A stretch of 64,000 nucleotides of DNA from Syntrophus gentianae (lineage in GTDB: Bacteria > Desulfobacterota > Syntrophia > Syntrophales > Syntrophaceae): contig NZ_FOBS01000006.1 in the NCBI RefSeq assembly GCF_900109885.1, positions 1 to 64,000 on the forward strand, read 5' to 3'. Shown piece after piece: positions 1 to 64,000 of this stretch. The notes beneath the pieces were generated by a model that was given only the letters and a program-made list of their open reading frames with translations, was not told where the DNA came from and did no database searches. Each line of letters begins with the position of its first letter. The first letter of the stretch is position 1. The position numbers and the translations under genes were made by a program.

Positions 1-164
1 ATCAAATCGTCTGTGAAAGTCCCAAATACCTTGATGTCATATTGATCGGTTCCATCTTTGTCCACATAAATAACGCAGGCCGATATGCTCTCCTTATGGA
101 CATCCAGGCCGCAACAAATGGGGTGCACTGTTCCAATAATTTTGCTATCTTCACGCTGAGTCAT
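1..164 (-). CDS. IS110-family transposase, N-terminal part (cut by window edge)
   Basis: Fifty-four codons are visible from an ATG at 164, with an AGGAGG ribosome-binding site at 171-176. The reading frame stays open to the window edge. The N-terminus carries CCGLDVHKESISACV, the typical first strand of the DEDD (RuvC-like) catalytic domain of IS110/IS1111 transposases, including the first catalytic Asp of GLDVHK. IS110 enzymes recombine circular element DNA using a serine-containing C-terminal domain, which lies outside the window. Whether the element is intact cannot be judged. It marks the left flank of the polysaccharide operon as a mobile boundary. Confidence 0.85.
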   Translation of the reverse strand, partial: MTQREDSKIIGTVHPICCGLDVHKESISACVIYVDKDGTDQYDIKVFGTFTDDL

Positions 165-264
165 GGTTTTCCTCCTGATTAAAAGTTTTTTGGGAAATTC
201 TTTTGTCAGTGGATTACCGTGACTCACTCCTGTATCGCAACAGCAATATTTTCATCCTTCGTTG

Positions 265-279
265 TGCCCGTGCCGGGCA
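265..279. repeat. Short perfect hairpin between IS110 gene and FkbM gene
   Basis: TGCCCG-TGC-CGGGCA forms a 6-bp stem with a 3-base loop in the 125-base gap between the transposase start and the FkbM stop. No T-run follows on either strand, so it is a poor terminator candidate. It may belong to the end structure of the IS110 element or be incidental. Confidence 0.4.
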
Positions 280-289
280 TGGTGGTTAG

Positions 290-1078
290 TTAGTTTACTA
301 AATAGCAGGAATGAATTTGGTTGTCTCTCTCTCGCATCCAAATGGATGTGTAGCCATTTTTTTTAATTATATCGTCTACTTCTTCGACATTAGAGTTGAA
401 ACTTTTAAGGAAATCCGGATGTGCCTCCAAAAAGATCAAACGCGGTTTTCTGCCGAATTCTCCCTTCAGCAATTGTTGCGCTCCTTTAATGCAAAGGATT
501 TCAGCTCCCTCAATATCAATTTTTAATGCCGTCGGTAATGGTAGTTCCCCGGTCGAGAGGGCATTATCCAACGTGTTCGTCTTTATCTTGATTTCTCCAC
601 GGGGTGCGTTAGATCTTCCGATCTGCTTCTTCAAGGTTGGAGCACAACCTGAAGCACCATCCGTGTATAAAGTTGCTTCGCTTTGAGTGTCACTTACCGC
701 CCATGATATATAATGAATGTTTGTTAATTGTTTGTTTAATTTAACGTTAAATTTCAACCGTTCAAGAGTTTCAAAATCAGGTTCAAATGCAATTACCTTG
801 CCCTGTTCGAGCAATGAAGCAGCATGGATTGAAAACAATCCAACACTTGCACCAATATCGAAGACGATATCTTGGGGAATCAGTTTAGACAGGAAAAAAT
901 TCAGGAATTCCCGTTCATCTCCATAATTGGCTATACGATGGTTTTCAACTGGGCTGAGCGCCTCAAAACGCAGAACGCCGTGTGGACCCTCTAAGCGGAT
1001 CTGTATTTTTTTTGATTGCCCACCTCGGTATAAACCAGGAAAAACTCCCTTTAACATGTTCTTAGCTATAGAAATCAT
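290..1078 (-). CDS. FkbM-family SAM-dependent methyltransferase
   Basis: 262 aa. The SAM-binding motif I reads VFDIGASVGLFSIHAA at about residues 72-87, followed by the acidic strand end VIAFEPD (about 95-101). The family motif KIDIEGAE, typical of FkbM O-methyltransferases, lies near residue 186. FkbM enzymes methylate hydroxyls on sugars and secondary metabolites. It is the last gene of the minus-strand polysaccharide operon, after the Wzt-like ATPase (44-base gap), so a role in methylating the exported glycan is likely but inferred. The local sequence is more AT-rich than the neighbouring envelope genes. Confidence 0.85.
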   Translation of the reverse strand: MISIAKNMLKGVFPGLYRGGQSKKIQIRLEGPHGVLRFEALSPVENHRIANYGDEREFLNFFLSKLIPQDIVFDIGASVGLFSIHAASLLEQGKVIAFEPDFETLERLKFNVKLNKQLTNIHYISWAVSDTQSEATLYTDGASGCAPTLKKQIGRSNAPRGEIKIKTNTLDNALSTGELPLPTALKIDIEGAEILCIKGAQQLLKGEFGRKPRLIFLEAHPDFLKSFNSNVEEVDDIIKKNGYTSIWMRERDNQIHSCYLVN

Positions 1079-1122
1079 AGAGACAATCCTGAAGGAAATT
1101 TATTTTGTCCAAAATAAATTCA

Positions 1123-2397
1123 TTATTTATACCAATTCAGAAGCATGGCGACGCTGCCCGGGCGCTTATCTGCAAAACTTAAAAACGAAGAAGACCTCGA
1201 GTGGAGAACGACCACAAATCCGAGAGCATCAGCTAAGTGCTGAATCTTATGAATGTTGGCGACACCTGTTCCCGGTGTTATTACGTATTTGCCTGGTTTT
1301 AAAAGAGGATAGGGAATAGCGATCTCGCAGGTATAAATTCCAATCTCTCGATGATCCAGTAACTCAGGATGATTGTCCGTATCAAAAGAAAAGAAGACGG
1401 TGGAATCATTCCGTTTGAGCTCAAAATTCACGATGCCGCCTTGAATCCGTTTATGGACAACGTATTCGAGTTGAATGATGACCTGCTCAAACATGTCAAA
1501 TTCGTTCTGAACGATGCCATTCCTGTTGATAATGCTTCCTTTGACAATCTGGATCGGTAATTCCGGGTCTTCCTCAATTTCAAAAAAGGATTTACTCCTT
1601 ATATCAAAATCATGAGAATAATTTTCGATAACAGTTTCCGGCTTTGCATCGCATACGACATGCCCGTTTTTCAACAGAATGCACCGGTCGCAAAGGGCAC
1701 GAATCATATCGAGCTGGTGGCTCACGAATAAAACCGTTCGTCCTTCATGGGCAACCTCCCCCATTTTCCCCAGGCATTTCTTTTGAAATGCGGCATCCCC
1801 AACCGCCAGCACCTCATCCACCACCAGAATTTCAGGCTCCAGGTGGGCTGCCACGGCAAAAGCCAGGCGAACGTACATGCCGCTGGAGTATCGCTTAACC
1901 GGGGTGTCCAGGTACTTCTCCACTTCAGCGAAGGCTACGATTTCATCGAACTTGCGCCGGATCTCCCTCCGGGTCATACCGAGAATGGTCCCGTTCAGAT
2001 AGATATTCTCCCGCCCCGTGAGCTCGGGGTGAAAGCCGGTACCCACTTCCAGCAGGCTGGCTACACGGCCATCAATCGTTGCACGGCCAGCTGAAGGTTC
2101 GATAATGCGGCTCAGAATCTTTAACAGGGTGCTTTTCCCGGCGCCATTGCGGCCGATGACGCCCACCGCTTCCCCGCACCGGATCTTGAAACTCACATCC
2201 CTGAGCGCCCATACCTCTTCCATGGTATCGCCCTGGATGACGGGATTCCCCTTTGCGAGATCCTTTGTCCTGTTCCAAAAGGTCCGCAGATTCTGCATCA
2301 ATACATCGCGCAGAGACAGGTAAGGACCGTTTTTCACCTGGTGGCCGATGATGTATTTTTTCCCAAGGTTTTCGGTGCAAATGACAGTGTCGGACAT
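1123..2397 (-). CDS. wzt: ABC transporter ATP-binding protein, Wzt-like polysaccharide exporter
   Basis: 424 aa. The N-terminal nucleotide-binding domain has Walker A GRNGAGKSTL (about residue 83), the signature YSSGMYVRLAFAV (about 168) and Walker B ILVVDEVLAVGD (about 191). These are of the polysaccharide/teichoate exporter subtype (ABCA). The 170-residue C-terminal extension resembles the Wzt C-terminal beta-sandwich that recognises the modified end of O-antigen. The gene starts 14 bases downstream of the permease gene on the same strand, so the two form the exporter. It energises export of a lipid-linked glycan across the inner membrane. Substrate identity is not visible. Confidence 0.9.
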   Translation of the reverse strand: MSDTVICTENLGKKYIIGHQVKNGPYLSLRDVLMQNLRTFWNRTKDLAKGNPVIQGDTMEEVWALRDVSFKIRCGEAVGVIGRNGAGKSTLLKILSRIIEPSAGRATIDGRVASLLEVGTGFHPELTGRENIYLNGTILGMTRREIRRKFDEIVAFAEVEKYLDTPVKRYSSGMYVRLAFAVAAHLEPEILVVDEVLAVGDAAFQKKCLGKMGEVAHEGRTVLFVSHQLDMIRALCDRCILLKNGHVVCDAKPETVIENYSHDFDIRSKSFFEIEEDPELPIQIVKGSIINRNGIVQNEFDMFEQVIIQLEYVVHKRIQGGIVNFELKRNDSTVFFSFDTDNHPELLDHREIGIYTCEIAIPYPLLKPGKYVITPGTGVANIHKIQHLADALGFVVVLHSRSSSFLSFADKRPGSVAMLLNWYK

Positions 2398-2410
2398 GAT
2401 CTCTGAATTC

Positions 2411-3232
2411 CTAAATCAGATCGGCAAAAGTGTTTTCCGTCTTACGAAAACGAGAGATACCGAGCCAGAGAAAAAAGAGGATGATCGTGAGGCTGATCAG
2501 GAGGCTGGGAATATACAATAGGCTGTCACCGCCCAGGATGCACCAGCGGAAGCCGTCTATGACCCCCACCAGGGGATTGAGACTGTAAAGTAGTCGCCAT
2601 TGTTCCGGAATAACTCGACTGCTGAATCCCACCGGGGAGACATAGAGCCCGAACTGGACTACAAAGGGTATGATGTAGCGAAAATCGCGATATTTCACGT
2701 TGAGTGCCGTAATCCACAGGGCGGGGCCCAGACTGGCCAGTAAAGTCATGAAAATGAAAAAGGGCAGCAGGAGGATATGCCAGTCCGGTGCCCACTGGTA
2801 ATAAACCATGATCCCGAGCAGGATGACAAAGCTGATGAGGAAATCGGCGAAAGCGGTTACCAGAGTTGCCACAGGAATAATCAGCCTGGGGAAGTACACC
2901 TTGCTGATCAGGTTTGTGTTGCCGATCAGGCTGTTTGAGGCGTCGGTCAGTGAATTTGAAAAGAGAGACCAGGGAAGCATGGCGGCAAAGACCATGATGG
3001 CGTAAGGTGCGTTGCCGTCACTGGGCAATTTGGCAATTTGACCGAAAATCACGGTAAAGACGATCATCGTGAGCAGTGGCCGAATGATTGCCCAGAGAAT
3101 CCCGATGAGAGTCTGTTTGTAGCGCACGGAAATATCGCGCCATGCAAGAACAAGAAAAAGCTCCCGGTAGTGCCAGAGATCAGCCCAGTAGTTTTTCTCG
3201 GTATGACCCGCCTCAATAATAATTTGGCTCAT
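2411..3232 (-). CDS. wzm: ABC-2 type polysaccharide export permease, Wzm-like
   Basis: 273 aa with about six hydrophobic segments. It opens with the family-typical amphipathic stretch (DLWHYRELFLVLAWRDI) and RYKQTLIGILWAIIRPLLTM just before and within the first membrane segment. This arrangement is characteristic of TagG/Wzm permeases that pair with a Wzt ATPase, which follows immediately downstream. It probably forms the channel for undecaprenyl-linked O-antigen or a similar glycan. It is preceded by a methyltransferase gene with a 24-base gap. Confidence 0.9.
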   Translation of the reverse strand: MSQIIIEAGHTEKNYWADLWHYRELFLVLAWRDISVRYKQTLIGILWAIIRPLLTMIVFTVIFGQIAKLPSDGNAPYAIMVFAAMLPWSLFSNSLTDASNSLIGNTNLISKVYFPRLIIPVATLVTAFADFLISFVILLGIMVYYQWAPDWHILLLPFFIFMTLLASLGPALWITALNVKYRDFRYIIPFVVQFGLYVSPVGFSSRVIPEQWRLLYSLNPLVGVIDGFRWCILGGDSLLYIPSLLISLTIILFFLWLGISRFRKTENTFADLI

Positions 3233-3256
3233 GTTTTTACGGATTATCGACGGCTG

Positions 3257-4033
3257 TCACAATCTTCTTGCTGCCACAAGAACATTCCAGGTATCTTCGG
3301 CCGGCGACCGGGCTAAGTCTTCAAAGCTGCTGATGTGGATTTGCTCCATTGCCGCCTGACGGATGAAAAAAGCCAGTTCCTGGGGGAAGAAGTAACGCAT
3401 GATGTGCCTTTCCTCTGCCTCTTGAAGAACCTGTCCGTCTTGCAGATGCCGCAGGCGATAGCGGACTTCGCAGAGATGCCGAAAGATATCCAGGGTTCCC
3501 GATGCGTTCCGAATGATCTCACTTTGCCCCGTCCGGATCGTTTTTTCCTTTGCCTCCGGTCTCTGCCGTAAAACGGCCGGGCCGTACCAGACATCACAGA
3601 TAAAAAGGCCACCCGGCTTGAGATGACGGCTGACCGAGTTCAATGCAGCCAGGATATCCTCATTGGTCGTCGAATAACCCAGCACGGCGAACATCATCAG
3701 GACGGCGTCATATTGATCCGGAAGCGAGAGGCGGCGCAGGTCCTCCAGTAGAAAGGCAAGTTGTCCTGTTGGCAGGGAATGAGCCTTTAACCGGGCTTGT
3801 TGCAGCATGTCCTCGGCGAGATCCACACCCGTGACCCGGTATCCCCTTTGGGCCAGTGGGATTGCATGACTGCCCGTCCCGCAGCCGAGATCGAGGATTG
3901 TGCGGATCTTGGCCGATGCGAATTTTCTGAAGATCTCCTCTATCAGATCGCATTCGGACTCATAATTCTTATCCTGATACAGGAAATCATAAGCTTCCGC
4001 ATAGTCTTTTTGAAAAGGGATGTTGACCATCAT
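3257..4033 (-). CDS. Class I SAM-dependent methyltransferase
   Basis: 258 aa. Motif I ILDLGCGTGSHAIPLA (about residues 45-60) and the acidic loop VTGVDLAEDML (about 68-78) define a Rossmann-type methyltransferase of the Methyltransf_25/11 type. The C-terminal part (HIMRYFFPQELAFFIRQ) is the usual cap of small-molecule or sugar methyltransferases. The acceptor is unknown. The position between an aminotransferase and the exporter suggests methylation of an aminosugar or of the glycan terminus, where terminal methylation can act as a chain-length and export signal in Wzm/Wzt systems. Confidence 0.8.
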   Translation of the reverse strand: MMVNIPFQKDYAEAYDFLYQDKNYESECDLIEEIFRKFASAKIRTILDLGCGTGSHAIPLAQRGYRVTGVDLAEDMLQQARLKAHSLPTGQLAFLLEDLRRLSLPDQYDAVLMMFAVLGYSTTNEDILAALNSVSRHLKPGGLFICDVWYGPAVLRQRPEAKEKTIRTGQSEIIRNASGTLDIFRHLCEVRYRLRHLQDGQVLQEAEERHIMRYFFPQELAFFIRQAAMEQIHISSFEDLARSPAEDTWNVLVAARRL

Positions 4034-4089
4034 AAAAAATTAAATGTTTGTTTGACCAGCTATTTATCTGTTAACATCAGGAAAAATTT

Positions 4090-5247
4090 TCAAGTCAGGA
4101 TGTTTCTCACCGCTTCCGCCACTTCGTCGATCTGCGATTCCGTCAGTGTCAGTCCCGAAGGGAGATAAAGTCCCTGGCGGGCCAGCCGTTCAGATACCGG
4201 GTATTTTTCATTCTTGAAAAGACCCATCTTGTGAAAAACGGGTTGTTCGTGCATGCCGAGGAAAAACGGCCGGGTATCGATGCCTTTGTCACGCAATCGT
4301 TGTGCCATTTGGGAGGCGTTTATGCCGGTCTCCTCCTCGAGGACGATTCCAAACATCCAGTAGATCGATTTTGCCCAAGGCTCTTCAATGGGGAGCATGA
4401 GATCGCGAAGATCGCTCAGGCGTTCACCATAAGCTTTGCCGATTGCCTTTTTTTTCTCCAGGATGGTTTCTATCCGTTCAAGTTGGCCCAGTCCGATGGC
4501 GGCCTGAATATTGGTCATGCGGAAATTGTGCCCCGCTTCGGTATGCAGGAACCGCTGCTCCGGACGAAAACAGAGGTTGCGCAGGCTGCGGGCCTTTTCT
4601 GCGAACATTGCATTGTCTGTAATGACCATGCCCCCCTCGCCGGTTGTGATCGCCTTGTTTGCATAAAAACTGAACACGGCCAGATCGCTTAATCCGCCGC
4701 ACCGTTTCCATGCCGCACTGCCGCCGGTTCGGCCGGCGAGATATTCCGCACCATGGGCCTCGGCGGCATCTTCAAGAACCGTCAGAGAATAAGTATCCGC
4801 CAGTTCCAGGATGGGATCCACATCCACGGGATGTCCATAGATGTGAACCGGCATGATGGCCTTAAGCCGGTGGGCGTTTCCTGCCTGAACTTCCCGGTCT
4901 ATCGCATCTTTGACCCCTTCAGGGGACAGGCACCAGGTATGGGGGTCGCAATCCGCCAGAACCGGTATCCCTCCATTATAGATGACCGCCAGGGCGCAGG
5001 AAATGATGGTGAAGGTCGGGAGCACAACACGATCCCCCGGTTCCAGACCAATGCAGCCCAAGGCAACCTGAAGGGCTGCCGTACCGCTGCTGACGGCAAC
5101 GCCGAATTTCTTTCCGCAGTAGTCAGCCCATTTCTCCTCAAATTGTTCAATAAAACGGCCCGATGAGGAAATCCATCCCGTATGCAGACATTCGCGGACA
5201 TACGCCTCCTCCTGCTTGCCTATCAGGGGTTCGTTGACAGGAATCAT
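4090..5247 (-). CDS. DegT/DnrJ/EryC1/StrS PLP-dependent sugar aminotransferase
   Basis: 385 aa, the usual length for the family. The start MIPVNEPLIGKQEEAYVRE, the SSGTAALQVAL phosphate-binding loop, the VLEDAAEAHGA motif and the PLP lysine in FYANKAITTGEGG are all present. Members aminate nucleotide-linked ketosugars. The Lys and surrounding TTGEGG indicate a catalytically competent enzyme rather than a dehydratase. It is followed by the methyltransferase and preceded by a WxcM-like cupin with a 2-base gap, a pairing common in synthesis of acylated or methylated amino-deoxysugars. Confidence 0.9.
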   Translation of the reverse strand: MIPVNEPLIGKQEEAYVRECLHTGWISSSGRFIEQFEEKWADYCGKKFGVAVSSGTAALQVALGCIGLEPGDRVVLPTFTIISCALAVIYNGGIPVLADCDPHTWCLSPEGVKDAIDREVQAGNAHRLKAIMPVHIYGHPVDVDPILELADTYSLTVLEDAAEAHGAEYLAGRTGGSAAWKRCGGLSDLAVFSFYANKAITTGEGGMVITDNAMFAEKARSLRNLCFRPEQRFLHTEAGHNFRMTNIQAAIGLGQLERIETILEKKKAIGKAYGERLSDLRDLMLPIEEPWAKSIYWMFGIVLEEETGINASQMAQRLRDKGIDTRPFFLGMHEQPVFHKMGLFKNEKYPVSERLARQGLYLPSGLTLTESQIDEVAEAVRNILT

Positions 5248-5249
5248 TT

Positions 5250-5687
5250 TCAGGCCTCCTTATCTTCGAAGCGGGTCTTATCGCCCTCTCCTGCATAAGG
5301 TCCCTGCTTGACTTCGATCATCGAGGTCTCCTCCAGCATTTCAAAGGAATGTCCGCCGCCGCACAACAGAATTAGGTCGCCGCTTTCCAGGGTCCGGGAT
5401 GTGATGAAATCCTTTTCAGAAGAGAAGAGATTCACCTTCACTCTGCCGCGTCGGATCATCAGGACCTCCTGGGTGTACAGGACCTGCCGGAACAGGAAAT
5501 TGTGGACATGGGGAGCAATTTTATGACCGGCAGGATGCTGCATGCAGGCCACCTGCTGGGAAAAGGTAGGAGGGGTGAAAAACCGGATACCGGGTTCATC
5601 ATAACCTGCCCGAATAATCAGGGCAAGGGGTTCCAGTCCGAAAGAAATGGTTTCAACCAGGGAAGAGGAGGATTCTTCAGGGTTCAT
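5250..5687 (-). CDS. WxcM-like cupin domain protein
   Basis: 145 aa single-domain cupin. The first cupin motif is visible as PHVHNF, and the second half carries SGDLILLCGGGHSFEM. Small cupins of this kind (FdtA/WxcM relatives) act as sugar ketoisomerases or hydroxylases/epimerases in nucleotide-sugar pathways, or sense metabolites. The reading frame overlaps the end of the upstream glycosyltransferase gene by 11 bases and sits 2 bases before the aminotransferase start, implying translational coupling. The precise activity cannot be assigned. Confidence 0.65.
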   Translation of the reverse strand: MNPEESSSSLVETISFGLEPLALIIRAGYDEPGIRFFTPPTFSQQVACMQHPAGHKIAPHVHNFLFRQVLYTQEVLMIRRGRVKVNLFSSEKDFITSRTLESGDLILLCGGGHSFEMLEETSMIEVKQGPYAGEGDKTRFEDKEA

Positions 5688-6615
5688 GGGTTTTTTCCTT
5701 TACCGTTTCCTGAGTCTGTGGTGCGGATCTTTGCTGATCTGTTCGTTCGTACCGGAGTTGCGCCACCTGTTCCGAGACCAGCCCCACCATGAATACGACC
5801 ACGGACATGGTCATGAGCATGGCGGAAGTGGGACCGTATCGGCCGTCCATGGTAAAGATCCGGAAAAGACCATATCCCAGTCCCGTTGCGAGCATGAAGA
5901 AGCTGACCGGAAGAAATACCCGCATGGGAGAGAAGAGGGTGGCAATCTTTAAAAGGATCAGAAAAAAACGGGCGCCATCCCGAAAGAGGCGGATTTTGCT
6001 TTTGCCGATGCGGCGGGCTGTGGCGATAGGAACATAAGCCAGGCTGTAACCGGAACGGACAACCGCCAGGGTCAGCGTCGTTGGGTAGGAGAAGGTGTTG
6101 GGCAGCAGGGAGACGAACTCGCGGGCGACGACCGCTTTGATCGCGCGAAAGCCCGAGGTGAGATCGTCGATTTTCCTTTTGCAGACATAAGAAGCGAACC
6201 GGTTGTAAATGGCATTGGCGAAATCCCGGTGCAGGGGAGTGTCTGAATAGCGGTTCCGGGCGCCAACCGTCATATCATAAGCAGCCATCTTTTCCAGCAG
6301 GTGCGGGATGTCTTCCGGGGCGTGCTGGCCGTCTCCGTCGAGCATGACCAGGATGTCCCCTTGTGTATTTCGGATGCCCGTCTTGATGGCGGCGCCGTTT
6401 CCAATGGCGTAAGGGTGACGGATGACCCTTGCACCGCAGTATCCGGCGTTTTTCGCAGTGTCGTCCTCCGAACCGTCGTCAATCACGAGAATTTCATGGG
6501 ATAGTTTGCAGGCATCCATGACGCTCCCGGCACGTTTTACGATATCGCCGATACTGGCGGCTTCGTTATGGGCCGGAATGACGATGCTTATGTCAGGGCG
6601 AGTGAAAGGTTTCAT
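5677..6615 (-). CDS. Family 2 glycosyltransferase, polyprenyl-phosphate sugar type with C-terminal membrane segments
   Basis: 312 aa. The GT-A domain begins DISIVIPAHNEAASIGDIV, with the metal-binding VMLDGDGQHAPEDI (about residue 92) and a DLTSGFRAI acceptor motif (about 152). The last 100 residues hold two hydrophobic helices (about 237-258 and 273-295). This architecture matches DPM1/GtrB-like enzymes that charge undecaprenyl phosphate with a sugar at the inner membrane. It is the first clear gene of the polysaccharide operon; the cupin upstream at 6660 has a 44-base gap. Confidence 0.88.
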   Translation of the reverse strand: MKPFTRPDISIVIPAHNEAASIGDIVKRAGSVMDACKLSHEILVIDDGSEDDTAKNAGYCGARVIRHPYAIGNGAAIKTGIRNTQGDILVMLDGDGQHAPEDIPHLLEKMAAYDMTVGARNRYSDTPLHRDFANAIYNRFASYVCKRKIDDLTSGFRAIKAVVAREFVSLLPNTFSYPTTLTLAVVRSGYSLAYVPIATARRIGKSKIRLFRDGARFFLILLKIATLFSPMRVFLPVSFFMLATGLGYGLFRIFTMDGRYGPTSAMLMTMSVVVFMVGLVSEQVAQLRYERTDQQRSAPQTQETVKEKTHEP

Positions 6616-6659
6616 GAGCTCATTTTTTCAAGTAGACGATCGCCGGGTTGCTGAGACAC

Positions 6660-7001
6660 TCAATGAGGATAAGCGGCGACGACCAAGACCACGGTGTCCT
6701 CTTCCGTGTTGTTGGTCAGGCTGTGGACATCTCCCGCCGGGATCCAGACGGCGTCACCCGCTTTGACATCCTTTTCATCGTTGCCAACGCGCATTCGACC
6801 CCCACCCTGCAGAATGAAGTAGATCTCCTCAACAGGATCGATGTGAGCTTCCAGGGTATTCCCTTTGGGCAGAAAGGCATAAGCGAGAAATTCAATGCCT
6901 TTCATGAAAGAACTGGTCAGGATCATGCGGGCGATTCCGCCGCCATGAGCGCGATAGGTCGTTTGAGTTACCTCGGGGTCGTTCATGTTTCTTACAATCA
7001 T
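6660..7001 (-). CDS. Small cupin domain protein
   Basis: 113 aa from the ATG at 7001, chosen over a longer reading because an AGGAGG site (7007-7012) sits five bases upstream. A cupin fold is shown by the motif EAHIDPVEEIYFILQGGGRMRV with GDAVWIPAGDVHSL in the second half. Metal ligands His, Glu and a C-terminal His are present. Function is unknown: such proteins range from isomerases to sensors. It leads the minus-strand polysaccharide operon but may be independent. Confidence 0.75.
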   Translation of the reverse strand: MIVRNMNDPEVTQTTYRAHGGGIARMILTSSFMKGIEFLAYAFLPKGNTLEAHIDPVEEIYFILQGGGRMRVGNDEKDVKAGDAVWIPAGDVHSLTNNTEEDTVVLVVAAYPH

Positions 7002-7216
7002 ATTTTCCTCCTGATAGAATGCTGTGATATACAACAGTTACAGAGATGCTGTCAAGAAAGTATCCCTCTGCGGCGGAAAATCTCCCCTGAGGAAGACACA
7101 AGTTGTTGAGAATTTATGGCGCATCATGTAGATAAACTCCGCTTCTTCAATCAAGAGAGCTGATCCTGGTTTAGAAGCGTAAAGACCAAAAAGACCATAT
7201 TCTGTGAGCTTCAGTC

Positions 7217-7399
7217 ATGAAGAGAAGAAAAAAAATCACTCCGGAAACGCCTGATACCGGGAATGCCCGGAGAGAAAACCGATGGTGTGAAAGGCACGGC
7301 TATTTTATCGATCTTGAGGCCTGCGTGGCTCGTTCCGCCGAACGGCCGCACTGCCGCCGTTGCCTTTTGCGATGGCGGCAGCTTTCGCTTCCCCTTTGA
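7217..7399 (+). CDS. Small cysteine-rich protein of unknown function
   Basis: 60 aa, very basic at the N-terminus (MKRRKKI). It has spaced Cys/His residues (WCERHGYFIDLEAC, then PHCRRCLLRW) that could form a small zinc site. No strong ribosome-binding site precedes the ATG, so the gene is plausible rather than proven. It stands alone in a 650-base stretch between the minus-strand cupin and the HDOD gene. Confidence 0.4.
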   Translation: MKRRKKITPETPDTGNARRENRWCERHGYFIDLEACVARSAERPHCRRCLLRWRQLSLPL

Positions 7400-7505
7400 A
7401 CCGGTATCCCCCCTCCCGGCATTTCCTTCCTTGACTTGAAGGCCGTCATTTCCTGCGATTGAATTTCATCTTCCGGGCCATCTTGCTGTGAATACACAGA
7501 AAATA

Positions 7506-7519
7506 GTTTAAATTTAAAC
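7506..7519. promoter_or_regulatory. 14-bp perfect palindrome upstream of the HDOD gene
   Basis: GTTTAAATTTAAAC reads identically on both strands. It lies about 140 bases before the HDOD start in an otherwise gene-free stretch (7400-7657). It could be an operator, but no regulator is known for it and AT-rich palindromes also arise by chance. Confidence 0.35.
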
Positions 7520-7657
7520 AAAAAGGGAATAGACTAAATCCCGATGAAAAATATGGTGATGGCGGACAATTTCCCTTGAAATACGATGGGCTTTCGATTA
7601 GCTTGAATATGTCAGGCAATTCCTTCCCCATAAGTCTAAACGGAGCATTTGAAGCTT

Positions 7658-8521
7658 ATGCCAAAATCCTTGGACGAACTGCTGTCGCTTGTTAATAAGT
7701 CGAATATCGCTTCTCTGAGAACCACTCTGGTTAAACTTATTGAAGTTATTCATAATCCTGATTCCAGCGTTACGGAGCTGAAAAATCTTATAGAAGTCGA
7801 TCCGCCCCTCTCCGCCAATGTGCTTCGCCGGGCCAATTCCGCTTTATACGGGATGCGCCGGGGGATTGCCAGCATCATGGATGCCATTATTTTTGTTGGA
7901 TTTGATGCCATTGTGGAATTGACCATTAATCAGAAGTTTTTTGAGCTCTTTCAGAGCAATGGCCTGGATACGAGCGGTTATTCCCGGACGGCCCTCTGGG
8001 AGCATTGTGTCGGCGTCGCCCTTTGCGGTAAACTTATTTACCGGCGTGAGTTTCGAAAAGGCGGTGGGGAAATGTACACAGCGGGTCTTCTTCATGACAT
8101 CGGTATCATCGTAGAAGACAAGTTTTTGCATGATGAGTTTATTTCCATCCTGGCAAATATGAAAAAGAACGAAAGTGATCTCCATTCGGCTGAAATCGAT
8201 GTCCTGGGTTATTGCCATGAAGATATTGGGAAAAAACTGGCAGAAAGCTGGAACTTCCCCGAAGAACTGAGCCGGGTGATCGGAATGGCGGAGCGGCCCG
8301 AAGCAGAGGATTCGTCCCCTTTTCTCATGGCCGATACGCTTTATGTTGCCAATTGTGCCTGTCAACTGCGCAAGGTCGGATTTTCTGAAACAAGCCAGGT
8401 GGATGATCCGACTTACGAATTTTGTCTGAATCGACTTGAAATCAAAGAACGGGCACTGGAGATCATTATGGATGAGGTTGAAACACAGATTGCACAGATG
8501 AAAGAGGACGGATGGTTTTGA
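7658..8521 (+). CDS. HDOD domain signalling protein
   Basis: 287 aa from the ATG at 7658; a TTG at 7649 in frame is the alternative, but the CGGAG at 7641-7645 is too close to it. The N-terminal half has the HDOD pattern (LKNLIEVDPPLSANVLRRANSA) and the central part keeps an HDIG-like sequence LLHDIGIIVEDK. HDOD proteins are non-catalytic relatives of HD-GYP phosphodiesterases found in bacterial signalling. Its stop is one base before the start of a hybrid histidine kinase gene, so the two are probably cotranscribed and functionally linked. Confidence 0.85.
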   Translation: MPKSLDELLSLVNKSNIASLRTTLVKLIEVIHNPDSSVTELKNLIEVDPPLSANVLRRANSALYGMRRGIASIMDAIIFVGFDAIVELTINQKFFELFQSNGLDTSGYSRTALWEHCVGVALCGKLIYRREFRKGGGEMYTAGLLHDIGIIVEDKFLHDEFISILANMKKNESDLHSAEIDVLGYCHEDIGKKLAESWNFPEELSRVIGMAERPEAEDSSPFLMADTLYVANCACQLRKVGFSETSQVDDPTYEFCLNRLEIKERALEIIMDEVETQIAQMKEDGWF

Positions 8522-8522
8522 G

Positions 8523-10328
8523 ATGAGCGAAACCGAGTCGAAAGATAAAACGATTCAAGCGCTGCAGCGTCAGATTGAGGACATGTCCATCCGGGTGAAA
8601 CATCTGGAGAACGATAATTTTTTGACGCAAGAGGAAAATGAAAGCGTCTTTTTGAAATATGTGGAGATGCTCAATGAATGGCGTAAAAAGAATTCCGAAC
8701 TGGAAATACTGAAAACACATCTTGAGCAGAGGGTGCAGGAGCGAACCGTTCAACTGGAAAATTCCAACCGGGCGCTTTCCGAGGAGATCCGGAAGTATCA
8801 GATTGCCGAGGCATCACGGAAAGAAAGTGAAGAGCGATATCGGATGCTCTTTGAAAACAATCATACCGTCATCCTGCTGACCAACCCCGAAACGGGTCGG
8901 ATTGTCGATGCGAATCCGGCGGCCTGCGAGTATTATAACTGCAGTCGGGAAATGATGCGGCAGATGAAAGTAACCGACATCGATACACTCACCGAAGTCC
9001 ATGAGATTTATGAAAAAGATCAGGGAAATAAATTCCTGAGCAACCACTTTTATTCTCAGCACCGACTGGCCGATGGTCAAATCCGGGATGTGGAAGTCTA
9101 TATCGGTCCAATCCATATTGATGAACAGTTGCACCTCTGTTCCGTCATTCATGACATTACCGACCGAAAGCGGATTGATGAAGAACTCACTCGAGTCCAC
9201 AAGTTGGAATCCGTCGGGATTCTTGCCGGAGGGATTGCCCATGATTTCAATAATCTCCTGGCTGTTATCATGGGGACTATCACCCTGGTCAAAATGATCA
9301 GCAAGAAAGACGATCAGATCTTCAATGAATTGAGCCGCGCAGAGGCTGCCTGCATTCAGGCCCGGGAGCTGACTTCGAGGCTGATCACCTTTTCGGAAGG
9401 CGGGGGGCCTCTGAAGAAAGTGCACATGTTGGATCGTCTCCTGCGGGAGTCGGCCAGTATTGCCCTGAGTGGTTCCAATCTCCAGTGTTCCTTTGAATTT
9501 CCCGATAATCTATGGCCTGCATTGATTGACGAAGGACAGATGCAACAGGTCGTCCTCCATCTGGTGAGGAACGCCCGAGAAGCCATGCCGGATGGTGGAA
9601 TCATCACCATCAGCGCGGAAAATGTCCGAATTGCGAAAGACGAAAATCCAGCGCTCAAGGAAGGCGCCTATGTAAAATGGTCTGTTGAGGACCGGGGTCG
9701 AGGCATCCCGGAAGAGCATCGTTCCCGGATATTCGATCCTTATTTCACGACCAAGTCTCTGGGAGATATCAAGGGAAGGGGGTTGGGGCTGGCCATCTGT
9801 CATTCCATTATCAAAAAACACGAAGGGCTTATTTCCTATTCGACAGAAATCGGGAAGGGAACCCGGTTTACCGTTTTCATCCCTGCATCCATTGAAGAAA
9901 AAGTGCTTTCTCAGAGAGACGTCGGGCAGGAATCCGAGGGTGTTCAGGGAAGGATTCTGGTGATGGATGACGAAGAAACCGTTCGGCAGGTCATGGGGCA
10001 GATCCTGACCCATCTTGGCTATGAAGTGGTTACCACCGAAAATGGAGAGGAAGCCGTTGTTCTGTACGAGGGAGCCAAAGCCGCCGGTCAGCCTTTCGAT
10101 CTGGTCATTCTCGATCTGACCGTCAGGGGAGGCATGGGAGGAAAAATCGCCATTCAGAAAATGCGCGAGTTTGATCCGGATGTACGGGCCATTATTGCAA
10201 CAGGTTATTCAAATGATCCCATTGTGCAATCCTTCAGAGACTATGGTTTTAAGGAGGCGATTACCAAACCCTTTACCCTGATGACCCTGAAGGCGGCCGT
10301 CAGTGGCGTCCTCTCCCATGGTTCCTGA
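8523..10328 (+). CDS. Cytoplasmic PAS hybrid histidine kinase with C-terminal receiver domain
   Basis: 601 aa. Residues 1-95 form a charged coiled coil, about 100-220 a PAS domain (YRMLFENNHTVILL), then a HisKA domain with the phosphoacceptor in GGIAHDFNNLL (His240). A HATPase domain follows (VRNAREAMPDGG, DRGRGIPEEH, GRGLGLAICHSI). The C-terminal receiver from about 475 has the acidic pair MDDEE, phospho-Asp531 in LVILDL and the KPF lysine. No membrane segments are predicted, so it senses a cytoplasmic signal. It follows the HDOD gene directly. The DFNN type H-box is common in deltaproteobacterial hybrid kinases. Confidence 0.92.
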   Translation: MSETESKDKTIQALQRQIEDMSIRVKHLENDNFLTQEENESVFLKYVEMLNEWRKKNSELEILKTHLEQRVQERTVQLENSNRALSEEIRKYQIAEASRKESEERYRMLFENNHTVILLTNPETGRIVDANPAACEYYNCSREMMRQMKVTDIDTLTEVHEIYEKDQGNKFLSNHFYSQHRLADGQIRDVEVYIGPIHIDEQLHLCSVIHDITDRKRIDEELTRVHKLESVGILAGGIAHDFNNLLAVIMGTITLVKMISKKDDQIFNELSRAEAACIQARELTSRLITFSEGGGPLKKVHMLDRLLRESASIALSGSNLQCSFEFPDNLWPALIDEGQMQQVVLHLVRNAREAMPDGGIITISAENVRIAKDENPALKEGAYVKWSVEDRGRGIPEEHRSRIFDPYFTTKSLGDIKGRGLGLAICHSIIKKHEGLISYSTEIGKGTRFTVFIPASIEEKVLSQRDVGQESEGVQGRILVMDDEETVRQVMGQILTHLGYEVVTTENGEEAVVLYEGAKAAGQPFDLVILDLTVRGGMGGKIAIQKMREFDPDVRAIIATGYSNDPIVQSFRDYGFKEAITKPFTLMTLKAAVSGVLSHGS

Positions 10329-10360
10329 GGGAGCCGCGCTTTCTGAATAAACCTCTGACT

Positions 10361-11134
10361 TCAGCGAGCTTTCCGGAGGGCGGAAAGCATCTGTTGATGA
10401 ATCCCCCCATTTGATGCCAATACGTGAGGCGCTGTCATTGAAAAGTCTTCTCCCGAAAGAGCCGTAACGATTCCCCCCGCCTCCTGGATCAACAGAGAGG
10501 CTGCAGCGGTGTCCCAGGGCATCAGCTTCAATTCCCAGAAGCCGTCAAACCGGCCGGCGGCGACATACGCCATATCAAGGGCCGCAGCCCCGGCGTGGCG
10601 GATGGCTTGAGCCTCCTTGATCATTAAATTGAAATAATCCAGATTATTATTGTCGCTTTCCCGGATGTCATAGGGAAAACCCGTGGCAAGAAGACTTCGG
10701 GAAAGGTCCGATGTGTCCGATACGGAAATGCGCTGCCCGTTGAGCCAGGATCCCTTCCCCTTTTCCGCATAAAACATCTCATCCATCATGGGATTGTAAA
10801 CAACGCCGGAGAGAATGCCCTGCTCCTCCAAGGCAATGGAGACACAAAAGACGGGATAGCCATGGGCATAGTTGGTCGTTCCGTCCAGCGGATCGATAAT
10901 CCAGCGGTATTTTGAGCTTCTTTCTTTTTCCGGCGATTCTTCCGTCAGAACGGAATGGTCGGGAAAATGCTGCTGGATGCGATTGAGAATCAATTCCTCG
11001 GACATCCGGTCCGCTTCCGTCACCAGATTGACGACGCCTTTGTAGTCAATGGAATGTGGTGCATGCAGACGGCTTTTAAGAAGCTGTCCGGCTTCTCGCG
11101 CCGTGAAAACGGCAAATTCGGTGAATTCATTCAT
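10361..11134 (-). CDS. suhB: Inositol monophosphatase family protein (SuhB-like)
   Basis: 257 aa from ATG 11134; an upstream in-frame ATG would add 18 residues with no family match. Metal-site motifs are present: LTEESPE (about 69), DPLDGTTNYAHGYPVF (about 83-98) and WDTAAASLLIQEAGG (about 206). Enzymes of this family dephosphorylate inositol-1-phosphate, and SuhB also acts in rRNA antitermination. The substrate here is not determinable. It converges with the hybrid kinase gene, leaving 32 bases between stops. Confidence 0.85.
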   Translation of the reverse strand: MNEFTEFAVFTAREAGQLLKSRLHAPHSIDYKGVVNLVTEADRMSEELILNRIQQHFPDHSVLTEESPEKERSSKYRWIIDPLDGTTNYAHGYPVFCVSIALEEQGILSGVVYNPMMDEMFYAEKGKGSWLNGQRISVSDTSDLSRSLLATGFPYDIRESDNNNLDYFNLMIKEAQAIRHAGAAALDMAYVAAGRFDGFWELKLMPWDTAAASLLIQEAGGIVTALSGEDFSMTAPHVLASNGGIHQQMLSALRKAR

Positions 11135-11317
11135 TCCGGTTAGTCTCTTGGAAAACTCCAATTCCGTGTTGAAGTAAATCCATATCATACAAATAAAGAA
11201 AACGGTTAGGATAAATGCCGACGGATCGTTGGGACATAACTTTGTGTTGCGGAGCCCTCCATTTGATGTTAAGCAAAATGGACGCTGGATTCAAGGGAGA
11301 GAAAGAGGCAAAAGACC

Positions 11318-12160
11318 ATGAGTGCAGAGCTGGTTCATGAGGAACTGAAAACATTTGTATCCGATTTGAAAGCCGCCAGGGAAGCAAAGGGACTTTCATT
11401 GAAGAATGTTCATGAAAAGACGAGGATTAGCGTTACGATTCTGGATGCGCTAGAAAAAGGCGAGTTCCATCTTTTACCGCCTGATGTCTATACGCGGAAT
11501 TTTATCCGGAATTATGCCGAGTTTCTTGAGGTGGACTCTAAGCCCATTCTGGATTCTTTCAAAGATGAAAAGGAATATGCAGCGCCTCCGGTTCTTCAGA
11601 AGGAAACAATGGAAACCCTTCCCTCTTCTGAGCGGCATCATTGGAAACATCTTGTCCTGGGTGTTTCCGTTTTCTTTTTTATCGGTGTTCTTGTCTGGCT
11701 GCTTGTTTCCTATGCAGATAAATCCATTCTTTTAAAAAGTTCCGGCTCCGGGGAACGTGAAAGAACAGCATCGTCCGGAGAGGCGCCTGTCGGCGCCAAT
11801 TCGGGCATTAAGGATGTTGCGACTCTTCCGTCTTCAACAAAACCTCTGCCGGAAACAACAAACACCTTTCCACCACAAGCTGCCGAACCAGACCATCCTC
11901 AAGCCTCTTCCTCACACGAGGCTGCCGGACCTTACACCCTTATTATTGAAGCCAAGGAAAAGACCTGGCTGAGAATCCGGACCGATGATGAAGAGGCTAC
12001 GGAACGAACGATGAAGCCGGGAGAAAGGCTGGATCTAAGTGCGAGGGAACGCTTTACGCTGGATATCGGCAATGCGGCGGGCGTTCGGGTGTTGTTTCAG
12101 GATCGGCTGCTGGAAAATCTGGGGGAAGAGGGTCAGGTGGTTCACCTCAGCCTTCCCTGA
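11318..12160 (+). CDS. rodZ: RodZ-like helix-turn-helix membrane protein
   Basis: 280 aa. Residues 10-85 hold a Cro/C1-type HTH of the RodZ kind (LKAAREAKGLSLKNVHEKT, and VYTRNFIRNYAEFL). A single transmembrane helix spans about 111-132. A Pro/Ser/Thr-rich linker follows, and a C-terminal DUF4115-like beta domain (TLIIEAKEKTWLRIR) ends the protein. RodZ links the MreB cytoskeleton to the envelope and helps maintain rod shape. Topology is cytoplasmic N-terminus and periplasmic C-terminus. The assignment rests on domain order; sequence identity to E. coli RodZ would be low. Confidence 0.82.
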   Translation: MSAELVHEELKTFVSDLKAAREAKGLSLKNVHEKTRISVTILDALEKGEFHLLPPDVYTRNFIRNYAEFLEVDSKPILDSFKDEKEYAAPPVLQKETMETLPSSERHHWKHLVLGVSVFFFIGVLVWLLVSYADKSILLKSSGSGERERTASSGEAPVGANSGIKDVATLPSSTKPLPETTNTFPPQAAEPDHPQASSSHEAAGPYTLIIEAKEKTWLRIRTDDEEATERTMKPGERLDLSARERFTLDIGNAAGVRVLFQDRLLENLGEEGQVVHLSLP

Positions 12161-12303
12161 ACCTGGCGTGTCGACATTTTTCCCTTTTCATGATCTGTTT
12201 GACAACGGGGGAATGTTATTTTATGCTGGCAGTCAAGTTAAAAGAAATCAAGCGGGTTCGTTTTCTCGCATAAAACCGAATATAAGCGCAAAGGAGTAAA
12301 TCT

Positions 12304-12489
12304 ATGTTTGGAATTGGAATGCCTGAATTGCTGGTCATTCTGGTGATCATTCTGATCATCTTCGGAGCCGGCAAACTTCCGGAAATCGGAGGTGCAATCG
12401 GCAAGGGGATCAAGAACTTCAAGAAAGCAACAAACGAACCTGAAGAGATCGACGTTACTTCCCCGCCAAAGAAGATTGAACCGAAGTAA
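12304..12489 (+). CDS. tatA: Twin-arginine translocase subunit TatA/E
   Basis: 61 aa. One N-terminal membrane helix ([15 protein letters not shown]) is followed by the invariant [20 protein letters not shown], the TatA hinge and amphipathic helix. A short charged tail follows. It forms the pore-like assembly for folded-protein export, relevant to hydrogenases with Tat signals elsewhere, though none is seen here. A ribosome-binding site AAAGGAG lies eight bases upstream. Its stop codon overlaps the left end of a palindromic repeat element. tatB/tatC are not adjacent. Confidence 0.93.
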
Positions 12490-12567
12490 TACCGGCTTGC
12501 ATTCAAAAGGATAACAAGGCGGCGAGGAAGCAAACGCAGTTAGCCGAATGAAGGCAACTTGGTATAA
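12487..12567. mobile_element. MITE-like palindromic repeat, short copy
   Basis: 81 bases bounded by TAATACC and GGTATAA. The left end (TAATACCGGCTTGCATTCAA, then AAGGATAAC) and the reverse complement of the right end (TTATACCAAGTTGCCTTCAT, then TCGGCTAAC) form imperfect terminal inverted repeats of about 29 bases. A longer relative lies in opposite orientation at 59642-59770; the two share terminal sequences and AACAAGGCGGC internally. The left end coincides with the tatA stop codon. No coding capacity is seen. Confidence 0.75.
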
Positions 12568-12806
12568 AGATGCTTCAAGGGGCATCAACTCTTGGAAGCG
12601 ATAGCTTGCCTTGCTCCGAGACGTGCTGAAGAGGAGGATTGATGATCCTGCGGCCTGGTTTCCTTGATCGTCTATCCCCTTTTTCAGAGCAAAGCTGACA
12701 CTCAAGGCAAGGCGCAAACCACGAGTGGATGAGGTTCTACAAACGCCTCGCGTTGAGGAGCCAACAATGCAGCCGATGCCTTCAGACCAGGAAAAGGGAC
12801 TTGATG
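12568..12806. other. Gene-free stretch between repeat element and ssb
   Basis: No credible reading frame, tRNA or terminator was found here. The part 12700-12790 (AAGGCAAGGCGC, TTGAGGAGCCAAC) vaguely resembles the internal sequence of the long repeat copy and may be a decayed relative, but the match is too weak to assign. Confidence 0.3.
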
Positions 12807-13226
12807 TCAGAAGGGAACATCATCCTCCGGCAGTGGCGGAGAATCGTTGAAGGGTGTGAAATGTCCCTCTGACGCGTTCCTGGCTTCACCCCGGTCAGCC
12901 CCTTTCGGACTGAGCATCTTCATATCCGAGGCAATGATCTCCGTTGTATACCGTTTGACGCCGTCCTTACCTTCCCAGGATCGGGTCCGGATTCGCCCTT
13001 CGATATAAACCAGAAGTCCCTTGGCCAGGTAATTGCCGCAGATCTCGGCAAGTTTGCCGAAAGTGACGATGTTGTGCCACTCCGTCTTCTGAACTTTCTC
13101 GCCACTTTTATCTTTCCACTGTTCATCCGTGGCCAGACTGAAACTGGTGACCATGGCGCCGTCGGGTGTGTAGCGCACCTCCGGATCTTTCCCCAGCCTG
13201 CCAACTAAGATCGCCTTATTGATCAT
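12807..13226 (-). CDS. ssb: Single-stranded DNA-binding protein
   Basis: 139 aa. The start at 13226 gives the canonical [20 protein letters not shown]; a nine-residue longer reading is open but non-conserved. The OB fold shows [28 protein letters not shown] and [16 protein letters not shown]. The acidic C-terminal tip ends DDVPF, the protein-interaction tail of bacterial SSB. It binds ssDNA in replication, repair and recombination. Confidence 0.95.
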
Positions 13227-13436
13227 GGAATGTCCGTTATCCTCTCCTGTCAAAATTTACTGCAGATGGTTTCTGCTATACACAAATACCTCCTAATTCG
13301 CAATCTCATTTAAGGTTTTCTCCGTCGGTATTCAGGTAATCAAGGGGACATCTCTCCTGTGTTTTCAAAACCTTCTTGACTAACGCGGAAAAAAAAGATA
13401 GTGAACTTCGCTTTATAACAGTGTTACGGTGAAGAC

Positions 13437-14927
13437 ATGGCAGATAGCGAACTTTTGCGGAAAAGACTTGAGAAAATGAATGCCCTGAAGGCGGAAGGGA
13501 TAGACTTGTACCCCAATGATGCCCGTGTCGGCCATACGACCGCATCGATTCTGGAGCGCTTCAAGGATGCCGATAATGAGGTGCTGGCGGGGATTAACGA
13601 ACGCTTTACATTGGCGGGAAGATTGATGGCTGTCCGGAATTTCGGAAAAGCGGCCTTTATAAACATTCAGGACAGAAAAGGAAGGATGCAGGCTTATCTG
13701 CACCGGAACAGCATCGGGGATGCGGCTTACTCCCTCTTTAAGAGACTGGATGTGGGGGATATCGTTTTTATCGGCGGCAAGCCCATTCGAACCAAAACGG
13801 GAGAGTTGACGCTTGAAGTGGATGAATTGCGACTGTTGTCCAAGGCCATCCGGCCTCTGCCCGAAAAATGGCATGGTCTGACGGATGTTGAGACCCGCTA
13901 CCGGCAGCGCCATGTGGATCTGATCGTCAATCCGAAGGTGCGGGAGGTTTTCGTGACCCGGAGCCGGATCATCAATGCCATCCGTCAGTTCATGGACGAG
14001 CGGGATTTCCTGGAAGTGGAAACGCCCATGATGCAACCCAAGGCCGGTGGAGCGACGGCGCGGCCTTTCAAGACCCATCACAATGCCCTGGGGATGGACC
14101 TGTATCTTCGCATCGCTCCTGAGCTCTATCTGAAACGGCTCATTACCGGCGGAATGGAACGGGTTTATGAAATCAACCGGAATTTCCGCAACGAAGGGAT
14201 ATCCACCTTTCACAACCCTGAGTTTACGATGATGGAATTCTATCAGGCCTATGCGACTTATGAGGATCTGATGAACTTTACGGAGGAATTGCTGACATCC
14301 GTCGCGCAGAGCGTTTCCGGAGGGCTGCAGTTCCAGTATCAAGGGATGGATATTGATCTGACCCCGCCCTGGACGAGGATCTCGGTCAAGGATGCCATTC
14401 TCCGTTACGATGGAGTTGCGCCGGACGTTCTGGAAAATCAGGAGAAGGCCTATGCCTATGCCCGCGAACTGGGCCTGGAAGTAAAGGAAACGGACGCTCT
14501 TGGTAAAATCGTGACGGCCATCTTTGAAGAGGTTGTGGAGAAGAAACTCATTCAACCCACCTTTGTGACCCTTTATCCCGTGGAGGTTTCTCCTCTTTCC
14601 CGGCGCAACGCCGCCGATCCCGGCCTCACCGACCGCTTCGAACTGTATATTGCCGGAAAGGAGATAGCCAACGCCTTTTCCGAGCTCAATGATCCGGAGG
14701 ACCAGCGGGGGCGTTTCCTGATGCAGGCCAAGGAACGGGAAGAAGGCAACGAAGAAACGCACGTCATGGATGAAGATTATGTTCAGGTCCTGGAATATGC
14801 CATGCCGCCGACAGCCGGCGAGGGAATCGGGATCGATCGGCTCATTATGCTCTTGACGGATTCGCCTTCCATCCGGGATGTCATCCTCTTTCCTCACATG
14901 CGGAGGAAGGAACAGGAATCGGAATAA
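13437..14927 (+). CDS. lysS: Lysyl-tRNA synthetase (class II)
   Basis: 496 aa, standard length. An N-terminal anticodon-binding OB domain (FTLAGRLMAVRNFGKAAFI) precedes the class II catalytic core. Motif 2 is FRNEGISTFHNPEFTMMEFY and motif 3 GEGIGIDRLIMLLT, and PRR-type ends are intact. It charges tRNA-Lys. The ORF starts at an ATG after a weak upstream sequence, and a TTGACT at about 13375 may be part of its promoter. The envelope genes follow on the same strand after 63 bases. Confidence 0.97.
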   Translation: MADSELLRKRLEKMNALKAEGIDLYPNDARVGHTTASILERFKDADNEVLAGINERFTLAGRLMAVRNFGKAAFINIQDRKGRMQAYLHRNSIGDAAYSLFKRLDVGDIVFIGGKPIRTKTGELTLEVDELRLLSKAIRPLPEKWHGLTDVETRYRQRHVDLIVNPKVREVFVTRSRIINAIRQFMDERDFLEVETPMMQPKAGGATARPFKTHHNALGMDLYLRIAPELYLKRLITGGMERVYEINRNFRNEGISTFHNPEFTMMEFYQAYATYEDLMNFTEELLTSVAQSVSGGLQFQYQGMDIDLTPPWTRISVKDAILRYDGVAPDVLENQEKAYAYARELGLEVKETDALGKIVTAIFEEVVEKKLIQPTFVTLYPVEVSPLSRRNAADPGLTDRFELYIAGKEIANAFSELNDPEDQRGRFLMQAKEREEGNEETHVMDEDYVQVLEYAMPPTAGEGIGIDRLIMLLTDSPSIRDVILFPHMRRKEQESE

Positions 14928-14990
14928 GCTTGAATATCCCCTTTCCTGAACGGGAAATTTCCTTTCAGTTCGGCACGTTTATTTTTCAAT

Positions 14991-16265
14991 ATGTCCTATG
15001 AATTTTTTATTAATCTGCGCTATCTTCGCGCAAAAAGGAAGCAAGTCTTTGTTTCCATCATTACGTTCATTTCCATAGCGGGAATCTTTCTGGGTGTGGC
15101 CGCACTGATTATCGTTCTTGCCGTGATGAACGGGTTTGAAACGGATCTGCGCAACAAGATCCTGGGGATCAATTCACACATCGTTCTGATGGAGTATCAG
15201 GGCGCCATGAAGAATTATCCGCAGGTCATGAGCGAGGTCAAAAAAATTCCGGGGGTTGTGGCCTCTACACCCTTTATTTACAGTCAGGCCATGCTGAAAA
15301 GTGAGAACAGCGTCAGTGGCGCTGTCCTGCGAGGTCTGTCTCTTAAGGACGCCTTCGGGGTTCTCGATCTCGGGCGGATGCAGGCTGGAAGCGTCCAGGC
15401 CCTCGCGGAACCGCAGCGGCGCGAGAGTGCGACCGGAGCCGCGGAAGTTGCGCCCGGAATTGTGATCGGTAAGGAGCTTGCTAAAAATATGGGCCTGATC
15501 CTTCATGATCCGGTTTACATCATCACGCCCATGGGAATATCCACCCCGATGGGATTTGTCCCGCGCATGAAGAAATTCGTGGTCGTCGGCATCTTCGATT
15601 CGGGGTTCTACGAGTACGATTCCACTCTTGCCTATGTATCCCTCCAGGATTGCCAGGCGTTCCTGAACCTGGGCGATACGGTTTCGGGGCTGGAGATCAA
15701 GGTGGATGATATCTATCGTGCCGATGTCATTGCCCGGAACATTGAGAAAAAACTCGGCTTTCCCTACTGGGCCAGGCATTGGATGGAAATGAACAAGAAT
15801 CTTTTCTCAGCGCTCAAGCTGGAGAAACGGGTCATGTTTATTATTCTCAGTCTGATTGTACTGGTTGCCGCCTTCAACATCATCAGCACCCTGATCATGG
15901 TGGTCATGGAAAAAAACAAGGACATCGCGATCCTGAAGTCCATGGGCGCCACATCGGGCAGCATTATGAAAATCTTTGTGTTCCAGGGATTGACCATCGG
16001 GATGATTGGAACGACGCTGGGAACTGTGGCGGGGCTTGTCCTGTCTTACAATCTGTCCCGGTTATCGGCGTTTATCGAACAACTCTTCGGGTTCAAGATC
16101 CTGCCGGGAGATGTCTATTATCTTAACCAACTGCCCTCCCGGGTGGATTATACGGACGTTGCCATTATCGTGGTCGGATCCATCCTGATTTCATTTCTTT
16201 CCACACTCTATCCCTCCCGCAGAGCAGCGCGGCTGGACCCGGCGGAGGCCCTGCGAAATGAATAA
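14991..16265 (+). CDS. lolC: Lipoprotein-releasing ABC transporter permease, LolC/LolE family
   Basis: 424 aa. The first membrane helix follows RYLRAKRKQVFVSIITFIS, a large periplasmic MacB-PCD-like domain spans about 50-270, and three C-terminal helices (FtsX fold) end in SFLSTLYPSRRAARLDPAEALRNE. That end is the hallmark of LolC/LolE. It extracts lipoproteins from the inner membrane for transfer to LolA. Only one permease gene is present next to lolD, so the complex may be a homodimer of a LolF-type protein; this is inference. Confidence 0.93.
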   Translation: MSYEFFINLRYLRAKRKQVFVSIITFISIAGIFLGVAALIIVLAVMNGFETDLRNKILGINSHIVLMEYQGAMKNYPQVMSEVKKIPGVVASTPFIYSQAMLKSENSVSGAVLRGLSLKDAFGVLDLGRMQAGSVQALAEPQRRESATGAAEVAPGIVIGKELAKNMGLILHDPVYIITPMGISTPMGFVPRMKKFVVVGIFDSGFYEYDSTLAYVSLQDCQAFLNLGDTVSGLEIKVDDIYRADVIARNIEKKLGFPYWARHWMEMNKNLFSALKLEKRVMFIILSLIVLVAAFNIISTLIMVVMEKNKDIAILKSMGATSGSIMKIFVFQGLTIGMIGTTLGTVAGLVLSYNLSRLSAFIEQLFGFKILPGDVYYLNQLPSRVDYTDVAIIVVGSILISFLSTLYPSRRAARLDPAEALRNE

Positions 16266-16352
16266 GGACGAAGAGAGAAGGGTACCGGCGATGGGGATTC
16301 CCAACGGATCGAGAAGGGCTTACGGCAGAAGGCGTTTCGGGGGAAGGGCATC

Positions 16353-17024
16353 GTGATTCAGGTGCAGGACCTCAAAAAGACCTTTGTTAAAGACGGCAAC
16401 CGGATTGAAGTACTGCGCGGACTGAATCTGACAATTGACAACGGGGATTCGCTGGCGATTCTCGGTGTCTCGGGGGCGGGAAAGACAACCTTCGTCCACA
16501 TCCTGGGAACACTGGATCATCCGACTTCGGGAGAAGTCCTTTTTAATGGTCTGGATGTCTTTAAATGGCCGGCAAAAAAGCTGGCGTCCTTCAGGAACCG
16601 GACGATCGGCTTTGTCTTTCAGTTCCACAATCTGCTGCCGGAGTTCAACAGTCTTGAGAATACGATGATGCCGGCCCTGATTCACGGCATGTCGCGGCGG
16701 GACGCTCTTGCCAGGGCTGAAACGATATTGCATGATGTAGGCCTTGGTGATAGGATGACGCACAAACCTGCGGAACTATCCGGGGGCGAGCAACAGCGGG
16801 TTGCCGTCGCCCGGGCGCTGATCATGGAACCGGAAATTCTTCTCGCTGATGAACCCACTGGGAATCTCGATACGGAAACCGGTCGAAAAATTGAGGATAT
16901 TCTTTTGGATCTTAACCAGCGAAAGGGGATTACCCTGATTGTGGTAACCCATAACCAGTCTTTAGCCGGGAGAATGTCGCGAAGCATTGGCTTGCGGGAT
17001 GGGGAAATATATACCTGTGGATAA
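16353..17024 (+). CDS. lolD: Lipoprotein-releasing ABC transporter ATPase LolD
   Basis: 223 aa, starting at GTG 16353 with GGGGAAGGG just upstream. Walker A GVSGAGKTTFVHILGTLD, signature LSGGEQQRVAVARAL and Walker B ILLADEPTGNLD are of the LolD/MacB subclass. It powers the LolC/E permease upstream. Its last codons overlap the start of bamA by eight bases, indicating translational coupling. Confidence 0.94.
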   Translation: MIQVQDLKKTFVKDGNRIEVLRGLNLTIDNGDSLAILGVSGAGKTTFVHILGTLDHPTSGEVLFNGLDVFKWPAKKLASFRNRTIGFVFQFHNLLPEFNSLENTMMPALIHGMSRRDALARAETILHDVGLGDRMTHKPAELSGGEQQRVAVARALIMEPEILLADEPTGNLDTETGRKIEDILLDLNQRKGITLIVVTHNQSLAGRMSRSIGLRDGEIYTCG

Positions 17025-19668
17025 GAGAATATTAATTTCGTTTTGCAGAATCTTCGTGATCGGGCTTGCCGCTTTTCTGCTGGGAACGGGGAATCTCCTT
17101 GCCGCAGAAGCGACCCGCATCGTCGTCCTTCCCTTCGATGTCTTTACCTCCACGGATAAAGCCTTCCTCCAGGAGGCCCTTTCCAGCAATCTGTCCAGCG
17201 AATTCCGGAAATCCAGAAATGTCCAGCTGATCGAGGAAAGCGCTTATGCAAAGATCCTTGCCGGCCAGGCGGTCACCGAGGCGCTGGGTTACAAGGTCGG
17301 CAGCGATACCGGTGCGGCCTATGTCGTTCTGGGAAGCCTTTCCGAATTCGGTGAAACCCTCAGCGCCGATATCCGGATTCTCGATATCCGCCAGGGAAAA
17401 GGCATGCCGCCCCTTTTTGTCCAAGGGAAGAGGAGTTCCCTCGATAAACTTGCGGCAGAACTCAAAACGACCGTTCTGTTAAAGATTGCACCGGAATTGC
17501 GCATCGTCCGGGTCGAGATTTTGGGCAATAAGAAGATTGGAACCAGCGCCATTGAACAGGTGCTGCAAAGCCGTCAGGGCGGCCTCTTCTCCGAAGAAAG
17601 CGTTTCGACCGACATCAAGGCCATCTACAGGATGGGATATTTTAATGATGTATCGGCAGATGTCACGATCACACCCGAAGGCCGGGTTCTTGTCTTTAAT
17701 GTCCAGGAAAAAGCCATGATCGCGGAAGTTCAGATCGAGGGCAACAAGGCTCTCAGTCGAAGTGACATTGAGGCGGTCATGGGTGTGAAGCCTAAGCAGA
17801 TTCTCAATGCGGAGAAAGTGAAGGCAGATGTTCAGAAAATTAAAGAGCTTTATGACAGCAAAGGGTATTATAACGCAGAAGTCCGGGATCGAATCGAAAC
17901 TTCCGGTCCCAAGGACATGCGCGTTGTTTATCATATTACCGAGGGCCAGAGACTCTATATCGAGAAAATCAGTTTTGAGGGGAATAAAACTTACAGCGAC
18001 AAAGAACTTCGCAACATGCTGAGCACGACGGAAAGGGGAATTTTTTCGTTTTTCACCGATGCCGGAATCCTTAAAAGAGACCAGTTGAAACAAGATGTTG
18101 CCAAACTAAACGTCTTTTATCTGAACAATGGGTTCATGAATGCACAGGTCGGAGAGCCGGAAATTTCCCATGACCGGAAGGGTATTTATGTAAAAATCCC
18201 CATTACGGAAGGTGAGAGGTATCGTGTCGGGAAGGTTGAGGTCACCGGAGACGAACTGACCGTTTCCCGGAGCGATCTTCTGGCGAAGATGAAAATCACC
18301 AAAAAAGAACATTTTGATCGCGAAGCGATTATGAAGGACATCGAGTATCTGACTCAGGCATGTAACGACGAAGGATATGCCTATGCCGATGTCAGCCCCC
18401 GGACGATCCCTCAGGAGAAAAGCCAGTCGGTGGATATCGTCTTCGATATCACCAAAGGAAAACATGTTTACTTCAATCGCATCGAAATCACTGGGAACAC
18501 CAAGACGCGCGACAAGGTCATACGAAGGGAACTGGCCATTAAAGAGGGGGCTCTCTACAACAGCACGAACCTGAAGAAGAGTTACGCAAATCTCAATCGG
18601 CTTCGCTATTTTGAGGAAATTGACTTTCAGACGGAAAAAGGCCCGGATGAAACCAAAACGGATGTCAATATCCGGGTCAAGGAAAAACAGACCGGCCTCT
18701 TCAGCGTCGGTGCCGGTTACAGCGCCTTGGAACATGCCGTGCTGACGGCGCAGATATCCCAGCAGAACCTTTTCGGCAGGGGGCAGATCCTGAGCCTTAA
18801 GGCCAATATTGGTTCGGCAACCACAATGTATGAACTATCCTTTGTAGAACCCTACTTGATGGATTTGCCCCTCTGGAGCAAATTTGACATCTGGAACATG
18901 GAGCGAGAATATGACTCCTACGATCTTGATACGAAAGGTGTTGGCTTCACGCTGGGATATCCTCTCTGGCCGCAATATCATATTACCGGGTTTTTTTCCT
19001 ATCGGCTTTCGCTGGATGACGTTACCGATATTGATGATGACGCCTCGAAGTACGTGAAAGACCAGGAAGGCGAGAACACGACGAGTGGTGTTACCTTGAC
19101 GCTGGCCAGGGATACGACGGATGATAATATCTTTCCATCCAAGGGGTCGAAGCACAGTGCCTCCGTGGAATTTACCGGTGGTCCTTTAGGGGGTGACACG
19201 GGGTTCACGAAATACAATGTAAGTTCCACCTGGTTCTTTCCCCTTCCGCTGGAAACCGTCCTGGGGACAAGGGGACGAATAGGGTACATTGCATCCCGCA
19301 GCGGTGAAAAGCTTCCCATCTACGAGCGGTTTTACCTCGGGGGGATCAATTCTCTCCGCGGATTGCGGGATGTGGGGCCCAAGGATGACGAGGGGGATGT
19401 GATCGGCGGTACGACGATGTTCAATGTCAACGTGGATTTTGTCTTTCCGCTGATCAAGAATGCGGGGATGAAGGGGGTTATTTTTTATGATACCGGAAAT
19501 GCCTGGGACGGCGGGTATCATCTGGGTGATATGAGACATACCGCGGGGCTCGGCATCCGATGGTACTCCCCCATTGGACCGCTCCGCCTGGAATGGGGAT
19601 ATGTCCTGGACCGCGAGGATGATGAACCGGCAAGCCGTTGGGAATTCACCATGGGCATGTTCATGTAA
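17017..19668 (+). CDS. bamA: Outer membrane protein assembly factor BamA with extra N-terminal domain
   Basis: 883 aa from GTG 17017, which gives a clean signal peptide ending LLAAEA; an ATG at 16999 is the alternative. After it, residues about 32-155 form an additional domain (TRIVVLPFDVFTS, AYVVLGSLSEFGETLSADIRILD) resembling the TolB-N/CsgG-FlgO type. POTRA repeats follow (about 160-510, e.g. RVEILGNKKIGTSAI, FNRIEITGNTKTRDKVI), then the Omp85 barrel. L6 motif residues appear in GGINSLRGLRD. The end is EFTMGMFM. It inserts beta-barrel proteins. The extra domain is not part of E. coli BamA. Confidence 0.93.
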   Translation: MDKRILISFCRIFVIGLAAFLLGTGNLLAAEATRIVVLPFDVFTSTDKAFLQEALSSNLSSEFRKSRNVQLIEESAYAKILAGQAVTEALGYKVGSDTGAAYVVLGSLSEFGETLSADIRILDIRQGKGMPPLFVQGKRSSLDKLAAELKTTVLLKIAPELRIVRVEILGNKKIGTSAIEQVLQSRQGGLFSEESVSTDIKAIYRMGYFNDVSADVTITPEGRVLVFNVQEKAMIAEVQIEGNKALSRSDIEAVMGVKPKQILNAEKVKADVQKIKELYDSKGYYNAEVRDRIETSGPKDMRVVYHITEGQRLYIEKISFEGNKTYSDKELRNMLSTTERGIFSFFTDAGILKRDQLKQDVAKLNVFYLNNGFMNAQVGEPEISHDRKGIYVKIPITEGERYRVGKVEVTGDELTVSRSDLLAKMKITKKEHFDREAIMKDIEYLTQACNDEGYAYADVSPRTIPQEKSQSVDIVFDITKGKHVYFNRIEITGNTKTRDKVIRRELAIKEGALYNSTNLKKSYANLNRLRYFEEIDFQTEKGPDETKTDVNIRVKEKQTGLFSVGAGYSALEHAVLTAQISQQNLFGRGQILSLKANIGSATTMYELSFVEPYLMDLPLWSKFDIWNMEREYDSYDLDTKGVGFTLGYPLWPQYHITGFFSYRLSLDDVTDIDDDASKYVKDQEGENTTSGVTLTLARDTTDDNIFPSKGSKHSASVEFTGGPLGGDTGFTKYNVSSTWFFPLPLETVLGTRGRIGYIASRSGEKLPIYERFYLGGINSLRGLRDVGPKDDEGDVIGGTTMFNVNVDFVFPLIKNAGMKGVIFYDTGNAWDGGYHLGDMRHTAGLGIRWYSPIGPLRLEWGYVLDREDDEPASRWEFTMGMFM

Positions 19669-19715
19669 AGTGCGGATAAGATTCTTTTATTTCTTGACTT
19701 AAGGAGAGTTTTTTC

Positions 19716-20252
19716 ATGAAAGATAAACTTTTGAGGATTTTGCCTTTGGCATTTGGTCTGGTTTTTCTGCTTTCGCTGCCCGTCGCTTTCGCTGCTGACA
19801 AAATCGGGATTGTGGACGTTCGGGAGGTGATGCAGAATTCCACGGAGGGGAAGAAAGCTTCCGAAGAATTCAAGAAAATTTTTGAAAAAAACAAGGCTCA
19901 GATTTCTGCAAAGGAAGCGGAGCTTAAAAAACTCAAGGAAGATCTGGAAAAACAGCGCTCCGTTCTGAAGGAAGCGGCGCTGAAGGAAAAGGAAGGCGCT
20001 TACCAGAAGAAGTTCCGGGATTATCAAATCATGGTCAAAGATGCCAACGAAGAGTTGCAGGCCCGGGACCAGGAACTTTCCAAATCCATGTTGCCTGAAA
20101 TCATAAAGGTCATCAGTGCCATCGGAGCAAAGGAAAAGTATACGGTGATCCTGGATATCGGAACGATGCCCGTGCCCTATTTTTCCAAGGAAAATGATCT
20201 GACGAAGCGTGTTATCGAAGAATTCAATCAGACCTATAAACCGAAAAAGTAA
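19716..20252 (+). CDS. skp: OmpH/Skp family periplasmic chaperone
   Basis: 178 aa. A signal peptide ends VAFAADK, followed by the family start KIGIVDVREVMQNSTEGKKA. A long charged coiled coil spans about 45-135. This layout matches Skp (OmpH), a trimeric chaperone that carries unfolded outer-membrane proteins to BamA. It lies 47 bases after bamA with an AAGGAGAG ribosome-binding site, and before lpxD, the classical order. Confidence 0.9.
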   Translation: MKDKLLRILPLAFGLVFLLSLPVAFAADKIGIVDVREVMQNSTEGKKASEEFKKIFEKNKAQISAKEAELKKLKEDLEKQRSVLKEAALKEKEGAYQKKFRDYQIMVKDANEELQARDQELSKSMLPEIIKVISAIGAKEKYTVILDIGTMPVPYFSKENDLTKRVIEEFNQTYKPKK

Positions 20253-20324
20253 GGGCTGTTGATGAAAGAAAGAGAAGGAACGACGAAAGAGAAATCCCTC
20301 CCTGAAAGGAGGGGAAATTAAGCA

Positions 20325-21374
20325 GTGAAGAAATCGCTCGACGAAATTGCTTCCTTTCTGGGGGGCACGGTTGTAGGGGACGGCGAAATTCTCATAGAGT
20401 CGATTCGAGGAATCGATGAGGCCGGACCGGGAGAGATGACATTTATTGCCAATGCCCAATATGAGAAGAAGCTGCTGACAACGAAGGCCTCCGCCGTTCT
20501 CGTTTCTCGAGATACGGAAAGTTCCGGTAAAAATCTGATTCAGGTTGACGATCCTTACGTAGCCCTGGGAAGTCTTCTTTCTCTGTTTTACCCCGAGGAG
20601 AAAGAAGCGCCGGTTGTCAGCGGTCAGGCGGTTATTGAAGAAGGCGCCGAGATTGCTCCGTCCGCGACCATTTATCCCGGGGTCTATGTCGGCAGGGGGG
20701 CCAGAATCGACGCGAGGGTCGTTCTTTATCCCGGCGTATTTATCGGACGGGAGGTTGTGGTCGGAGAGGATTCCGTTCTCTACCCCAATGTCGCTGTTTA
20801 TCGGCGCTGTCTCATTGGAAAACGGGTTATTGTCCATGCCGGCGCTGTTGTGGGGAGCGATGGTTTCGGTTTTGCCAGTCCGGGGCAGGAAAATGTCAAA
20901 ATCCCTCAGATCGGCATGGTCCAGATTGATGATGATGTGGAAATCGGTTCCAATACGACCATTGATCGGGCAACCCTTGGCCGAACCTGGATCCAGCGGG
21001 GCGCTAAAATCGACAACCTGGTTCAGATCGCCCACAATGTCGTGGTCGGAGAAATGTCGGTCATTGTCTCCCAGGTCGGTATTTCCGGGAGCACCCAGTT
21101 GGGGAGAAGCGTGATTCTCGGTGGACAGGCGGGGCTCGTGGGCCATCTGGAAATCGGCGATTTCGCCATGGTTGGAGCCCAGAGTGGCGTTCATGAAGAT
21201 GTGAAGGCCCATACGGTTGTTTCCGGTTCGCCTTGCATGCCGCACCGCAATTGGCTGCGCTCGATGTCCTGTATTCCCCGGCTGCCGGAAATGCGCACTT
21301 CGCTGAACGGTCTGGTAAAGCGGGTGGAAACGTTGGAAAAGCATTGCAGTCTGAAAAAAGAAAAAGAAACATAG
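20325..21374 (+). CDS. lpxD: UDP-3-O-acylglucosamine N-acyltransferase LpxD
   Basis: 349 aa, starting at GTG 20325 after AAAGGAGGGG. The N-terminal uridine-binding domain ([18 protein letters not shown]) is followed by left-handed beta-helix hexapeptide repeats from about 105 to 320. The catalytic His lies in [11 protein letters not shown] (about 237). The C-terminal helix is [22 protein letters not shown]. It adds the second hydroxyacyl chain in lipid A synthesis using acyl-ACP. fabZ, often next to it, is absent. Confidence 0.96.
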
Positions 21375-21411
21375 CGTTCGATTGTTCAGTTAAAAAGGAA
21401 ACGAGTTAACC

Positions 21412-22185
21412 ATGAGGATTCATCCCACAGCAATTGTGTCACCGGATGCCCGCCTGGCGGAAGGTGTTGAAATTGGAGCATATAGTGTAATCGGTCCGGG
21501 CGTCGCCATCGAGAAAAATACGATTCTCGGATCCCATGTTGTTATTGAACGCGATACGGATATCGGTGAAGAATGCCGGATCTCATCCTTCTGTTCCTTG
21601 GGCGGCGATCCCCAGGATCTGAAGTACGAAGGGGAAAAAACACGGATTGTTATCGGGAATCATAACGTATTTCGTGAGTATGTGACCGTGAATCGGGCCA
21701 CGTCGGCAGATATCGGCGTTACCATGATCGGGGATAACAACCTCATCATGGCTTACTGCCATGTCGCCCATAACTGCAAACTGGGAAATAACATCATCAT
21801 CTCCAATGCTTCCCATCTGGCCGGTCATATTCATGTCGATGATTTTGCCATTATCAGCGGTATGGTTGGAATTCACCAGTTCACGCGGATCGGGGCGCAC
21901 TGCATCATCGGGGGGGCATCGGCGGTTACTCAGGATATCCCTCCTTATGTGACGGCGGCAGGTAATCATGCAAAGCTCTACGGCCTCAATCTCATCGGCT
22001 TGGAACGGCGGGGATTCAGCAAAGAGACCATTGCGGCTCTGAAGGAGGCCTATCGGATCATCTTCCGTTCGACCCTGCGGCTTGAGGCCGCCCTGGAAAA
22101 GGTGAAGCAGACGGTAACGGATACTCCGGAAGTCCGTAACTTCGTTGAGTTCATCCAGACATCGGAGAGAGGCGTTTGCCACTAG
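21412..22185 (+). CDS. lpxA: UDP-N-acetylglucosamine acyltransferase LpxA
   Basis: 257 aa. It is a hexapeptide-repeat enzyme with the catalytic histidine at about residue 120 in [11 protein letters not shown], aligning with E. coli His125. The GG pair aligning with E. coli Gly173, the hydrocarbon-ruler position, is kept in IIGGASAV, which would allow a long hydroxyacyl chain by analogy. The C-terminal LpxA domain is [20 protein letters not shown]. It catalyses the first acylation of lipid A synthesis. Confidence 0.96.
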
Positions 22186-22207
22186 CGAAGAGATAAAGGA
22201 AAGAAGG

Positions 22208-23152
22208 ATGGGCAGAATACGGGTGGGGGTTGTCGGGATTGGACACCTGGGCAACTATCATTTACAGAAATATTCCAAAATCGAAGACGTCGAAATCGTC
22301 GGGGCGTCCGACAGTCTGTCTGAGCGTGCCCGGAAGGCGGCGGAACAATTCGGCTGCGAGGCCCTGACCGATCATCGCCAACTCCTGGGACGTGTGGATG
22401 CCGTAAGCATTGCCGTGCCAACGGGAGCGCATTACCCGGTGGCCCGCGATTTTCTCGAATCCGGGGCTCATGTTCTGCTGGAAAAACCGATTACGGAAAC
22501 CCTGGAGCAGGCCGACGATCTGGTTTCCCTGGCTGAGAAAAAGCGGCTCGTCTTTCAGATCGGCTTTGTGGAGCGGTTCAATCCGGCCATTGTCGCGCTG
22601 GAAGGCGTGATGCAAAAGCCGGTCTTTATCGAGGCCCACCGGCTTCATCCTTTTTTCGAGCGGGGGACCGATGTCGATGTGGTTCTTGATCTCATGGTTC
22701 ACGACCTGGATCTGATTCTTCATTTTGTCCAGTCGCCGGTGACGCAAGTCGATGCCGTTGGCGTTTCCGTTCTTTCCGATAAGATTGATATTGCCAATGC
22801 CCGTCTGACCTTCGCCAGTGGATGCGTGGCGAATGTGACCGCCAGCAGGGTAACGGCCAAAACCATGCAGAAGATCCGGTTCTTTGAAACGAGTGGTTAT
22901 CATTCCGCCGACTGTGCCAAACGTGAGGTCTCATCTCTGCGAAAGAAACAATCTCCGGACGGAAACATCGAAATTGTTGCGAATCCGTTGAATATCCCGC
23001 AGCATGATCCCCTCGGAGCCGAAATCCAGTCCTTTGTTCAAGCTATCCGAACCGGCATGCCGCCACCCGTAGATGGGAAGGAAGGCCGCCAATCCCTTGA
23101 AGTGGCTTTGACCATCGTAGAACGCATTGAAGCGGCCCGGCAAAACCTCTGA
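22208..23152 (+). CDS. Gfo/Idh/MocA family NAD(P)-dependent oxidoreductase (GnnA-like by position)
   Basis: 314 aa from ATG 22208; a longer in-frame reading overlaps lpxA and has no family match. The Rossmann fold VGVVGIGHLGNYHLQKY is followed by LLEKPITETLEQADDL, with the conserved EKP lysine motif, and DVVLDLMVHDLDLILHFV with the catalytic-site D-x3-H pattern. It lies between lpxA and lpxB. In Acidithiobacillus ferrooxidans the corresponding position holds gnnA, whose product oxidises UDP-GlcNAc at C3 before amination to make amide-linked lipid A. Whether this is GnnA is an inference; no gnnB is adjacent. Confidence 0.85.
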   Translation: MGRIRVGVVGIGHLGNYHLQKYSKIEDVEIVGASDSLSERARKAAEQFGCEALTDHRQLLGRVDAVSIAVPTGAHYPVARDFLESGAHVLLEKPITETLEQADDLVSLAEKKRLVFQIGFVERFNPAIVALEGVMQKPVFIEAHRLHPFFERGTDVDVVLDLMVHDLDLILHFVQSPVTQVDAVGVSVLSDKIDIANARLTFASGCVANVTASRVTAKTMQKIRFFETSGYHSADCAKREVSSLRKKQSPDGNIEIVANPLNIPQHDPLGAEIQSFVQAIRTGMPPPVDGKEGRQSLEVALTIVERIEAARQNL

Positions 23153-23173
23153 AATGGTGAGCGAAATTCTCCC

Positions 23174-24313
23174 TTGAATTCAAAACGCATCCTTATTGTG
23201 GCGGGAGAAGCATCGGGAGACCTTCACGGGGCTTCTCTTGTTCGGGCTATGGCGCGGAAAGAACCGGCGCTTTCCTTTTACGGAGTCGGAGGCGGCCACA
23301 TGAAGGACGCCGGCGTGGACTTGTGGGCCGATGCGGGTGAAATGGCCGTCGTCGGGTTGACTGAAGTCTTATCAAAGCTGCGGGTTGTTCTCTCCATCAT
23401 GGGTCGACTGAAAAAGTCCATGCGACTCCAAAAACCTGATCTCGTCATCCTCATCGATTATCCGGACTTCAATCTTCCCCTTGCTCGATCCGCTAAGAAA
23501 AGCGGCATTCCGGTGTTTTATTATATTTCTCCCCAGGTATGGGCCTGGCGGAAGGGAAGGATCAAAACGCTCAGCAGGGTTGTTGACCGCATGGCGGTCA
23601 TCCTTCCCTTTGAGGAGCCGCTTTATCGGCAATCGGGCGTGAATGTTTCTTTTGTTGGGCATCCCCTGCTGGATGTGGTTTCAGTCAGTTCTTCGCGGGG
23701 GAAAACCCTGAGACGATTCGGATTGCGGGAAGACTTGACAACCGTTGCCCTGCTGCCGGGAAGCCGGAAAGGAGAAGTCACCCGGCTGCTCCCGGACATG
23801 TTGAGGGCGGCGCGGATTATCGCGGAGAAGGTCCCCCCCGTGCAGTTTCTCCTGCCTCTGGCCGATACGTTGGACGAGGCCTGGATGAAGGCCCGGATTG
23901 CAGAGACGGATTCGTCGCCGGAGATTTCCCTGATCCGCGGAGCGACTTATGACGCCGTGGCTGCGGCTGATGTGGCCGTGGTGGTTTCCGGAACGGCCAC
24001 CCTGGAAACGGCGCTTCTGGGAACGCCCCTGGTCGTCATTTACAAAGTTTCCGCCCTTTCCTATCTGATTGGGCGGATGCTGATTTCCGTGGATTATATC
24101 GGCCTGGTGAACATCGTGGCCGGAAAGTCCGTGGCCCCGGAGCTGATTCAGCACGAAGCCAATCCGGAACGGATCGCAGCGGAAGTCCTGGCAATCCTGA
24201 GCGATCCCGACCGGCGAAAGGCAATCAAGGCGGAGTTTTTGCAGCTACGGGAAAAACTCGGCAAGCCGGGGGCGGCGGGGCGGGCAGCCGACCTGGCCTT
24301 GACCCTTCTGTAA
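23174..24313 (+). CDS. lpxB: Lipid-A-disaccharide synthase LpxB
   Basis: 379 aa, starting at TTG 23174. The typical N-terminus RILIVAGEASGDLHGASLV, DVVILIDYPDFN-like strand (LVILIDYPDFNLPLA), YYISPQVWAWRKGR and the nucleotide-binding LLPGSRKGEV and VSGTATLETAL are all present. It joins UDP-diacylglucosamine and lipid X to give the lipid A disaccharide. It begins 21 bases after the oxidoreductase gene, in the same operon. Confidence 0.96.
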   Translation: MNSKRILIVAGEASGDLHGASLVRAMARKEPALSFYGVGGGHMKDAGVDLWADAGEMAVVGLTEVLSKLRVVLSIMGRLKKSMRLQKPDLVILIDYPDFNLPLARSAKKSGIPVFYYISPQVWAWRKGRIKTLSRVVDRMAVILPFEEPLYRQSGVNVSFVGHPLLDVVSVSSSRGKTLRRFGLREDLTTVALLPGSRKGEVTRLLPDMLRAARIIAEKVPPVQFLLPLADTLDEAWMKARIAETDSSPEISLIRGATYDAVAAADVAVVVSGTATLETALLGTPLVVIYKVSALSYLIGRMLISVDYIGLVNIVAGKSVAPELIQHEANPERIAAEVLAILSDPDRRKAIKAEFLQLREKLGKPGAAGRAADLALTLL

Positions 24314-24399
24314 AAGATGAATAATTTGCAAGGGGCTTGCGCATGATCCCGTCCTCACGGGAGAGGAGAGCCGAGCTTTAAGACTTTTGAAGGACAGTA

Positions 24400-26148
24400 A
24401 TGGATATCTTTAAACGCCTTTTAAAACTGACCAGACCCCACATCCCGCGGTTTGCGCTCGCCATGGTCTGCATGCTGATCGTGGGTGCTCTTACCTCGGC
24501 TCTGGCCTTTCTCGTCAAGCCCGCCCTGGATGACATCTTTCTCAAAAAAAATGCGGAAATGCTCAAGTGGATCCCTCTGGCGGTCATTCTGATCTACATC
24601 GTCAAGGGATCGTGCAGTTATTTCCAGACCATTCTCATGAACTTCATCGGGCAGCGCATCGTTGCCGATCTGCGGTACCGGCTGTATGAACAGATCCAGA
24701 AACAGTCTCTGAATTTTTTCGCGAAGCATCATACCGGCGAGCTCATGTCCCGGATCACGAACGATGTGACCTCCATTCAGCACGCCGTTGCCGAGGCAGT
24801 GACCAGCATCCTGAAGGACTCCTTTACCCTGCTCTCTCTGGTATTCGTCATTTTCTACCGGGACTGGCAGCTGGCCACCATCGCCATGTTCGTTTTCCCC
24901 CTGACGATCTATCCCGTCGCCAAATTTGGCGAGAAGATGAGAAAAAATGCCACGAAAACCCAGGTCACCATGGCCGGTCTGACCACCCTGCTCCAGGAAA
25001 CCATTTCCGGTACGCGCATTGTCAAGGCCTTCTGTATGGAAGCCTATGAGAATATGCGTTTTGCCAAGGAAAACGAGAAACTGATGCGCCTGGCGTTGAA
25101 GTCCGTTTCCATCAATGCGATATCGAGCCCCTTTATGGAATTTCTCGGGGGAATCGGCATTGCGGCGATCATTTTTTATGGGGGCTACCAGGTCATTCAT
25201 GGTACCTCCACGCCGGGAACCTTTTTCTCCTTTCTGACGGCCCTGATCATGCTCTACGAACCGGTCAAGCGACTGACGAACGTCAACAACACGGTTCAAA
25301 AGGGCATTGCCGGCGCCGAGCGGGTATATCGCATCCTCGATCTCGTTCCCGAAATCCTTGACCGGGAAAACGCCGTGGACCTCCCCCGGATTGCCGAAGA
25401 AATCGAGATCCGCAACGTCTCCTTTGCCTACAATGAGACCCCGGTTCTCCGGAACATCTCGCTGACCATCCGTGCCGGTGAAGTGGTCGCCTTTGTCGGG
25501 ATGAGCGGCGGCGGCAAGACGACGCTGGTCAATCTGATTCCCCGTTTTTATGATGTTTCAACCGGGCAGATCCTTATTGACGGGCAGGACATCCGCGATG
25601 TGTCCCTGTTGTCGCTGCGCCGGCAGATCGGGATCGTGACGCAACAGACCATTCTGTTCAACGATACGGTGAGGAACAATATTTCCTACGGCAGTCGCGA
25701 GAGTTCGGACGAGGAACTCTTCGAGGCGGCGAAAGCAGCCAATGCCCATGAATTCATTAAGAATCTCCCTGAGGGATACGATACGGTCATCGGCGAGCAG
25801 GGGACCAAGCTCTCCGGCGGAGAGCGGCAGCGCATCTCCATCGCCCGGGCGCTTTTGAAGAATGCCCCCATCCTGATTCTGGATGAGGCTACCTCTTCTC
25901 TCGATACCGAGGCGGAAATGGAGGTCCAGGAAGCCCTGGAGCGCCTGATGAAGGGGAGGACAACCCTGGTGATCGCCCACCGTCTCTCCACGATCCGCAA
26001 CGCCGACCGGATCGTCGTGCTGGTCAAGGGTGAAATTGTGGAAGAGGGTTCTCACGAAGCGCTGCTGGCCCGACAAGGCGAATATTACAAGCTGCATCAG
26101 CTGCAATTCAAAGAGAATAAAGTGGGGGAAGGTATTGGCCTGAAGTAG
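24400..26148 (+). CDS. msbA: Lipid A export ABC transporter MsbA
   Basis: 582 aa half-transporter. Six membrane helices lie in residues 1-315, with FNFFAKHHTGELMSRITNDV-like sequence near 106-125. The nucleotide-binding domain has GMSGGGKTTLVNLIPRFYD, LSGGERQRISIARALLK and ILILDEATSSLD. Length and order match MsbA, the flippase of lipid A-core at the inner membrane. The location between lpxB and lpxK supports this over other exporters of the same superfamily. Confidence 0.94.
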   Translation: MDIFKRLLKLTRPHIPRFALAMVCMLIVGALTSALAFLVKPALDDIFLKKNAEMLKWIPLAVILIYIVKGSCSYFQTILMNFIGQRIVADLRYRLYEQIQKQSLNFFAKHHTGELMSRITNDVTSIQHAVAEAVTSILKDSFTLLSLVFVIFYRDWQLATIAMFVFPLTIYPVAKFGEKMRKNATKTQVTMAGLTTLLQETISGTRIVKAFCMEAYENMRFAKENEKLMRLALKSVSINAISSPFMEFLGGIGIAAIIFYGGYQVIHGTSTPGTFFSFLTALIMLYEPVKRLTNVNNTVQKGIAGAERVYRILDLVPEILDRENAVDLPRIAEEIEIRNVSFAYNETPVLRNISLTIRAGEVVAFVGMSGGGKTTLVNLIPRFYDVSTGQILIDGQDIRDVSLLSLRRQIGIVTQQTILFNDTVRNNISYGSRESSDEELFEAAKAANAHEFIKNLPEGYDTVIGEQGTKLSGGERQRISIARALLKNAPILILDEATSSLDTEAEMEVQEALERLMKGRTTLVIAHRLSTIRNADRIVVLVKGEIVEEGSHEALLARQGEYYKLHQLQFKENKVGEGIGLK

Positions 26149-26170
26149 GCCCCGGTTTCAGGATATTCCC

Positions 26171-27307
26171 ATGAATCTTCGCGATCGATGCCGTCAGCTC
26201 TGGAATGCCCCGGAGCCTCACAAGAACGGAAGCCCCTTTGCCCTTTTTCTTTCCATCCTGTCCCTTTTCTATCGTTCCGGGGTGGCCCTGCGGAACGCTC
26301 TTTATGACCGAGGATTCTCCAAGTCCTTCCGATTGCCCTGCAAGGTGATCAGCGTAGGGAATGTCACCGTGGGAGGCACCGGGAAAACGCCCGTGGTGGT
26401 CCTGCTGGCCCGGATGCTCAAGGAACACGGTTATCGTCCGGCCGTTCTGAGCCGGGGGTACGGCAGCAAAGGGGCGGCGCCGGTCAATATCGTCAGCGAC
26501 GGGGAATCGATTCTGCTGGGACCCCGGGAGGGGGGTGATGAGCCGGTTCTCATTGCCGAAAGTGTCCCGGGAATTCCCGTTCTGAGCGGACCGGACCGTT
26601 ACCTGACGGGAAAGACCGCCCTTTCGCGTTTGGATGCCGATGTGCTGATCCTCGATGATGGCTTTCAGCATCGCCGTCTGTTTCGAGATCTTAATATCGT
26701 GCTGCTGGATGTCGACCGGCCCTGGGGCAACGGTTTTCTTCTGCCGAGAGGGCCGCTGCGCGAACCACCGGCCGGGGCCCTGAAACGGGCGGACCTCCTG
26801 ATTCGGACGGGGGAAGGAAAAGAGGGGAATCGTGGGGAAATCCCCGGATATTTCAACGACGTCCCGGGGTCAGAAAGAACGTTATTGGGTTCCCTGCCGG
26901 TTTTCCGAGGGACGCATCAGCCCCGTGCCCTCATTTCCCGGCATCGGGGGCAGGAAATGGAACCCCGAGATCTCAAGGGGAAGCGAATCTGTGCCTTTGC
27001 CGGAATCGGCACCCCGGAGCGCTTCCGCAAAACGCTGGAATCCCTAGGGGCAGAAATTACCGCCTTTCTATCTTTTCCGGATCATCATCGCTATTCTCCC
27101 TCCGATCTCGATTTTCTTGAACAAGAAGCGAAAAAAGCCCATGCGGAGATGATCGTGACCACGGAAAAGGATGAGATCAAATTGATGTCTCTGGATTTGC
27201 CTGCCATGCCCTGCTATTCTCTCCGTATCGAGATGAACATCGATCCCCGGGAGGACTTTGAACGGTTGATCCTGGGGATGCTGAAGAAAAATCAGGCAAA
27301 GACCTGA
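26171..27307 (+). CDS. lpxK: Tetraacyldisaccharide 4'-kinase LpxK
   Basis: 378 aa. An N-terminal membrane-anchoring segment precedes the P-loop SVGNVTVGGTGKTPVVVLLA (about 60-79). LILDDGFQHRRLFRDLNIVL carries the catalytic Asp and the conserved DDGFQH. TTEKDEIKL near the C-terminus is the usual nucleotide-contact motif. It phosphorylates the lipid A disaccharide at 4'. It ends the envelope operon; queC converges from the other strand with nine bases between stops. Confidence 0.95.
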   Translation: MNLRDRCRQLWNAPEPHKNGSPFALFLSILSLFYRSGVALRNALYDRGFSKSFRLPCKVISVGNVTVGGTGKTPVVVLLARMLKEHGYRPAVLSRGYGSKGAAPVNIVSDGESILLGPREGGDEPVLIAESVPGIPVLSGPDRYLTGKTALSRLDADVLILDDGFQHRRLFRDLNIVLLDVDRPWGNGFLLPRGPLREPPAGALKRADLLIRTGEGKEGNRGEIPGYFNDVPGSERTLLGSLPVFRGTHQPRALISRHRGQEMEPRDLKGKRICAFAGIGTPERFRKTLESLGAEITAFLSFPDHHRYSPSDLDFLEQEAKKAHAEMIVTTEKDEIKLMSLDLPAMPCYSLRIEMNIDPREDFERLILGMLKKNQAKT

Positions 27308-27316
27308 GATCGTCAG

Positions 27317-28015
27317 TTACCTTCCCGAAAATGCCGGGTCTTCGAAACCCGCCTCCCGGAATCCCTTCAGGCGCAAATGGCAGCTGTCGCATTGGCCGCA
27401 GGCCCTTCCATCCGGCAGGGGGTCGTAGCAGGTGTGCGTCATTCCATAGTCCACGCCCAGGGCCATCCCTTTTCGAATGATGTCCGCCTTGGAGAGCAGG
27501 ATCAGCGGGGTGCGGATTTTCAGCCGCACTTTGCCTTCCACGCATGCCTTGGTGGCGAGATTGGCCATGGTTTCGAAGGCCGCGATATATTCGGGACGGC
27601 AGTCGGGATAGCCGCTGTAATCCACGGCATTGACCCCGATAAAGATCTCCGCGATCTCCAGGACCTCGGCCCATGCCAGGGCATAGGACAGAAAGATGGT
27701 GTTTCTGGCGGGGACGTACGTTACGGGAATCCCCTCCGCTTCTCCTTCCTCGAGAGAGTCTCTTTTCGGAACCTCCAGAGATCCGGTGAGGGCCGATCCT
27801 CCGATGATGCTCAAATCAAGAGAAACGATCAGGTGCTCCTTTGCACCCAATGCAGCGGCGAGGCGCCGGGCCGCCTCGAGCTCGATGGCATGGCGCTGAC
27901 CATATTGGAAGGTGAGGGCGTAAAGTTCATAGCCTTCCGCCCTGGCAATCGCCATCGTCGTGGCGGAATCCAACCCGCCGCTGAGCAGGACAACGGCCTT
28001 TTTCTGTTCGTTCAT
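27317..28015 (-). CDS. queC: 7-cyano-7-deazaguanine (preQ0) synthase QueC
   Basis: 232 aa from ATG 28015, preceded by GAGG; an upstream in-frame reading adds 38 residues without conservation. The PP-loop [17 protein letters not shown] is at residues 7-23. The zinc site lies in [20 protein letters not shown] (about 202-221). QueC converts 7-carboxy-7-deazaguanine to preQ0 with ATP and ammonia. It is the third gene of the minus-strand queD-queE-queC set. Confidence 0.95.
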
Positions 28016-28044
28016 AGAAAATTCCTCGATTTTTGACTTTTTTG

Positions 28045-28692
28045 TCAGACGCCCCGGGCATCCCGTCCCCAGAGGATCTTGTGGAGCTGAAGCTGGAGGC
28101 GGACCGAAAGATGATCGTCGAGAATCCATTGGACGAGCAATTTCGGATCCAGGCGCTCGGGAACGGGGGACAGGAGCGGCGGATGCAGGGTTCTCGCGGC
28201 CAGGCTCCGGGAAAGGAGAATCTCCCGGGCAAATTCATAATCGTTGCGCTCGCCAAGGACAAACTTGATTTCGTCCCGCTCCGTAAGATCGTCCAGGATG
28301 CTGTAATCGTTCCTATGGCTTTCGCCGCTCGAGGGGCATTTGATGTCCACGATGCGGACGCAGCGGCTGTCAATCGTCCTAATGGGCAGAGATCCATTGG
28401 TCTCCAGCAGGACATCATACCCTTTGTCCAACAGGTTCCGAATCAGGGCAGGCGTTTCCTCCTGGAGCAGGGGTTCCCCTCCCGTGATTTCCACCAGTCG
28501 GCATTGATAAGATGAAATCCGGTCAAGTATGCCGGAAAGATCCCAATGGGTCCCTTCCTCGTAGGCATAGCGGGTATCGCAGTAGGAGCAGCGGAGATTA
28601 CAGCCGGTCAACCGTACCAGAACGCAGGGCATGCCGATAAAGGAGGACTCTCCCTGGATGCTGTAAAAGATCTCGTTGACCTTCAGGGGCAC
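28045..28692 (-). CDS. queE: 7-carboxy-7-deazaguanine synthase QueE
   Basis: 215 aa radical SAM enzyme. The start [20 protein letters not shown] is diagnostic. The cluster-binding motif is [10 protein letters not shown] (about 31-40) and the SAM contact [11 protein letters not shown] follows (about 67-77). It rearranges carboxy-tetrahydropterin to carboxydeazaguanine. The gene begins one base after the queD stop, so it is translationally coupled. A non-canonical insertion or split seen in some QueE proteins is not evident. Confidence 0.95.
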
Positions 28693-28693
28693 G

Positions 28694-29074
28694 TCAGATC
28701 TCCCGGTAGGTAGCGCTGCTGGTCGGTGTTTCGGAAACCCGGACCCGGGAGACCCGAACCGTTTCCGTATTCAGCTTCCGGCTCAGTTCCGAATAGAGGT
28801 AGCGGGCGATGTTTTCCGATGAGGGGTTGATGTCCTGAAAAGGCGGCAGTTCGTTCAGGTTGATATGGTCCAGGCGGTGCAGCGCCTCTCGAACCGACTC
28901 CTTCACTTCCCGGAAGTCGATGCCGATCCCGATTTCATTCAACTCCTTGCATTCGACGGTCACTCGAACGGCCCAGTTATGGCCATGCAGGTGTTCACAG
29001 TTCCCAGGATAATCCCGCAGCGCATGGGCGGAGGAAAAGTGTTCTTCAACGCTTATTTCAAAAATGCCAGGCAT
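28694..29074 (-). CDS. queD: 6-carboxytetrahydropterin synthase QueD
   Basis: 126 aa. The zinc-binding histidines lie in FSSAHAL (about 13-19) and CEHLHGHNWAVRVTVE (about 27-42). The catalytic DFREVK and LDHINLNELPPF motifs are present. It converts dihydroneopterin triphosphate to 6-carboxytetrahydropterin, the start of queuosine/preQ0 synthesis. An AGGAG lies before the ATG. No preQ1 riboswitch is visible in the 45-base upstream gap, which instead holds an AT-rich TATAAT-containing stretch. Confidence 0.93.
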   Translation of the reverse strand: MPGIFEISVEEHFSSAHALRDYPGNCEHLHGHNWAVRVTVECKELNEIGIGIDFREVKESVREALHRLDHINLNELPPFQDINPSSENIARYLYSELSRKLNTETVRVSRVRVSETPTSSATYREI

Positions 29075-29119
29075 AAACGCTCCTTGTTGATCCGTATCTG
29101 CTTTATTTCATTATAATTA

Positions 29120-29440
29120 TTATAATCTGTTCAGGAGGATGTCTTCGACATTTTGCCTCGAATCGATAACCGACAAAACATAGACTGTTGTATCGGTTAT
29201 TCTATAGACAATTCGCCAAGGACCTTCGATTAACTCTCGGTAGACATTTATCCCATGAGATTGAAGTTCGGGAATGATCCGACCTCGTTCGGGAAAAGTA
29301 TAAAGACTGGAAGCACTTTGTCTAATTTTCCTGAGTACATGCAAGGCATTGCCTGGGCTTTTAATCGCGATATAGTTGATTATCTGTTTTAAATCAACCT
29401 GTGCAACAGATACCCATTCAACCTTGTATTTCTTATTCAT
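29120..29440 (-). CDS. RelE/ParE family toxin
   Basis: 106 aa. The pattern VEWVSVAQVDLKQIINYIA at the N-terminus and YRELIEGPWRIVYRITDTTVYVL near the C-terminus match ParE/RelE toxins, with the Arg of the family's PWRIVYRI segment. Its start overlaps the antitoxin gene by eight bases, the usual arrangement. RelE toxins cut mRNA at the ribosome while ParE toxins poison gyrase; the class cannot be told apart here. Confidence 0.88.
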   Translation of the reverse strand: MNKKYKVEWVSVAQVDLKQIINYIAIKSPGNALHVLRKIRQSASSLYTFPERGRIIPELQSHGINVYRELIEGPWRIVYRITDTTVYVLSVIDSRQNVEDILLNRL

Positions 29441-29717
29441 TTAGACTTTCATTCAAGGAGTCTTCGATTTCTTTGAATACGCGTTCTTGTCGTTTCGTTC
29501 GTCCACATCGAATGTCAGCCTCTCCCTGTGAAATAAGTTTCAATATGCCGATGGCATTACGCATGTTTTCATAACTCTCAGGATCTTGCAAAACAGCACG
29601 CGGCTCTCCATTTTGGGTGATAATCACAGGTCGATGTGTTTCATTGATTTGATTGAGTAAATCTGCAGCCTTGGATTTTAGATAAGTGACTGGTTTGATG
29701 TCGTTTATTATATTCAT
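29433..29717 (-). CDS. Phd/YefM family antitoxin
   Basis: 94 aa. The N-terminal DNA-binding part reads YLKSKAADLLNQINETHRPVIITQNGEPRAVL, typical of Phd/YefM. The acidic and basic C-terminal tail would bind the toxin. It precedes the toxin gene with an eight-base overlap. The pair most likely represses its own promoter; a TTGACA and an imperfect inverted repeat lie just upstream. Confidence 0.88.
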   Translation of the reverse strand: MNIINDIKPVTYLKSKAADLLNQINETHRPVIITQNGEPRAVLQDPESYENMRNAIGILKLISQGEADIRCGRTKRQERVFKEIEDSLNESLNE

Positions 29718-29738
29718 GGTATTTACCTCAGGTTCTTA

Positions 29739-29767
29739 AACGGTACCATATTCAGACCGGTTGTCAA
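29739..29767 (-). promoter_or_regulatory. Candidate toxin-antitoxin promoter and operator
   Basis: On the minus strand a perfect -35 TTGACA (29767-29762) lies about 45 bases before the antitoxin ATG, with only a weak -10. The stretch AACGGTACC-N7-GACCGGTT (29739-29762) overlaps it and forms an imperfect inverted repeat, a sensible site for autorepression by the antitoxin. Confidence 0.4.
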
Positions 29768-29946
29768 GTTCTTTCCGAGGCCAAAGCCAGGCATAAGTGG
29801 GAGTTACCCTCCAGGGATACGATCCGCTTCATGCCGTTGTGTATGCACTACACGGATGTGAGGAGAACTTGCGAGTTGCAAAAGTCCCCTGGATGCGGTT
29901 CTGGCGAAATGGGCGGCAATCCTGAAACAATAGCCCCCTGTCTCAA

Positions 29947-30147
29947 TCAATCATTTTCATAGAAGTCATCAAAATCATCTCCCATCATATTGCTTGCCAA
30001 ATTTAGAAAAACGCCCAGGGATTCCGTCAGATTTTTCACAACCTGGCTGTGCATGACTTTTTCTTCAACGGTCTTAGCCTTTGACATGGCTTTTAACGCA
30101 GCATTCAATTCTTTTATTAAGTTGTCCATGAGTTGGTCCGGATTCAC
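29947..30147 (-). CDS. Small protein of unknown function
   Basis: 66 aa, starting at GTG 30147 with a strong AAAGGAGG at 30157-30164. It is helical and acidic at the C-terminus (GDDFDDFYEND), with LMDNLIKELNAALKAMSKAKTVEEKV as the main helix. No recognised domain. It begins 15 bases after the FKBP gene stop on the same strand, so it is probably cotranscribed with the isomerase. Confidence 0.65.
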   Translation of the reverse strand: MNPDQLMDNLIKELNAALKAMSKAKTVEEKVMHSQVVKNLTESLGVFLNLASNMMGDDFDDFYEND

Positions 30148-30162
30148 GAAAAAATACCTCCT

Positions 30163-30861
30163 TTATTTCTTGATTGAAATCAGCTCGACGGTGAAAATCA
30201 GGACCGCCTCCGGTCCGATGGTATCCCCTGCGCCTCTCTCGCCGTAAGCAAGATTGGAGGGTATGTAAAGCTCATATGTTCCTCCCGGCTTCATGAGCTG
30301 CAGACCTTCCGTCCATCCCCGGATGACGCCGGAAAGAGGAAACGTCGACGGTTCGTTGCGCCTGTAGGAACTGTCGAATTCCGTCCCGTCGATCAGCGTG
30401 CCTCGGTAGTGGACGGTTACGGTATCGCTTGATTTCGGATTTTCGCCTTTGCCTTCCTGAATGACTTTGTACTGCAGTCCGCTCGGCGTGACTTTTACGC
30501 CTTCCTTGAGCTTGTTTTTCGCGAGGAATTCCGTCCCTTCCTTTTTATTTTTGGCTGCCGCCTTTTCGGCCGATTCCCTTTGCCTGTTCTGAAGTTCCTG
30601 TCGGAGAGTCATCATGGCCTCAGCCATCTCCTTGTCTGTCAATGACTTGGGGGAACCGGCCAGGGCATCGGTCATTCCCTGTAAAAAGGCATTCGGGTTG
30701 ATGTCGATGGACTTCTGTTTGAAATCATTCCCGATGTTGCAGCCGATGGCATAGCTGACCTTGTCCTTCTGGGTTTTTAAAACCACCTTGTCCGCCGACC
30801 AAGCGGGCAAAGCCGTGAACAGAAAAAATACAAGTGCGGCCGCTGCAGATTCCTTCTTCAT
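30163..30861 (-). CDS. FKBP-type peptidyl-prolyl isomerase, Mip/FkpA-like
   Basis: 232 aa. A signal peptide ends LPAWSADK. Residues about 30-110 are the helical dimerisation domain (KVSYAIGCNIGNDFKQKSI, MTDALAGSPKSL). The FKBP domain (about 120-230) contains DTVTVHYRGTLIDGTEFDSS, GVIRGWTEGLQLMKPGG and YELYIPSNLAYGERG. This order is that of periplasmic FkpA/Mip proteins, which fold envelope proteins. An AGGAGGAATC site precedes the ATG. Confidence 0.93.
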   Translation of the reverse strand: MKKESAAAALVFFLFTALPAWSADKVVLKTQKDKVSYAIGCNIGNDFKQKSIDINPNAFLQGMTDALAGSPKSLTDKEMAEAMMTLRQELQNRQRESAEKAAAKNKKEGTEFLAKNKLKEGVKVTPSGLQYKVIQEGKGENPKSSDTVTVHYRGTLIDGTEFDSSYRRNEPSTFPLSGVIRGWTEGLQLMKPGGTYELYIPSNLAYGERGAGDTIGPEAVLIFTVELISIKK

Positions 30862-30907
30862 GATTCCTCCTTATTCTTGTCTGGTATGGTGTCTTTTCTT
30901 ATGCAAA

Positions 30908-33526
30908 TCAGGCATCAAGGGAAAGGATGACCTTCGATACGCCATCGGGCTCGGGCTTTACCTGGAATCCCAATTTCCGGCATAAGCCAAGCATCTTCTC
31001 GTTCTCGCTCAACACAAGCCCCTCGATCTCCTTGAGGTGCTTATCCTGGGCTATGCCGATCAGGATGTCAATCAGTTTGGCTCCCAGTCCCATGCCATGG
31101 TACTCATCATGAACCAGGATGGCGAACTCGCCTTTCCCGGTATCCGGGTGATGGATGAGTCGGCTTCCTCCGATCATCCACTTTTTCCCGCCGTCCCTGA
31201 TTTCGGCGAGGATGGCTATTTCCCGGTCATAGTCCATGTTGCAGGATCGCAGGACGAGGTCGTCGGTTATATCCCGGACGCCGAAATATCTGTTCCGCAG
31301 CGCCTCCTCCGAAAGTGTGGCGAGCATCTCCTGGGACATGAGCTTGTCCTCCGGGCGGATAGGCCGCAGCAGGACTTCCGTTCCATTGGGAAGGTTCCAC
31401 GTCGTTACATAGTGTGAGGGATAAGGGGTGATCACGAGGTGCGGATACAGCGTGGAGTCATCGTAGGCGCGGGCAAGAGTGACGCGCACATCCCCGGCGA
31501 GCACATCTGAATTCCCAACCCACAGGACGAGTTCCATGCTTTCAATTTCGGAGAAATCGACAACCAGGTTCGAAAAGCTCAGGAGGGTATCCTCAAGCCG
31601 GGAAAGGGCCTGCTGGCCCACATAGTTATTCTTAAGAACGGGATAGATTCCCACTCCTTCAAGAAGACGCCGGGCAAGGGTCTGGTTGAGGGGCGGCAGG
31701 CCTATGCATGCATCCTCGGAGCCGCCGATGCCCGGGCTGATCGCCAGGACAGTGAGGAACTCCGGGTCTCTTCTCGATTCGAGTTTCAGTCTGTGGGCGT
31801 TCGGGGGCGGCTGCTTCTGAAGGATGATCTCCACGTCCTCTACGCTGGACCTCTGCCTCGCCTTTCGGCACGCGTCGTCAACGTCCTCTGAGACGGTCAG
31901 GGGAATCACCTGTTCTTCTATCTCCCCATGAAGCGGGCGTATTTTGAGGAACAAGGGGAGACCAACTTTCTGGATTTCCCGGCGAAGCGAGTCGATATTC
32001 GTTACAATGGCCGTCCTGAGGGTACGAATTCGATAGTTCTTGAGGAGGTCGAGGGCGTGTTGGCCGGTTAGGGTATTCTTCTTTTCTTTTATGGCCTTCC
32101 GGACAACCGTCTTCAAAAAATTCAGGAGGGGAGCGCCGGTCGATATCACCTCCGTGGGCGTCTCATAGATCAGTTGGATGTTTCTGTGATACCTGTACAT
32201 GTAAAGGTAGGTCTTTACCGCTTCTTCCGGTGTCGCGCAGGCAGGAATGTTGTTGTGCAGGAGGATGCGACGTCCCTCGGCGGCGCGCGCCCCTCCGACC
32301 CAGGTGACAAGAATCGGCTTTTCCGTCTTCCGGGACTTCTGGATGATGGCTTGAGCGAGATCCATTGCGCCGGCAAAAACCCGCGGCGTATAGATCACCA
32401 GGATGCCGTCCACCCCTTCATCGCCGAGGCATACATCCAGAGTGTTCATATATCGTCTGGCATCCGACTCTCCCCCCATGTCGACAGGATCATCCCGGCG
32501 CCACTGGTCGGGAAGGAAAACATCTCGCTTGTCGATCTTGCTGCTGGAGATGGTCGCAAGCGTTCCTCCCAGCTGGGTCAGCGTATCCGTGGCCATGATC
32601 CCCATATCCCCGGCATTTGTAATGACGGCGAGTCTTGGCCCTCTGGGCAGGTGGCGCGAGTCCAGGACCTTCGCCATATTGAAGAGATCCATCACCTCTG
32701 CGACTCTCACGATGCCGACTCTGCGGAAAACGGCATCATAGACATGGTCGTTTCCCGTCTGCTTCCCAGCATGCCTTTCGATAAAAGAAGTTCCGGCTTT
32801 CGACCGGCCCGGTTTAAGAACGACAATGGGCTTGCTCAACGCAAAGCCGCGTGCCGCGCTGATGAACCGTTTTGCGTCTCCCACCGTTTCCATATAAATC
32901 ATGAGGCTTCTCGTGCTGTAGTGATAAGTCAGAAAATCGATGAGATCCCCGTATCCCACGTCTATCCGGGAACCCAGGGATGCGAACATGCTGAAGCCTA
33001 TGCCCATCGTGTCGCCCCAGTCGAGGATTGCATCGCCGAGGACCGGGGCTATGAGGGCGATGTTGCCGGGTTTGGGATTTGTCTTGAGGAATGTGGCGTT
33101 GAGCCCATTATGGGGAAGGATCACCCCCAGGGAGTTGGGGCCGATTGTTCTCATGCCGAATTTCTTGCGAACAGCGAGAATCTTCTCCGTCAGTTCTTTT
33201 ATTTCCGCCTCTTTGAAATCTGAGGAAAGGATGATGGCGACGGACACCCCGGCCTCTCCGCATTCCTCGATGATGCCGGGGACGGTAGGCGCAGGGGTTA
33301 CGATGACGGCCAGGCTGACGCGGGAGGGTACATCCCTGATAGAGGGGAAGCAAGGGACTCCGAGGATGGTTTTTCTATGGGGATTCACCGGATAGAGAGG
33401 ACGGTTCGTCGTCCGGGAAAGGTTTGCCAGAACTGTTCTGCCTACCGAGTTCTCTTTTTCCGTCGCGCCGATCAGGGCTACTGATTCAGGGTTCAGCATC
33501 TCTCTTAAACTGCCCATAAGCACCAT
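30908..33526 (-). CDS. ADP-forming acyl-CoA synthetase fused to GNAT acetyltransferase
   Basis: 872 aa. Order: CoA-binding domain (SVALIGATEKENSVGRTVL, about 14-32), succinyl-CoA-ligase-like domain with the His in ERHAGKQTGNDHVYDAVFRR (about 270), ATP-grasp domain (about 480-700, HALDLLKNYRIRTL), and a C-terminal GNAT domain (about 710-872; GKGEFAILVHDEYHGMGLGAKLID). Such fusions include protein lysine acetyltransferases of the Pat/PatZ type that silence acetyl-CoA synthetase, and true ADP-forming synthetases. The phospho-histidine position looks kept, so synthetase activity is possible. Both ends look complete. Confidence 0.88.
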   Translation of the reverse strand: MVLMGSLREMLNPESVALIGATEKENSVGRTVLANLSRTTNRPLYPVNPHRKTILGVPCFPSIRDVPSRVSLAVIVTPAPTVPGIIEECGEAGVSVAIILSSDFKEAEIKELTEKILAVRKKFGMRTIGPNSLGVILPHNGLNATFLKTNPKPGNIALIAPVLGDAILDWGDTMGIGFSMFASLGSRIDVGYGDLIDFLTYHYSTRSLMIYMETVGDAKRFISAARGFALSKPIVVLKPGRSKAGTSFIERHAGKQTGNDHVYDAVFRRVGIVRVAEVMDLFNMAKVLDSRHLPRGPRLAVITNAGDMGIMATDTLTQLGGTLATISSSKIDKRDVFLPDQWRRDDPVDMGGESDARRYMNTLDVCLGDEGVDGILVIYTPRVFAGAMDLAQAIIQKSRKTEKPILVTWVGGARAAEGRRILLHNNIPACATPEEAVKTYLYMYRYHRNIQLIYETPTEVISTGAPLLNFLKTVVRKAIKEKKNTLTGQHALDLLKNYRIRTLRTAIVTNIDSLRREIQKVGLPLFLKIRPLHGEIEEQVIPLTVSEDVDDACRKARQRSSVEDVEIILQKQPPPNAHRLKLESRRDPEFLTVLAISPGIGGSEDACIGLPPLNQTLARRLLEGVGIYPVLKNNYVGQQALSRLEDTLLSFSNLVVDFSEIESMELVLWVGNSDVLAGDVRVTLARAYDDSTLYPHLVITPYPSHYVTTWNLPNGTEVLLRPIRPEDKLMSQEMLATLSEEALRNRYFGVRDITDDLVLRSCNMDYDREIAILAEIRDGGKKWMIGGSRLIHHPDTGKGEFAILVHDEYHGMGLGAKLIDILIGIAQDKHLKEIEGLVLSENEKMLGLCRKLGFQVKPEPDGVSKVILSLDA

Positions 33527-33677
33527 CTTTCTGAGATCTTCTGCGTACTGGAAAACTTCGTATCATGATTTTTGTTGCAAATCTACAATGGCATTTAATT
33601 CCATGGATTTCTTTTCTGGAGGAAAAGAGGGGAACCTACAGGGTTTGAAACTTGAGGGGAAAATGCTGCACCGTTTG

Positions 33678-33717
33678 AAAAAAGCCTTTCCAGACCTTGG
33701 GTCTTTCACGACTCTGG
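33678..33717 (-). terminator. Probable terminator after the L,D-transpeptidase gene
   Basis: On the minus strand CCAGA (33717-33713) pairs with TCTGG (33694-33690) around an inner AGACC-CAA-GGTCT hairpin, followed by GGCTTTTTTC. It lies immediately downstream of the transpeptidase stop at 33731. Confidence 0.5.
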
Positions 33718-33730
33718 CAGGAAAGATTTT

Positions 33731-34282
33731 CTAGGGTTTGATCTCTATCGGGATTCCATCGGGGACCAGAGTCCAGATCTCTTCGATCTCGGTATTGGTT
33801 ACAGCGATACAGCCATGGGTCCAATCTATTCTTTGCAGTTTCCCCGGATCATCCAGTTCGTTTGGTAAACCGTGTATCATGACATTGGCCCCCGCTGAAA
33901 CGCCGAGGGCGCTTGCGTTCTTTACATCCTCCGGATTCGGATAGGAGATATGCAGCGATAGGTGGTACTGGCTGTTGGGATTCCGCCAGTCAAGATAATA
34001 GAGCCCTTCCGGTGTTTTCTGATCGCCTTCCCGTGTTTTCCGGCCCGAGGGATTTTTCCCCAGGGCCACCTGATACTTTTTCAGGACGGCGCCATTCTTC
34101 ATCAGCATCAAGGATCTTTCACTCTTAACCACAACGACTTTATCCGCCTTCAGCAGGTTTGCCTGTGCCGGATCCAGGCACAGCCAGAGGCTGGCCAGGA
34201 CATAAATCAGCGTGGTCACGCCGAACATGACCCGGAAATTTTTTTTAACCCTTGTCACGGTATCGCTCCTGAATTTCTTCAA
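33731..34282 (-). CDS. L,D-transpeptidase (YkuD family), membrane-anchored
   Basis: 183 aa. One N-terminal hydrophobic segment (about 19-40) anchors or exports the protein. The YkuD fold follows, with the catalytic triad region MIHGLPNEL and DWTHGCIAVTNTEIEEIW, where His and Cys of the HG-HGC pattern are intact. It would form 3-3 peptidoglycan cross-links or attach lipoproteins to the wall. The domain is close to the ErfK/YafK short type. The neighbouring genes give no further clue. Confidence 0.88.
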   Translation of the reverse strand: MKKFRSDTVTRVKKNFRVMFGVTTLIYVLASLWLCLDPAQANLLKADKVVVVKSERSLMLMKNGAVLKKYQVALGKNPSGRKTREGDQKTPEGLYYLDWRNPNSQYHLSLHISYPNPEDVKNASALGVSAGANVMIHGLPNELDDPGKLQRIDWTHGCIAVTNTEIEEIWTLVPDGIPIEIKP

Positions 34283-34444
34283 CCGAAGATGAAGTTCTTC
34301 ACACTTGAGCGATATTTACAGCAAAGGGCGTGCCTCGGCAGCCACCATGCCTGGAAAGGCTTCGGGCCAAATAAGACCCCGCTTTGCCGGGATTTCCGGA
34401 AGGGGGGATGTTATCGGCCTCCTTTCTTCTCCTGTCCTGAACGC

Positions 34445-37378
34445 TTACTTTTTCACCTTCACGGCCATTGGAAAATCAATGATATTCGCGCTCATGTTCG
34501 ACGGGTTGGCCATTGTCGGCGTCTGCTGTCCATGGGTCAGTTCCTTCACCCGATCTGATATGTACTTGGCGAGGCCAAATATGGTGATCTTTCCCGTATC
34601 GCCGGAAGGGGCTTTTCCGTCCAGGCCTTCCAGTACGGCTTTCGTGAAGGCGCCATGTCCCCACACCTTGTCTTCCCGGGAGTCCTGGTAGCCCGTCGTG
34701 GATGCATAGACCACCACGGCCTTCGGCGTGTCGATCAATTCATTGACCACATCGTCAATCTTGAACGAAGGTCCCTTAGTGCCCCCCATGATGCCTCCCG
34801 ACTTGCAGGTGTCGGCGAAGACCACGATTTTTCCGGTCAGTACTTTTACGGAATCCGTGATCGATGAATAGGGCAACCCTGTTTTTTTCAGATTGTGCTT
34901 GTCGGCGTTGACCGGGAGAAAGTAGTAAATCCCCCGTTCCGTCATTCCGTGGCCGGAAAGAAAGATGACCGCGGTGTCGTTGGGGGTTGTGCTGTCTTCC
35001 AGCCATTTGAGACCGTCCAGGATATTGTCCCTGTCGGCCTCTTTTCCCGTTTTTTCTGTGAGGAGCATGCTTTTCACATCCTCATACAGGAGGCCTTTCT
35101 GCCCGTCCATGAGTTTTACGAACGCTTCAGCGTCTGCATGGGCGTAATTCAGCTTGAGGCTCTCATCCTTGTAGGTGCTCACACCAACGGCCAGGATGTA
35201 GAGCTTCGGTTTGACCGGCCTTCTGATGGCCTCTCCCTTCCACCGGAGCCGGAGGGTCGCCGGTTCACTCTTCGCGAAGCGGTTCTCCACGATGATCGCG
35301 ACTTCGGAATTCTGCTCCGGTACGGGGATGCTCATCTCCAGGGTCTCTCCTTCCCTGGGCTCATGGCGGATGCCCTTCAATCCTGCGGCCGGCAGGCCGC
35401 TGACCAGGGCGCTCAGTGCGGTGACCGGCTCTCCGCTGGGCGAGCGCACCACGAACGGCACGGTCACGGGTGAAGTCTTCACGTCGATCGTGTCGTTCCC
35501 TGCTATGGAGACCACCGGCGGGGTCCTCGTTTCGATGGACACTTTCTCCGTCTTCCTCCCGGCCTCCTTGTCCGCAAGGAGCAGGGCCTCCTTTTCGTCG
35601 AGGGTTTCGAGCACCTTGGAGATCACATCGGGGCGGTAGAACTGCTGCCTGAACCTGGAAACGGGAAAGAAATCCGCGGCCTGGTCCTTGCCGTTGTTGA
35701 TATGCCAGCCGATCAGGTCCTCGCCGCCGGATGAAGCGTCGTAATAGCCGGAGGGGGTCCAGAGGACCCAGCGCTTTCTGTCCCTGTGCGGGAAGAAGGC
35801 GAGGATCTCCTGACCGTCCCTTAACCGGTACCAGCGGATGGTGCCGTCGCCCAGGGCGGCAACGGCCAGCCGGCCATTACCGGAGATATTGACGGACCAG
35901 GCAACACCGGGGATAGGAATCGGCATTCCCCACTTCTCGACGCCGTTCCGGTCGAAGAGCCGGAGATACCACTCTGCTCCCAGGAGGAAGCACTGCCCGT
36001 CGGGGCAGACGGCAAGGCTCCGGGATTCTTCGTCTTTAGCAAGTTGGAGGGGTTTCCCTTTGAGTCTGGGCGTCAATGTACCTTCCCAGTCGCTTTCGGT
36101 AAACTCAAGCCCCTCTGCCCTTGTGAGGGGAGGGGCAAGATTGTCCGGCTCCGCTGGGTCGGGGGTCAGCAGGCGTTTGGCGATGGAGAAGCGGGCAGGG
36201 GATTTACCGAACGGGTCAAAGCCGAACTGGACGGTGGTTCCGTCATAAGAGGCAAGAAACCGCCCGAGAGTGTCCCTGAAGTCGCCGATCTCTGAACCCC
36301 TGTAATGCGTGCGGTTGCCCGCACTGTCAAGGATGCCTAAGGCAGGGTCACCTGCCCCGAAGACCATTCTGCCCTCTCTGAGGGGCAGGATCTCCATGAT
36401 CGTGTTTCCCGCGGCGGGGAGATCCTGGCGCGATCCCTTTCCTCCGTCGGCCCATCGGAGGATAGGGCAACCGTCGCGCCAGTACTTTCCTCCCGCATAG
36501 AGCGATCCGTCCGTCGACCAGGCAACGGCCATCAAATTTCCGTCATTTATGCCTATGCCGCTGGTGTCAGGCGAAAAGAGATACGAGAGATCTGTGCCGG
36601 AGAAAACATCGACTCGGGTGGAATCGTTGTAACCGACGGCGATCTTCGTACCGTCGGGCGAGAAGCGTGCGAAAGAGGGTTGTTCCCCATCCGGGGCCTT
36701 TACTGGACTGCCGATGCGCTTGAAATCCTTGTCATAGAGGCGGAGGAAGCCGTCGAACGATGCGGTGACGAGCCTGCCGTCAATGGAGAAATCGGCGTCG
36801 TAACTATCACCCCCATATTCGGTGTCTTCCTTGAAGAGCGTGTAGTCTTTCGTCTGGTAGATGCGGATGCCGTGGGGCCCGCCGAGGCACGCAACGAGAT
36901 AGCGGCCGTCCCGGGAATAGGCAAGGTGAAAGACGGCCCCGGGAAGACCCCGCAGATCTTTGGGCCGGCTCATCCGGCCGCTTGCCCGGTCGAAGAGGTA
37001 GATGGACACTTTTCCTTCCCATTCCCAGCCCGTCCAGCCGGCGGCGGCGATGGTGTTCCCATCGGGGGAGATGGCGACGGCAAAAATCTTTCCCTCATGC
37101 CCGCTTCCTATAGGGGGCCGCAGTATCCTCACGAGGCGGAGGTCCGGCAGCTCCCAGAGGCGCACCGTCTTGTCGTCCGAGGCCGTGACGAGAAAGCGAT
37201 TGGCCGCGTCCACGGCGATTCTGTTTATTCGAGCCGTGTGTATTCCTGTCTCCAGGCGCAGGCGGGGCTCCTTCGGCGGCTCGCCTGCCTTTAGTGAACC
37301 GGGGACAAGAAGCAGAAAAAGGAGGGCAAAGATCAGGGCTTTCTCTCTCTTTCCTCTGGAAATGACCGTACCGTTCAT
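34445..37378 (-). CDS. Secreted WD40 repeat-caspase (peptidase C14) protein
   Basis: 977 aa from ATG 37378, which has GGGGGAG upstream and yields a signal peptide ending GSLKAGE; a longer reading is not supported. Residues 40-500 form WD40-like blades (TASDDKTVRLWEL, AISPDGNTIAAAGW, ARFSPDGTKIAVGY). A second segment has WTPSGYYDASSGGEDLIGWH, common in WD40-caspase proteins. The C-terminal caspase domain (about 725-960) keeps the catalytic dyad His810 in LSGHG and Cys858 in ADTCKSGG. It is an exported cysteine protease with propeller-mediated recognition. It is the last gene of a four-gene operon. Confidence 0.88.
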   Translation of the reverse strand: MNGTVISRGKREKALIFALLFLLLVPGSLKAGEPPKEPRLRLETGIHTARINRIAVDAANRFLVTASDDKTVRLWELPDLRLVRILRPPIGSGHEGKIFAVAISPDGNTIAAAGWTGWEWEGKVSIYLFDRASGRMSRPKDLRGLPGAVFHLAYSRDGRYLVACLGGPHGIRIYQTKDYTLFKEDTEYGGDSYDADFSIDGRLVTASFDGFLRLYDKDFKRIGSPVKAPDGEQPSFARFSPDGTKIAVGYNDSTRVDVFSGTDLSYLFSPDTSGIGINDGNLMAVAWSTDGSLYAGGKYWRDGCPILRWADGGKGSRQDLPAAGNTIMEILPLREGRMVFGAGDPALGILDSAGNRTHYRGSEIGDFRDTLGRFLASYDGTTVQFGFDPFGKSPARFSIAKRLLTPDPAEPDNLAPPLTRAEGLEFTESDWEGTLTPRLKGKPLQLAKDEESRSLAVCPDGQCFLLGAEWYLRLFDRNGVEKWGMPIPIPGVAWSVNISGNGRLAVAALGDGTIRWYRLRDGQEILAFFPHRDRKRWVLWTPSGYYDASSGGEDLIGWHINNGKDQAADFFPVSRFRQQFYRPDVISKVLETLDEKEALLLADKEAGRKTEKVSIETRTPPVVSIAGNDTIDVKTSPVTVPFVVRSPSGEPVTALSALVSGLPAAGLKGIRHEPREGETLEMSIPVPEQNSEVAIIVENRFAKSEPATLRLRWKGEAIRRPVKPKLYILAVGVSTYKDESLKLNYAHADAEAFVKLMDGQKGLLYEDVKSMLLTEKTGKEADRDNILDGLKWLEDSTTPNDTAVIFLSGHGMTERGIYYFLPVNADKHNLKKTGLPYSSITDSVKVLTGKIVVFADTCKSGGIMGGTKGPSFKIDDVVNELIDTPKAVVVYASTTGYQDSREDKVWGHGAFTKAVLEGLDGKAPSGDTGKITIFGLAKYISDRVKELTHGQQTPTMANPSNMSANIIDFPMAVKVKK

Positions 37379-37421
37379 CGTCTTCTCCCCCTTTCCGGGA
37401 AATCTTTCCAGCAGGTGAGGA

Positions 37422-38153
37422 TTATTTTTGCTGGGCCACGTACACCACGAGATTCCCGTCATGGGACAGGGAAGGCTGGCCGCAGTTTTTTCCGTCGCAG
37501 TTGCTGATGTTTACGGGGAATTCCTGGCCGCGCTGCAGGAAGACATCGGAATAGACAAGCGTCGTCCCGCCCAGGCTTTCCTTTTGCCTCTCCTGCGGGT
37601 AGAGCTTCACCTCCCCATAGACCCGCTCCCAGCCTTGGAGATGATTCAGCATCTCCCGCTCCTCCCTGGCTTTCAGGTCCAGGGAAAGGGCGGCCACCTG
37701 GCCGCTTCGAAGGGACAAAAATCCAACGGCGTTGTCGTTACCCTTCGTCTTGAAAAGAACGAGGAGCTTGTCCGGGTCGCTTCGATCGAAGCCTAGGAGT
37801 TTGGTGATCCCCTGCGCATTCTGCATGGTTTCTTCCTGACCTCCTGCGCAGGGTATCCGGATGAGGGCGCCATCCTTGAGGGCCAGGATGTTCCGGTCCG
37901 TTGGGTCGAAAACCGGGGAGCGGTATCCTCCACCTAGTGAGATCGTCCGGCGTACATTCTGATTCAGATCGACGAGCATCAGAGCGCCCATGAGATTCCC
38001 TTCCTCGATGCCTTTCACCTGGCCCGGTGTTGCAGAAATGCCGGAGACCCGGAGGATCTTCTCGAGAACGGACTCGGCCTCAAGGGGTGTGGAGAATAAA
38101 ACGCCAAAAAGAACCATGAAAAATATTGAATGAAACAATAACCTGCTTTTCAT
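37422..38153 (-). CDS. Secreted protein of unknown function, TolB-like propeller fragments
   Basis: 243 aa. A signal peptide ends TPLEAES. Stretches such as GGGYRSPVFDPTDRNILALKDG and QPSLSHDGNLVVYVAQQK recall WD40/TolB beta-propeller strands, but a full propeller would not fit this length. One central cysteine (IPCAGG) and two near the C-terminus (NCDGKNCGQ) are present. No enzymatic motif. It lies 43 bases upstream of the caspase gene and 13 bases after the membrane-protein gene. Confidence 0.7.
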   Translation of the reverse strand: MKSRLLFHSIFFMVLFGVLFSTPLEAESVLEKILRVSGISATPGQVKGIEEGNLMGALMLVDLNQNVRRTISLGGGYRSPVFDPTDRNILALKDGALIRIPCAGGQEETMQNAQGITKLLGFDRSDPDKLLVLFKTKGNDNAVGFLSLRSGQVAALSLDLKAREEREMLNHLQGWERVYGEVKLYPQERQKESLGGTTLVYSDVFLQRGQEFPVNISNCDGKNCGQPSLSHDGNLVVYVAQQK

Positions 38154-38166
38154 TTCCAGACTCCTT

Positions 38167-39114
38167 TCACTCTGTGCGTCCCGTGCTTTCCTTCTGCTTA
38201 ACCTGGTGCGCGAAGAGCGTTCGCAGGATGGGATCGTAGGCGATGATCCTGGTTTCTTTCACATCCTTGCGGGGAAGGGTCACCAGGGCTTTCTGTTCCC
38301 CGTTGTCTGCGATGGTCCTGAGGAGATAGGTCATCCCCTCCTTCCCCTCCCAGACCAGCCAGGCGGTCTGCCCTTGACTGAGCTTCTGTTCACCCATGCT
38401 CTCCACCCTCGGCATGACCCTGTCCATGATCAGGATGCCGTAGTTCACCGGAAGCATCAGAAATTGGATCGCGGTAAGAAGCCCCAGGAGTGCCTGCAGG
38501 AACTGCGAAAATCCGGCAGGCTGTTCCTTCTTCCCAAGGATGAGGGAAATTCCCAGCGGCACAGCGCTGGCTGCCAGGAGCCCTGCGAAATAGAGGGAAC
38601 GGAGGCCGTCTTTATCGTCGAGCAGTAAAGTTCTCAGCCAGGCAGGATCAGGCAGACCATCGCAAAGCAGTAAGTTGCTGAAGAGGAAACATTGGCGCAT
38701 AAAGAACTGGATCACAATCACCGAAAAAACGATGCCTGCCAGGGTGAATACGACCCGCCCCGTTCCTGGAGAGGTAATCCATTGCCAGAAAGACGAACCG
38801 GCAATTTGAATCTTTGACCTGATCCGCAAGGGGAGCAGACGGTACGGGAGAAATCCGAGCGCGGCTGGAACGATCAGCAGGAGCAGGACAATGGGGACTG
38901 CAGAGACAAAATAGATCAGGAAATTGGCGCCGGCAAAAAGGTATCTCTCGTCCAGCACCGTCAGGTCGGTACCCACACCCAGGGCCGTCAGGTGGAACCG
39001 GAGTGTGAGGTATCCGAGGGCATAGAGCAAGAAGCTTCCAAGGGCCGTAAAGGCGGTCCATTTCCCGCTCAGCTCCATGATCTTTTCGGTAAAATCCTTC
39101 CAGCCCTGCACCAT
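38167..39114 (-). CDS. Polytopic membrane protein of unknown function
   Basis: 315 aa from ATG 39114, whose ribosome-binding site GGGAGG overlaps the end of the CHAT gene; a longer open reading runs through that gene and is rejected. About five to six hydrophobic helices are seen (starting near residues 15, 50, 65, 115, 175 and 215). A soluble C-terminal tail of about 80 residues contains AWLVWEGKEGMTYLLRTI and AYDPILRTLFAHQVKQK. No known family recognised. The two-base gap to the CHAT gene implies coupled translation. Confidence 0.75.
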   Translation of the reverse strand: MVQGWKDFTEKIMELSGKWTAFTALGSFLLYALGYLTLRFHLTALGVGTDLTVLDERYLFAGANFLIYFVSAVPIVLLLLIVPAALGFLPYRLLPLRIRSKIQIAGSSFWQWITSPGTGRVVFTLAGIVFSVIVIQFFMRQCFLFSNLLLCDGLPDPAWLRTLLLDDKDGLRSLYFAGLLAASAVPLGISLILGKKEQPAGFSQFLQALLGLLTAIQFLMLPVNYGILIMDRVMPRVESMGEQKLSQGQTAWLVWEGKEGMTYLLRTIADNGEQKALVTLPRKDVKETRIIAYDPILRTLFAHQVKQKESTGRTE

Positions 39115-39116
39115 GG

Positions 39117-41696
39117 CTACCTCCCCATCAGGGTAAAGGCCCCCCAGAAGTAGGGGTGACCGTATTGAGGATTTGCCTTGACCGCGACCAGGGCGCGGCG
39201 GGCCGCCTCGTTCAATGGCTGTTCCCTTGCTTCCCGGTAGAATGTTTCCATCCAGAGGGCTGTGGAAGCGGAATCCACCTCCCACGAGGACAGGACCAGG
39301 GCCTTCGCTCCCGCATATAATAACGCCCTTGTCATGCCCAGGATTTCGTTGGCGTGCGTGGCCCTGGCGCGACCTGTTTCGCAAGCACTGAGAACGACCA
39401 GCCGGTTCTTTTCCAGGGGCAGGCCGAACATCTCGGCGGCTGTGAGCCTGCCGTCGTCAGGACCGCCAGCGCCGAGCTGGACGTAGGAAAGGAGCGGGCT
39501 TTGGGCATCGAACCTGCCGTGAGCCGAGAGGTGTAGGATTTCATAATGGCCCGCCCAGGCCTTGATGTCCGTCTCCCGGGCAAGCTGTTCTACCACCACC
39601 TTGCTCCTGCCGGGAAAGAGCCCGGCGATGGATTGGACCTCCTCCTGCGCCTTCGGTATTCCCGGGTCGGCGACCGCCAGCAGCGTTCCGCGCATCTGAC
39701 CGCTCTGGGAAAAGGAAGCCAGGACTGTTGCGCTGGGGGCATAGGTGATCCGGAAATCTTCTCCGAGATACCGATTGTCCGCAGGGTTCTGGAATACCTG
39801 AAAGGGGATGTAGGCAAGGTCTTCGTGGGGAATCACAACCACAGCGTTTGTCTTGAACCATTGCCTGGCGGGCTGCACCAGGAAGAGATACAATTCCTGC
39901 GCACTCCTGGTGTCGAATGGCCGGTCCCCGCGCGACAGGGACTCCCGCAGCGCCCCGACTTTCCGGGCGAGTTCCGACCGGGGGAGAAACACGTTCCGTA
40001 CGTGGACCGCATCGCCGCTGATGTGCCACAGAATGACCCCATGCTCCAGAATCAGATACTGGAGAACCTCGTAGCCGTCACGCTTCATCGCCTCTTGCAG
40101 CGCCTTGAGTGACACCGGCTCCGAGACCACCAGGGACCGCGTTTTGGGCGCCTCTCTTCCCAGGCGGTCAACAAGCAGACGATACGCTGACTCAGTCTTT
40201 TTCAGTTCCTGCCCCGTCCGGGAAAGGACATCCGGCGACTGTTCCGTGTCCGGTCTGCTGTTCTCAAGAAACAGGTTTGTCTGGAGTCGGGCGATCTCGG
40301 CCTGGGCCTTCTGCACCGCACCGTATAAGGCCTGATCCCGGTCTCCAGTGAGATAAAGAGATTTGTTCGCAAGAAGGTCTGCCATGCCCCGTGAACGGGA
40401 CCGTTCCATCAGGTCAAAGGCCTCTGCCTGCCTGCCGCGCTCAAGGAGGTGCAGGATGGGCGTGTAGTAGAACTCGATCTTGTCTTCGAAAAAGGTCCCG
40501 CGGCTCTGTTCGTCGCGGAGCCTGCGGCGGTCCCGCTCAAGTAACTCAACCGCCTTGAGATAGGATTGAAGGGCGGAGTCGCGATGACCCTGCATGTCAA
40601 AGAGCAGCCCCTCGATATAGAAGCTCCGTGCATCTCCCGTCTTCATCACGCCTGACTGTTGGATCCAGGCCAGCAGTCCCGGGGGAAAATCAAGGCCGGT
40701 TGACAGGAACTTGTCACTGACCAGGACATCGCCGGGCTTCCGGGGATGAAACAGGGAAGTTTCGGCAGTCAAGGCATGGCTGCGCTCCTGGGAGCTGATC
40801 AGTTCCTTGCGCATGTCTGCATTTCTGAGAAAGGATCTGGCATAACCGGCGAGGCCCTGGTATCCGCGGTCCTGGGCAATGGCAAGCGCCCGGGAGTAAT
40901 CTTCCTTGGCGCGGGCAAGGGCTTCATAGCATGACTGAAAGGTCCTATCGTAGTCGCATTTCTCCGCGAATTTGAGGTAAATGTCTGCGCGGTCAAGGTA
41001 GGCATAGAGGAGAGACGTCTGGTCATCTACCTTCTGGGCGATAGAGAAGGCCCGGCTGAGTGTGTCGAAGGCCGGGATCAGTTGGCCCTGCGCGATCAGG
41101 ATCTCAGCCTTTAGATCCAGTGCGTTGAAGAGATCCACGGGCTCATTAGAGAGTTCAATGGCCCTTTCGGCATGCGAGAGGGCATTTCCATATTCTCGAA
41201 GCCCCAGAAATTCCGTTCTTGCCTGCCCGATGAATGCTTTGGCCTGATAGGCCCTGTGCCCCGATTGACGGGCCAGTTTTTCCCCTTCCTGATAACGACC
41301 GAGAGCATTTGCCCACTGATTCTGCATCCGCTGTATATCCCCTAATTTGATGAGGCAGAGGGCTGCATCCGGCAGCTTCCCGGACCGTTGGAATTCATTC
41401 AAACTTTGAAAAAGTTCTCGCTCGGCTTGGTGCAGTTCAGGCAGAAGGGTCTTCTGATCTCCGGTTTTGCGGAAATGTTCGAGATAATTTTCGATGCGCT
41501 GGATTGCCCGTTTCTGTATCGCTGCTGCCTGGCTGTCGGCCGAAGTCGCACAGCCTGGCGCCAACATGAGGGTCGTCATCAGGATGGCCAGTACAAACAG
41601 GACCCGCGACCGAAGAAAGCCGTGTTGTCCGCAGTCAAGGGGATTCTCTGACGTCCAGACGGACTTGACGCGTCGTTTTCCGGGGATATTCCTCAT
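39117..41696 (-). CDS. TPR-CHAT protease lipoprotein
   Basis: 859 aa from ATG 41696, chosen because AAGGGAGG lies seven bases upstream. A long N-terminal hydrophobic segment ends in the lipobox LAPGC (Cys49), so the protein is predicted to be lipid-anchored outside the cytoplasm. TPR-like helices fill about 75-450 (ALCLIKLGDIQRMQNQWANAL, QAKAFIGQARTEFLG). The C-terminal CHAT domain (about 570-859) has the dyad His726 in HLSAHGRF and Cys772 in VLSACETGRA, and ends PYFWGAFTLMG. CHAT proteases are separase/caspase relatives. It is the first gene of the operon. Confidence 0.9.
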   Translation of the reverse strand: MRNIPGKRRVKSVWTSENPLDCGQHGFLRSRVLFVLAILMTTLMLAPGCATSADSQAAAIQKRAIQRIENYLEHFRKTGDQKTLLPELHQAERELFQSLNEFQRSGKLPDAALCLIKLGDIQRMQNQWANALGRYQEGEKLARQSGHRAYQAKAFIGQARTEFLGLREYGNALSHAERAIELSNEPVDLFNALDLKAEILIAQGQLIPAFDTLSRAFSIAQKVDDQTSLLYAYLDRADIYLKFAEKCDYDRTFQSCYEALARAKEDYSRALAIAQDRGYQGLAGYARSFLRNADMRKELISSQERSHALTAETSLFHPRKPGDVLVSDKFLSTGLDFPPGLLAWIQQSGVMKTGDARSFYIEGLLFDMQGHRDSALQSYLKAVELLERDRRRLRDEQSRGTFFEDKIEFYYTPILHLLERGRQAEAFDLMERSRSRGMADLLANKSLYLTGDRDQALYGAVQKAQAEIARLQTNLFLENSRPDTEQSPDVLSRTGQELKKTESAYRLLVDRLGREAPKTRSLVVSEPVSLKALQEAMKRDGYEVLQYLILEHGVILWHISGDAVHVRNVFLPRSELARKVGALRESLSRGDRPFDTRSAQELYLFLVQPARQWFKTNAVVVIPHEDLAYIPFQVFQNPADNRYLGEDFRITYAPSATVLASFSQSGQMRGTLLAVADPGIPKAQEEVQSIAGLFPGRSKVVVEQLARETDIKAWAGHYEILHLSAHGRFDAQSPLLSYVQLGAGGPDDGRLTAAEMFGLPLEKNRLVVLSACETGRARATHANEILGMTRALLYAGAKALVLSSWEVDSASTALWMETFYREAREQPLNEAARRALVAVKANPQYGHPYFWGAFTLMGR

Positions 41697-41990
41697 CTGC
41701 AGGCCTCCCTTCCGGTTGCGCATGAAATTTCAGAATGTTGTTTCGGTAATGAGAGTCCCGCGTTGAACGGTTCCTCATTAAGATCAAAGGAGGTTTCTTG
41801 ATGGTTTCTAACTTATAACAACTTGCATTTATTAAGATATTTATAAGGAGAACGTGGCGATATGTCAATGAAAAGTTGATGACGCACGATAGGGCGGACG
41901 TCGTTGTCGGTGAAAAGGGAGGTACAGATCCCAGGGGCTACGGCTGAGGATGGACCCGGTGGCAAGACCCCGACGCGGATGACTGAGGAG

Positions 41991-43247
41991 CTAACGCGAC
42001 GAATGTTCCTTCATCTTCCGGTCGTAGGCGAGCAGGGCGGAGGGGAAGGGGGAAAGGACCCGCCGGGCGACCCCCTGGGTGAAGGATATTGCCAGTCCGT
42101 AATTGGTGACCGGCACCTGGGCCTCTCGGGCCTGCTGCATCCGGCTGAGCATTTCCCGTCGGGTCAGCATGCAGCCGCCGCAATGGATGATCAACTTGTA
42201 TTCCCGGAGGTTTTCCGGGTAATCCCGTCCCGCCGAGACATCCGTGCGGATGTCGCCCCCCACGTATTGCTTCAGCCAGCGGGGGATCTTGACCCGGCCG
42301 ATATCGTCCTGGAGGGGGTGATGGGAACAGGCTTCGGCGATGAGGACCTTGTCCCCGGATTGCAGGGTTTCGATCTGGGCGGCCCCCTCGGCTGCCGCGG
42401 CAAGATCGCCCTTCTGACGGGCAAAAAGGATGGAAAAGGTGGTCAGGGGGATGGCCGGGGCCACATCGGCGGAAACCTTGAGAATGGCCTGAGAGTCACA
42501 GATCACGACATCCGGGAGCCGGTTCAGCAGGGCCAGGGTGGCCGGCAGTTCCCTTTCCTTGACGATGAGAACTGCCGCATCATTGTCCAGGGCGTCGCGG
42601 ATCGTCTGGACCTGGGGGAGGATCAGGCGGCCCTTGGGAGCCTGCAGATCGATGGGTACAACCAGAACGGCCAGTCCCCCGGGAGGAAGGAGATCGCCCA
42701 CCAGGGACGGCGGCTGTACGAAGTCATCGGGGGCGACTTCCAGCAACTGTCGCTTCAGGGCATCCACAAAGGCGTCACGCTTTTGAACGTCGAAACTGGA
42801 GACCGGCACGACACGGGAGGTTTTTGTCTTGAGTTCGCGGAGAAAGGTCTCTGAGGGTTGATCCAAATCGATCTTGTTGATGACGACAAGAACAGGGACC
42901 TTCCGTTTGTCCATTTCCGCCAGAACTTCCTCTTCGTAAGTCCCCCAGACATCCGGCTCCGTCACGAGGATGGCGACATCGGCGCGATCGAAAATCTTTT
43001 CCGTTTTCTTCAGACGCAACGAAGCAAGTTCCGAGATGTCGTCCAGCCCTGCGGTATCCAGAAACAGGATTGGTCCCAGGGGAAGCAGCTCCATGGCTTT
43101 TTCCACGACATCCGTCGTGGTTCCCGCTACAGGGGAAGTGATGGCGATATCCTGACCGGCCATCATGTTCAGAAAACTGGATTTGCCGACATTGGTGCGT
43201 CCCAGCAGGGCGATGTGCAGACGGTTTCCCTTGGGGGTAGTATCCAT
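41991..43247 (-). CDS. hydF: [FeFe] hydrogenase maturation GTPase HydF
   Basis: 418 aa. The GTPase domain (1-170) has GRTNVGKSSFLNMMAG, PVAGTTTD, LDTAGLDD and NKID. The dimerisation domain follows. The cluster-binding domain carries the family pattern CSHH (about 305) and HCGGCM (about 356), the Cys-x-His and HCxxC ligands. HydF is the scaffold on which HydE/HydG assemble the 2Fe subcluster before transfer to HydA. hydE and hydG are not in the window. The gene sits 116 bases after the [NiFe] maturation protease gene, not with the [FeFe] operon. Confidence 0.95.
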   Translation of the reverse strand: MDTTPKGNRLHIALLGRTNVGKSSFLNMMAGQDIAITSPVAGTTTDVVEKAMELLPLGPILFLDTAGLDDISELASLRLKKTEKIFDRADVAILVTEPDVWGTYEEEVLAEMDKRKVPVLVVINKIDLDQPSETFLRELKTKTSRVVPVSSFDVQKRDAFVDALKRQLLEVAPDDFVQPPSLVGDLLPPGGLAVLVVPIDLQAPKGRLILPQVQTIRDALDNDAAVLIVKERELPATLALLNRLPDVVICDSQAILKVSADVAPAIPLTTFSILFARQKGDLAAAAEGAAQIETLQSGDKVLIAEACSHHPLQDDIGRVKIPRWLKQYVGGDIRTDVSAGRDYPENLREYKLIIHCGGCMLTRREMLSRMQQAREAQVPVTNYGLAISFTQGVARRVLSPFPSALLAYDRKMKEHSSR

Positions 43248-43363
43248 TTTAGCTGATCCTCAAAGAGATTTTTAAATGTTGATTCGATAGAAGTGACCTG
43301 ATCATTGCCAAAAAAGGGGGATAAAGGCAACGAATTTTTACTGGGGGAGAGGGACTGAAATTT

Positions 43364-43909
43364 TCAAACCGATCTTTTTTCTGTCGGAGTTTCCCTTGAA
43401 GCTGGAGGAGAAAGGACATCCTCGTCGAGCAGGTCCACGATTCGATTGACAGCTCCTTCCACAAGAGAAAGGGTCCCCGGGGAGAGGTTGCGATGAAAAT
43501 CGAAGTTGCAGCCTAAAATCGAAATCAGATGGCCCTCCATATCCCGACCGCGGAGAGCCTTGAAAAAGGCCAGCAGGGTTGCCGGGCTCAGGTGGTGCGT
43601 GAACGTCAGGCCGGCGTCGTTAGGGCGTACAGGACTGTAGTGCAGTTCATCCAGGGCCGGGTCGACATGGGCGTCTACGAAGATCACCTGTTCGTATTCG
43701 TCAAGCAGATCGATCATTTCCGGGGCAAGCTGAACGATGAAGATGGAATCCGCAAGGCGCCCGAGTTCCTCTAGGCCGGTTTGGCCCTCCTCCAGCGCTT
43801 TCTGTCCCCATCGCTTCCGGAAGGCATTTATGACGTGATAGGCAACGCCGTCGTCGGCGCGGTCCAGGTTGCCGAAGCCGATCAGCAGGGTTCGTTTTTT
43901 TTGTTTCAT
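43364..43909 (-). CDS. [NiFe] hydrogenase maturation endopeptidase (HyaD/HoxW family)
   Basis: 181 aa from ATG 43909. A longer reading overlaps hoxH and the terminator and is rejected. The N-terminal GFGNLDRADDGVAYHVINAF matches the nickel-binding Asp motif of M52 proteases, and VIFVDAHVDPALDELHY the second metal site. TFTHHLSPATLLA supplies a further His. It removes the C-terminal peptide of the large subunit once nickel is inserted. No clear ribosome-binding site. A strong hairpin separates it from hoxH. Confidence 0.88.
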   Translation of the reverse strand: MKQKKRTLLIGFGNLDRADDGVAYHVINAFRKRWGQKALEEGQTGLEELGRLADSIFIVQLAPEMIDLLDEYEQVIFVDAHVDPALDELHYSPVRPNDAGLTFTHHLSPATLLAFFKALRGRDMEGHLISILGCNFDFHRNLSPGTLSLVEGAVNRIVDLLDEDVLSPPASRETPTEKRSV

Positions 43910-43934
43910 CGGGGGTTGTCCAGGAGATAAAAAA

Positions 43935-43976
43935 TAAAGAAAAGGGGAAATCGCGTTGCCTTTCCCCTTTTCTTTA
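43935..43976 (-). terminator. Strong intrinsic terminator between hoxH and its maturation protease gene
   Basis: A perfect 16-bp stem, TAAAGAAAAGGGGAAA with TTTCCCCTTTTCTTTA, encloses a ten-base loop. On the minus strand it is followed by TTTTTTATC. It lies 22 bases after the hoxH stop. It would end the structural-gene transcript or allow only partial read-through to the maturation genes. Confidence 0.85.
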
Positions 43977-43998
43977 TCGACGGTTGCGTCTGCAAATT

Positions 43999-45432
43999 TC
44001 AGCGGACGATGCGGTCCAGCAAGGTGCCGTCTGCGGCAATCAGCGAGATGTCCAGAGGCATCTTGCCAATGGCGTGGGTAGAGCAGGAGAGGCACGGATC
44101 ATAGCAGCGGATCGCCGCCTCCACCCGGTTGAGCATTCCTTCGGTGAGCTCGTTGCCTTTCACGAAGGCCTTCGCCACCGCTCCCGATGCCGTATGCATG
44201 GCCCAGTTGTTGTGTCCCGTGGCCACAATGAGGTTCACCCTCGTCAGAAGTCCGTTTTCATCCGTGCTGTAATCGTGGATCAAGGTTCCGCGGGGTGCTT
44301 CGATGACGCCTATTCCGTGACCGGGGATCTGCAGATTCGCCGGATAGTTGCGGACGTCACTGGAGAGAATATCCGAATCATCCAGTAACTGGCCCACACG
44401 TTCGAGGCTGTAGAGCACTTCGATCATCCTGGCGTAGTGGTAGTAGAGGGAGCCCTCGATGGGTTTGCCGCCGTTGATGGTACGGAACTGCTTGAATTCT
44501 TCGTTGGCCAGGGGGGTGCCGATCTTGTCGATCACGTTCATCCGTCCCAATGGGCCGACGCGGTAGAATCCCTGCGGGAATCCCTGTTTGCGATAGTAGG
44601 GATGTTTCAGGAACGACCAGGGTTCCACATGCTCGGCGATATGCGAGAGGTAGGCTTCGTCTTTAAACTGGGCCAGGTAATTCCCCTTGGCGTCCTTCAT
44701 GCGGATTTCCCCGTCATAGAGCTGCAGGCCGCCTTCCTCGTCGACCAATCCCATGTAGTTGGAGGGGAAGGAGGCGAAGGTGTCGGCAAGTTCCTTGTTC
44801 GAGTCCAGCCAGCCCTTGGCGATGATGATGGCCAGCTTGCCGATCTCGATCATTTCGGGAAGTTCTGAGGCGATGGCGTCCCGGTCTGCAATGCTCAAGG
44901 GGGCGTTGACGCCTCCGGGGACAGCGAGATTGGGGTGGATGCGTTTGCCCCCGCCCATCCTTTCAATGATCTGCTGCCCGTAGCGGCGCAGGGCAACGGC
45001 CTTGAGGGCGAGTTCCGGGTTTGCCTTGATGATCCCGAGAACGTTGCGCTCCGCTGGATCGGCGTCGAAGCCCAGCAGCAGATCCGGGGCGGCGAGATGG
45101 AAAAAGTGCATCCCGTGGGACTGGATCATCTGGCCCATGTGCATCAGTTCCCGCAAAAGATTCGCCGGCCGGGTGGGCTCCACGCGGGCGACACGGTCAC
45201 AGGCTTTGGCGGCCGCCAGGTGGTGGCTCACGGGACAGATCCCGCAGATGCGCTGGGTGATCTGCGGCATTTCGAAATAGGGGTGCCCCTCGGTGAACTT
45301 TTCCAGTCCGCGGAACTCATCCACATGGAAGTAGGTCTGTTCGACATCCCCCTGATCGTTCAGATGAATCGTGATACGCCCGTGGCCTTCGATTCTCGTC
45401 ACGGGCTCGATGGTTATTTTGCGAGCGCTCAT
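43999..45432 (-). CDS. hoxH: [NiFe] hydrogenase large subunit, HoxH-like (group 3)
   Basis: 477 aa. The proximal nickel-binding motif RICGICPVSHHLAAAKACDR lies near residue 61, and the distal DPCLSCSTHAIG near 448. Cleavage after the His of STH would release the final peptide AIGKMPLDISL and beyond. N-terminal VTRIEGHGRITIHL is typical of cytoplasmic group 3 enzymes. It forms the H2-activating site with the small subunit upstream. All four cysteine ligands are present, so a functional enzyme is expected. Confidence 0.95.
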   Translation of the reverse strand: MSARKITIEPVTRIEGHGRITIHLNDQGDVEQTYFHVDEFRGLEKFTEGHPYFEMPQITQRICGICPVSHHLAAAKACDRVARVEPTRPANLLRELMHMGQMIQSHGMHFFHLAAPDLLLGFDADPAERNVLGIIKANPELALKAVALRRYGQQIIERMGGGKRIHPNLAVPGGVNAPLSIADRDAIASELPEMIEIGKLAIIIAKGWLDSNKELADTFASFPSNYMGLVDEEGGLQLYDGEIRMKDAKGNYLAQFKDEAYLSHIAEHVEPWSFLKHPYYRKQGFPQGFYRVGPLGRMNVIDKIGTPLANEEFKQFRTINGGKPIEGSLYYHYARMIEVLYSLERVGQLLDDSDILSSDVRNYPANLQIPGHGIGVIEAPRGTLIHDYSTDENGLLTRVNLIVATGHNNWAMHTASGAVAKAFVKGNELTEGMLNRVEAAIRCYDPCLSCSTHAIGKMPLDISLIAADGTLLDRIVR

Positions 45433-45444
45433 GGCTTTTCTCCT

Positions 45445-45990
45445 CTAGTCATACTTGAAGTATTGGGGCGGAAAGACGACGGGCGTATGCCCGGCGAGCA
45501 GCTCCGACAGGACATGGAATATCGCGTCGGCGCTCGGGGGACATCCGGGGATGAAGAGGTCCACCTTCACCACCTTGTCGATGGCGACCACCTCGTCCAG
45601 AGGGACGCCGAGCTCCTCAGAATCGGGAATGAAACCGTCCACGGTGCTTTCCGTCTCTATGTAGGCGCGCTTCAATGCCTCCTGGGTGCCGCAGAAATTG
45701 CGCATGGCCGGGATATTCCCGAAGGTGGCGCAATCTCCGAGAGCGATGAGGATCTGGCAGCGTTCACGCATCATTTTGGCGACTTCCACATTATGGGTAT
45801 TGCAGATGGCCCCCTCGAGAATCCCCACGGTGACGCCTTCTTTCGGCGGGTGCTTCAAGTCCGTGATCGGACTCGATGTGAATTCCACCAGTTCCATCAG
45901 CTTGACGATGCGATCATCGATATCCAGAAAGGACATGTGGCATCCGGCACAACCGGCCAGCCAGTCTGTAGCGATCTTGACCTTTGACAT
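45445..45990 (-). CDS. hoxY: [NiFe] hydrogenase small subunit, HoxY-like
   Basis: 181 aa from ATG 45990, with GGAG eight bases upstream. ATDWLAGCAGCHMSFLDID supplies the first two ligands of the proximal [4Fe-4S] cluster. LEGAICNTHNVE and LFIPGCPPSADAIFHV supply the others. No signal peptide, so it is cytoplasmic like group 3 small subunits. It lies between the NuoG-like and large-subunit genes, 12 bases from the latter. Confidence 0.93.
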   Translation of the reverse strand: MSKVKIATDWLAGCAGCHMSFLDIDDRIVKLMELVEFTSSPITDLKHPPKEGVTVGILEGAICNTHNVEVAKMMRERCQILIALGDCATFGNIPAMRNFCGTQEALKRAYIETESTVDGFIPDSEELGVPLDEVVAIDKVVKVDLFIPGCPPSADAIFHVLSELLAGHTPVVFPPQYFKYD

Positions 45991-46004
45991 GGATGAGTCT
46001 CCTT

Positions 46005-47789
46005 TCACTCCAATTCCTTCGCGGCGCAGGCCGAAATTTCAGCGAAGGATGCGCCGAGGTTTTTCCCCAGTCTGTCAGCCAGCAGAGAGAGAATTTCCCA
46101 GTCAGGCCGGGCTTCTCCTGCGGGTTCGACGGCCTTGGCCGCCATTTGTACGGAACCTTCCGTATTGGTCAGGGAACCGGTACGTTCCGACCAGATGGCT
46201 GAGGGGAGCACCACGTCCGCTCGATTGAGAAGAGGAAATGCATAGCCGGCCTGAACGATGACGAAGGCCTCTTTATCGACTTTTGCCAGAACGTCATCTC
46301 CACCCTGGTCCTGCTCGCCAAGCAGGGCGTAGAGGACCTTGGCCGTTGATGCCTGGAAACCGTTATTCAGACCGAATTTTGCGGCGGCCCGTGAATTGAC
46401 GCCGGGTTCAAGGGCCACGAAACGGGCTTTCGCCCCGAGTTTCTTGAGCGATTGTGCGGCTTCTGCCGTGAGGCCCGTACCGTAGAGGACAGCGACGCTC
46501 TCGACTCGATCGGCGATCTCAATCGCCCCGGCAAGATCTCCTGACTTGAAGGTGGCGTCGGCGAATGGACGAAGTCCATTTTCTCCGTCATCGACCACAA
46601 TCAACCGCACCCCTTTGTCAACAAGACGCTTGACCATAAAGGAAGAAACGGGCTGGTCCTTTGCCGGATCAGCGCCGATCAGGAGAATCAGGTCGCTTTC
46701 GCTGAGAGTGCTGAACGCACCGGGCTTCTCATCGAACAGATCCGGAACGGCGCCGGAGAGAAGGCCGACGTTTGCGGCGCTGAGTTGTTCCTTGAACAGA
46801 CGGCTGGCCAGGTACAAGGCCTCATTGGTTGCATCGCCCGAGACCAGCAACCCGACCTCTTTGGCGTCTGCCTTGTTGATATGGTCCGCGATACCTTGAA
46901 GCGCCTCTTCCCAGGTGACCGGTTCCAGCTTTCCCTGACGGCGGAGCATCGGTTGAGTGGTGCGCTTACGCTGATCATAGAGCGGTTCAAAACGTCCCAT
47001 TTTGCAGAGCAACCCGCCGTTGACCGGCGCATCCCAATCGCCTTCGATGCGAAGGACATTGCCGGCCCGCGTCACGATGGAGGTTCCGCAGCCGACGCTG
47101 CACTTGTTGCAGATGCTCCTGGTCCGTTCGGTCTGGGCGTCTCGCCCCATGAAAGAACTGCGCGGGTCAGAAAGAGCCCCTGTCGGGCAGATCTGCAGGC
47201 AGGTTCCACAGGAAATGCAGGTGGACTTGACATAGGGGAGGTTGGCGTCGCAGTTGATCATGGAATCGGCTCCACGTTGACGCAGACCCAGGGTGTGATT
47301 GGCGACGAGTTCGTTGCAGGCCCGTGCACAGCGCTGACACAATACACAGCGATTGTGGTTCATGATGAAGTAGCCCCGCGAGGCATCCAGGGGAAAGGGT
47401 TTGGTGAAAGTGGGATAGAACCAGTGATCGATTCCGTAGCGGTACCCCAGGTTCTGCAACTCGCAGTCCCCGCTTGCTTCGCAGAATGGGCAGAGATGAT
47501 TCCGCTCGGAAAACAGCATGCCGAGGATGAACTTCCTGGCCGACACCACCCGAGGAGATTCCGTTTCGATCTCCATGCCTTCCGCGACAGGAAACGTGCA
47601 GGCGGTTTGGAGGCTTCGCTGTCCCTTGATTTCAACGACACATATCCGGCATGCTCCAATCGGATGGAGCTTCCGGTGATGACAGAGGGTGGGGATGTCA
47701 ATACCCGCCTGCTGGGCCGCTTCGAAAATCGTGGCTCCCGGTGGCGCAAAGACCTCACTGCCGTTGATAATGCTTCGTATTTTTACCAT
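46005..47789 (-). CDS. NuoG/HoxU-like iron-sulfur subunit of the [NiFe] hydrogenase
   Basis: 594 aa from ATG 47789 (GAGGAGG upstream). The N-terminal plant-type [2Fe-2S] domain (about 1-80) is followed by the CxxxxxC-H motif region HLCPFCEASGDCELQ, two [4Fe-4S] ferredoxin clusters (NRCVLCQRCARACNE, CISCGTCLQICPTGAL), and a Fe4S4-Mo domain (CNKCSVGCGTSI). A molybdopterin-oxidoreductase-like tail without obvious cofactor motif ends the protein. It should carry electrons between a diaphorase and the hydrogenase. No NuoF/NuoE partner is in this operon. Confidence 0.92.
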   Translation of the reverse strand: MVKIRSIINGSEVFAPPGATIFEAAQQAGIDIPTLCHHRKLHPIGACRICVVEIKGQRSLQTACTFPVAEGMEIETESPRVVSARKFILGMLFSERNHLCPFCEASGDCELQNLGYRYGIDHWFYPTFTKPFPLDASRGYFIMNHNRCVLCQRCARACNELVANHTLGLRQRGADSMINCDANLPYVKSTCISCGTCLQICPTGALSDPRSSFMGRDAQTERTRSICNKCSVGCGTSIVTRAGNVLRIEGDWDAPVNGGLLCKMGRFEPLYDQRKRTTQPMLRRQGKLEPVTWEEALQGIADHINKADAKEVGLLVSGDATNEALYLASRLFKEQLSAANVGLLSGAVPDLFDEKPGAFSTLSESDLILLIGADPAKDQPVSSFMVKRLVDKGVRLIVVDDGENGLRPFADATFKSGDLAGAIEIADRVESVAVLYGTGLTAEAAQSLKKLGAKARFVALEPGVNSRAAAKFGLNNGFQASTAKVLYALLGEQDQGGDDVLAKVDKEAFVIVQAGYAFPLLNRADVVLPSAIWSERTGSLTNTEGSVQMAAKAVEPAGEARPDWEILSLLADRLGKNLGASFAEISACAAKELE

Positions 47790-48104
47790 ATCTTGCTCCT
47801 CCTCTTTTATACGATAAACAGGAGACGCCGGTAGGCCCATTTATACGGCTCGGGTCATTCCGGGACAAAACCCAAAACTATTTTAAAAAATAACACCTTA
47901 TAATGAAAATATCAATATCGATAAAGTCGCCTTATTGAAATATTGTCAAGAAAACTGAACCTGCATCAAGAAAAATAAAAAAGCGTTGATAACATCAGTG
48001 ATGCCGTCAGTCAGATGAAGCGGAAGAAAGGAAGGGGGAAAATGACAACGATCGGGTTTCTGGAATGTCCGGATTTCGCCAGGGTCAGAAAAATTTTTAA
48101 GGAA
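47790..48104. promoter_or_regulatory. Upstream region of the [NiFe] hydrogenase operon
   Basis: No reading frame was found here. On the minus strand a TTGACA lies near 47945 with a weak -10 (CTTTAT) 17 bases further, inside an AT-rich stretch. TATC-N6-GATA inverted half-sites at about 47911-47924 could bind a regulator. The leader to the NuoG-like ATG would be about 130 bases. Confidence 0.35.
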
Positions 48105-48129
48105 GGCACGGAAAAAGGATCTCCGTGCC
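48105..48129 (-). terminator. Second (distal) terminator hairpin after hydA
   Basis: GGCACGGA and TCCGTGCC form a perfect 8-bp stem with a nine-base loop. On the minus strand it is followed by TTCCTTAAAAATTTTTC, moderately T-rich. It lies 20 bases beyond the first terminator and may act as backup. Confidence 0.6.
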
Positions 48130-48144
48130 CGGGATGAGAAAAGG

Positions 48145-48174
48145 AAGGGGTTGACCGGTTTCGATCAACCCCTT
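48145..48174 (-). terminator. Intrinsic terminator of the [FeFe] hydrogenase operon
   Basis: AAGGGGTTGA pairs with TCAACCCCTT (10-bp perfect stem, ten-base loop) and is followed on the minus strand by CCTTTTCTC. It lies eight bases after the hydA stop codon. Confidence 0.75.
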
Positions 48175-48182
48175 GGAAAAAA

Positions 48183-50009
48183 TCAAGAAACTTTCTGGGG
48201 TTCTGCTTCGTGATGATGTTTGGGCATCTCCGTCCCGCCCAGCTTCACGTCCTTGTGGGGGAGCGCAATCCCCCGTTTCGTGTAATGGGTGTGAAGGAGA
48301 TGATGCGAAATCTCCCCGTTGGGTTCTCCAAGGAAGGTTTCATAAGCCTTTTTGATTGAGGGGTTTTCATGTGACTGACGAAACTCCTGAACCTGGCAGT
48401 CATCCGTATAAAGCGCCAGGGAGCGGAGTTCACGGATCTCGTTGGTCGTCGGGATCGGTCCGCCGCCGCCGGCGATGCAGCCGCCCGGGCAGGTCATGAA
48501 CTCGATGAAGGCCCAGTCCGCCTCGCCGGCCCGGATCTTGTCGAGAATCTTCCGGGCATTGGCCATGCTGTGAGCGACCGCCACCTTGACGTTGCCCAGA
48601 TCGCCGACTTCAAGGGCCGCTTCTTTCACGCCATCGAGACCACGGACGGGCGTGACGTTGAGATCCGGGAGGTTCCCGCCCGTTACAACGGCATAGACCG
48701 TTCTCAGGGCTGCTTCCATAACGCCGCCCGTGGCGCCGAAGATCGTCGCTGCACCGGTGTACTCACCCATAGGCGCATCGAAGCTTTCATCGGGCAGGTT
48801 GACGAAATCAATGCCCGCTTCCTTGATCATGCGGCCGAGTTCTCTTGTTGTGAGCACGTAGTCCACATCACGGAAACCCGAGGCGCACATTTCCGGCCGC
48901 TGACACTCGAATTTCTTGGCCGTACAGGGCATGATGGAGACCACAACGATGTCCTTGGGATCGATTCCCGCCGTCTTGGCATAATAGGTCTTGGCCATGG
49001 CGCCGAACATCTGTTGCGGCGATTTACAGGTGGAGAGATGGTCCAGCAGGTCCGGATAGAAGTGTTCGCAGAACTTGATCCAGCCGGGGCTGCAGGAAGT
49101 GATCATGGGAAGCTTTCCGCCGGTCTTGACCCGGGTCAGGAGTTCCGTTCCTTCTTCCAGAATGGTGAGGTCGGCGGCGAAATTGGTATCGAATACCTTG
49201 TCGAAGCCCAATCGCCTCAGGGCCGCGATCATTTTTCCCGTTACGAGGCTGCCGGGGGGCAGGCCAAGCTCTTCACCCAGGGTCGCGCGGACGGCGGGCG
49301 CCTCTTGAACGACCACATGCTTGGTGGGGTCTTCCAGGGCTTTCCAGACCTTGTCCACATCGTCCTTCTCATAGAGGGCTCCGACGGGACAGACCATGAT
49401 GCACTGGCCGCAGGCGATGCAGTTCGTTTCCAGGAGCGGAAGATCGAAGGCCGGGGAGACTTTGACGTCGCTGCCGCGCCAGGAGGGCGTCAGCACGTTT
49501 ACGGTCTGCACCTGCTCGCAGACGGTCACGCAGCGGTGGCAGTTGATGCACTTGCGGCTGTCGCGCACGACGGAGGGGCTTGACGTGTCGATCATGTCCT
49601 CTTTGGGGAAATCGGGATAGGGGAAACGCACTTCCCGCACCCCGGCGACCTCCGCCACTTTCTGGAGTTCGCAGTTGCCATTGCGGATGCAGTGGTTGCA
49701 CTCCGTGGGATGGTTGGACAGCAGCAGTTCAACGACCATGCGACGGGCCATTCGAACCCGCTCCGTATTGGTATGGACAACCATGTTGTTGGCTGCTGGA
49801 AAGACACAGGAAGCCACGAGACTTCTCTGCCCTTCCACCTCGGTGACGCAGACGCGGCAGGCCCCGGGAAAGTGATTCAGTTCCTGGTAGGCGCAAAGCG
49901 TGGGAATCTTGATCCCCAGCTTCTTTGCTGCCTGCAGGATGGTCGTTCCCGGTTCTACCTGCACACTTTGGTTATCGATGATGACGTTTAACATTCCATT
50001 TGAAGTCAT
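48183..50009 (-). CDS. hydA: NADH-linked [FeFe] hydrogenase catalytic subunit HydA
   Basis: 608 aa. An N-terminal [2Fe-2S] domain (about 5-80) is followed by the His-Cys3 site (HPTECNHCIRNGNCELQ, 100-116) and two [4Fe-4S] clusters (CINCHRCVTVC, 154-164; CIACGQCIMVC, 197-207). The H-cluster domain has L1 TSCSPGW (304-310), L2 MPCTAKKFE and L3 FMTCPGGCIAGGG. The C-terminal small-subunit-like tail ends in His-rich PKHHHEAEP. It evolves or takes up H2 with the NuoE/NuoF partners encoded upstream. The second residue of the L1 cysteine pair is Ser. Confidence 0.95.
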   Translation of the reverse strand: MTSNGMLNVIIDNQSVQVEPGTTILQAAKKLGIKIPTLCAYQELNHFPGACRVCVTEVEGQRSLVASCVFPAANNMVVHTNTERVRMARRMVVELLLSNHPTECNHCIRNGNCELQKVAEVAGVREVRFPYPDFPKEDMIDTSSPSVVRDSRKCINCHRCVTVCEQVQTVNVLTPSWRGSDVKVSPAFDLPLLETNCIACGQCIMVCPVGALYEKDDVDKVWKALEDPTKHVVVQEAPAVRATLGEELGLPPGSLVTGKMIAALRRLGFDKVFDTNFAADLTILEEGTELLTRVKTGGKLPMITSCSPGWIKFCEHFYPDLLDHLSTCKSPQQMFGAMAKTYYAKTAGIDPKDIVVVSIMPCTAKKFECQRPEMCASGFRDVDYVLTTRELGRMIKEAGIDFVNLPDESFDAPMGEYTGAATIFGATGGVMEAALRTVYAVVTGGNLPDLNVTPVRGLDGVKEAALEVGDLGNVKVAVAHSMANARKILDKIRAGEADWAFIEFMTCPGGCIAGGGGPIPTTNEIRELRSLALYTDDCQVQEFRQSHENPSIKKAYETFLGEPNGEISHHLLHTHYTKRGIALPHKDVKLGGTEMPKHHHEAEPQKVS

Positions 50010-50104
50010 AATGTATCCTTCTCCTATCGAAAGGCGCTCCCGCCGGCTAAAGCCGCAAGGCTGACGATCCGGCGGGGAGCCGCCGAAACTTTGAGATTAC
50101 AAGA

Positions 50105-53100
50105 TCAGATCTTCGCGTCGCAGCGGATGCAGCGCGTCGCTTCCTTCATGGCCAAAGCCCGGGTGTAGCCCACTTCGACTTCCTGGAAATTGGCCTTTCT
50201 GGCAGAGGCTTCCAGTTCAGGCATCCGTGCCATGGGGAATTCCTCCGTATCTTCATCGATAATGAAGGGGATGGTGATCTCTTCTTCCGGAGGAGGCGTC
50301 CAGGCCGGTTCGCCGTTCTTCTTGCGGATGGAGGCGTCGATGTCATCGGCTGCCTGATGCCCCGCAGCAATCGCCTTGATGACCGTGCTGGGACCGGTGA
50401 CGGCGTCGCCGCCGGCGAAGAACTTCGGGTTCGTCGTTCCGGAACGGAACCCATCGGTCCACACGTCGAAGGTGGACCACTTGTTCACGGCAACACCGCT
50501 TTCCTGAGGCACAAAGCTCAGATCCGGAGTCTGGCCGATGGCGGCGATGACGGTAGTCACGTCGAGGGTGAAGTTTGAGCCCTCGATGACCACAGGCCGC
50601 TTGCGTCCACTGGAGTCGTAATCGCCAAGCTTCATCCGCTGGCATTCGATGCCCGTGACCTTTCCGTCGGACCCGATGACCTTCAGAGGCGCAACGAGAT
50701 ACTCGATTTTGATGCCTTCATGCTCAGCCGCTTCAATTTCTTCCGCGGCGGCAGGCATGTCTTCCCGGAGACGGCGGTACAGAATGGTGACGTCGGCTCC
50801 AAGCCTTGACGCCGTGCGGGCGGCATCGATGGCGGAGTTTCCACCGCCGATGACGGCAACCCTGTCACCCAGCGATTTTCCACCGCCTGTCCAGGCCTTT
50901 TCATTCATGTTGAAGTCGCGCAGGAACTCGACGCCACCCCATACGCCCTGGAGGTTTTCGCCCTCGACGCCCATTCGCTGACTCTTATGGGCGCCCGGCG
51001 CCAGGTAGACCATATCGAACTCTTGATTTACGGCATCCCAGGAGATGTCCCGTCCAACCCGGACACCGCACTGGATCTCCACGCCGAGTTTCCGGATGTC
51101 ATCGATCTCCTTGCCGAGGATTTCCCGCGGCAGGCGGTAGGAGGGGATTCCCCAACTGAGCATTCCGCCAGGTGTGGGAAGCTCTTCGAATACCTTGACG
51201 CTGTAACCGCGCAGGGCCAGATCCCTCGCGCAGGTAAGACCCGCGGGACCCGCTCCGATCACGGCGACTTTCTCCTTACGGGTCACGGCGACGGGTTTGA
51301 TCTCGGGCCGAGGCGCCTGGTCGGTGATGTAGCGCTTCAGGAACTTGATGGAAACAGGCTCATCGAGGAGACCCCGACGGCACTTGGACATGCACTGGTG
51401 GTCGCAGACCCGGCCGCAGGCTGACGGGAAGGGGTTCGTTCTCAGCATCACCTTGTAGGCGTCCTCGAGGCGATCGTCGCGGACCAGGGCGACATAGGAG
51501 GGAATGTCCATGCCGATGGGGCAGGTGTGCTGACAGGGCGACTTGAAGAGGGCCGAGCAGACGGCGGCGCGGCATTTCTTGTCGCGGATGTGCTCCTCGT
51601 ATTCATGCCGGAAGTACCGGAGGGTTGAAAGCAGGGGATTGGGGGCCGTCTGACCCAGGCCGCACAGGGCGGCGTCCTTGATCGTGTAGGCCATGGATTC
51701 GAGCAGTTCGATGTCGCCTTCTTTCCCATCGCCGTTGCAGATGTTGGTCAAGATTTCGAGCATCCGCTTCGTGCCTTCGCGGCAGGGGGTGCACTTGCCG
51801 CAGGACTCTTCCTTGCAGAAGTCCATGAAGAAGCGGGCCATATCCACGGCGCACTTGTCCTCGTTCATGACGATCAATCCGCCGGAGCCCATGATGGCGC
51901 CCAGTTCGGCAACCTTTTCGTAATCGACGGGGGCATTGAGGTGCTCTACAGGGATGCAGCCGCCGGAGGGACCGCCGAGCTGCGCCGCCTTGAACTTCTT
52001 GCCGCCGGGGATGCCGTTGCCGATGTCATAGATGATCGATCCCAGGGTCGTTCCCATGGGGACTTCCACGAGACCCACGTTGTTGACGTCACCGGTGAGG
52101 GCGAAAACCTTCGTGCCTTTGGATTTCTCGGTGCCCACACTGGCGTACCAGTCGCCACCGCGCAGCATGATCTGGCCGATGTTGGCCAGGGTCTCGACGT
52201 TGTTCAATACGCTGGGTTTTCCCCAGAGGCCGGCTTCGGCGGGGAAGGGCGGTCTTGGACGGGGCATCCCGCGCTTTCCCTCGATGGAGGTCATCAGCGC
52301 CGTTTCCTCGCCGCAGACGAAGGCGCCCGCGCCCTGGTAGATCTCGAGGTCGAAATTGAAGCCCGTATCCAGGATGTTTTCACCGAGCAGCCCCATCTCC
52401 CGGGCCTGTCCGATGGCTACGTTGAGGCGGTGGATGGCCAGGGGATACTCTGCACGGCAGTAGATGTAGCCTTTATTCGAGCCGATGGCCTTGGCGGCGA
52501 TCGTCATTCCTTCCAGTACGGCATGGGGATCCGCTTCGAGGACGCTACGGTCCATGAAGGCCCCGGGGTCGCCTTCGTCGGCGTTGCAGAGCACATACTT
52601 GACATCACCGACAGAACGCTGGGCGAACTGCCACTTGAGGCCCGTCGGGAACCCGCCGCCACCGCGGCCGCGCAGGCCGGATTTGAGAACTTCCTGTACG
52701 ATGTCTTCGGGAGTCATTTCGGTAAGGGCCTTGGCCAGGCCGGCGTAGCCGTCACGGGAAATGTATTCCTCGATGTTTTCCGGATCGATGAGACCGCGGT
52801 TGCGCAGTACCCGGAGATCCTGCAGGGCGAAGAAGGGGATTTCCTGCATGGTGGGGATTCCCTCTTCCTTGCCGGGTTCCTTATAGAAGAGCCTCTCGAG
52901 GGGGCGACCTTTTATAAAGTGTTCCTCGACGAGTTCGGAGACGTCCTCCGACTTGATGTTCATATAGACGATGCCCTCGGGATATACGACCATGATGGGA
53001 CCCATGGCGCAGAAACCGTTGCAGCCCGTCTCAACAACCTTGATTTCATCGGAAAGGTTGCGCTTATTGAGCTCGTCGACAAGGGCCTCCTTGACGGCAA

Positions 53101-53164
53101 TACTGCCCGATGCGTGGCATCCCGTGCCTCCGCAGACCAGTAAGTGCGAGCGAAAAACTTTCAT
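50105..53164 (-). CDS. hydB: NuoF-like flavoprotein fused to GltD/NfnB-like oxidoreductase (hydrogenase HydB)
   Basis: 1019 aa. Order: thioredoxin-like [2Fe-2S] domain (1-95), NuoF domain with the FMN/NADH loop GLRGRGGGGFPTGLKW (about 168), SLBB-like region, and cluster site ESCGKCTPCREG (about 458). A second half follows from about 545: CQHTCPIGMDIPSYV and RVCDHQCMSKCRRG (GltD-type [4Fe-4S] entry), the FAD motif VIGAGPAGLTCARDLALRG, and the NAD(P) motif VIGGGNSAIDAARTASRLG. It ends in CIRCDAKI. The fusion puts a second pyridine-nucleotide flavin site on the diaphorase subunit. Confidence 0.93.
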   Translation of the reverse strand: MKVFRSHLLVCGGTGCHASGSIAVKEALVDELNKRNLSDEIKVVETGCNGFCAMGPIMVVYPEGIVYMNIKSEDVSELVEEHFIKGRPLERLFYKEPGKEEGIPTMQEIPFFALQDLRVLRNRGLIDPENIEEYISRDGYAGLAKALTEMTPEDIVQEVLKSGLRGRGGGGFPTGLKWQFAQRSVGDVKYVLCNADEGDPGAFMDRSVLEADPHAVLEGMTIAAKAIGSNKGYIYCRAEYPLAIHRLNVAIGQAREMGLLGENILDTGFNFDLEIYQGAGAFVCGEETALMTSIEGKRGMPRPRPPFPAEAGLWGKPSVLNNVETLANIGQIMLRGGDWYASVGTEKSKGTKVFALTGDVNNVGLVEVPMGTTLGSIIYDIGNGIPGGKKFKAAQLGGPSGGCIPVEHLNAPVDYEKVAELGAIMGSGGLIVMNEDKCAVDMARFFMDFCKEESCGKCTPCREGTKRMLEILTNICNGDGKEGDIELLESMAYTIKDAALCGLGQTAPNPLLSTLRYFRHEYEEHIRDKKCRAAVCSALFKSPCQHTCPIGMDIPSYVALVRDDRLEDAYKVMLRTNPFPSACGRVCDHQCMSKCRRGLLDEPVSIKFLKRYITDQAPRPEIKPVAVTRKEKVAVIGAGPAGLTCARDLALRGYSVKVFEELPTPGGMLSWGIPSYRLPREILGKEIDDIRKLGVEIQCGVRVGRDISWDAVNQEFDMVYLAPGAHKSQRMGVEGENLQGVWGGVEFLRDFNMNEKAWTGGGKSLGDRVAVIGGGNSAIDAARTASRLGADVTILYRRLREDMPAAAEEIEAAEHEGIKIEYLVAPLKVIGSDGKVTGIECQRMKLGDYDSSGRKRPVVIEGSNFTLDVTTVIAAIGQTPDLSFVPQESGVAVNKWSTFDVWTDGFRSGTTNPKFFAGGDAVTGPSTVIKAIAAGHQAADDIDASIRKKNGEPAWTPPPEEEITIPFIIDEDTEEFPMARMPELEASARKANFQEVEVGYTRALAMKEATRCIRCDAKI

Positions 53165-53222
53165 TAATTCTGTTCCTCCTTGAAATGGATTCCACCATTG
53201 GGGGTTTTAAACCCCCGCCTCC

Positions 53223-53606
53223 CTAGCGAACGATCTCGGCGCCTTTTGCGAGGACAAAGGGTGTCTGAATTTCTCCTTCCATGACGTGGCGTTTGAACAC
53301 CTGCCGCATCTTCATCTCATCCATCTTTTCGTATTTGATGGGCTCCTTGCCGACCAACTCGACGGTAACCAGGGGTTCCCGGCTGCACAATCCCATGCAG
53401 CCCGATGTGGTTACGGTGACGTCGGACACGGCGGCTTCCTCCATCTCCCGCATCAGGGCGTTGAGCACTTCACGCGCGCCCGAGGCAATGCCGCAGGTCC
53501 CCATGTGGACGGTGACCTTGGCCCGCTGTGCACCTTCGCGCAGGGACGTCTGGGACTGAACCTTCTCTTTGATCTTCTTGAGATCTTCAATCTTCAACTT
53601 CGCCAT
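53223..53606 (-). CDS. Thioredoxin-like [2Fe-2S] ferredoxin
   Basis: 127 aa. The fold is the NuoE-C-terminal-like thioredoxin type. It has VHMGTCGIASGARE with the first ligand Cys, and TTSGCMGLCSREPL with the others. A charged helix (KIEDLKKIKEKVQSQ) forms the N-terminus. Such small ferredoxins feed NADH-linked [FeFe] hydrogenases. It lies between the NuoE and NuoF-like genes, 58 bases from the latter. Only three cysteines are evident in the expected motif, so the fourth ligand needs alignment. Confidence 0.82.
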   Translation of the reverse strand: MAKLKIEDLKKIKEKVQSQTSLREGAQRAKVTVHMGTCGIASGAREVLNALMREMEEAAVSDVTVTTSGCMGLCSREPLVTVELVGKEPIKYEKMDEMKMRQVFKRHVMEGEIQTPFVLAKGAEIVR

Positions 53607-53711
53607 ATTATTTACCTCTTCCTTCAGACTTAAGGATTTCGGGCCGGAGGAATAGGGAGCGGAAGATTCTGGTCCCCAATCCCGCTGGCATCAATCCGCT
53701 AAGCTTGGTTT

Positions 53712-54206
53712 TTATTCATATTCATCCAGAACCGCTTTCATCTTCTGCGCCTTTATCCGGCCATGGACATTTTCGTCCACCACGATGACCGGGGCAAGAC
53801 CGCAGGCGCCTAGACAGCGGACCGTCTCATAGGTGAAACGCCGATCCTCTGTCGTTTCCCCTTCCCCGATGTGATAATTTTTCTCCATATTTTCCGCGAG
53901 GGCCTTTCCTCCGCGGCAATAACAGGCGGTGCCGAGACAGACCCGCACCGTGTGGCGTCCCCGCGGTTCCATCGTAAAGAAGGAATAAAAAGTGACGACG
54001 CCGTAAACTTGGGCCAATGGCAGGTTAAGCCCCTCTGCGATCCTTTTCTGGACCGGGAGGGGGAGATACTCGAGAACCACCTGCGCCTCTTCCAGACAAG
54101 GAATGAGACCTCCGGGTTTCCCTTTAAAGCGGGCGATGATCTCGTCCAGCTTTGCTACCTGTTCCTCTGTGAACTCCTGAAGTAATTCGCTGTTTCCGTT
54201 CTCCAT
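53712..54206 (-). CDS. hydC: NuoE-like 24 kDa [2Fe-2S] subunit (hydrogenase HydC)
   Basis: 164 aa. The helical N-terminal domain (about 10-70) is followed by a thioredoxin-like domain, with VCLGTACYCRGGKALAE for two ligands and TVRCLGACGLAPVIVVDENVHG for the other two. This is the NuoE consensus. With the NuoF fusion and HydA it makes the electron path from NADH to the H-cluster. The position upstream of these genes matches HydCBA operons. Confidence 0.92.
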   Translation of the reverse strand: MENGNSELLQEFTEEQVAKLDEIIARFKGKPGGLIPCLEEAQVVLEYLPLPVQKRIAEGLNLPLAQVYGVVTFYSFFTMEPRGRHTVRVCLGTACYCRGGKALAENMEKNYHIGEGETTEDRRFTYETVRCLGACGLAPVIVVDENVHGRIKAQKMKAVLDEYE

Positions 54207-54231
54207 GAAAACTCTCCTCTCTAAAAGGATG

Positions 54232-54780
54232 TTACGCCGCTGCCCCGATGTCGCTCAGTCCCTCCATGATGTGCTCACGGAGAAAATTTACGACCTCCGG
54301 ATGGTTCAGCGGTACATCTTCTAATGCTTCTTTGATATTTCTGGTGTCGAGCAGGTATATCCTGCCTTGCACTTCGTGCCGATAGATGAGGTCGCTGCCT
54401 GGATTGCCCACAATAATCGCGATCAACACAGAGGGAATGTCGCCCATGGGTTGCCGATCGATATGGGAAAGGCCGAACTCGGCCGATATCACCGTTCCCA
54501 CGCCCGGCTTCGAACGCAGAATCATCTTACCTCCCGTCCTTTCCGCCGCATCGGAAAGGAGGGGGAGCCCCATGCCTATCCTTCTGACCTTTTTGGTCGT
54601 ATAAAAGGGATCAAGGGCCTTTTTCTGTTCTTCCGGCGACATGCCATGGCCGTTGTCGGTAATCCGCATCAGGAAGAGATCCCTTGTCTCGTCTTCCCGG
54701 ATCAGGATGCGGATCAGCTTCGCCCCCGCACGGATGGAGTTTTCGGCGATGTCCAGAATGTGAAGCGCCAGCTCCAGCAC
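54232..54780 (-). CDS. HATPase domain protein (histidine kinase-like ATPase)
   Basis: 182 aa. The GHKL motifs are HILDIAENSIRAGAK (N box), ITDNGHGMSPEEQ (G1) and RRIGMGLPLLSDAAERTGG (G2). No H-box or receiver is present. The C-terminal 60 residues are an unassigned extension (IYRHEVQGRIYLLDT). Such stand-alone ATPases occur in operons of [FeFe] hydrogenases in anaerobes and may be kinases of a partner-switching type. The gene follows the PHP gene with a four-base gap. Confidence 0.75.
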   Translation of the reverse strand: MLELALHILDIAENSIRAGAKLIRILIREDETRDLFLMRITDNGHGMSPEEQKKALDPFYTTKKVRRIGMGLPLLSDAAERTGGKMILRSKPGVGTVISAEFGLSHIDRQPMGDIPSVLIAIIVGNPGSDLIYRHEVQGRIYLLDTRNIKEALEDVPLNHPEVVNFLREHIMEGLSDIGAAA

Positions 54781-54784
54781 GATC

Positions 54785-55522
54785 CTACTCCAGGATGTAG
54801 CGGCCTTCTTTCTTCTGGAAGGCCATTTTCAATTCATTGGTTGTTGGTTCCTTCAGAAAGGCCCGGGTGATTCCCTTCCCGATATCACCGATCACATGGG
54901 AATCGGAAGATTCGATAAAGGCAAATCCTGCAAGTTCGGGATAAAGGCGACGTGCCTGGGCAATGCCGGTCCGGCTTGATATTTCAAGGGCATCCAGGGG
55001 GATGTTTTCGGGGATAAACCCAAGCTGTCCGAGGATGCTGAAGCTTTCCCTGTCGATATGGGCGGCGATGGCGATGCCGTTTTGCGCATGGATCTCGTCC
55101 ACAATCCGCTGAAGGGGAAGCTCCGTTGACCCGATCAGGAGTCGGTCACTCAACCCTTCCACTTCGTCATGATCGTTGACGATGGCCTGGCATCCAAAAT
55201 ACGCCTCGTCATTCTCTCCGGGCAGATGCCTGTAGACGAGGTCCTGTAATGTGCAGAGATTTTCAACCGTGTCAAAGAGCGCAAGGATATGCACTTCTTC
55301 ACTGCTCGTGATTTCCATGCCGGCAAATACAGTCAGCCCGGTTGTTTCCGCGGCCTTCATGACATAAGGGACGTTTTCAGATGCGTTGTGGTCGCAGATG
55401 GCGATGATATCCAGGCGCTTGGCAAGAGACATCGCAACGATGGCCCGGGGATAGAGGTCGAGATCAGCACATGGTGAGAGGCAGGTATGAACATGAAAGT
55501 CACAGCGGAACTCCCTGATCAT
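54785..55522 (-). CDS. PHP domain metal-dependent phosphoesterase-like protein
   Basis: 245 aa from ATG 55522, preceded by GAGGGG; an upstream in-frame reading has no conservation. Metal-site motifs are FHVHTCLSPCADLDLYP (9-25), IICDHNASENV, GMEITSSEEVHILALF, AAHIDRESF and IESSDSHVIGD. PHP proteins are phosphatases or exonuclease modules; this TrpH-like type acts on small phosphates in some cases. Its constant company with HATPase and hydrogenase genes suggests a regulatory or nucleotide-clearing job. It heads the minus-strand hydrogenase operon. Confidence 0.8.
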   Translation of the reverse strand: MIREFRCDFHVHTCLSPCADLDLYPRAIVAMSLAKRLDIIAICDHNASENVPYVMKAAETTGLTVFAGMEITSSEEVHILALFDTVENLCTLQDLVYRHLPGENDEAYFGCQAIVNDHDEVEGLSDRLLIGSTELPLQRIVDEIHAQNGIAIAAHIDRESFSILGQLGFIPENIPLDALEISSRTGIAQARRLYPELAGFAFIESSDSHVIGDIGKGITRAFLKEPTTNELKMAFQKKEGRYILE

Positions 55523-55636
55523 CGGTGGAACCCCTCGCGAACGGCTACTGTCCTCCCCGGGGTAAGGCATACTGCGAATGGTCACAAAAAAGACGGCCCT
55601 CCCCCTTTGTGCCGCTTCTTTACTATCAATTCTTGG

Positions 55637-55674
55637 TTTAGTCAATCATTTAGTCAATCATTAAATGATCATTT
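55637..55674. promoter_or_regulatory. Repeat-bearing control region between the PHP and [2Fe-2S] genes
   Basis: TTTAGTCAATCA is repeated twice head-to-tail (55637-55648 and 55649-55660), followed by the palindrome AAATGATCATTT (55663-55674). On the minus strand each direct repeat contains TTGACT, usable as a -35 box for the PHP/hydrogenase operon. The region lies between two divergent operons and may bind a shared regulator. Confidence 0.5.
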
Positions 55675-55694
55675 TGTGATTAATAATTGAACAA

Positions 55695-55721
55695 TTGATT
55701 TTTTAGGCATTTCTATATAAT
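55695..55721 (+). promoter_or_regulatory. Candidate sigma-70-type promoter for the sensory hydrogenase operon
   Basis: TTGATT, then TATAAT at 55716-55721 with a 15-base spacer. The perfect -10 lies 75 bases upstream of the first gene at 55796. The spacer is short, so activity is uncertain. A hairpin follows in the leader. Confidence 0.45.
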
Positions 55722-55727
55722 TAGCTT

Positions 55728-55756
55728 AGAACCGATATTGAAAGTCGGCCGGTTCT
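55728..55756 (+). promoter_or_regulatory. Leader hairpin upstream of the [2Fe-2S] protein gene
   Basis: AGAACCG and CGGTTCT pair across a 15-base loop. No T-run follows on either strand. It sits in the presumed 5' leader and may be an operator or an mRNA structure. Confidence 0.4.
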
Positions 55757-55795
55757 TTGCTTATTAAAAATTGAATTCAGGGGAATGGGTGCGCA

Positions 55796-56071
55796 ATGCT
55801 TCTTGTTACCATTTGTGTCGGCAGTTCCTGCTCGATCCGCGGTTCGGATGAACTGGCATCTGAAATCCAGCGTTTCATTGAGAAGGAAAATTTGGCGGAC
55901 AGCATAGAGATTGTAGGAGCTTTCTGTATGGATGCCTGTTCAAAAGGGGTGTCCATCCGCGTCGGAGAACGCCAGTTCAGCGGCATTCTCCCTGAAGATG
56001 CCGAGTCCTTTTTTTACAGAGAGATTATGAGCTGTATCGACGGGCAGGCCGAAGGAAAACAAAACGATTAA
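55796..56071 (+). CDS. Small thioredoxin-like [2Fe-2S] protein
   Basis: 91 aa. ICVGSSCSIRGSDEL and GAFCMDACSKG give four cysteines in the C-x4-C and C-x3-C pattern of NuoE-like ferredoxins. The rest is a short thioredoxin-like fold. It precedes the sensory hydrogenase gene by 43 bases and is the first gene of the divergent operon. It could deliver electrons to, or take them from, the sensor. The AGGGGA upstream is a modest ribosome-binding site. Confidence 0.8.
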   Translation: MLLVTICVGSSCSIRGSDELASEIQRFIEKENLADSIEIVGAFCMDACSKGVSIRVGERQFSGILPEDAESFFYREIMSCIDGQAEGKQND

Positions 56072-56114
56072 GGGGGGGGATTTCCTGAAGTCAGGATTCC
56101 CTTAAGGATTATCT

Positions 56115-57833
56115 ATGAATGAGGTTATCATCATCACCAATCCGGAACGCTGCCGTGACTGTTATCGCTGTGTCCGCAGCTGCGAGTTGAAGGCCATCCG
56201 AGTCAAGGATGGTCATGTGCAGGTTGTTCCGGAACTTTGCATCACCTGCGGTATCTGTGTCCGTGTCTGTCCCCAGAAGGCAAAGGATGTCCGTAGCACG
56301 GCGACCCTGGAGATCAAGCAGGCGAGGCTGGAAGGAAAGCGTCTGATCGCGTCGGTTGCACCATCCGCGCCGGCCTACTTCGGGTTCAACCATTTTTCAG
56401 AAATGGAGAGCGTCTTGAAATCGCTGGGATTTCATGCCGCGGAGGAAACCGCCGTCGGTGCGGAAATCGTTGGTCTGGCCCATCGGGAGTACATGGAGCA
56501 AAGACCGGAACACCGGCCGGTCATCACCTCATCCTGTCCGGTGGTCGTCAATCTGATCGAACAGTATCATCCCGACCTGATTCCTTACCTCGCCCCGATC
56601 GTTTCTCCGATGATCGCGCATGGGCGGTTGCTGGCGCAGAAATACGGACCCGATGCCTATATCGTCTTCATCGGTCCCTGTCTCGCGAAGAAACGGGAGA
56701 TTTTTGACGAGCCTGTAGCGGGTGTGATTCACGCGGCCCTGACCTTTCGGGGGCTCCAGGCATGGCTTCAAGAGGAAGGAATAACCTGGCCGGAAAAGGA
56801 AGGGATCCAGGAGGAACCTCAAGAGGAGGCCGTTGCCCGGCTTTTCCCCATCGAAGGGGGGCTGATCGGCACGGCGAGGATGAACACGGATGTTTTGAAT
56901 AATTCCGTCGTCATCACGACCGGATTGGAGGCTTGCCAGGATGTGCTCAATGAGATCCGGGCGGGGCAGTTGCGGGGCGTTCAACTGGTCGAGTTGATGG
57001 CCTGCAAGGGGGGGTGCATTAATGGGCCGGTCATGGCGGACGTGCCGGGCGGCATGTTTCTGGCCCGGAAAAAAGTTATGGATTATCAGGCATACCGTCA
57101 ACCCTTCCCGTCTATTCCCAGGGAGAAATGGCCCGTTCTCGCGCGAACCTATACGGATAAGAAAATCATCCTCCCTGAATTCAGCGAAGAGCAGATCCAG
57201 GAGGTTTTACATCGTGTCAACAAATATTCTCCCGAGGATGAGTTGAACTGCGGCGCCTGCGGCTATTCAAGCTGCCGGGAAAAGGCCATTGCGGTTCTTC
57301 GCGGCATGGCGGAGGTGACGATGTGCGTCCCTTATATGAGAAACCGGTCCGAATCCCTGCGGCAGGTGGTTATGGATGTTTCTCCGAACGCCATTGTCAT
57401 CATCGACGACAAGTTGACCATCCAGGATATGTCGCCTTCGGCGGAACAGCTCTTCAAGTGTTCCCTCTCGGATATAAAAGGGAAACCGTTGTCCGACATG
57501 GTTTCCGAAGTTCGTGATTTTATCTCGGTCCGCGATACGGGATCGCCCGCCATCGCCAGGGTTGCCCGGCTGAGAGACGATATCGTCGTGGAGCAGAGCA
57601 TCGTCCGCATCGAAGGTCAACCGCTGCTGGTTGCAATGATGCGGGATATTACGGAACAGGATCGGGAACGGAAGAGGTTTGAAACCCTCAGGGAGAAAAC
57701 GCTGGAACAGACACGGGAGGTTGTCCGCAAGCAGATGCGCGTTGCCCATGAAATCGCTCATCTCCTTGGCGAAACAACAGCGGAAAGCAAGATGATCATC
57801 TCTCATCTGACGAAACTCCTGGAAGAGGAATAG
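56115..57833 (+). CDS. PAS-containing sensory [FeFe]-hydrogenase-like protein (HydS-type)
   Basis: 572 aa. Two [4Fe-4S] clusters (CRDCYRCVRSC, 13-23; CITCGICVRVC, 42-52) lead into an H-cluster domain with L1 TSSCPV (138-143), L2 IGPCLAKK and L3 LMACKGGCINGP. A further cysteine cluster domain (LNCGACGYSSCREK, about 377) is followed by a PAS domain (about 415-510) and a coiled-coil tail. This order defines the sensory HydS group. The first residue of the L1 cysteine pair, used for proton transfer in catalytic enzymes, is Ser140, implying slow turnover suited to sensing. Confidence 0.9.
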   Translation: MNEVIIITNPERCRDCYRCVRSCELKAIRVKDGHVQVVPELCITCGICVRVCPQKAKDVRSTATLEIKQARLEGKRLIASVAPSAPAYFGFNHFSEMESVLKSLGFHAAEETAVGAEIVGLAHREYMEQRPEHRPVITSSCPVVVNLIEQYHPDLIPYLAPIVSPMIAHGRLLAQKYGPDAYIVFIGPCLAKKREIFDEPVAGVIHAALTFRGLQAWLQEEGITWPEKEGIQEEPQEEAVARLFPIEGGLIGTARMNTDVLNNSVVITTGLEACQDVLNEIRAGQLRGVQLVELMACKGGCINGPVMADVPGGMFLARKKVMDYQAYRQPFPSIPREKWPVLARTYTDKKIILPEFSEEQIQEVLHRVNKYSPEDELNCGACGYSSCREKAIAVLRGMAEVTMCVPYMRNRSESLRQVVMDVSPNAIVIIDDKLTIQDMSPSAEQLFKCSLSDIKGKPLSDMVSEVRDFISVRDTGSPAIARVARLRDDIVVEQSIVRIEGQPLLVAMMRDITEQDRERKRFETLREKTLEQTREVVRKQMRVAHEIAHLLGETTAESKMIISHLTKLLEEE

Positions 57834-57838
57834 GCCCA

Positions 57839-59017
57839 ATGAGGCAGGTCATCGAATTTTCGTGGAACAGTCTGACCAAAGCCGGTGAAGAGCTTTGCGG
57901 AGATTCCGTCGTCATCCGGACCGGCAGGGATTTCTTCGTCGCTGTCCTTTCCGACGGTCTGGGCAGCGGTGTCAAGGCCAATATCCTGTCCACCCTGACG
58001 GCGGAGATCGCTGCCCGGATGTTCGAGTCGGGCGGTTCGGTAGAAGAGGTCATGCAGACCCTGGTGGATACCCTGCCGGAGTGCAGCGTGCGGAAGCTGG
58101 CTTATGCGACCTTTGCCGTCTTGATGGTTTATAATGGAAGGGATGCCCATCTGGTGGAATTTGATTCGCCGCCCATGATCCTGATTCGGCAGAATAAGCT
58201 GACTTCTCTGCCCCTGGAGAAGAGGGAGGTCAAGGGCCGGGTCATTCGAGAGGCCCACTTCGAGATCCAGGAAAATGATGTCATGGTTCTGATCAGCGAT
58301 GGCTATGAGCATGCGGGACTGGGGGGCATCTTTCGACTGGGTTGGGGATGGAAAAGCATCGCCCAGGCGGTGCAGCGGTTTGTTCAGGCAGGGGTGGATG
58401 CGGTTCAGCTGACACAGGCCCTTTCCCGGACCTGCATGAAGTTCGATGACGACAAGCCGGGGGACGACTCAACCGTCATCAGCATGAGGGTGCGGCCGGC
58501 TGTCTCCGTCTGTATTCTCACCGGACCGCCGAACAATAAGGAACTGGATGCCTTTGCCGTTTCCCGCCTGATGAATGCCGAAGGGTACAAGCTGATCTGC
58601 GGCGGATCTACGGCGCAAATGGCTGCCCGTGTCCTGGATAAAAAATTGGAGGTGGAATGGGTTCCCCCCTGGAAAAGGACAGAGGCTTCTCAGAAGAAGA
58701 AAAAAGGTTCGCCCCCGACGGCCCTGTTAAGCGGCGTCGACCTCGTAACGGAGGGGATCCTGACCCTCGGGCAGACGGTTGAAATTCTGCGCCACGCCAA
58801 GACGATTCATGATCTTCCCAAGGATGCGGACCCGGCCACCCGGTTGGCGCGCTATCTTCTCAGTGCGGATGATATCCATATGATTGTCGGAACGGCAGTC
58901 AATCCCAACCAGATTGCCGATCTCGTCCGTGGGGAGCCCATGAGGATGGTCTATATCCGGGATCTCGTTCAAGAGCTAACCAAACGGGACAAGCAGGTGA
59001 CGCTGGAAACGGTCTAA
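57839..59017 (+). CDS. SpoIIE-type (PP2C) protein phosphatase
   Basis: 392 aa. Metal-binding Asp/Gly motifs appear in AVLSDGLGSGVKANI (about residue 38), FAVLMVYNGRDAHLVEFDSPP, MVLISDGYEHAGLGG and CMKFDDDKPGDDSTVISM. The C-terminal 170 residues are an additional unassigned domain, including AVSRLMNAEGYKLICGGSTAQMAARV. It would dephosphorylate a phospho-Ser/Thr partner such as an STAS-type antagonist. It starts five bases after the sensory hydrogenase gene, implying direct functional linkage. Confidence 0.9.
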   Translation: MRQVIEFSWNSLTKAGEELCGDSVVIRTGRDFFVAVLSDGLGSGVKANILSTLTAEIAARMFESGGSVEEVMQTLVDTLPECSVRKLAYATFAVLMVYNGRDAHLVEFDSPPMILIRQNKLTSLPLEKREVKGRVIREAHFEIQENDVMVLISDGYEHAGLGGIFRLGWGWKSIAQAVQRFVQAGVDAVQLTQALSRTCMKFDDDKPGDDSTVISMRVRPAVSVCILTGPPNNKELDAFAVSRLMNAEGYKLICGGSTAQMAARVLDKKLEVEWVPPWKRTEASQKKKKGSPPTALLSGVDLVTEGILTLGQTVEILRHAKTIHDLPKDADPATRLARYLLSADDIHMIVGTAVNPNQIADLVRGEPMRMVYIRDLVQELTKRDKQVTLETV

Positions 59018-59033
59018 TAAGGAAGGACGCTCT

Positions 59034-59546
59034 TCATTCGTCATGAACAATCACCTTTCCTCTTAAATTCTTTAATGCCGGCCTTCGCGGCAGGGAGAGC
59101 CGGATGGTTGTTCCCGTTGGGCCCTGAGAGGGATCGGCATTGGATTTAACGGTCAGTCCCCCCCCATGGGCCTTGACAACCCCGTAGACAGTGGGCATCC
59201 CCAGTCCGGTTCCCTCTCCAGCCGGCTTGGTGGTAAAAAACGGTGTAAACAGAAGATCCAGATGTTCTGCCGAGATGCCCCGGCCCGTATCGCGAATCGT
59301 CAGGAAAATCGAGCTTGAGTCGTCTCCAACGAGAATCTGCAGCAGGCCGCCGCCAGGCATGGCTTCCACGGCATTCATTTCAAGCTCCAGCAAGACTTTA
59401 ACAATGCGCTCATGATCAATCCATACGGTTTCATCGACGAGACGGTATAAAACTTCAAGATGGACGGCGTCGGGTCTCTCAAGTGCGTTCACGCTATCGT
59501 CGACGATCTTCCGGATGCTGGTTTCCCGTAATTTCAAACCCTGCAC
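59034..59546 (-). CDS. HATPase domain protein lacking a phosphoacceptor domain
   Basis: 170 aa. GHKL motifs are LELEMNAVEAMPGGG (N box), IRDTGRGISAEH (G1) and GEGTGLGMPTVYGVVKAHGG (G2). It begins directly with a short helix and has no HisKA His. It could be a cut-down histidine kinase or a stand-alone kinase/ATPase. It converges with the phosphatase gene (16-base gap). Codon use and surroundings give no sign of decay, but the absent H-box makes a remnant possible. Confidence 0.65.
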   Translation of the reverse strand: MQGLKLRETSIRKIVDDSVNALERPDAVHLEVLYRLVDETVWIDHERIVKVLLELEMNAVEAMPGGGLLQILVGDDSSSIFLTIRDTGRGISAEHLDLLFTPFFTTKPAGEGTGLGMPTVYGVVKAHGGGLTVKSNADPSQGPTGTTIRLSLPRRPALKNLRGKVIVHDE

Positions 59547-59641
59547 GAGTTTTATCCTTTCTGAATCCTGAAGCTACTGAGGAACGCTTCGAATTTCCCT
59601 TGTTCGCTTTTAGCATGGCTTCAACCGGAAGAACACATAAT

Positions 59642-59770
59642 TTAATACCGAGTCGCCTTCATTCGGCTAACGGCGTTGGCTTCGGCGTCAGCTCCTCGAC
59701 GTATCATCTATACGACTGCGTCGCCTCCTCCTTGCCGCCTTGTTAGCCTTTTGAATGCAACTTGGTATAA
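59642..59770. mobile_element. MITE-like palindromic repeat, long copy
   Basis: 129 bases. The left end is TTAATACCGAGTCGCCTTCA then TTCGGCTAAC; the right end reverse-complements to TTATACCAAGTTGCATTCAA then AAGGCTAAC. These are imperfect inverted repeats of about 29 bases. The interior (TCGACGTATCATCTATACGA and CGCCTCCTCC) is absent from the short copy at 12487-12567, which lies in the opposite orientation. It sits in a 423-base gene-free stretch (59547-59969). Confidence 0.75.
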
Positions 59771-59814
59771 GGGAGAATTTCAAAGGATCCGCTCCTGGAA
59801 GTCAACGACAAGGA

Positions 59815-59843
59815 TTGACAAGAGGGGCATAATGCTCTATAGC
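59815..59843 (+). promoter_or_regulatory. Sigma-70-type promoter upstream of the first DRTGG gene
   Basis: TTGACA (59815-59820), a 17-base spacer and TATAGC (59838-59843). It is the best promoter match in the window. The leader to the ATG at 59970 would be about 120 bases. It probably drives 59970-62577. Confidence 0.65.
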
Positions 59844-59969
59844 CGTTATCTTGAAGAGAAATGGTAATGTAGGAGTATGACTTCGCTCAGGAAAGATAAG
59901 ACCACATTAACAGGGGCTTTTCCCGAAATCGGATGATATGCCACAACAAGCCGCTGATGGACTTAATAC

Positions 59970-60335
59970 ATGAACATAAGGGATATAAAAGAAATTCTAG
60001 AAGCGCAGTTGCTTTGCGGAGATGACTGCATTGAGCATGAGGTAAGAGGCTGTTTTGCCTGTGATCTCATCAGCGAAATGCTCCTCCATATCAAGCCTGG
60101 CTCACTCCTTGTCACATCGCTGTTAAACGCCCATGTCGTTCACACGGCCCACGTCATGGATGCCAGTGGCGTTGTCTTTGCCGGTGGGAAAAAACCCAAT
60201 GAAACGATTCTCGCCAATGCCCAGCAGAATGGAATTCCTATTCTATCCACGTCCCTTCTCATTTTTGAGATCTGCGGACGGCTTTTTGTAAATGGCGTGC
60301 ACCAGGACAACCTAACACCGGTTAGCGGAGATTAA
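59970..60335 (+). CDS. DRTGG domain protein
   Basis: 121 aa. ACDLISEMLLHIKPGSLLVTSLLNAHVVHTAHVM and AGGKKPNETILANAQQNGIPILSTSLLIFEI match the DRTGG fold, seen in phosphotransacetylase and CobB-like proteins and as small proteins beside [FeFe] hydrogenases. The DRTGG signature itself is not conserved here. A regulatory nucleotide-binding role has been proposed for the fold but is unproven. It is nine bases before the RsbW-like gene. Confidence 0.75.
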   Translation: MNIRDIKEILEAQLLCGDDCIEHEVRGCFACDLISEMLLHIKPGSLLVTSLLNAHVVHTAHVMDASGVVFAGGKKPNETILANAQQNGIPILSTSLLIFEICGRLFVNGVHQDNLTPVSGD

Positions 60336-60343
60336 ACTAACCT

Positions 60344-60802
60344 ATGGCGGACCGCGATGCTTCCACTCCGCAGATTACCATGGAATTTCCCATTGAAGAG
60401 AAGGATTTCTTCATGGCCGGAGAGTCTGCCTCACGAGTAAAAAAGATATTGCAGCAACTTGGTTTAAACCAGGATATCATCCGGCGGGTGGCTATCATCA
60501 TCTATGAGGCGGCCATGAACGTTGCGATCCATGGAAGTCATGGCCAGCTTGCGGTCCATGTCGACCCGAAGGCCATCTATGTTTCGACGGAGGATGAGGG
60601 CGCCGGAATTCCCGATATTGATCTGGCCATGCAGGAAGGGTACTCCACGGCCACGGACGAGATAAGAGAGATGGGCTTCGGCGCCGGAATGGGGCTGCCC
60701 AATATCAAGCAGAACTCCGACGAACTTGTTGTTGAGTCGAAAGTCAACGTAGGGACAATCCTCAAAGCCATAGTCTATTTTAATTCCGTAACCGGCGTTT
60801 AG
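60344..60802 (+). CDS. RsbW-like anti-sigma factor serine kinase (HATPase)
   Basis: 152 aa. The GHKL motifs of the anti-sigma kinase type are AIIIYEAAMNVAIHGSHG (about 46-63), TEDEGAGIPDIDLAM and GFGAGMGLPNIKQNSDEL. In partner switching, such kinases phosphorylate an STAS antagonist and a SpoIIE phosphatase reverses it; the phosphatase is encoded just upstream, but no STAS gene was found here. It is followed after 18 bases by the second sensory hydrogenase gene. Confidence 0.85.
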   Translation: MADRDASTPQITMEFPIEEKDFFMAGESASRVKKILQQLGLNQDIIRRVAIIIYEAAMNVAIHGSHGQLAVHVDPKAIYVSTEDEGAGIPDIDLAMQEGYSTATDEIREMGFGAGMGLPNIKQNSDELVVESKVNVGTILKAIVYFNSVTGV

Positions 60803-60820
60803 GCAGTGGAGGCGCATAGG

Positions 60821-62185
60821 ATGCAATATTTTCATTCCGTCAAGCTCAACTTCAAACGATGCATTGGATGCACCAACTGTATCAAGCCCTGTCCTACGGA
60901 GGCGATCCGGGTCCACGATGGAAAAGCCATGATTATGGATGAGAGGTGCATCGACTGCGGCGAATGCATCATAAGCTGTCCCCACCATGCCAAGTATGCC
61001 CACAGTGACACGCTCAAAAAACTTGCCGATTATAAGTACACCATTGCCCTGCCGGACCCCTCGTTTTTCGGGCAATTCAAAGAATGCGAAAACATTGAAG
61101 ACATTCTTCACGCCTTTCTTCATATCGGTTTCGATGAGGTCTTTGAAGTTTCCCTTGCCGCGGAGATCGTCGCCTTCATTGTCCGTCAGAAACTTCTAAA
61201 GAAAGAATACAAGAAACCGATCTTTTCCACCTCCTGCCCTGCAGTCCTCCGCCTGATGCAGATAAAGTTTCCGGGCCTTCTGGAACAGACCACACAGGTC
61301 CTCTCCCCGATGGAAATCGCTGCGCGGATTGCCAAGGATGAGGCGGTGAAAAAGACAGGCATCGCCTATGACGAGATCGGGGCGATCTTCATCTCACCAT
61401 GCCCCGCGAAGGTGACGGAGATGAGGCAGCCGATCACGACGAAGCATTCCGCCGTAAACGGCGCGATCGGCGCGAACCTGATCTATCGGGATATCATTCG
61501 CAATCTCCACAAGGGGGCAACCGATAAAGAGGGTAAACCGATTGAGCGGCGCCGTCTGCACAAAGCGACGAAATTGGGCATGTCCTGGGGATACCTGACC
61601 GGAGAGCCGAAAAGCATCGGCGTTGGAACCACGCTGGCCGTGAGCGGCTCTCATAATGTCATCAGTCTTCTGGAGGAAATAGAACGCGGTGAAATGCAGG
61701 ACGTGGATTTCATCGAGTTGAAGGCTTGCAATGCGGGATGCGTCGGGGGACCCCTCAACATTCCCAACAGCTTTGTAGGGAGAGTCCATCTAAGAGGCCT
61801 TATATCGCGTTCAGGGGAACAGCCCTCTTACTACAGCGAGGAAGAAATTCGCGGCATGTACGAAAAAGGGCACTTCGAATTCACCGAGCCGATTCTGCCG
61901 CGGCCCATTATGACCCTGGACGAAGATGTGGCCAAGGCGCTCGTGAAAATGGAACGGCTTGACCAGATCACAAAGGAACTTCCCGGCCTCGATTGCGGCG
62001 CCTGCGGCTCTCCGACTTGCCGGGCCTTGGCTGAGGACATCATCCGAGGAATGGCCTTTGAAACGGATTGCGTGATCAAGTTGAGAGATCGCATCAAGAT
62101 TCTGGCTCAGGAAATTCTCTATCTGGCGCGCATCGTCCCGCCGTCCATGGCTGCGGAGAGTTCGGAGAAAAAGGACAATATTTAA
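60821..62185 (+). CDS. Second [FeFe]-hydrogenase-like iron-sulfur protein, no PAS domain
   Basis: 454 aa from ATG 60821 (GGAGG eight bases upstream). Two [4Fe-4S] clusters (CIGCTNCIKPC, 14-24; CIDCGECIISC, 43-53) precede an H-cluster-type domain. L1 is STSCPAV (136-142), L2 SPCPAKV and L3 LKACNAGCVGGP. A terminal cysteine domain (LDCGACGSPTC) follows, then a short helix. All H-cluster cysteine positions appear kept, but the proton-relay Cys is Ser and the nearby Met residues are replaced by Ser and Lys. It may be a sensor or electron carrier rather than a hydrogenase. Confidence 0.85.
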   Translation: MQYFHSVKLNFKRCIGCTNCIKPCPTEAIRVHDGKAMIMDERCIDCGECIISCPHHAKYAHSDTLKKLADYKYTIALPDPSFFGQFKECENIEDILHAFLHIGFDEVFEVSLAAEIVAFIVRQKLLKKEYKKPIFSTSCPAVLRLMQIKFPGLLEQTTQVLSPMEIAARIAKDEAVKKTGIAYDEIGAIFISPCPAKVTEMRQPITTKHSAVNGAIGANLIYRDIIRNLHKGATDKEGKPIERRRLHKATKLGMSWGYLTGEPKSIGVGTTLAVSGSHNVISLLEEIERGEMQDVDFIELKACNAGCVGGPLNIPNSFVGRVHLRGLISRSGEQPSYYSEEEIRGMYEKGHFEFTEPILPRPIMTLDEDVAKALVKMERLDQITKELPGLDCGACGSPTCRALAEDIIRGMAFETDCVIKLRDRIKILAQEILYLARIVPPSMAAESSEKKDNI

Positions 62186-62244
62186 GCCGGAACAGCGGCT
62201 TGCGCAGGATGCCTGCGGCATCGAAAAAATGTGGGAGAGATAAG

Positions 62245-62577
62245 ATGACCCTTGCCCAGTTGATTGAGAATATTCGCTTTGAAGTTGTGACAGGTGACAT
62301 CAACATGGACCGGGAGATACGAACCGGTTATACGTCGGACCTTCTTTCGGACGCAATCGCAAACATCGAGGAAAACTCCGTCTGGATTACCATGCAGAGG
62401 CATATCAATATCCTGGGGGTTGCCAAACTGAAGGATGTCGTCGCTGTGGTGATCCCCCGCAATCTTCAGGTAGAGCAGAGCGTCGTGGATAAGGCCCGTG
62501 AGGAGGGGATTGCGATCCTGCGGGGACCTCAGACGGCCTTCGAGATTTCGGCCCTCATTTACAATGCTTTAAGATAA
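62245..62577 (+). CDS. DRTGG domain protein, second copy
   Basis: 110 aa from ATG 62245, with GGGAGA seven bases upstream; a longer open reading overlaps the preceding gene and is not conserved. TSDLLSDAIANIEENSVWITMQRHINILGVAKLKDVVAVVIP and VVDKAREEGIAILRGPQTAFEI match the first DRTGG protein in layout. It ends the cluster. Two DRTGG proteins in one operon suggest a heteromeric or paired regulator. Confidence 0.78.
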   Translation: MTLAQLIENIRFEVVTGDINMDREIRTGYTSDLLSDAIANIEENSVWITMQRHINILGVAKLKDVVAVVIPRNLQVEQSVVDKAREEGIAILRGPQTAFEISALIYNALR

Positions 62578-62979
62578 AATTCGGTTTTCTCAGCGAGAAA
62601 CACCGCCGGGACCTCTTCGGTCATAATCGATCTTTCCCTCGACCAGAAGGATTGCCGCAAGGCGGTTCCAGCCGATGTTTTGAAAAAATCAAGCATAAAA
62701 GCGGCCTCTCTGTCAGGTTCACGAGGACCCTGCGCTGCAAAGGGCTGCGGTCTGGACGTGCATAGGGAAATGCCGCTTTCCGGTCTTGCTGCAGGCGTCT
62801 CTGCAAGCTTAAAAAAAATCACCCCTTCCACAAGGTTCTCCTCCCTTGCGTCTTCTGCTTCCAGATCCTGAAAAAATCACCTTTTTAGAGATGGTCCTTT
62901 GTGCTAAGGAAAAACACCTTTTGACCCGCAAGGGTTCATAAATCGAAAACATGCCAGCCAGAAGGACAGCTCCCGATTC
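62578..62979. other. Gene-free stretch before the LpxH-like gene
   Basis: 402 bases with no supported gene. A short TTTCTC-AGC-GAGAAA hairpin (62586-62600) follows the DRTGG stop, but no T-run is attached. No tRNA or repeat was recognised. Confidence 0.35.
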
Positions 62980-63756
62980 ATGAAAGCCCTGTTTATTGCC
63001 GATGCCCATCTGAAAAACAGTCATGATGCGAATTATCAGAAACTGCTGATGTTTCTTGCATCGCTCGTCCATCCTTCCGAGGTTGAGAAGCAGCTTGATT
63101 TACAACCGACCATCCAGCAGCGGATTCCCGTAGATGATCTCTATATCGGGGGAGATTTTTTTGATTTCTGGTTTTGCCGGGGACGGGAGGTCTATCCGGA
63201 ATTTGTTCCGGTCATTTCGGCTTTGACGGCGATTCGGGATCGGGGGATTCGTGTCCATTTCGCGGAAGGCAACCACGATTTTTTTCTTGCGGATTATTTC
63301 ACCCGGATGTTGGGGATGGAAGTCTATCCTGAGTGGGGGACATTCATGCTGGATGACTGCAAAGTCCTTTTTTCCCATGGCGATACGGTGGACAGGCAGA
63401 ATGTTCAATACCTCCGGCTCAGAAAACTGTTGAGAAGCGCGTTCGTTTATCAGCTGCAGCGGCGGCTGCCCCTTTCCCTTCTCTGGAAAATAGCCGGAGC
63501 CGGCTCCGCTGCAAGCAAGGGAACAGCCCGAATTCCCGAAGAAAAACTTGCCGAGATTCTTCATGCTTTTTCCGCGGCAAAACTCCGGCGAGAGTTTGAC
63601 GCGGTCATCCTGGGGCATTGTCATCAACCGATCATGAAAGAATATTCGATCGGAAGCCGTAAAAGATATTCAATCACCCTGGGCGATTGGATTCGGCATT
63701 TTTCCTACCTGTATTATGAAGATGGCAATTTCAGGCTTTGCTTCTTCGAAGCTTAA
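62980..63756 (+). CDS. LpxH-like calcineurin-type phosphoesterase
   Basis: 258 aa. Metallophosphoesterase motifs: FIADAHLKN (residues 5-13), GGDFFDFWFC (about 57-66), EGNHDFFLADYF (about 95), LFSHGDTVD (about 128) and LGHCHQPIM (about 210). The GDFFDFW and GNHDF pattern is that of UDP-2,3-diacylglucosamine hydrolases (LpxH). The lpx cluster of this window lacks lpxH and lpxI, so this gene may fill that step. The match is to the family; substrate is inferred. Confidence 0.75.
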   Translation: MKALFIADAHLKNSHDANYQKLLMFLASLVHPSEVEKQLDLQPTIQQRIPVDDLYIGGDFFDFWFCRGREVYPEFVPVISALTAIRDRGIRVHFAEGNHDFFLADYFTRMLGMEVYPEWGTFMLDDCKVLFSHGDTVDRQNVQYLRLRKLLRSAFVYQLQRRLPLSLLWKIAGAGSAASKGTARIPEEKLAEILHAFSAAKLRREFDAVILGHCHQPIMKEYSIGSRKRYSITLGDWIRHFSYLYYEDGNFRLCFFEA

Positions 63757-64000
63757 GGAAGGAAGAGCTAGAGGGATTATTTGCAACTAGTTGATATTAA
63801 ATGTGAATATTTTATTCTCAGGCAATAACATAATGCTGGACTTATCGTGAACGATGTGTTAGCACGCCCACTGATTTTGCCGAGGGATGCGAAACCGATG
63901 CTGGATATCAAACATCAGGAATTGAGAAAGAATCTCTCCGGCGGGTTGTACAAGAACAATACATGAAGGAGTGGAGCAAATTGAATAGCCTTGTCCCGAA

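Follow-up and report, generated by a model that had tools for sequence, protein, structure and literature searches.

Between positions 34445 and 41696 of the window (the whole 64,000-nucleotide stretch of DNA analyzed here), four adjacent genes on the minus strand follow one another at intervals of only 2, 13, and 43 bases in the ORF calls (Table 1)—an arrangement that reproduces, in ORFs, spacing, and strand, the four co-directional genes of the original prediction.

Table 1. Features of the four-gene cluster, in window coordinates
Feature	Position	Strand	Description
P0001	39117..41696	-	859 aa; hydrophobic signal residues 32-50, LAPGC, TPR region, CHAT 597-859 (H726, C772)
P0002	38167..39114	-	315 aa; orphan inner-membrane protein with 5 TM segments, N-in; C-terminal tail of ~90 aa predicted to be periplasmic
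P0003	37422..38153	-	243 aa; orphan secreted protein, Sec signal peptide (PLEA/ES)
P0004	34445..37378	-	977 aa; N-terminal WD40 propeller region after a Sec signal peptide; Peptidase_C14 at the C-terminal end (729-958)
Weak terminator-like hairpin	34376..34393	-	~50 nt past last gene P0004; total count of such hairpins in the region not above shuffles

Strong Shine-Dalgarno sequences precede all four starts (GGGAGG, GGGGAGG, AAGGAG, and GGGGGAG), and the codon scores of all four ORFs are host-like in frame and negative out of frame; on these two grounds, P0002 and P0003 are very likely genuine genes. The intergenic gaps leave no room for promoters, and from the tight spacing and ribosome binding sites we infer that the four genes are co-transcribed. 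Upstream, a gap of 294 bases separates the start of P0001 from hydF. Across the three same-genus genomes, hydF keeps 85-89% identity but the genes after it are different, indicating that the operon sits in a variable site. The hydF gene itself belongs to a hydrogenase cluster (window 41991-53164) that also includes genes for subunits of NiFe hydrogenase and of molybdopterin/NuoG-like type, an FeFe hydrogenase, and a NuoF-like fusion. A plasmid or phage origin for the operon was considered and found to be unsupported: P0002 and P0003 have no convincing match in plasmids, the plasmid relatives of P0001 all fall below 30% identity among the matches listed, and the one phage contig with any match has only a weak C14 hit.

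Both middle genes conform to what had been predicted, a polytopic membrane protein and a secreted protein. The five hydrophobic segments of P0002 show an N-in/C-out charge pattern that would leave its tail of ~90 residues outside, and the Sec signal peptide of P0003 is clean by hydropathy and motif. Neither protein has a significant Pfam match or could be assigned to a family, and no convincing homologue of either was found in 149 genomes of the order, in 395 of the phylum (~520 others in all), or in 72,556 plasmids; the matches rising above background (E 0.003-0.009) were fragments of 56-81 residues, with in-frame stops in two of three. No relatedness was detectable between P0002 and P0003 or between P0003 and P0004, and the AF2 model of P0002 made without an alignment was poor (pLDDT 49). 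For P0003, a gasdermin-like or propeller identity was considered and rejected, given that it had no family, no PDB match, and a single-sequence AF2 pLDDT of 38. Nor was there a gasdermin gene beside the proteases—P0002 and P0003 lack any PADLOC or significant Pfam match, and P0003 has a Sec signal.

Two proteases with predicted export

P0001 matches TPR and CHAT families in Pfam, the latter (PF12770) at 5.8e-54 and 183.9 bits against a curated cut-off of 24, and its catalytic dyad is intact, with H726 in LSAHG and C772 in SACETG. A single hydrophobic segment (residues 32-50), preceded by a long n-region, ends in LAPGC, a lipobox-like sequence in which Cys would be the +1 residue and the Pro at -2 is atypical; P0001 is likely exported, and its lipidation is less certain than its export. 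Of the predicted lipobox-bearing TPR-CHAT protease, then, the TPR, CHAT, and dyad stand and export is likely, while the form of the putative lipobox leaves lipid attachment in some doubt. Calls of export and topology were made from hydropathy and motifs; comparison with relatives offers stronger support than any single sequence: among 33 TPR-CHAT relatives, which are the best-scoring ones and not a random sample, a hydrophobic, exported-type N-terminus was found in 33 and a lipobox in 28.

P0004 has WD40 (1e-22) and Peptidase_C14 (1.1e-11, 45.3 bits against a cut-off of 21.4) matches in Pfam, a clean Sec signal peptide by hydropathy and motif, and an intact dyad, H810/C858, with D856 two residues before the Cys in a DTCKSG motif. 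Orthologues occur in ~20 genomes, mostly at 35-54% identity, from Deltaproteobacteria, Syntrophaceae, Thermodesulfovibrio, and others. In the alignment, H810, D856, and C858 are identical in every family member covering those positions, and a signal sequence is found in all aligned orthologues with a complete N-terminus, followed in most complete orthologues by a common motif close to EPPKEPILRIETGMHT. In metacaspases, the pocket for basic residues is formed by an Asp at the second position ahead of the catalytic Cys, and because P0004 has this metacaspase-type Asp we predict Arg/Lys specificity; it is probably a soluble periplasmic orthocaspase, cleaving after Arg or Lys. Orthocaspases are described as cutting after positively charged residues (PMC6426788).

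Both dyads thus lie intact at the positions originally given for them (H726/C772 and H810/C858), the secreted WD40-caspase is borne out by its Pfam domains and by a signal kept in complete relatives, and both proteases are predicted to lie outside the cytoplasm, with signal peptides conserved in the relatives of each. What did not survive is the claim that export sets this TPR-CHAT protein apart from cytosolic kin. On sequence comparison, the exported form is usual, not exceptional, among the TPR-CHAT and WD40-caspase relatives examined, and a contrast with cytosolic Csx29 does not carry over to this TPR-CHAT family.

Gene neighborhoods in relatives

An expectation of conserved synteny for the four-gene set was not upheld, as the set was found in one genome only: the same four genes were adjacent in none of the order and phylum genomes searched, nor in the three same-genus genomes, and P0002 and P0003 were absent beside P0004 orthologues at every retrieved locus. 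This is an outcome that the original prediction had itself named as counting against it. The neighbors that do recur near P0004 orthologues are a secreted DUF4384 protein (L003, L006, L008, and L072 by Pfam, L080 by sequence search, and L007 by eye), a CHASE2-cyclase (L006, L082, and L086), FecR (L006), and further caspases (L079 and L080). At L082 (1199-12748), a TpsB and TpsA two-partner secretion pair is followed directly by the WD40-caspase orthologue and the CHASE2-cyclase, an arrangement that suggests an envelope signaling cluster. At L072 (5347-14652), two WD40-caspase paralogues of the same family flank DUF4384-type genes, with a TPR-CHAT lipoprotein ~2.8 kb further on, and the WD40-caspase orthologue at L079 has as its neighbor (5282-7666) an exported caspase with a fused CsgG-like domain.

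We assessed the proximity of the two protease families using Pfam annotations in 40 nearly complete genomes drawn evenly from the order, leaving the window out of the pair count. These genomes contain 48 CHAT genes, and those having a CHAT gene contain 68 C14 genes; 6 CHAT genes had a C14 gene no more than 10 kb away, against 1.7 expected (Poisson P ~0.008, an approximate value in view of clusters and contig breaks, with cases that are not independent). An earlier co-location count on score-ranked lists (5 against 2.2 expected) had been unconvincing. CHAT and caspase genes are, in sum, mildly clustered in the order. One pair, at L109 (4845-9676), consists of WD40-C14 lipoprotein and TPR-CHAT lipoprotein genes on the same strand with a 4-nt overlap—a simpler dual-protease operon that is perhaps a better experimental model than that of the window. 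At L126, the other tight pair, a TPR-CHAT gene is followed after 255 nt, on the same strand, by an exported C14 gene; in each of the two pairs, both members are exported. The caspase subtype differs between pairs and the partner genes are unrelated; the CHAT and caspase theme recurs, and the four-gene operon does not.

A candidate envelope proteolysis module and its alternatives

The reading we prefer, held with about even confidence, is that the cluster encodes a lineage-specific, co-transcribed module for periplasmic or envelope proteolysis, drawn from two known exported protease families. In its favor we counted the tight spacing and strong ribosome binding sites, the export signals in relatives of both proteases and in the TPR-only paralogue, the invariant catalytic residues of the WD40-caspase family, the envelope genes at WD40-caspase loci, and the recurrence of exported CHAT and exported caspase neighbors; against it, the occurrence of the set in one genome, the orphan status of P0002 and P0003, the modest proximity enrichment, and the Pro at -2 in the putative P0001 lipobox. 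In such a module, P0001 and P0004 would both act outside the cytoplasm, P0001 being held at the membrane either by lipid attachment or by a signal anchor left uncleaved, and the TPR and WD40 regions would recognize a periplasmic partner or damage cue, directing both cysteine proteases. The periplasmic tail of P0002, together with P0003, would most likely provide regulators or substrates; other clan-CD protease loci have a substrate gene adjacent, and by this analogy the two orphans would probably serve as partners or substrates.

The protease cascade of the original prediction, in which one clan-CD enzyme would switch on the other by cleavage in the periplasm, would fit a single operon whose two proteases are both exported with intact dyads, as well as the other closely spaced CHAT/C14 pairs of the order, L109 and L126. 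The caspase subtype in such pairs, however, varies from genome to genome, a CHAT neighbor is missing beside most WD40-caspase orthologues, and caspase and CHAT enzymes are able to act singly, so we consider the cascade quite unlikely. The signal relay through the membrane protein that was suggested along with it is speculative. Very doubtful, likewise, is the proposal that the exported TPR-CHAT lipoprotein and WD40-orthocaspase act on each other, or on a membrane and a secreted partner, in a two-step periplasmic scheme; if true, a two-step clan-CD protease cascade would amount to an extracytoplasmic bacterial analogue of a caspase cascade. Fratricide, in which the proteases would leave the cell as secreted effectors against neighboring cells, has been suggested for extracellular metacaspases (Asplund-Samuelsson 2012; PMC3501461) and would be in keeping with the one WD40-caspase orthologue in a two-partner secretion locus (L082), but the operon of the window is without an outer-membrane secretion gene, a recognized immunity gene, or an export domain beyond Sec, making this reading highly improbable. 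It is also conceivable, if somewhat unlikely, that chance or selfish assembly placed two separately acquired exported proteases and two orphan ORFs after hydF with no common function. The unrelated genes after hydF in all three same-genus genomes, the orphan status of P0002 and P0003, and the modest co-occurrence statistic favor such an assembly; gaps without promoter room, uniformly host-like codon usage, and four envelope-directed products speak against it.

Relation to known protease systems

Bacterial caspase and CHAT proteins are discussed mainly as intracellular death or defense proteases. In the order, most of the relatives examined in both families are exported, and their genes tend to occur close to one another and to envelope genes; whether clan-CD proteases have a periplasmic role can therefore be put to the test, and the operon, with its two candidate partner proteins, offers a compact system for doing so. 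On the caspase side, Asplund-Samuelsson et al. 2012 (PMC3501461) reported that prokaryotic metacaspases have WD40 more often than any other domain as a partner, and also described N-terminal helices that are probably signal peptides, a possible extracellular role, and operons with several metacaspases, including in Deltaproteobacteria. P0004 resembles these WD40 orthocaspases/metacaspases in its WD40 and C14 domains, His/Cys dyad, Asp before the Cys, and putative signal peptide, and shares with the orthocaspases of that study (PMC3501461) their abundance in Deltaproteobacteria and the occurrence of several caspases per operon. It differs from other WD40 orthocaspases in the order of its subfamily—signal peptide, WD40, C14—and in having a CHAT gene and two orphans alongside. 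A published operon of an exported CHAT protein with an exported caspase was not found in the open-access literature.

On the CHAT side, P0001 shares TPRs, a CHAT protease domain, and a His/Cys dyad with Csx29 of type III-E CRISPR (Craspase), but it scores 26.4 against an NCBIfam cut-off of 300 bits and is predicted to be exported; no Cas7-11-like gene was present among the P0001 neighbors examined. Membrane anchoring of a CHAT protein is already known from HetF of cyanobacteria (PMC8406250), which, like P0001, combines CHAT and TPR with one membrane segment; unlike P0001, HetF has an N-terminal CHAT, a role in the divisome and heterocyst, and no caspase partner. P0001 also resembles the exported TPR-CHAT lipoproteins of the order (for example, L043-L070), which have the same arrangement of signal, TPR, CHAT, and dyad motifs, with a lipobox to set beside the lipobox-like LAPGC of P0001; the TPR region of P0001 is divergent, and the genes of these relatives mostly stand alone or are found next to other caspases. 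Within its own genome, P0001 is the only CHAT gene, and there are two C14 genes. A paralogue of P0001 (36% identity) that consists of TPR without CHAT and carries a signal sequence of its own is found on contig C12 of that genome (L071, 3944-4726); it adjoins RTX-repeat genes and a transposase-like ORF and is perhaps a truncated or inhibitory copy.
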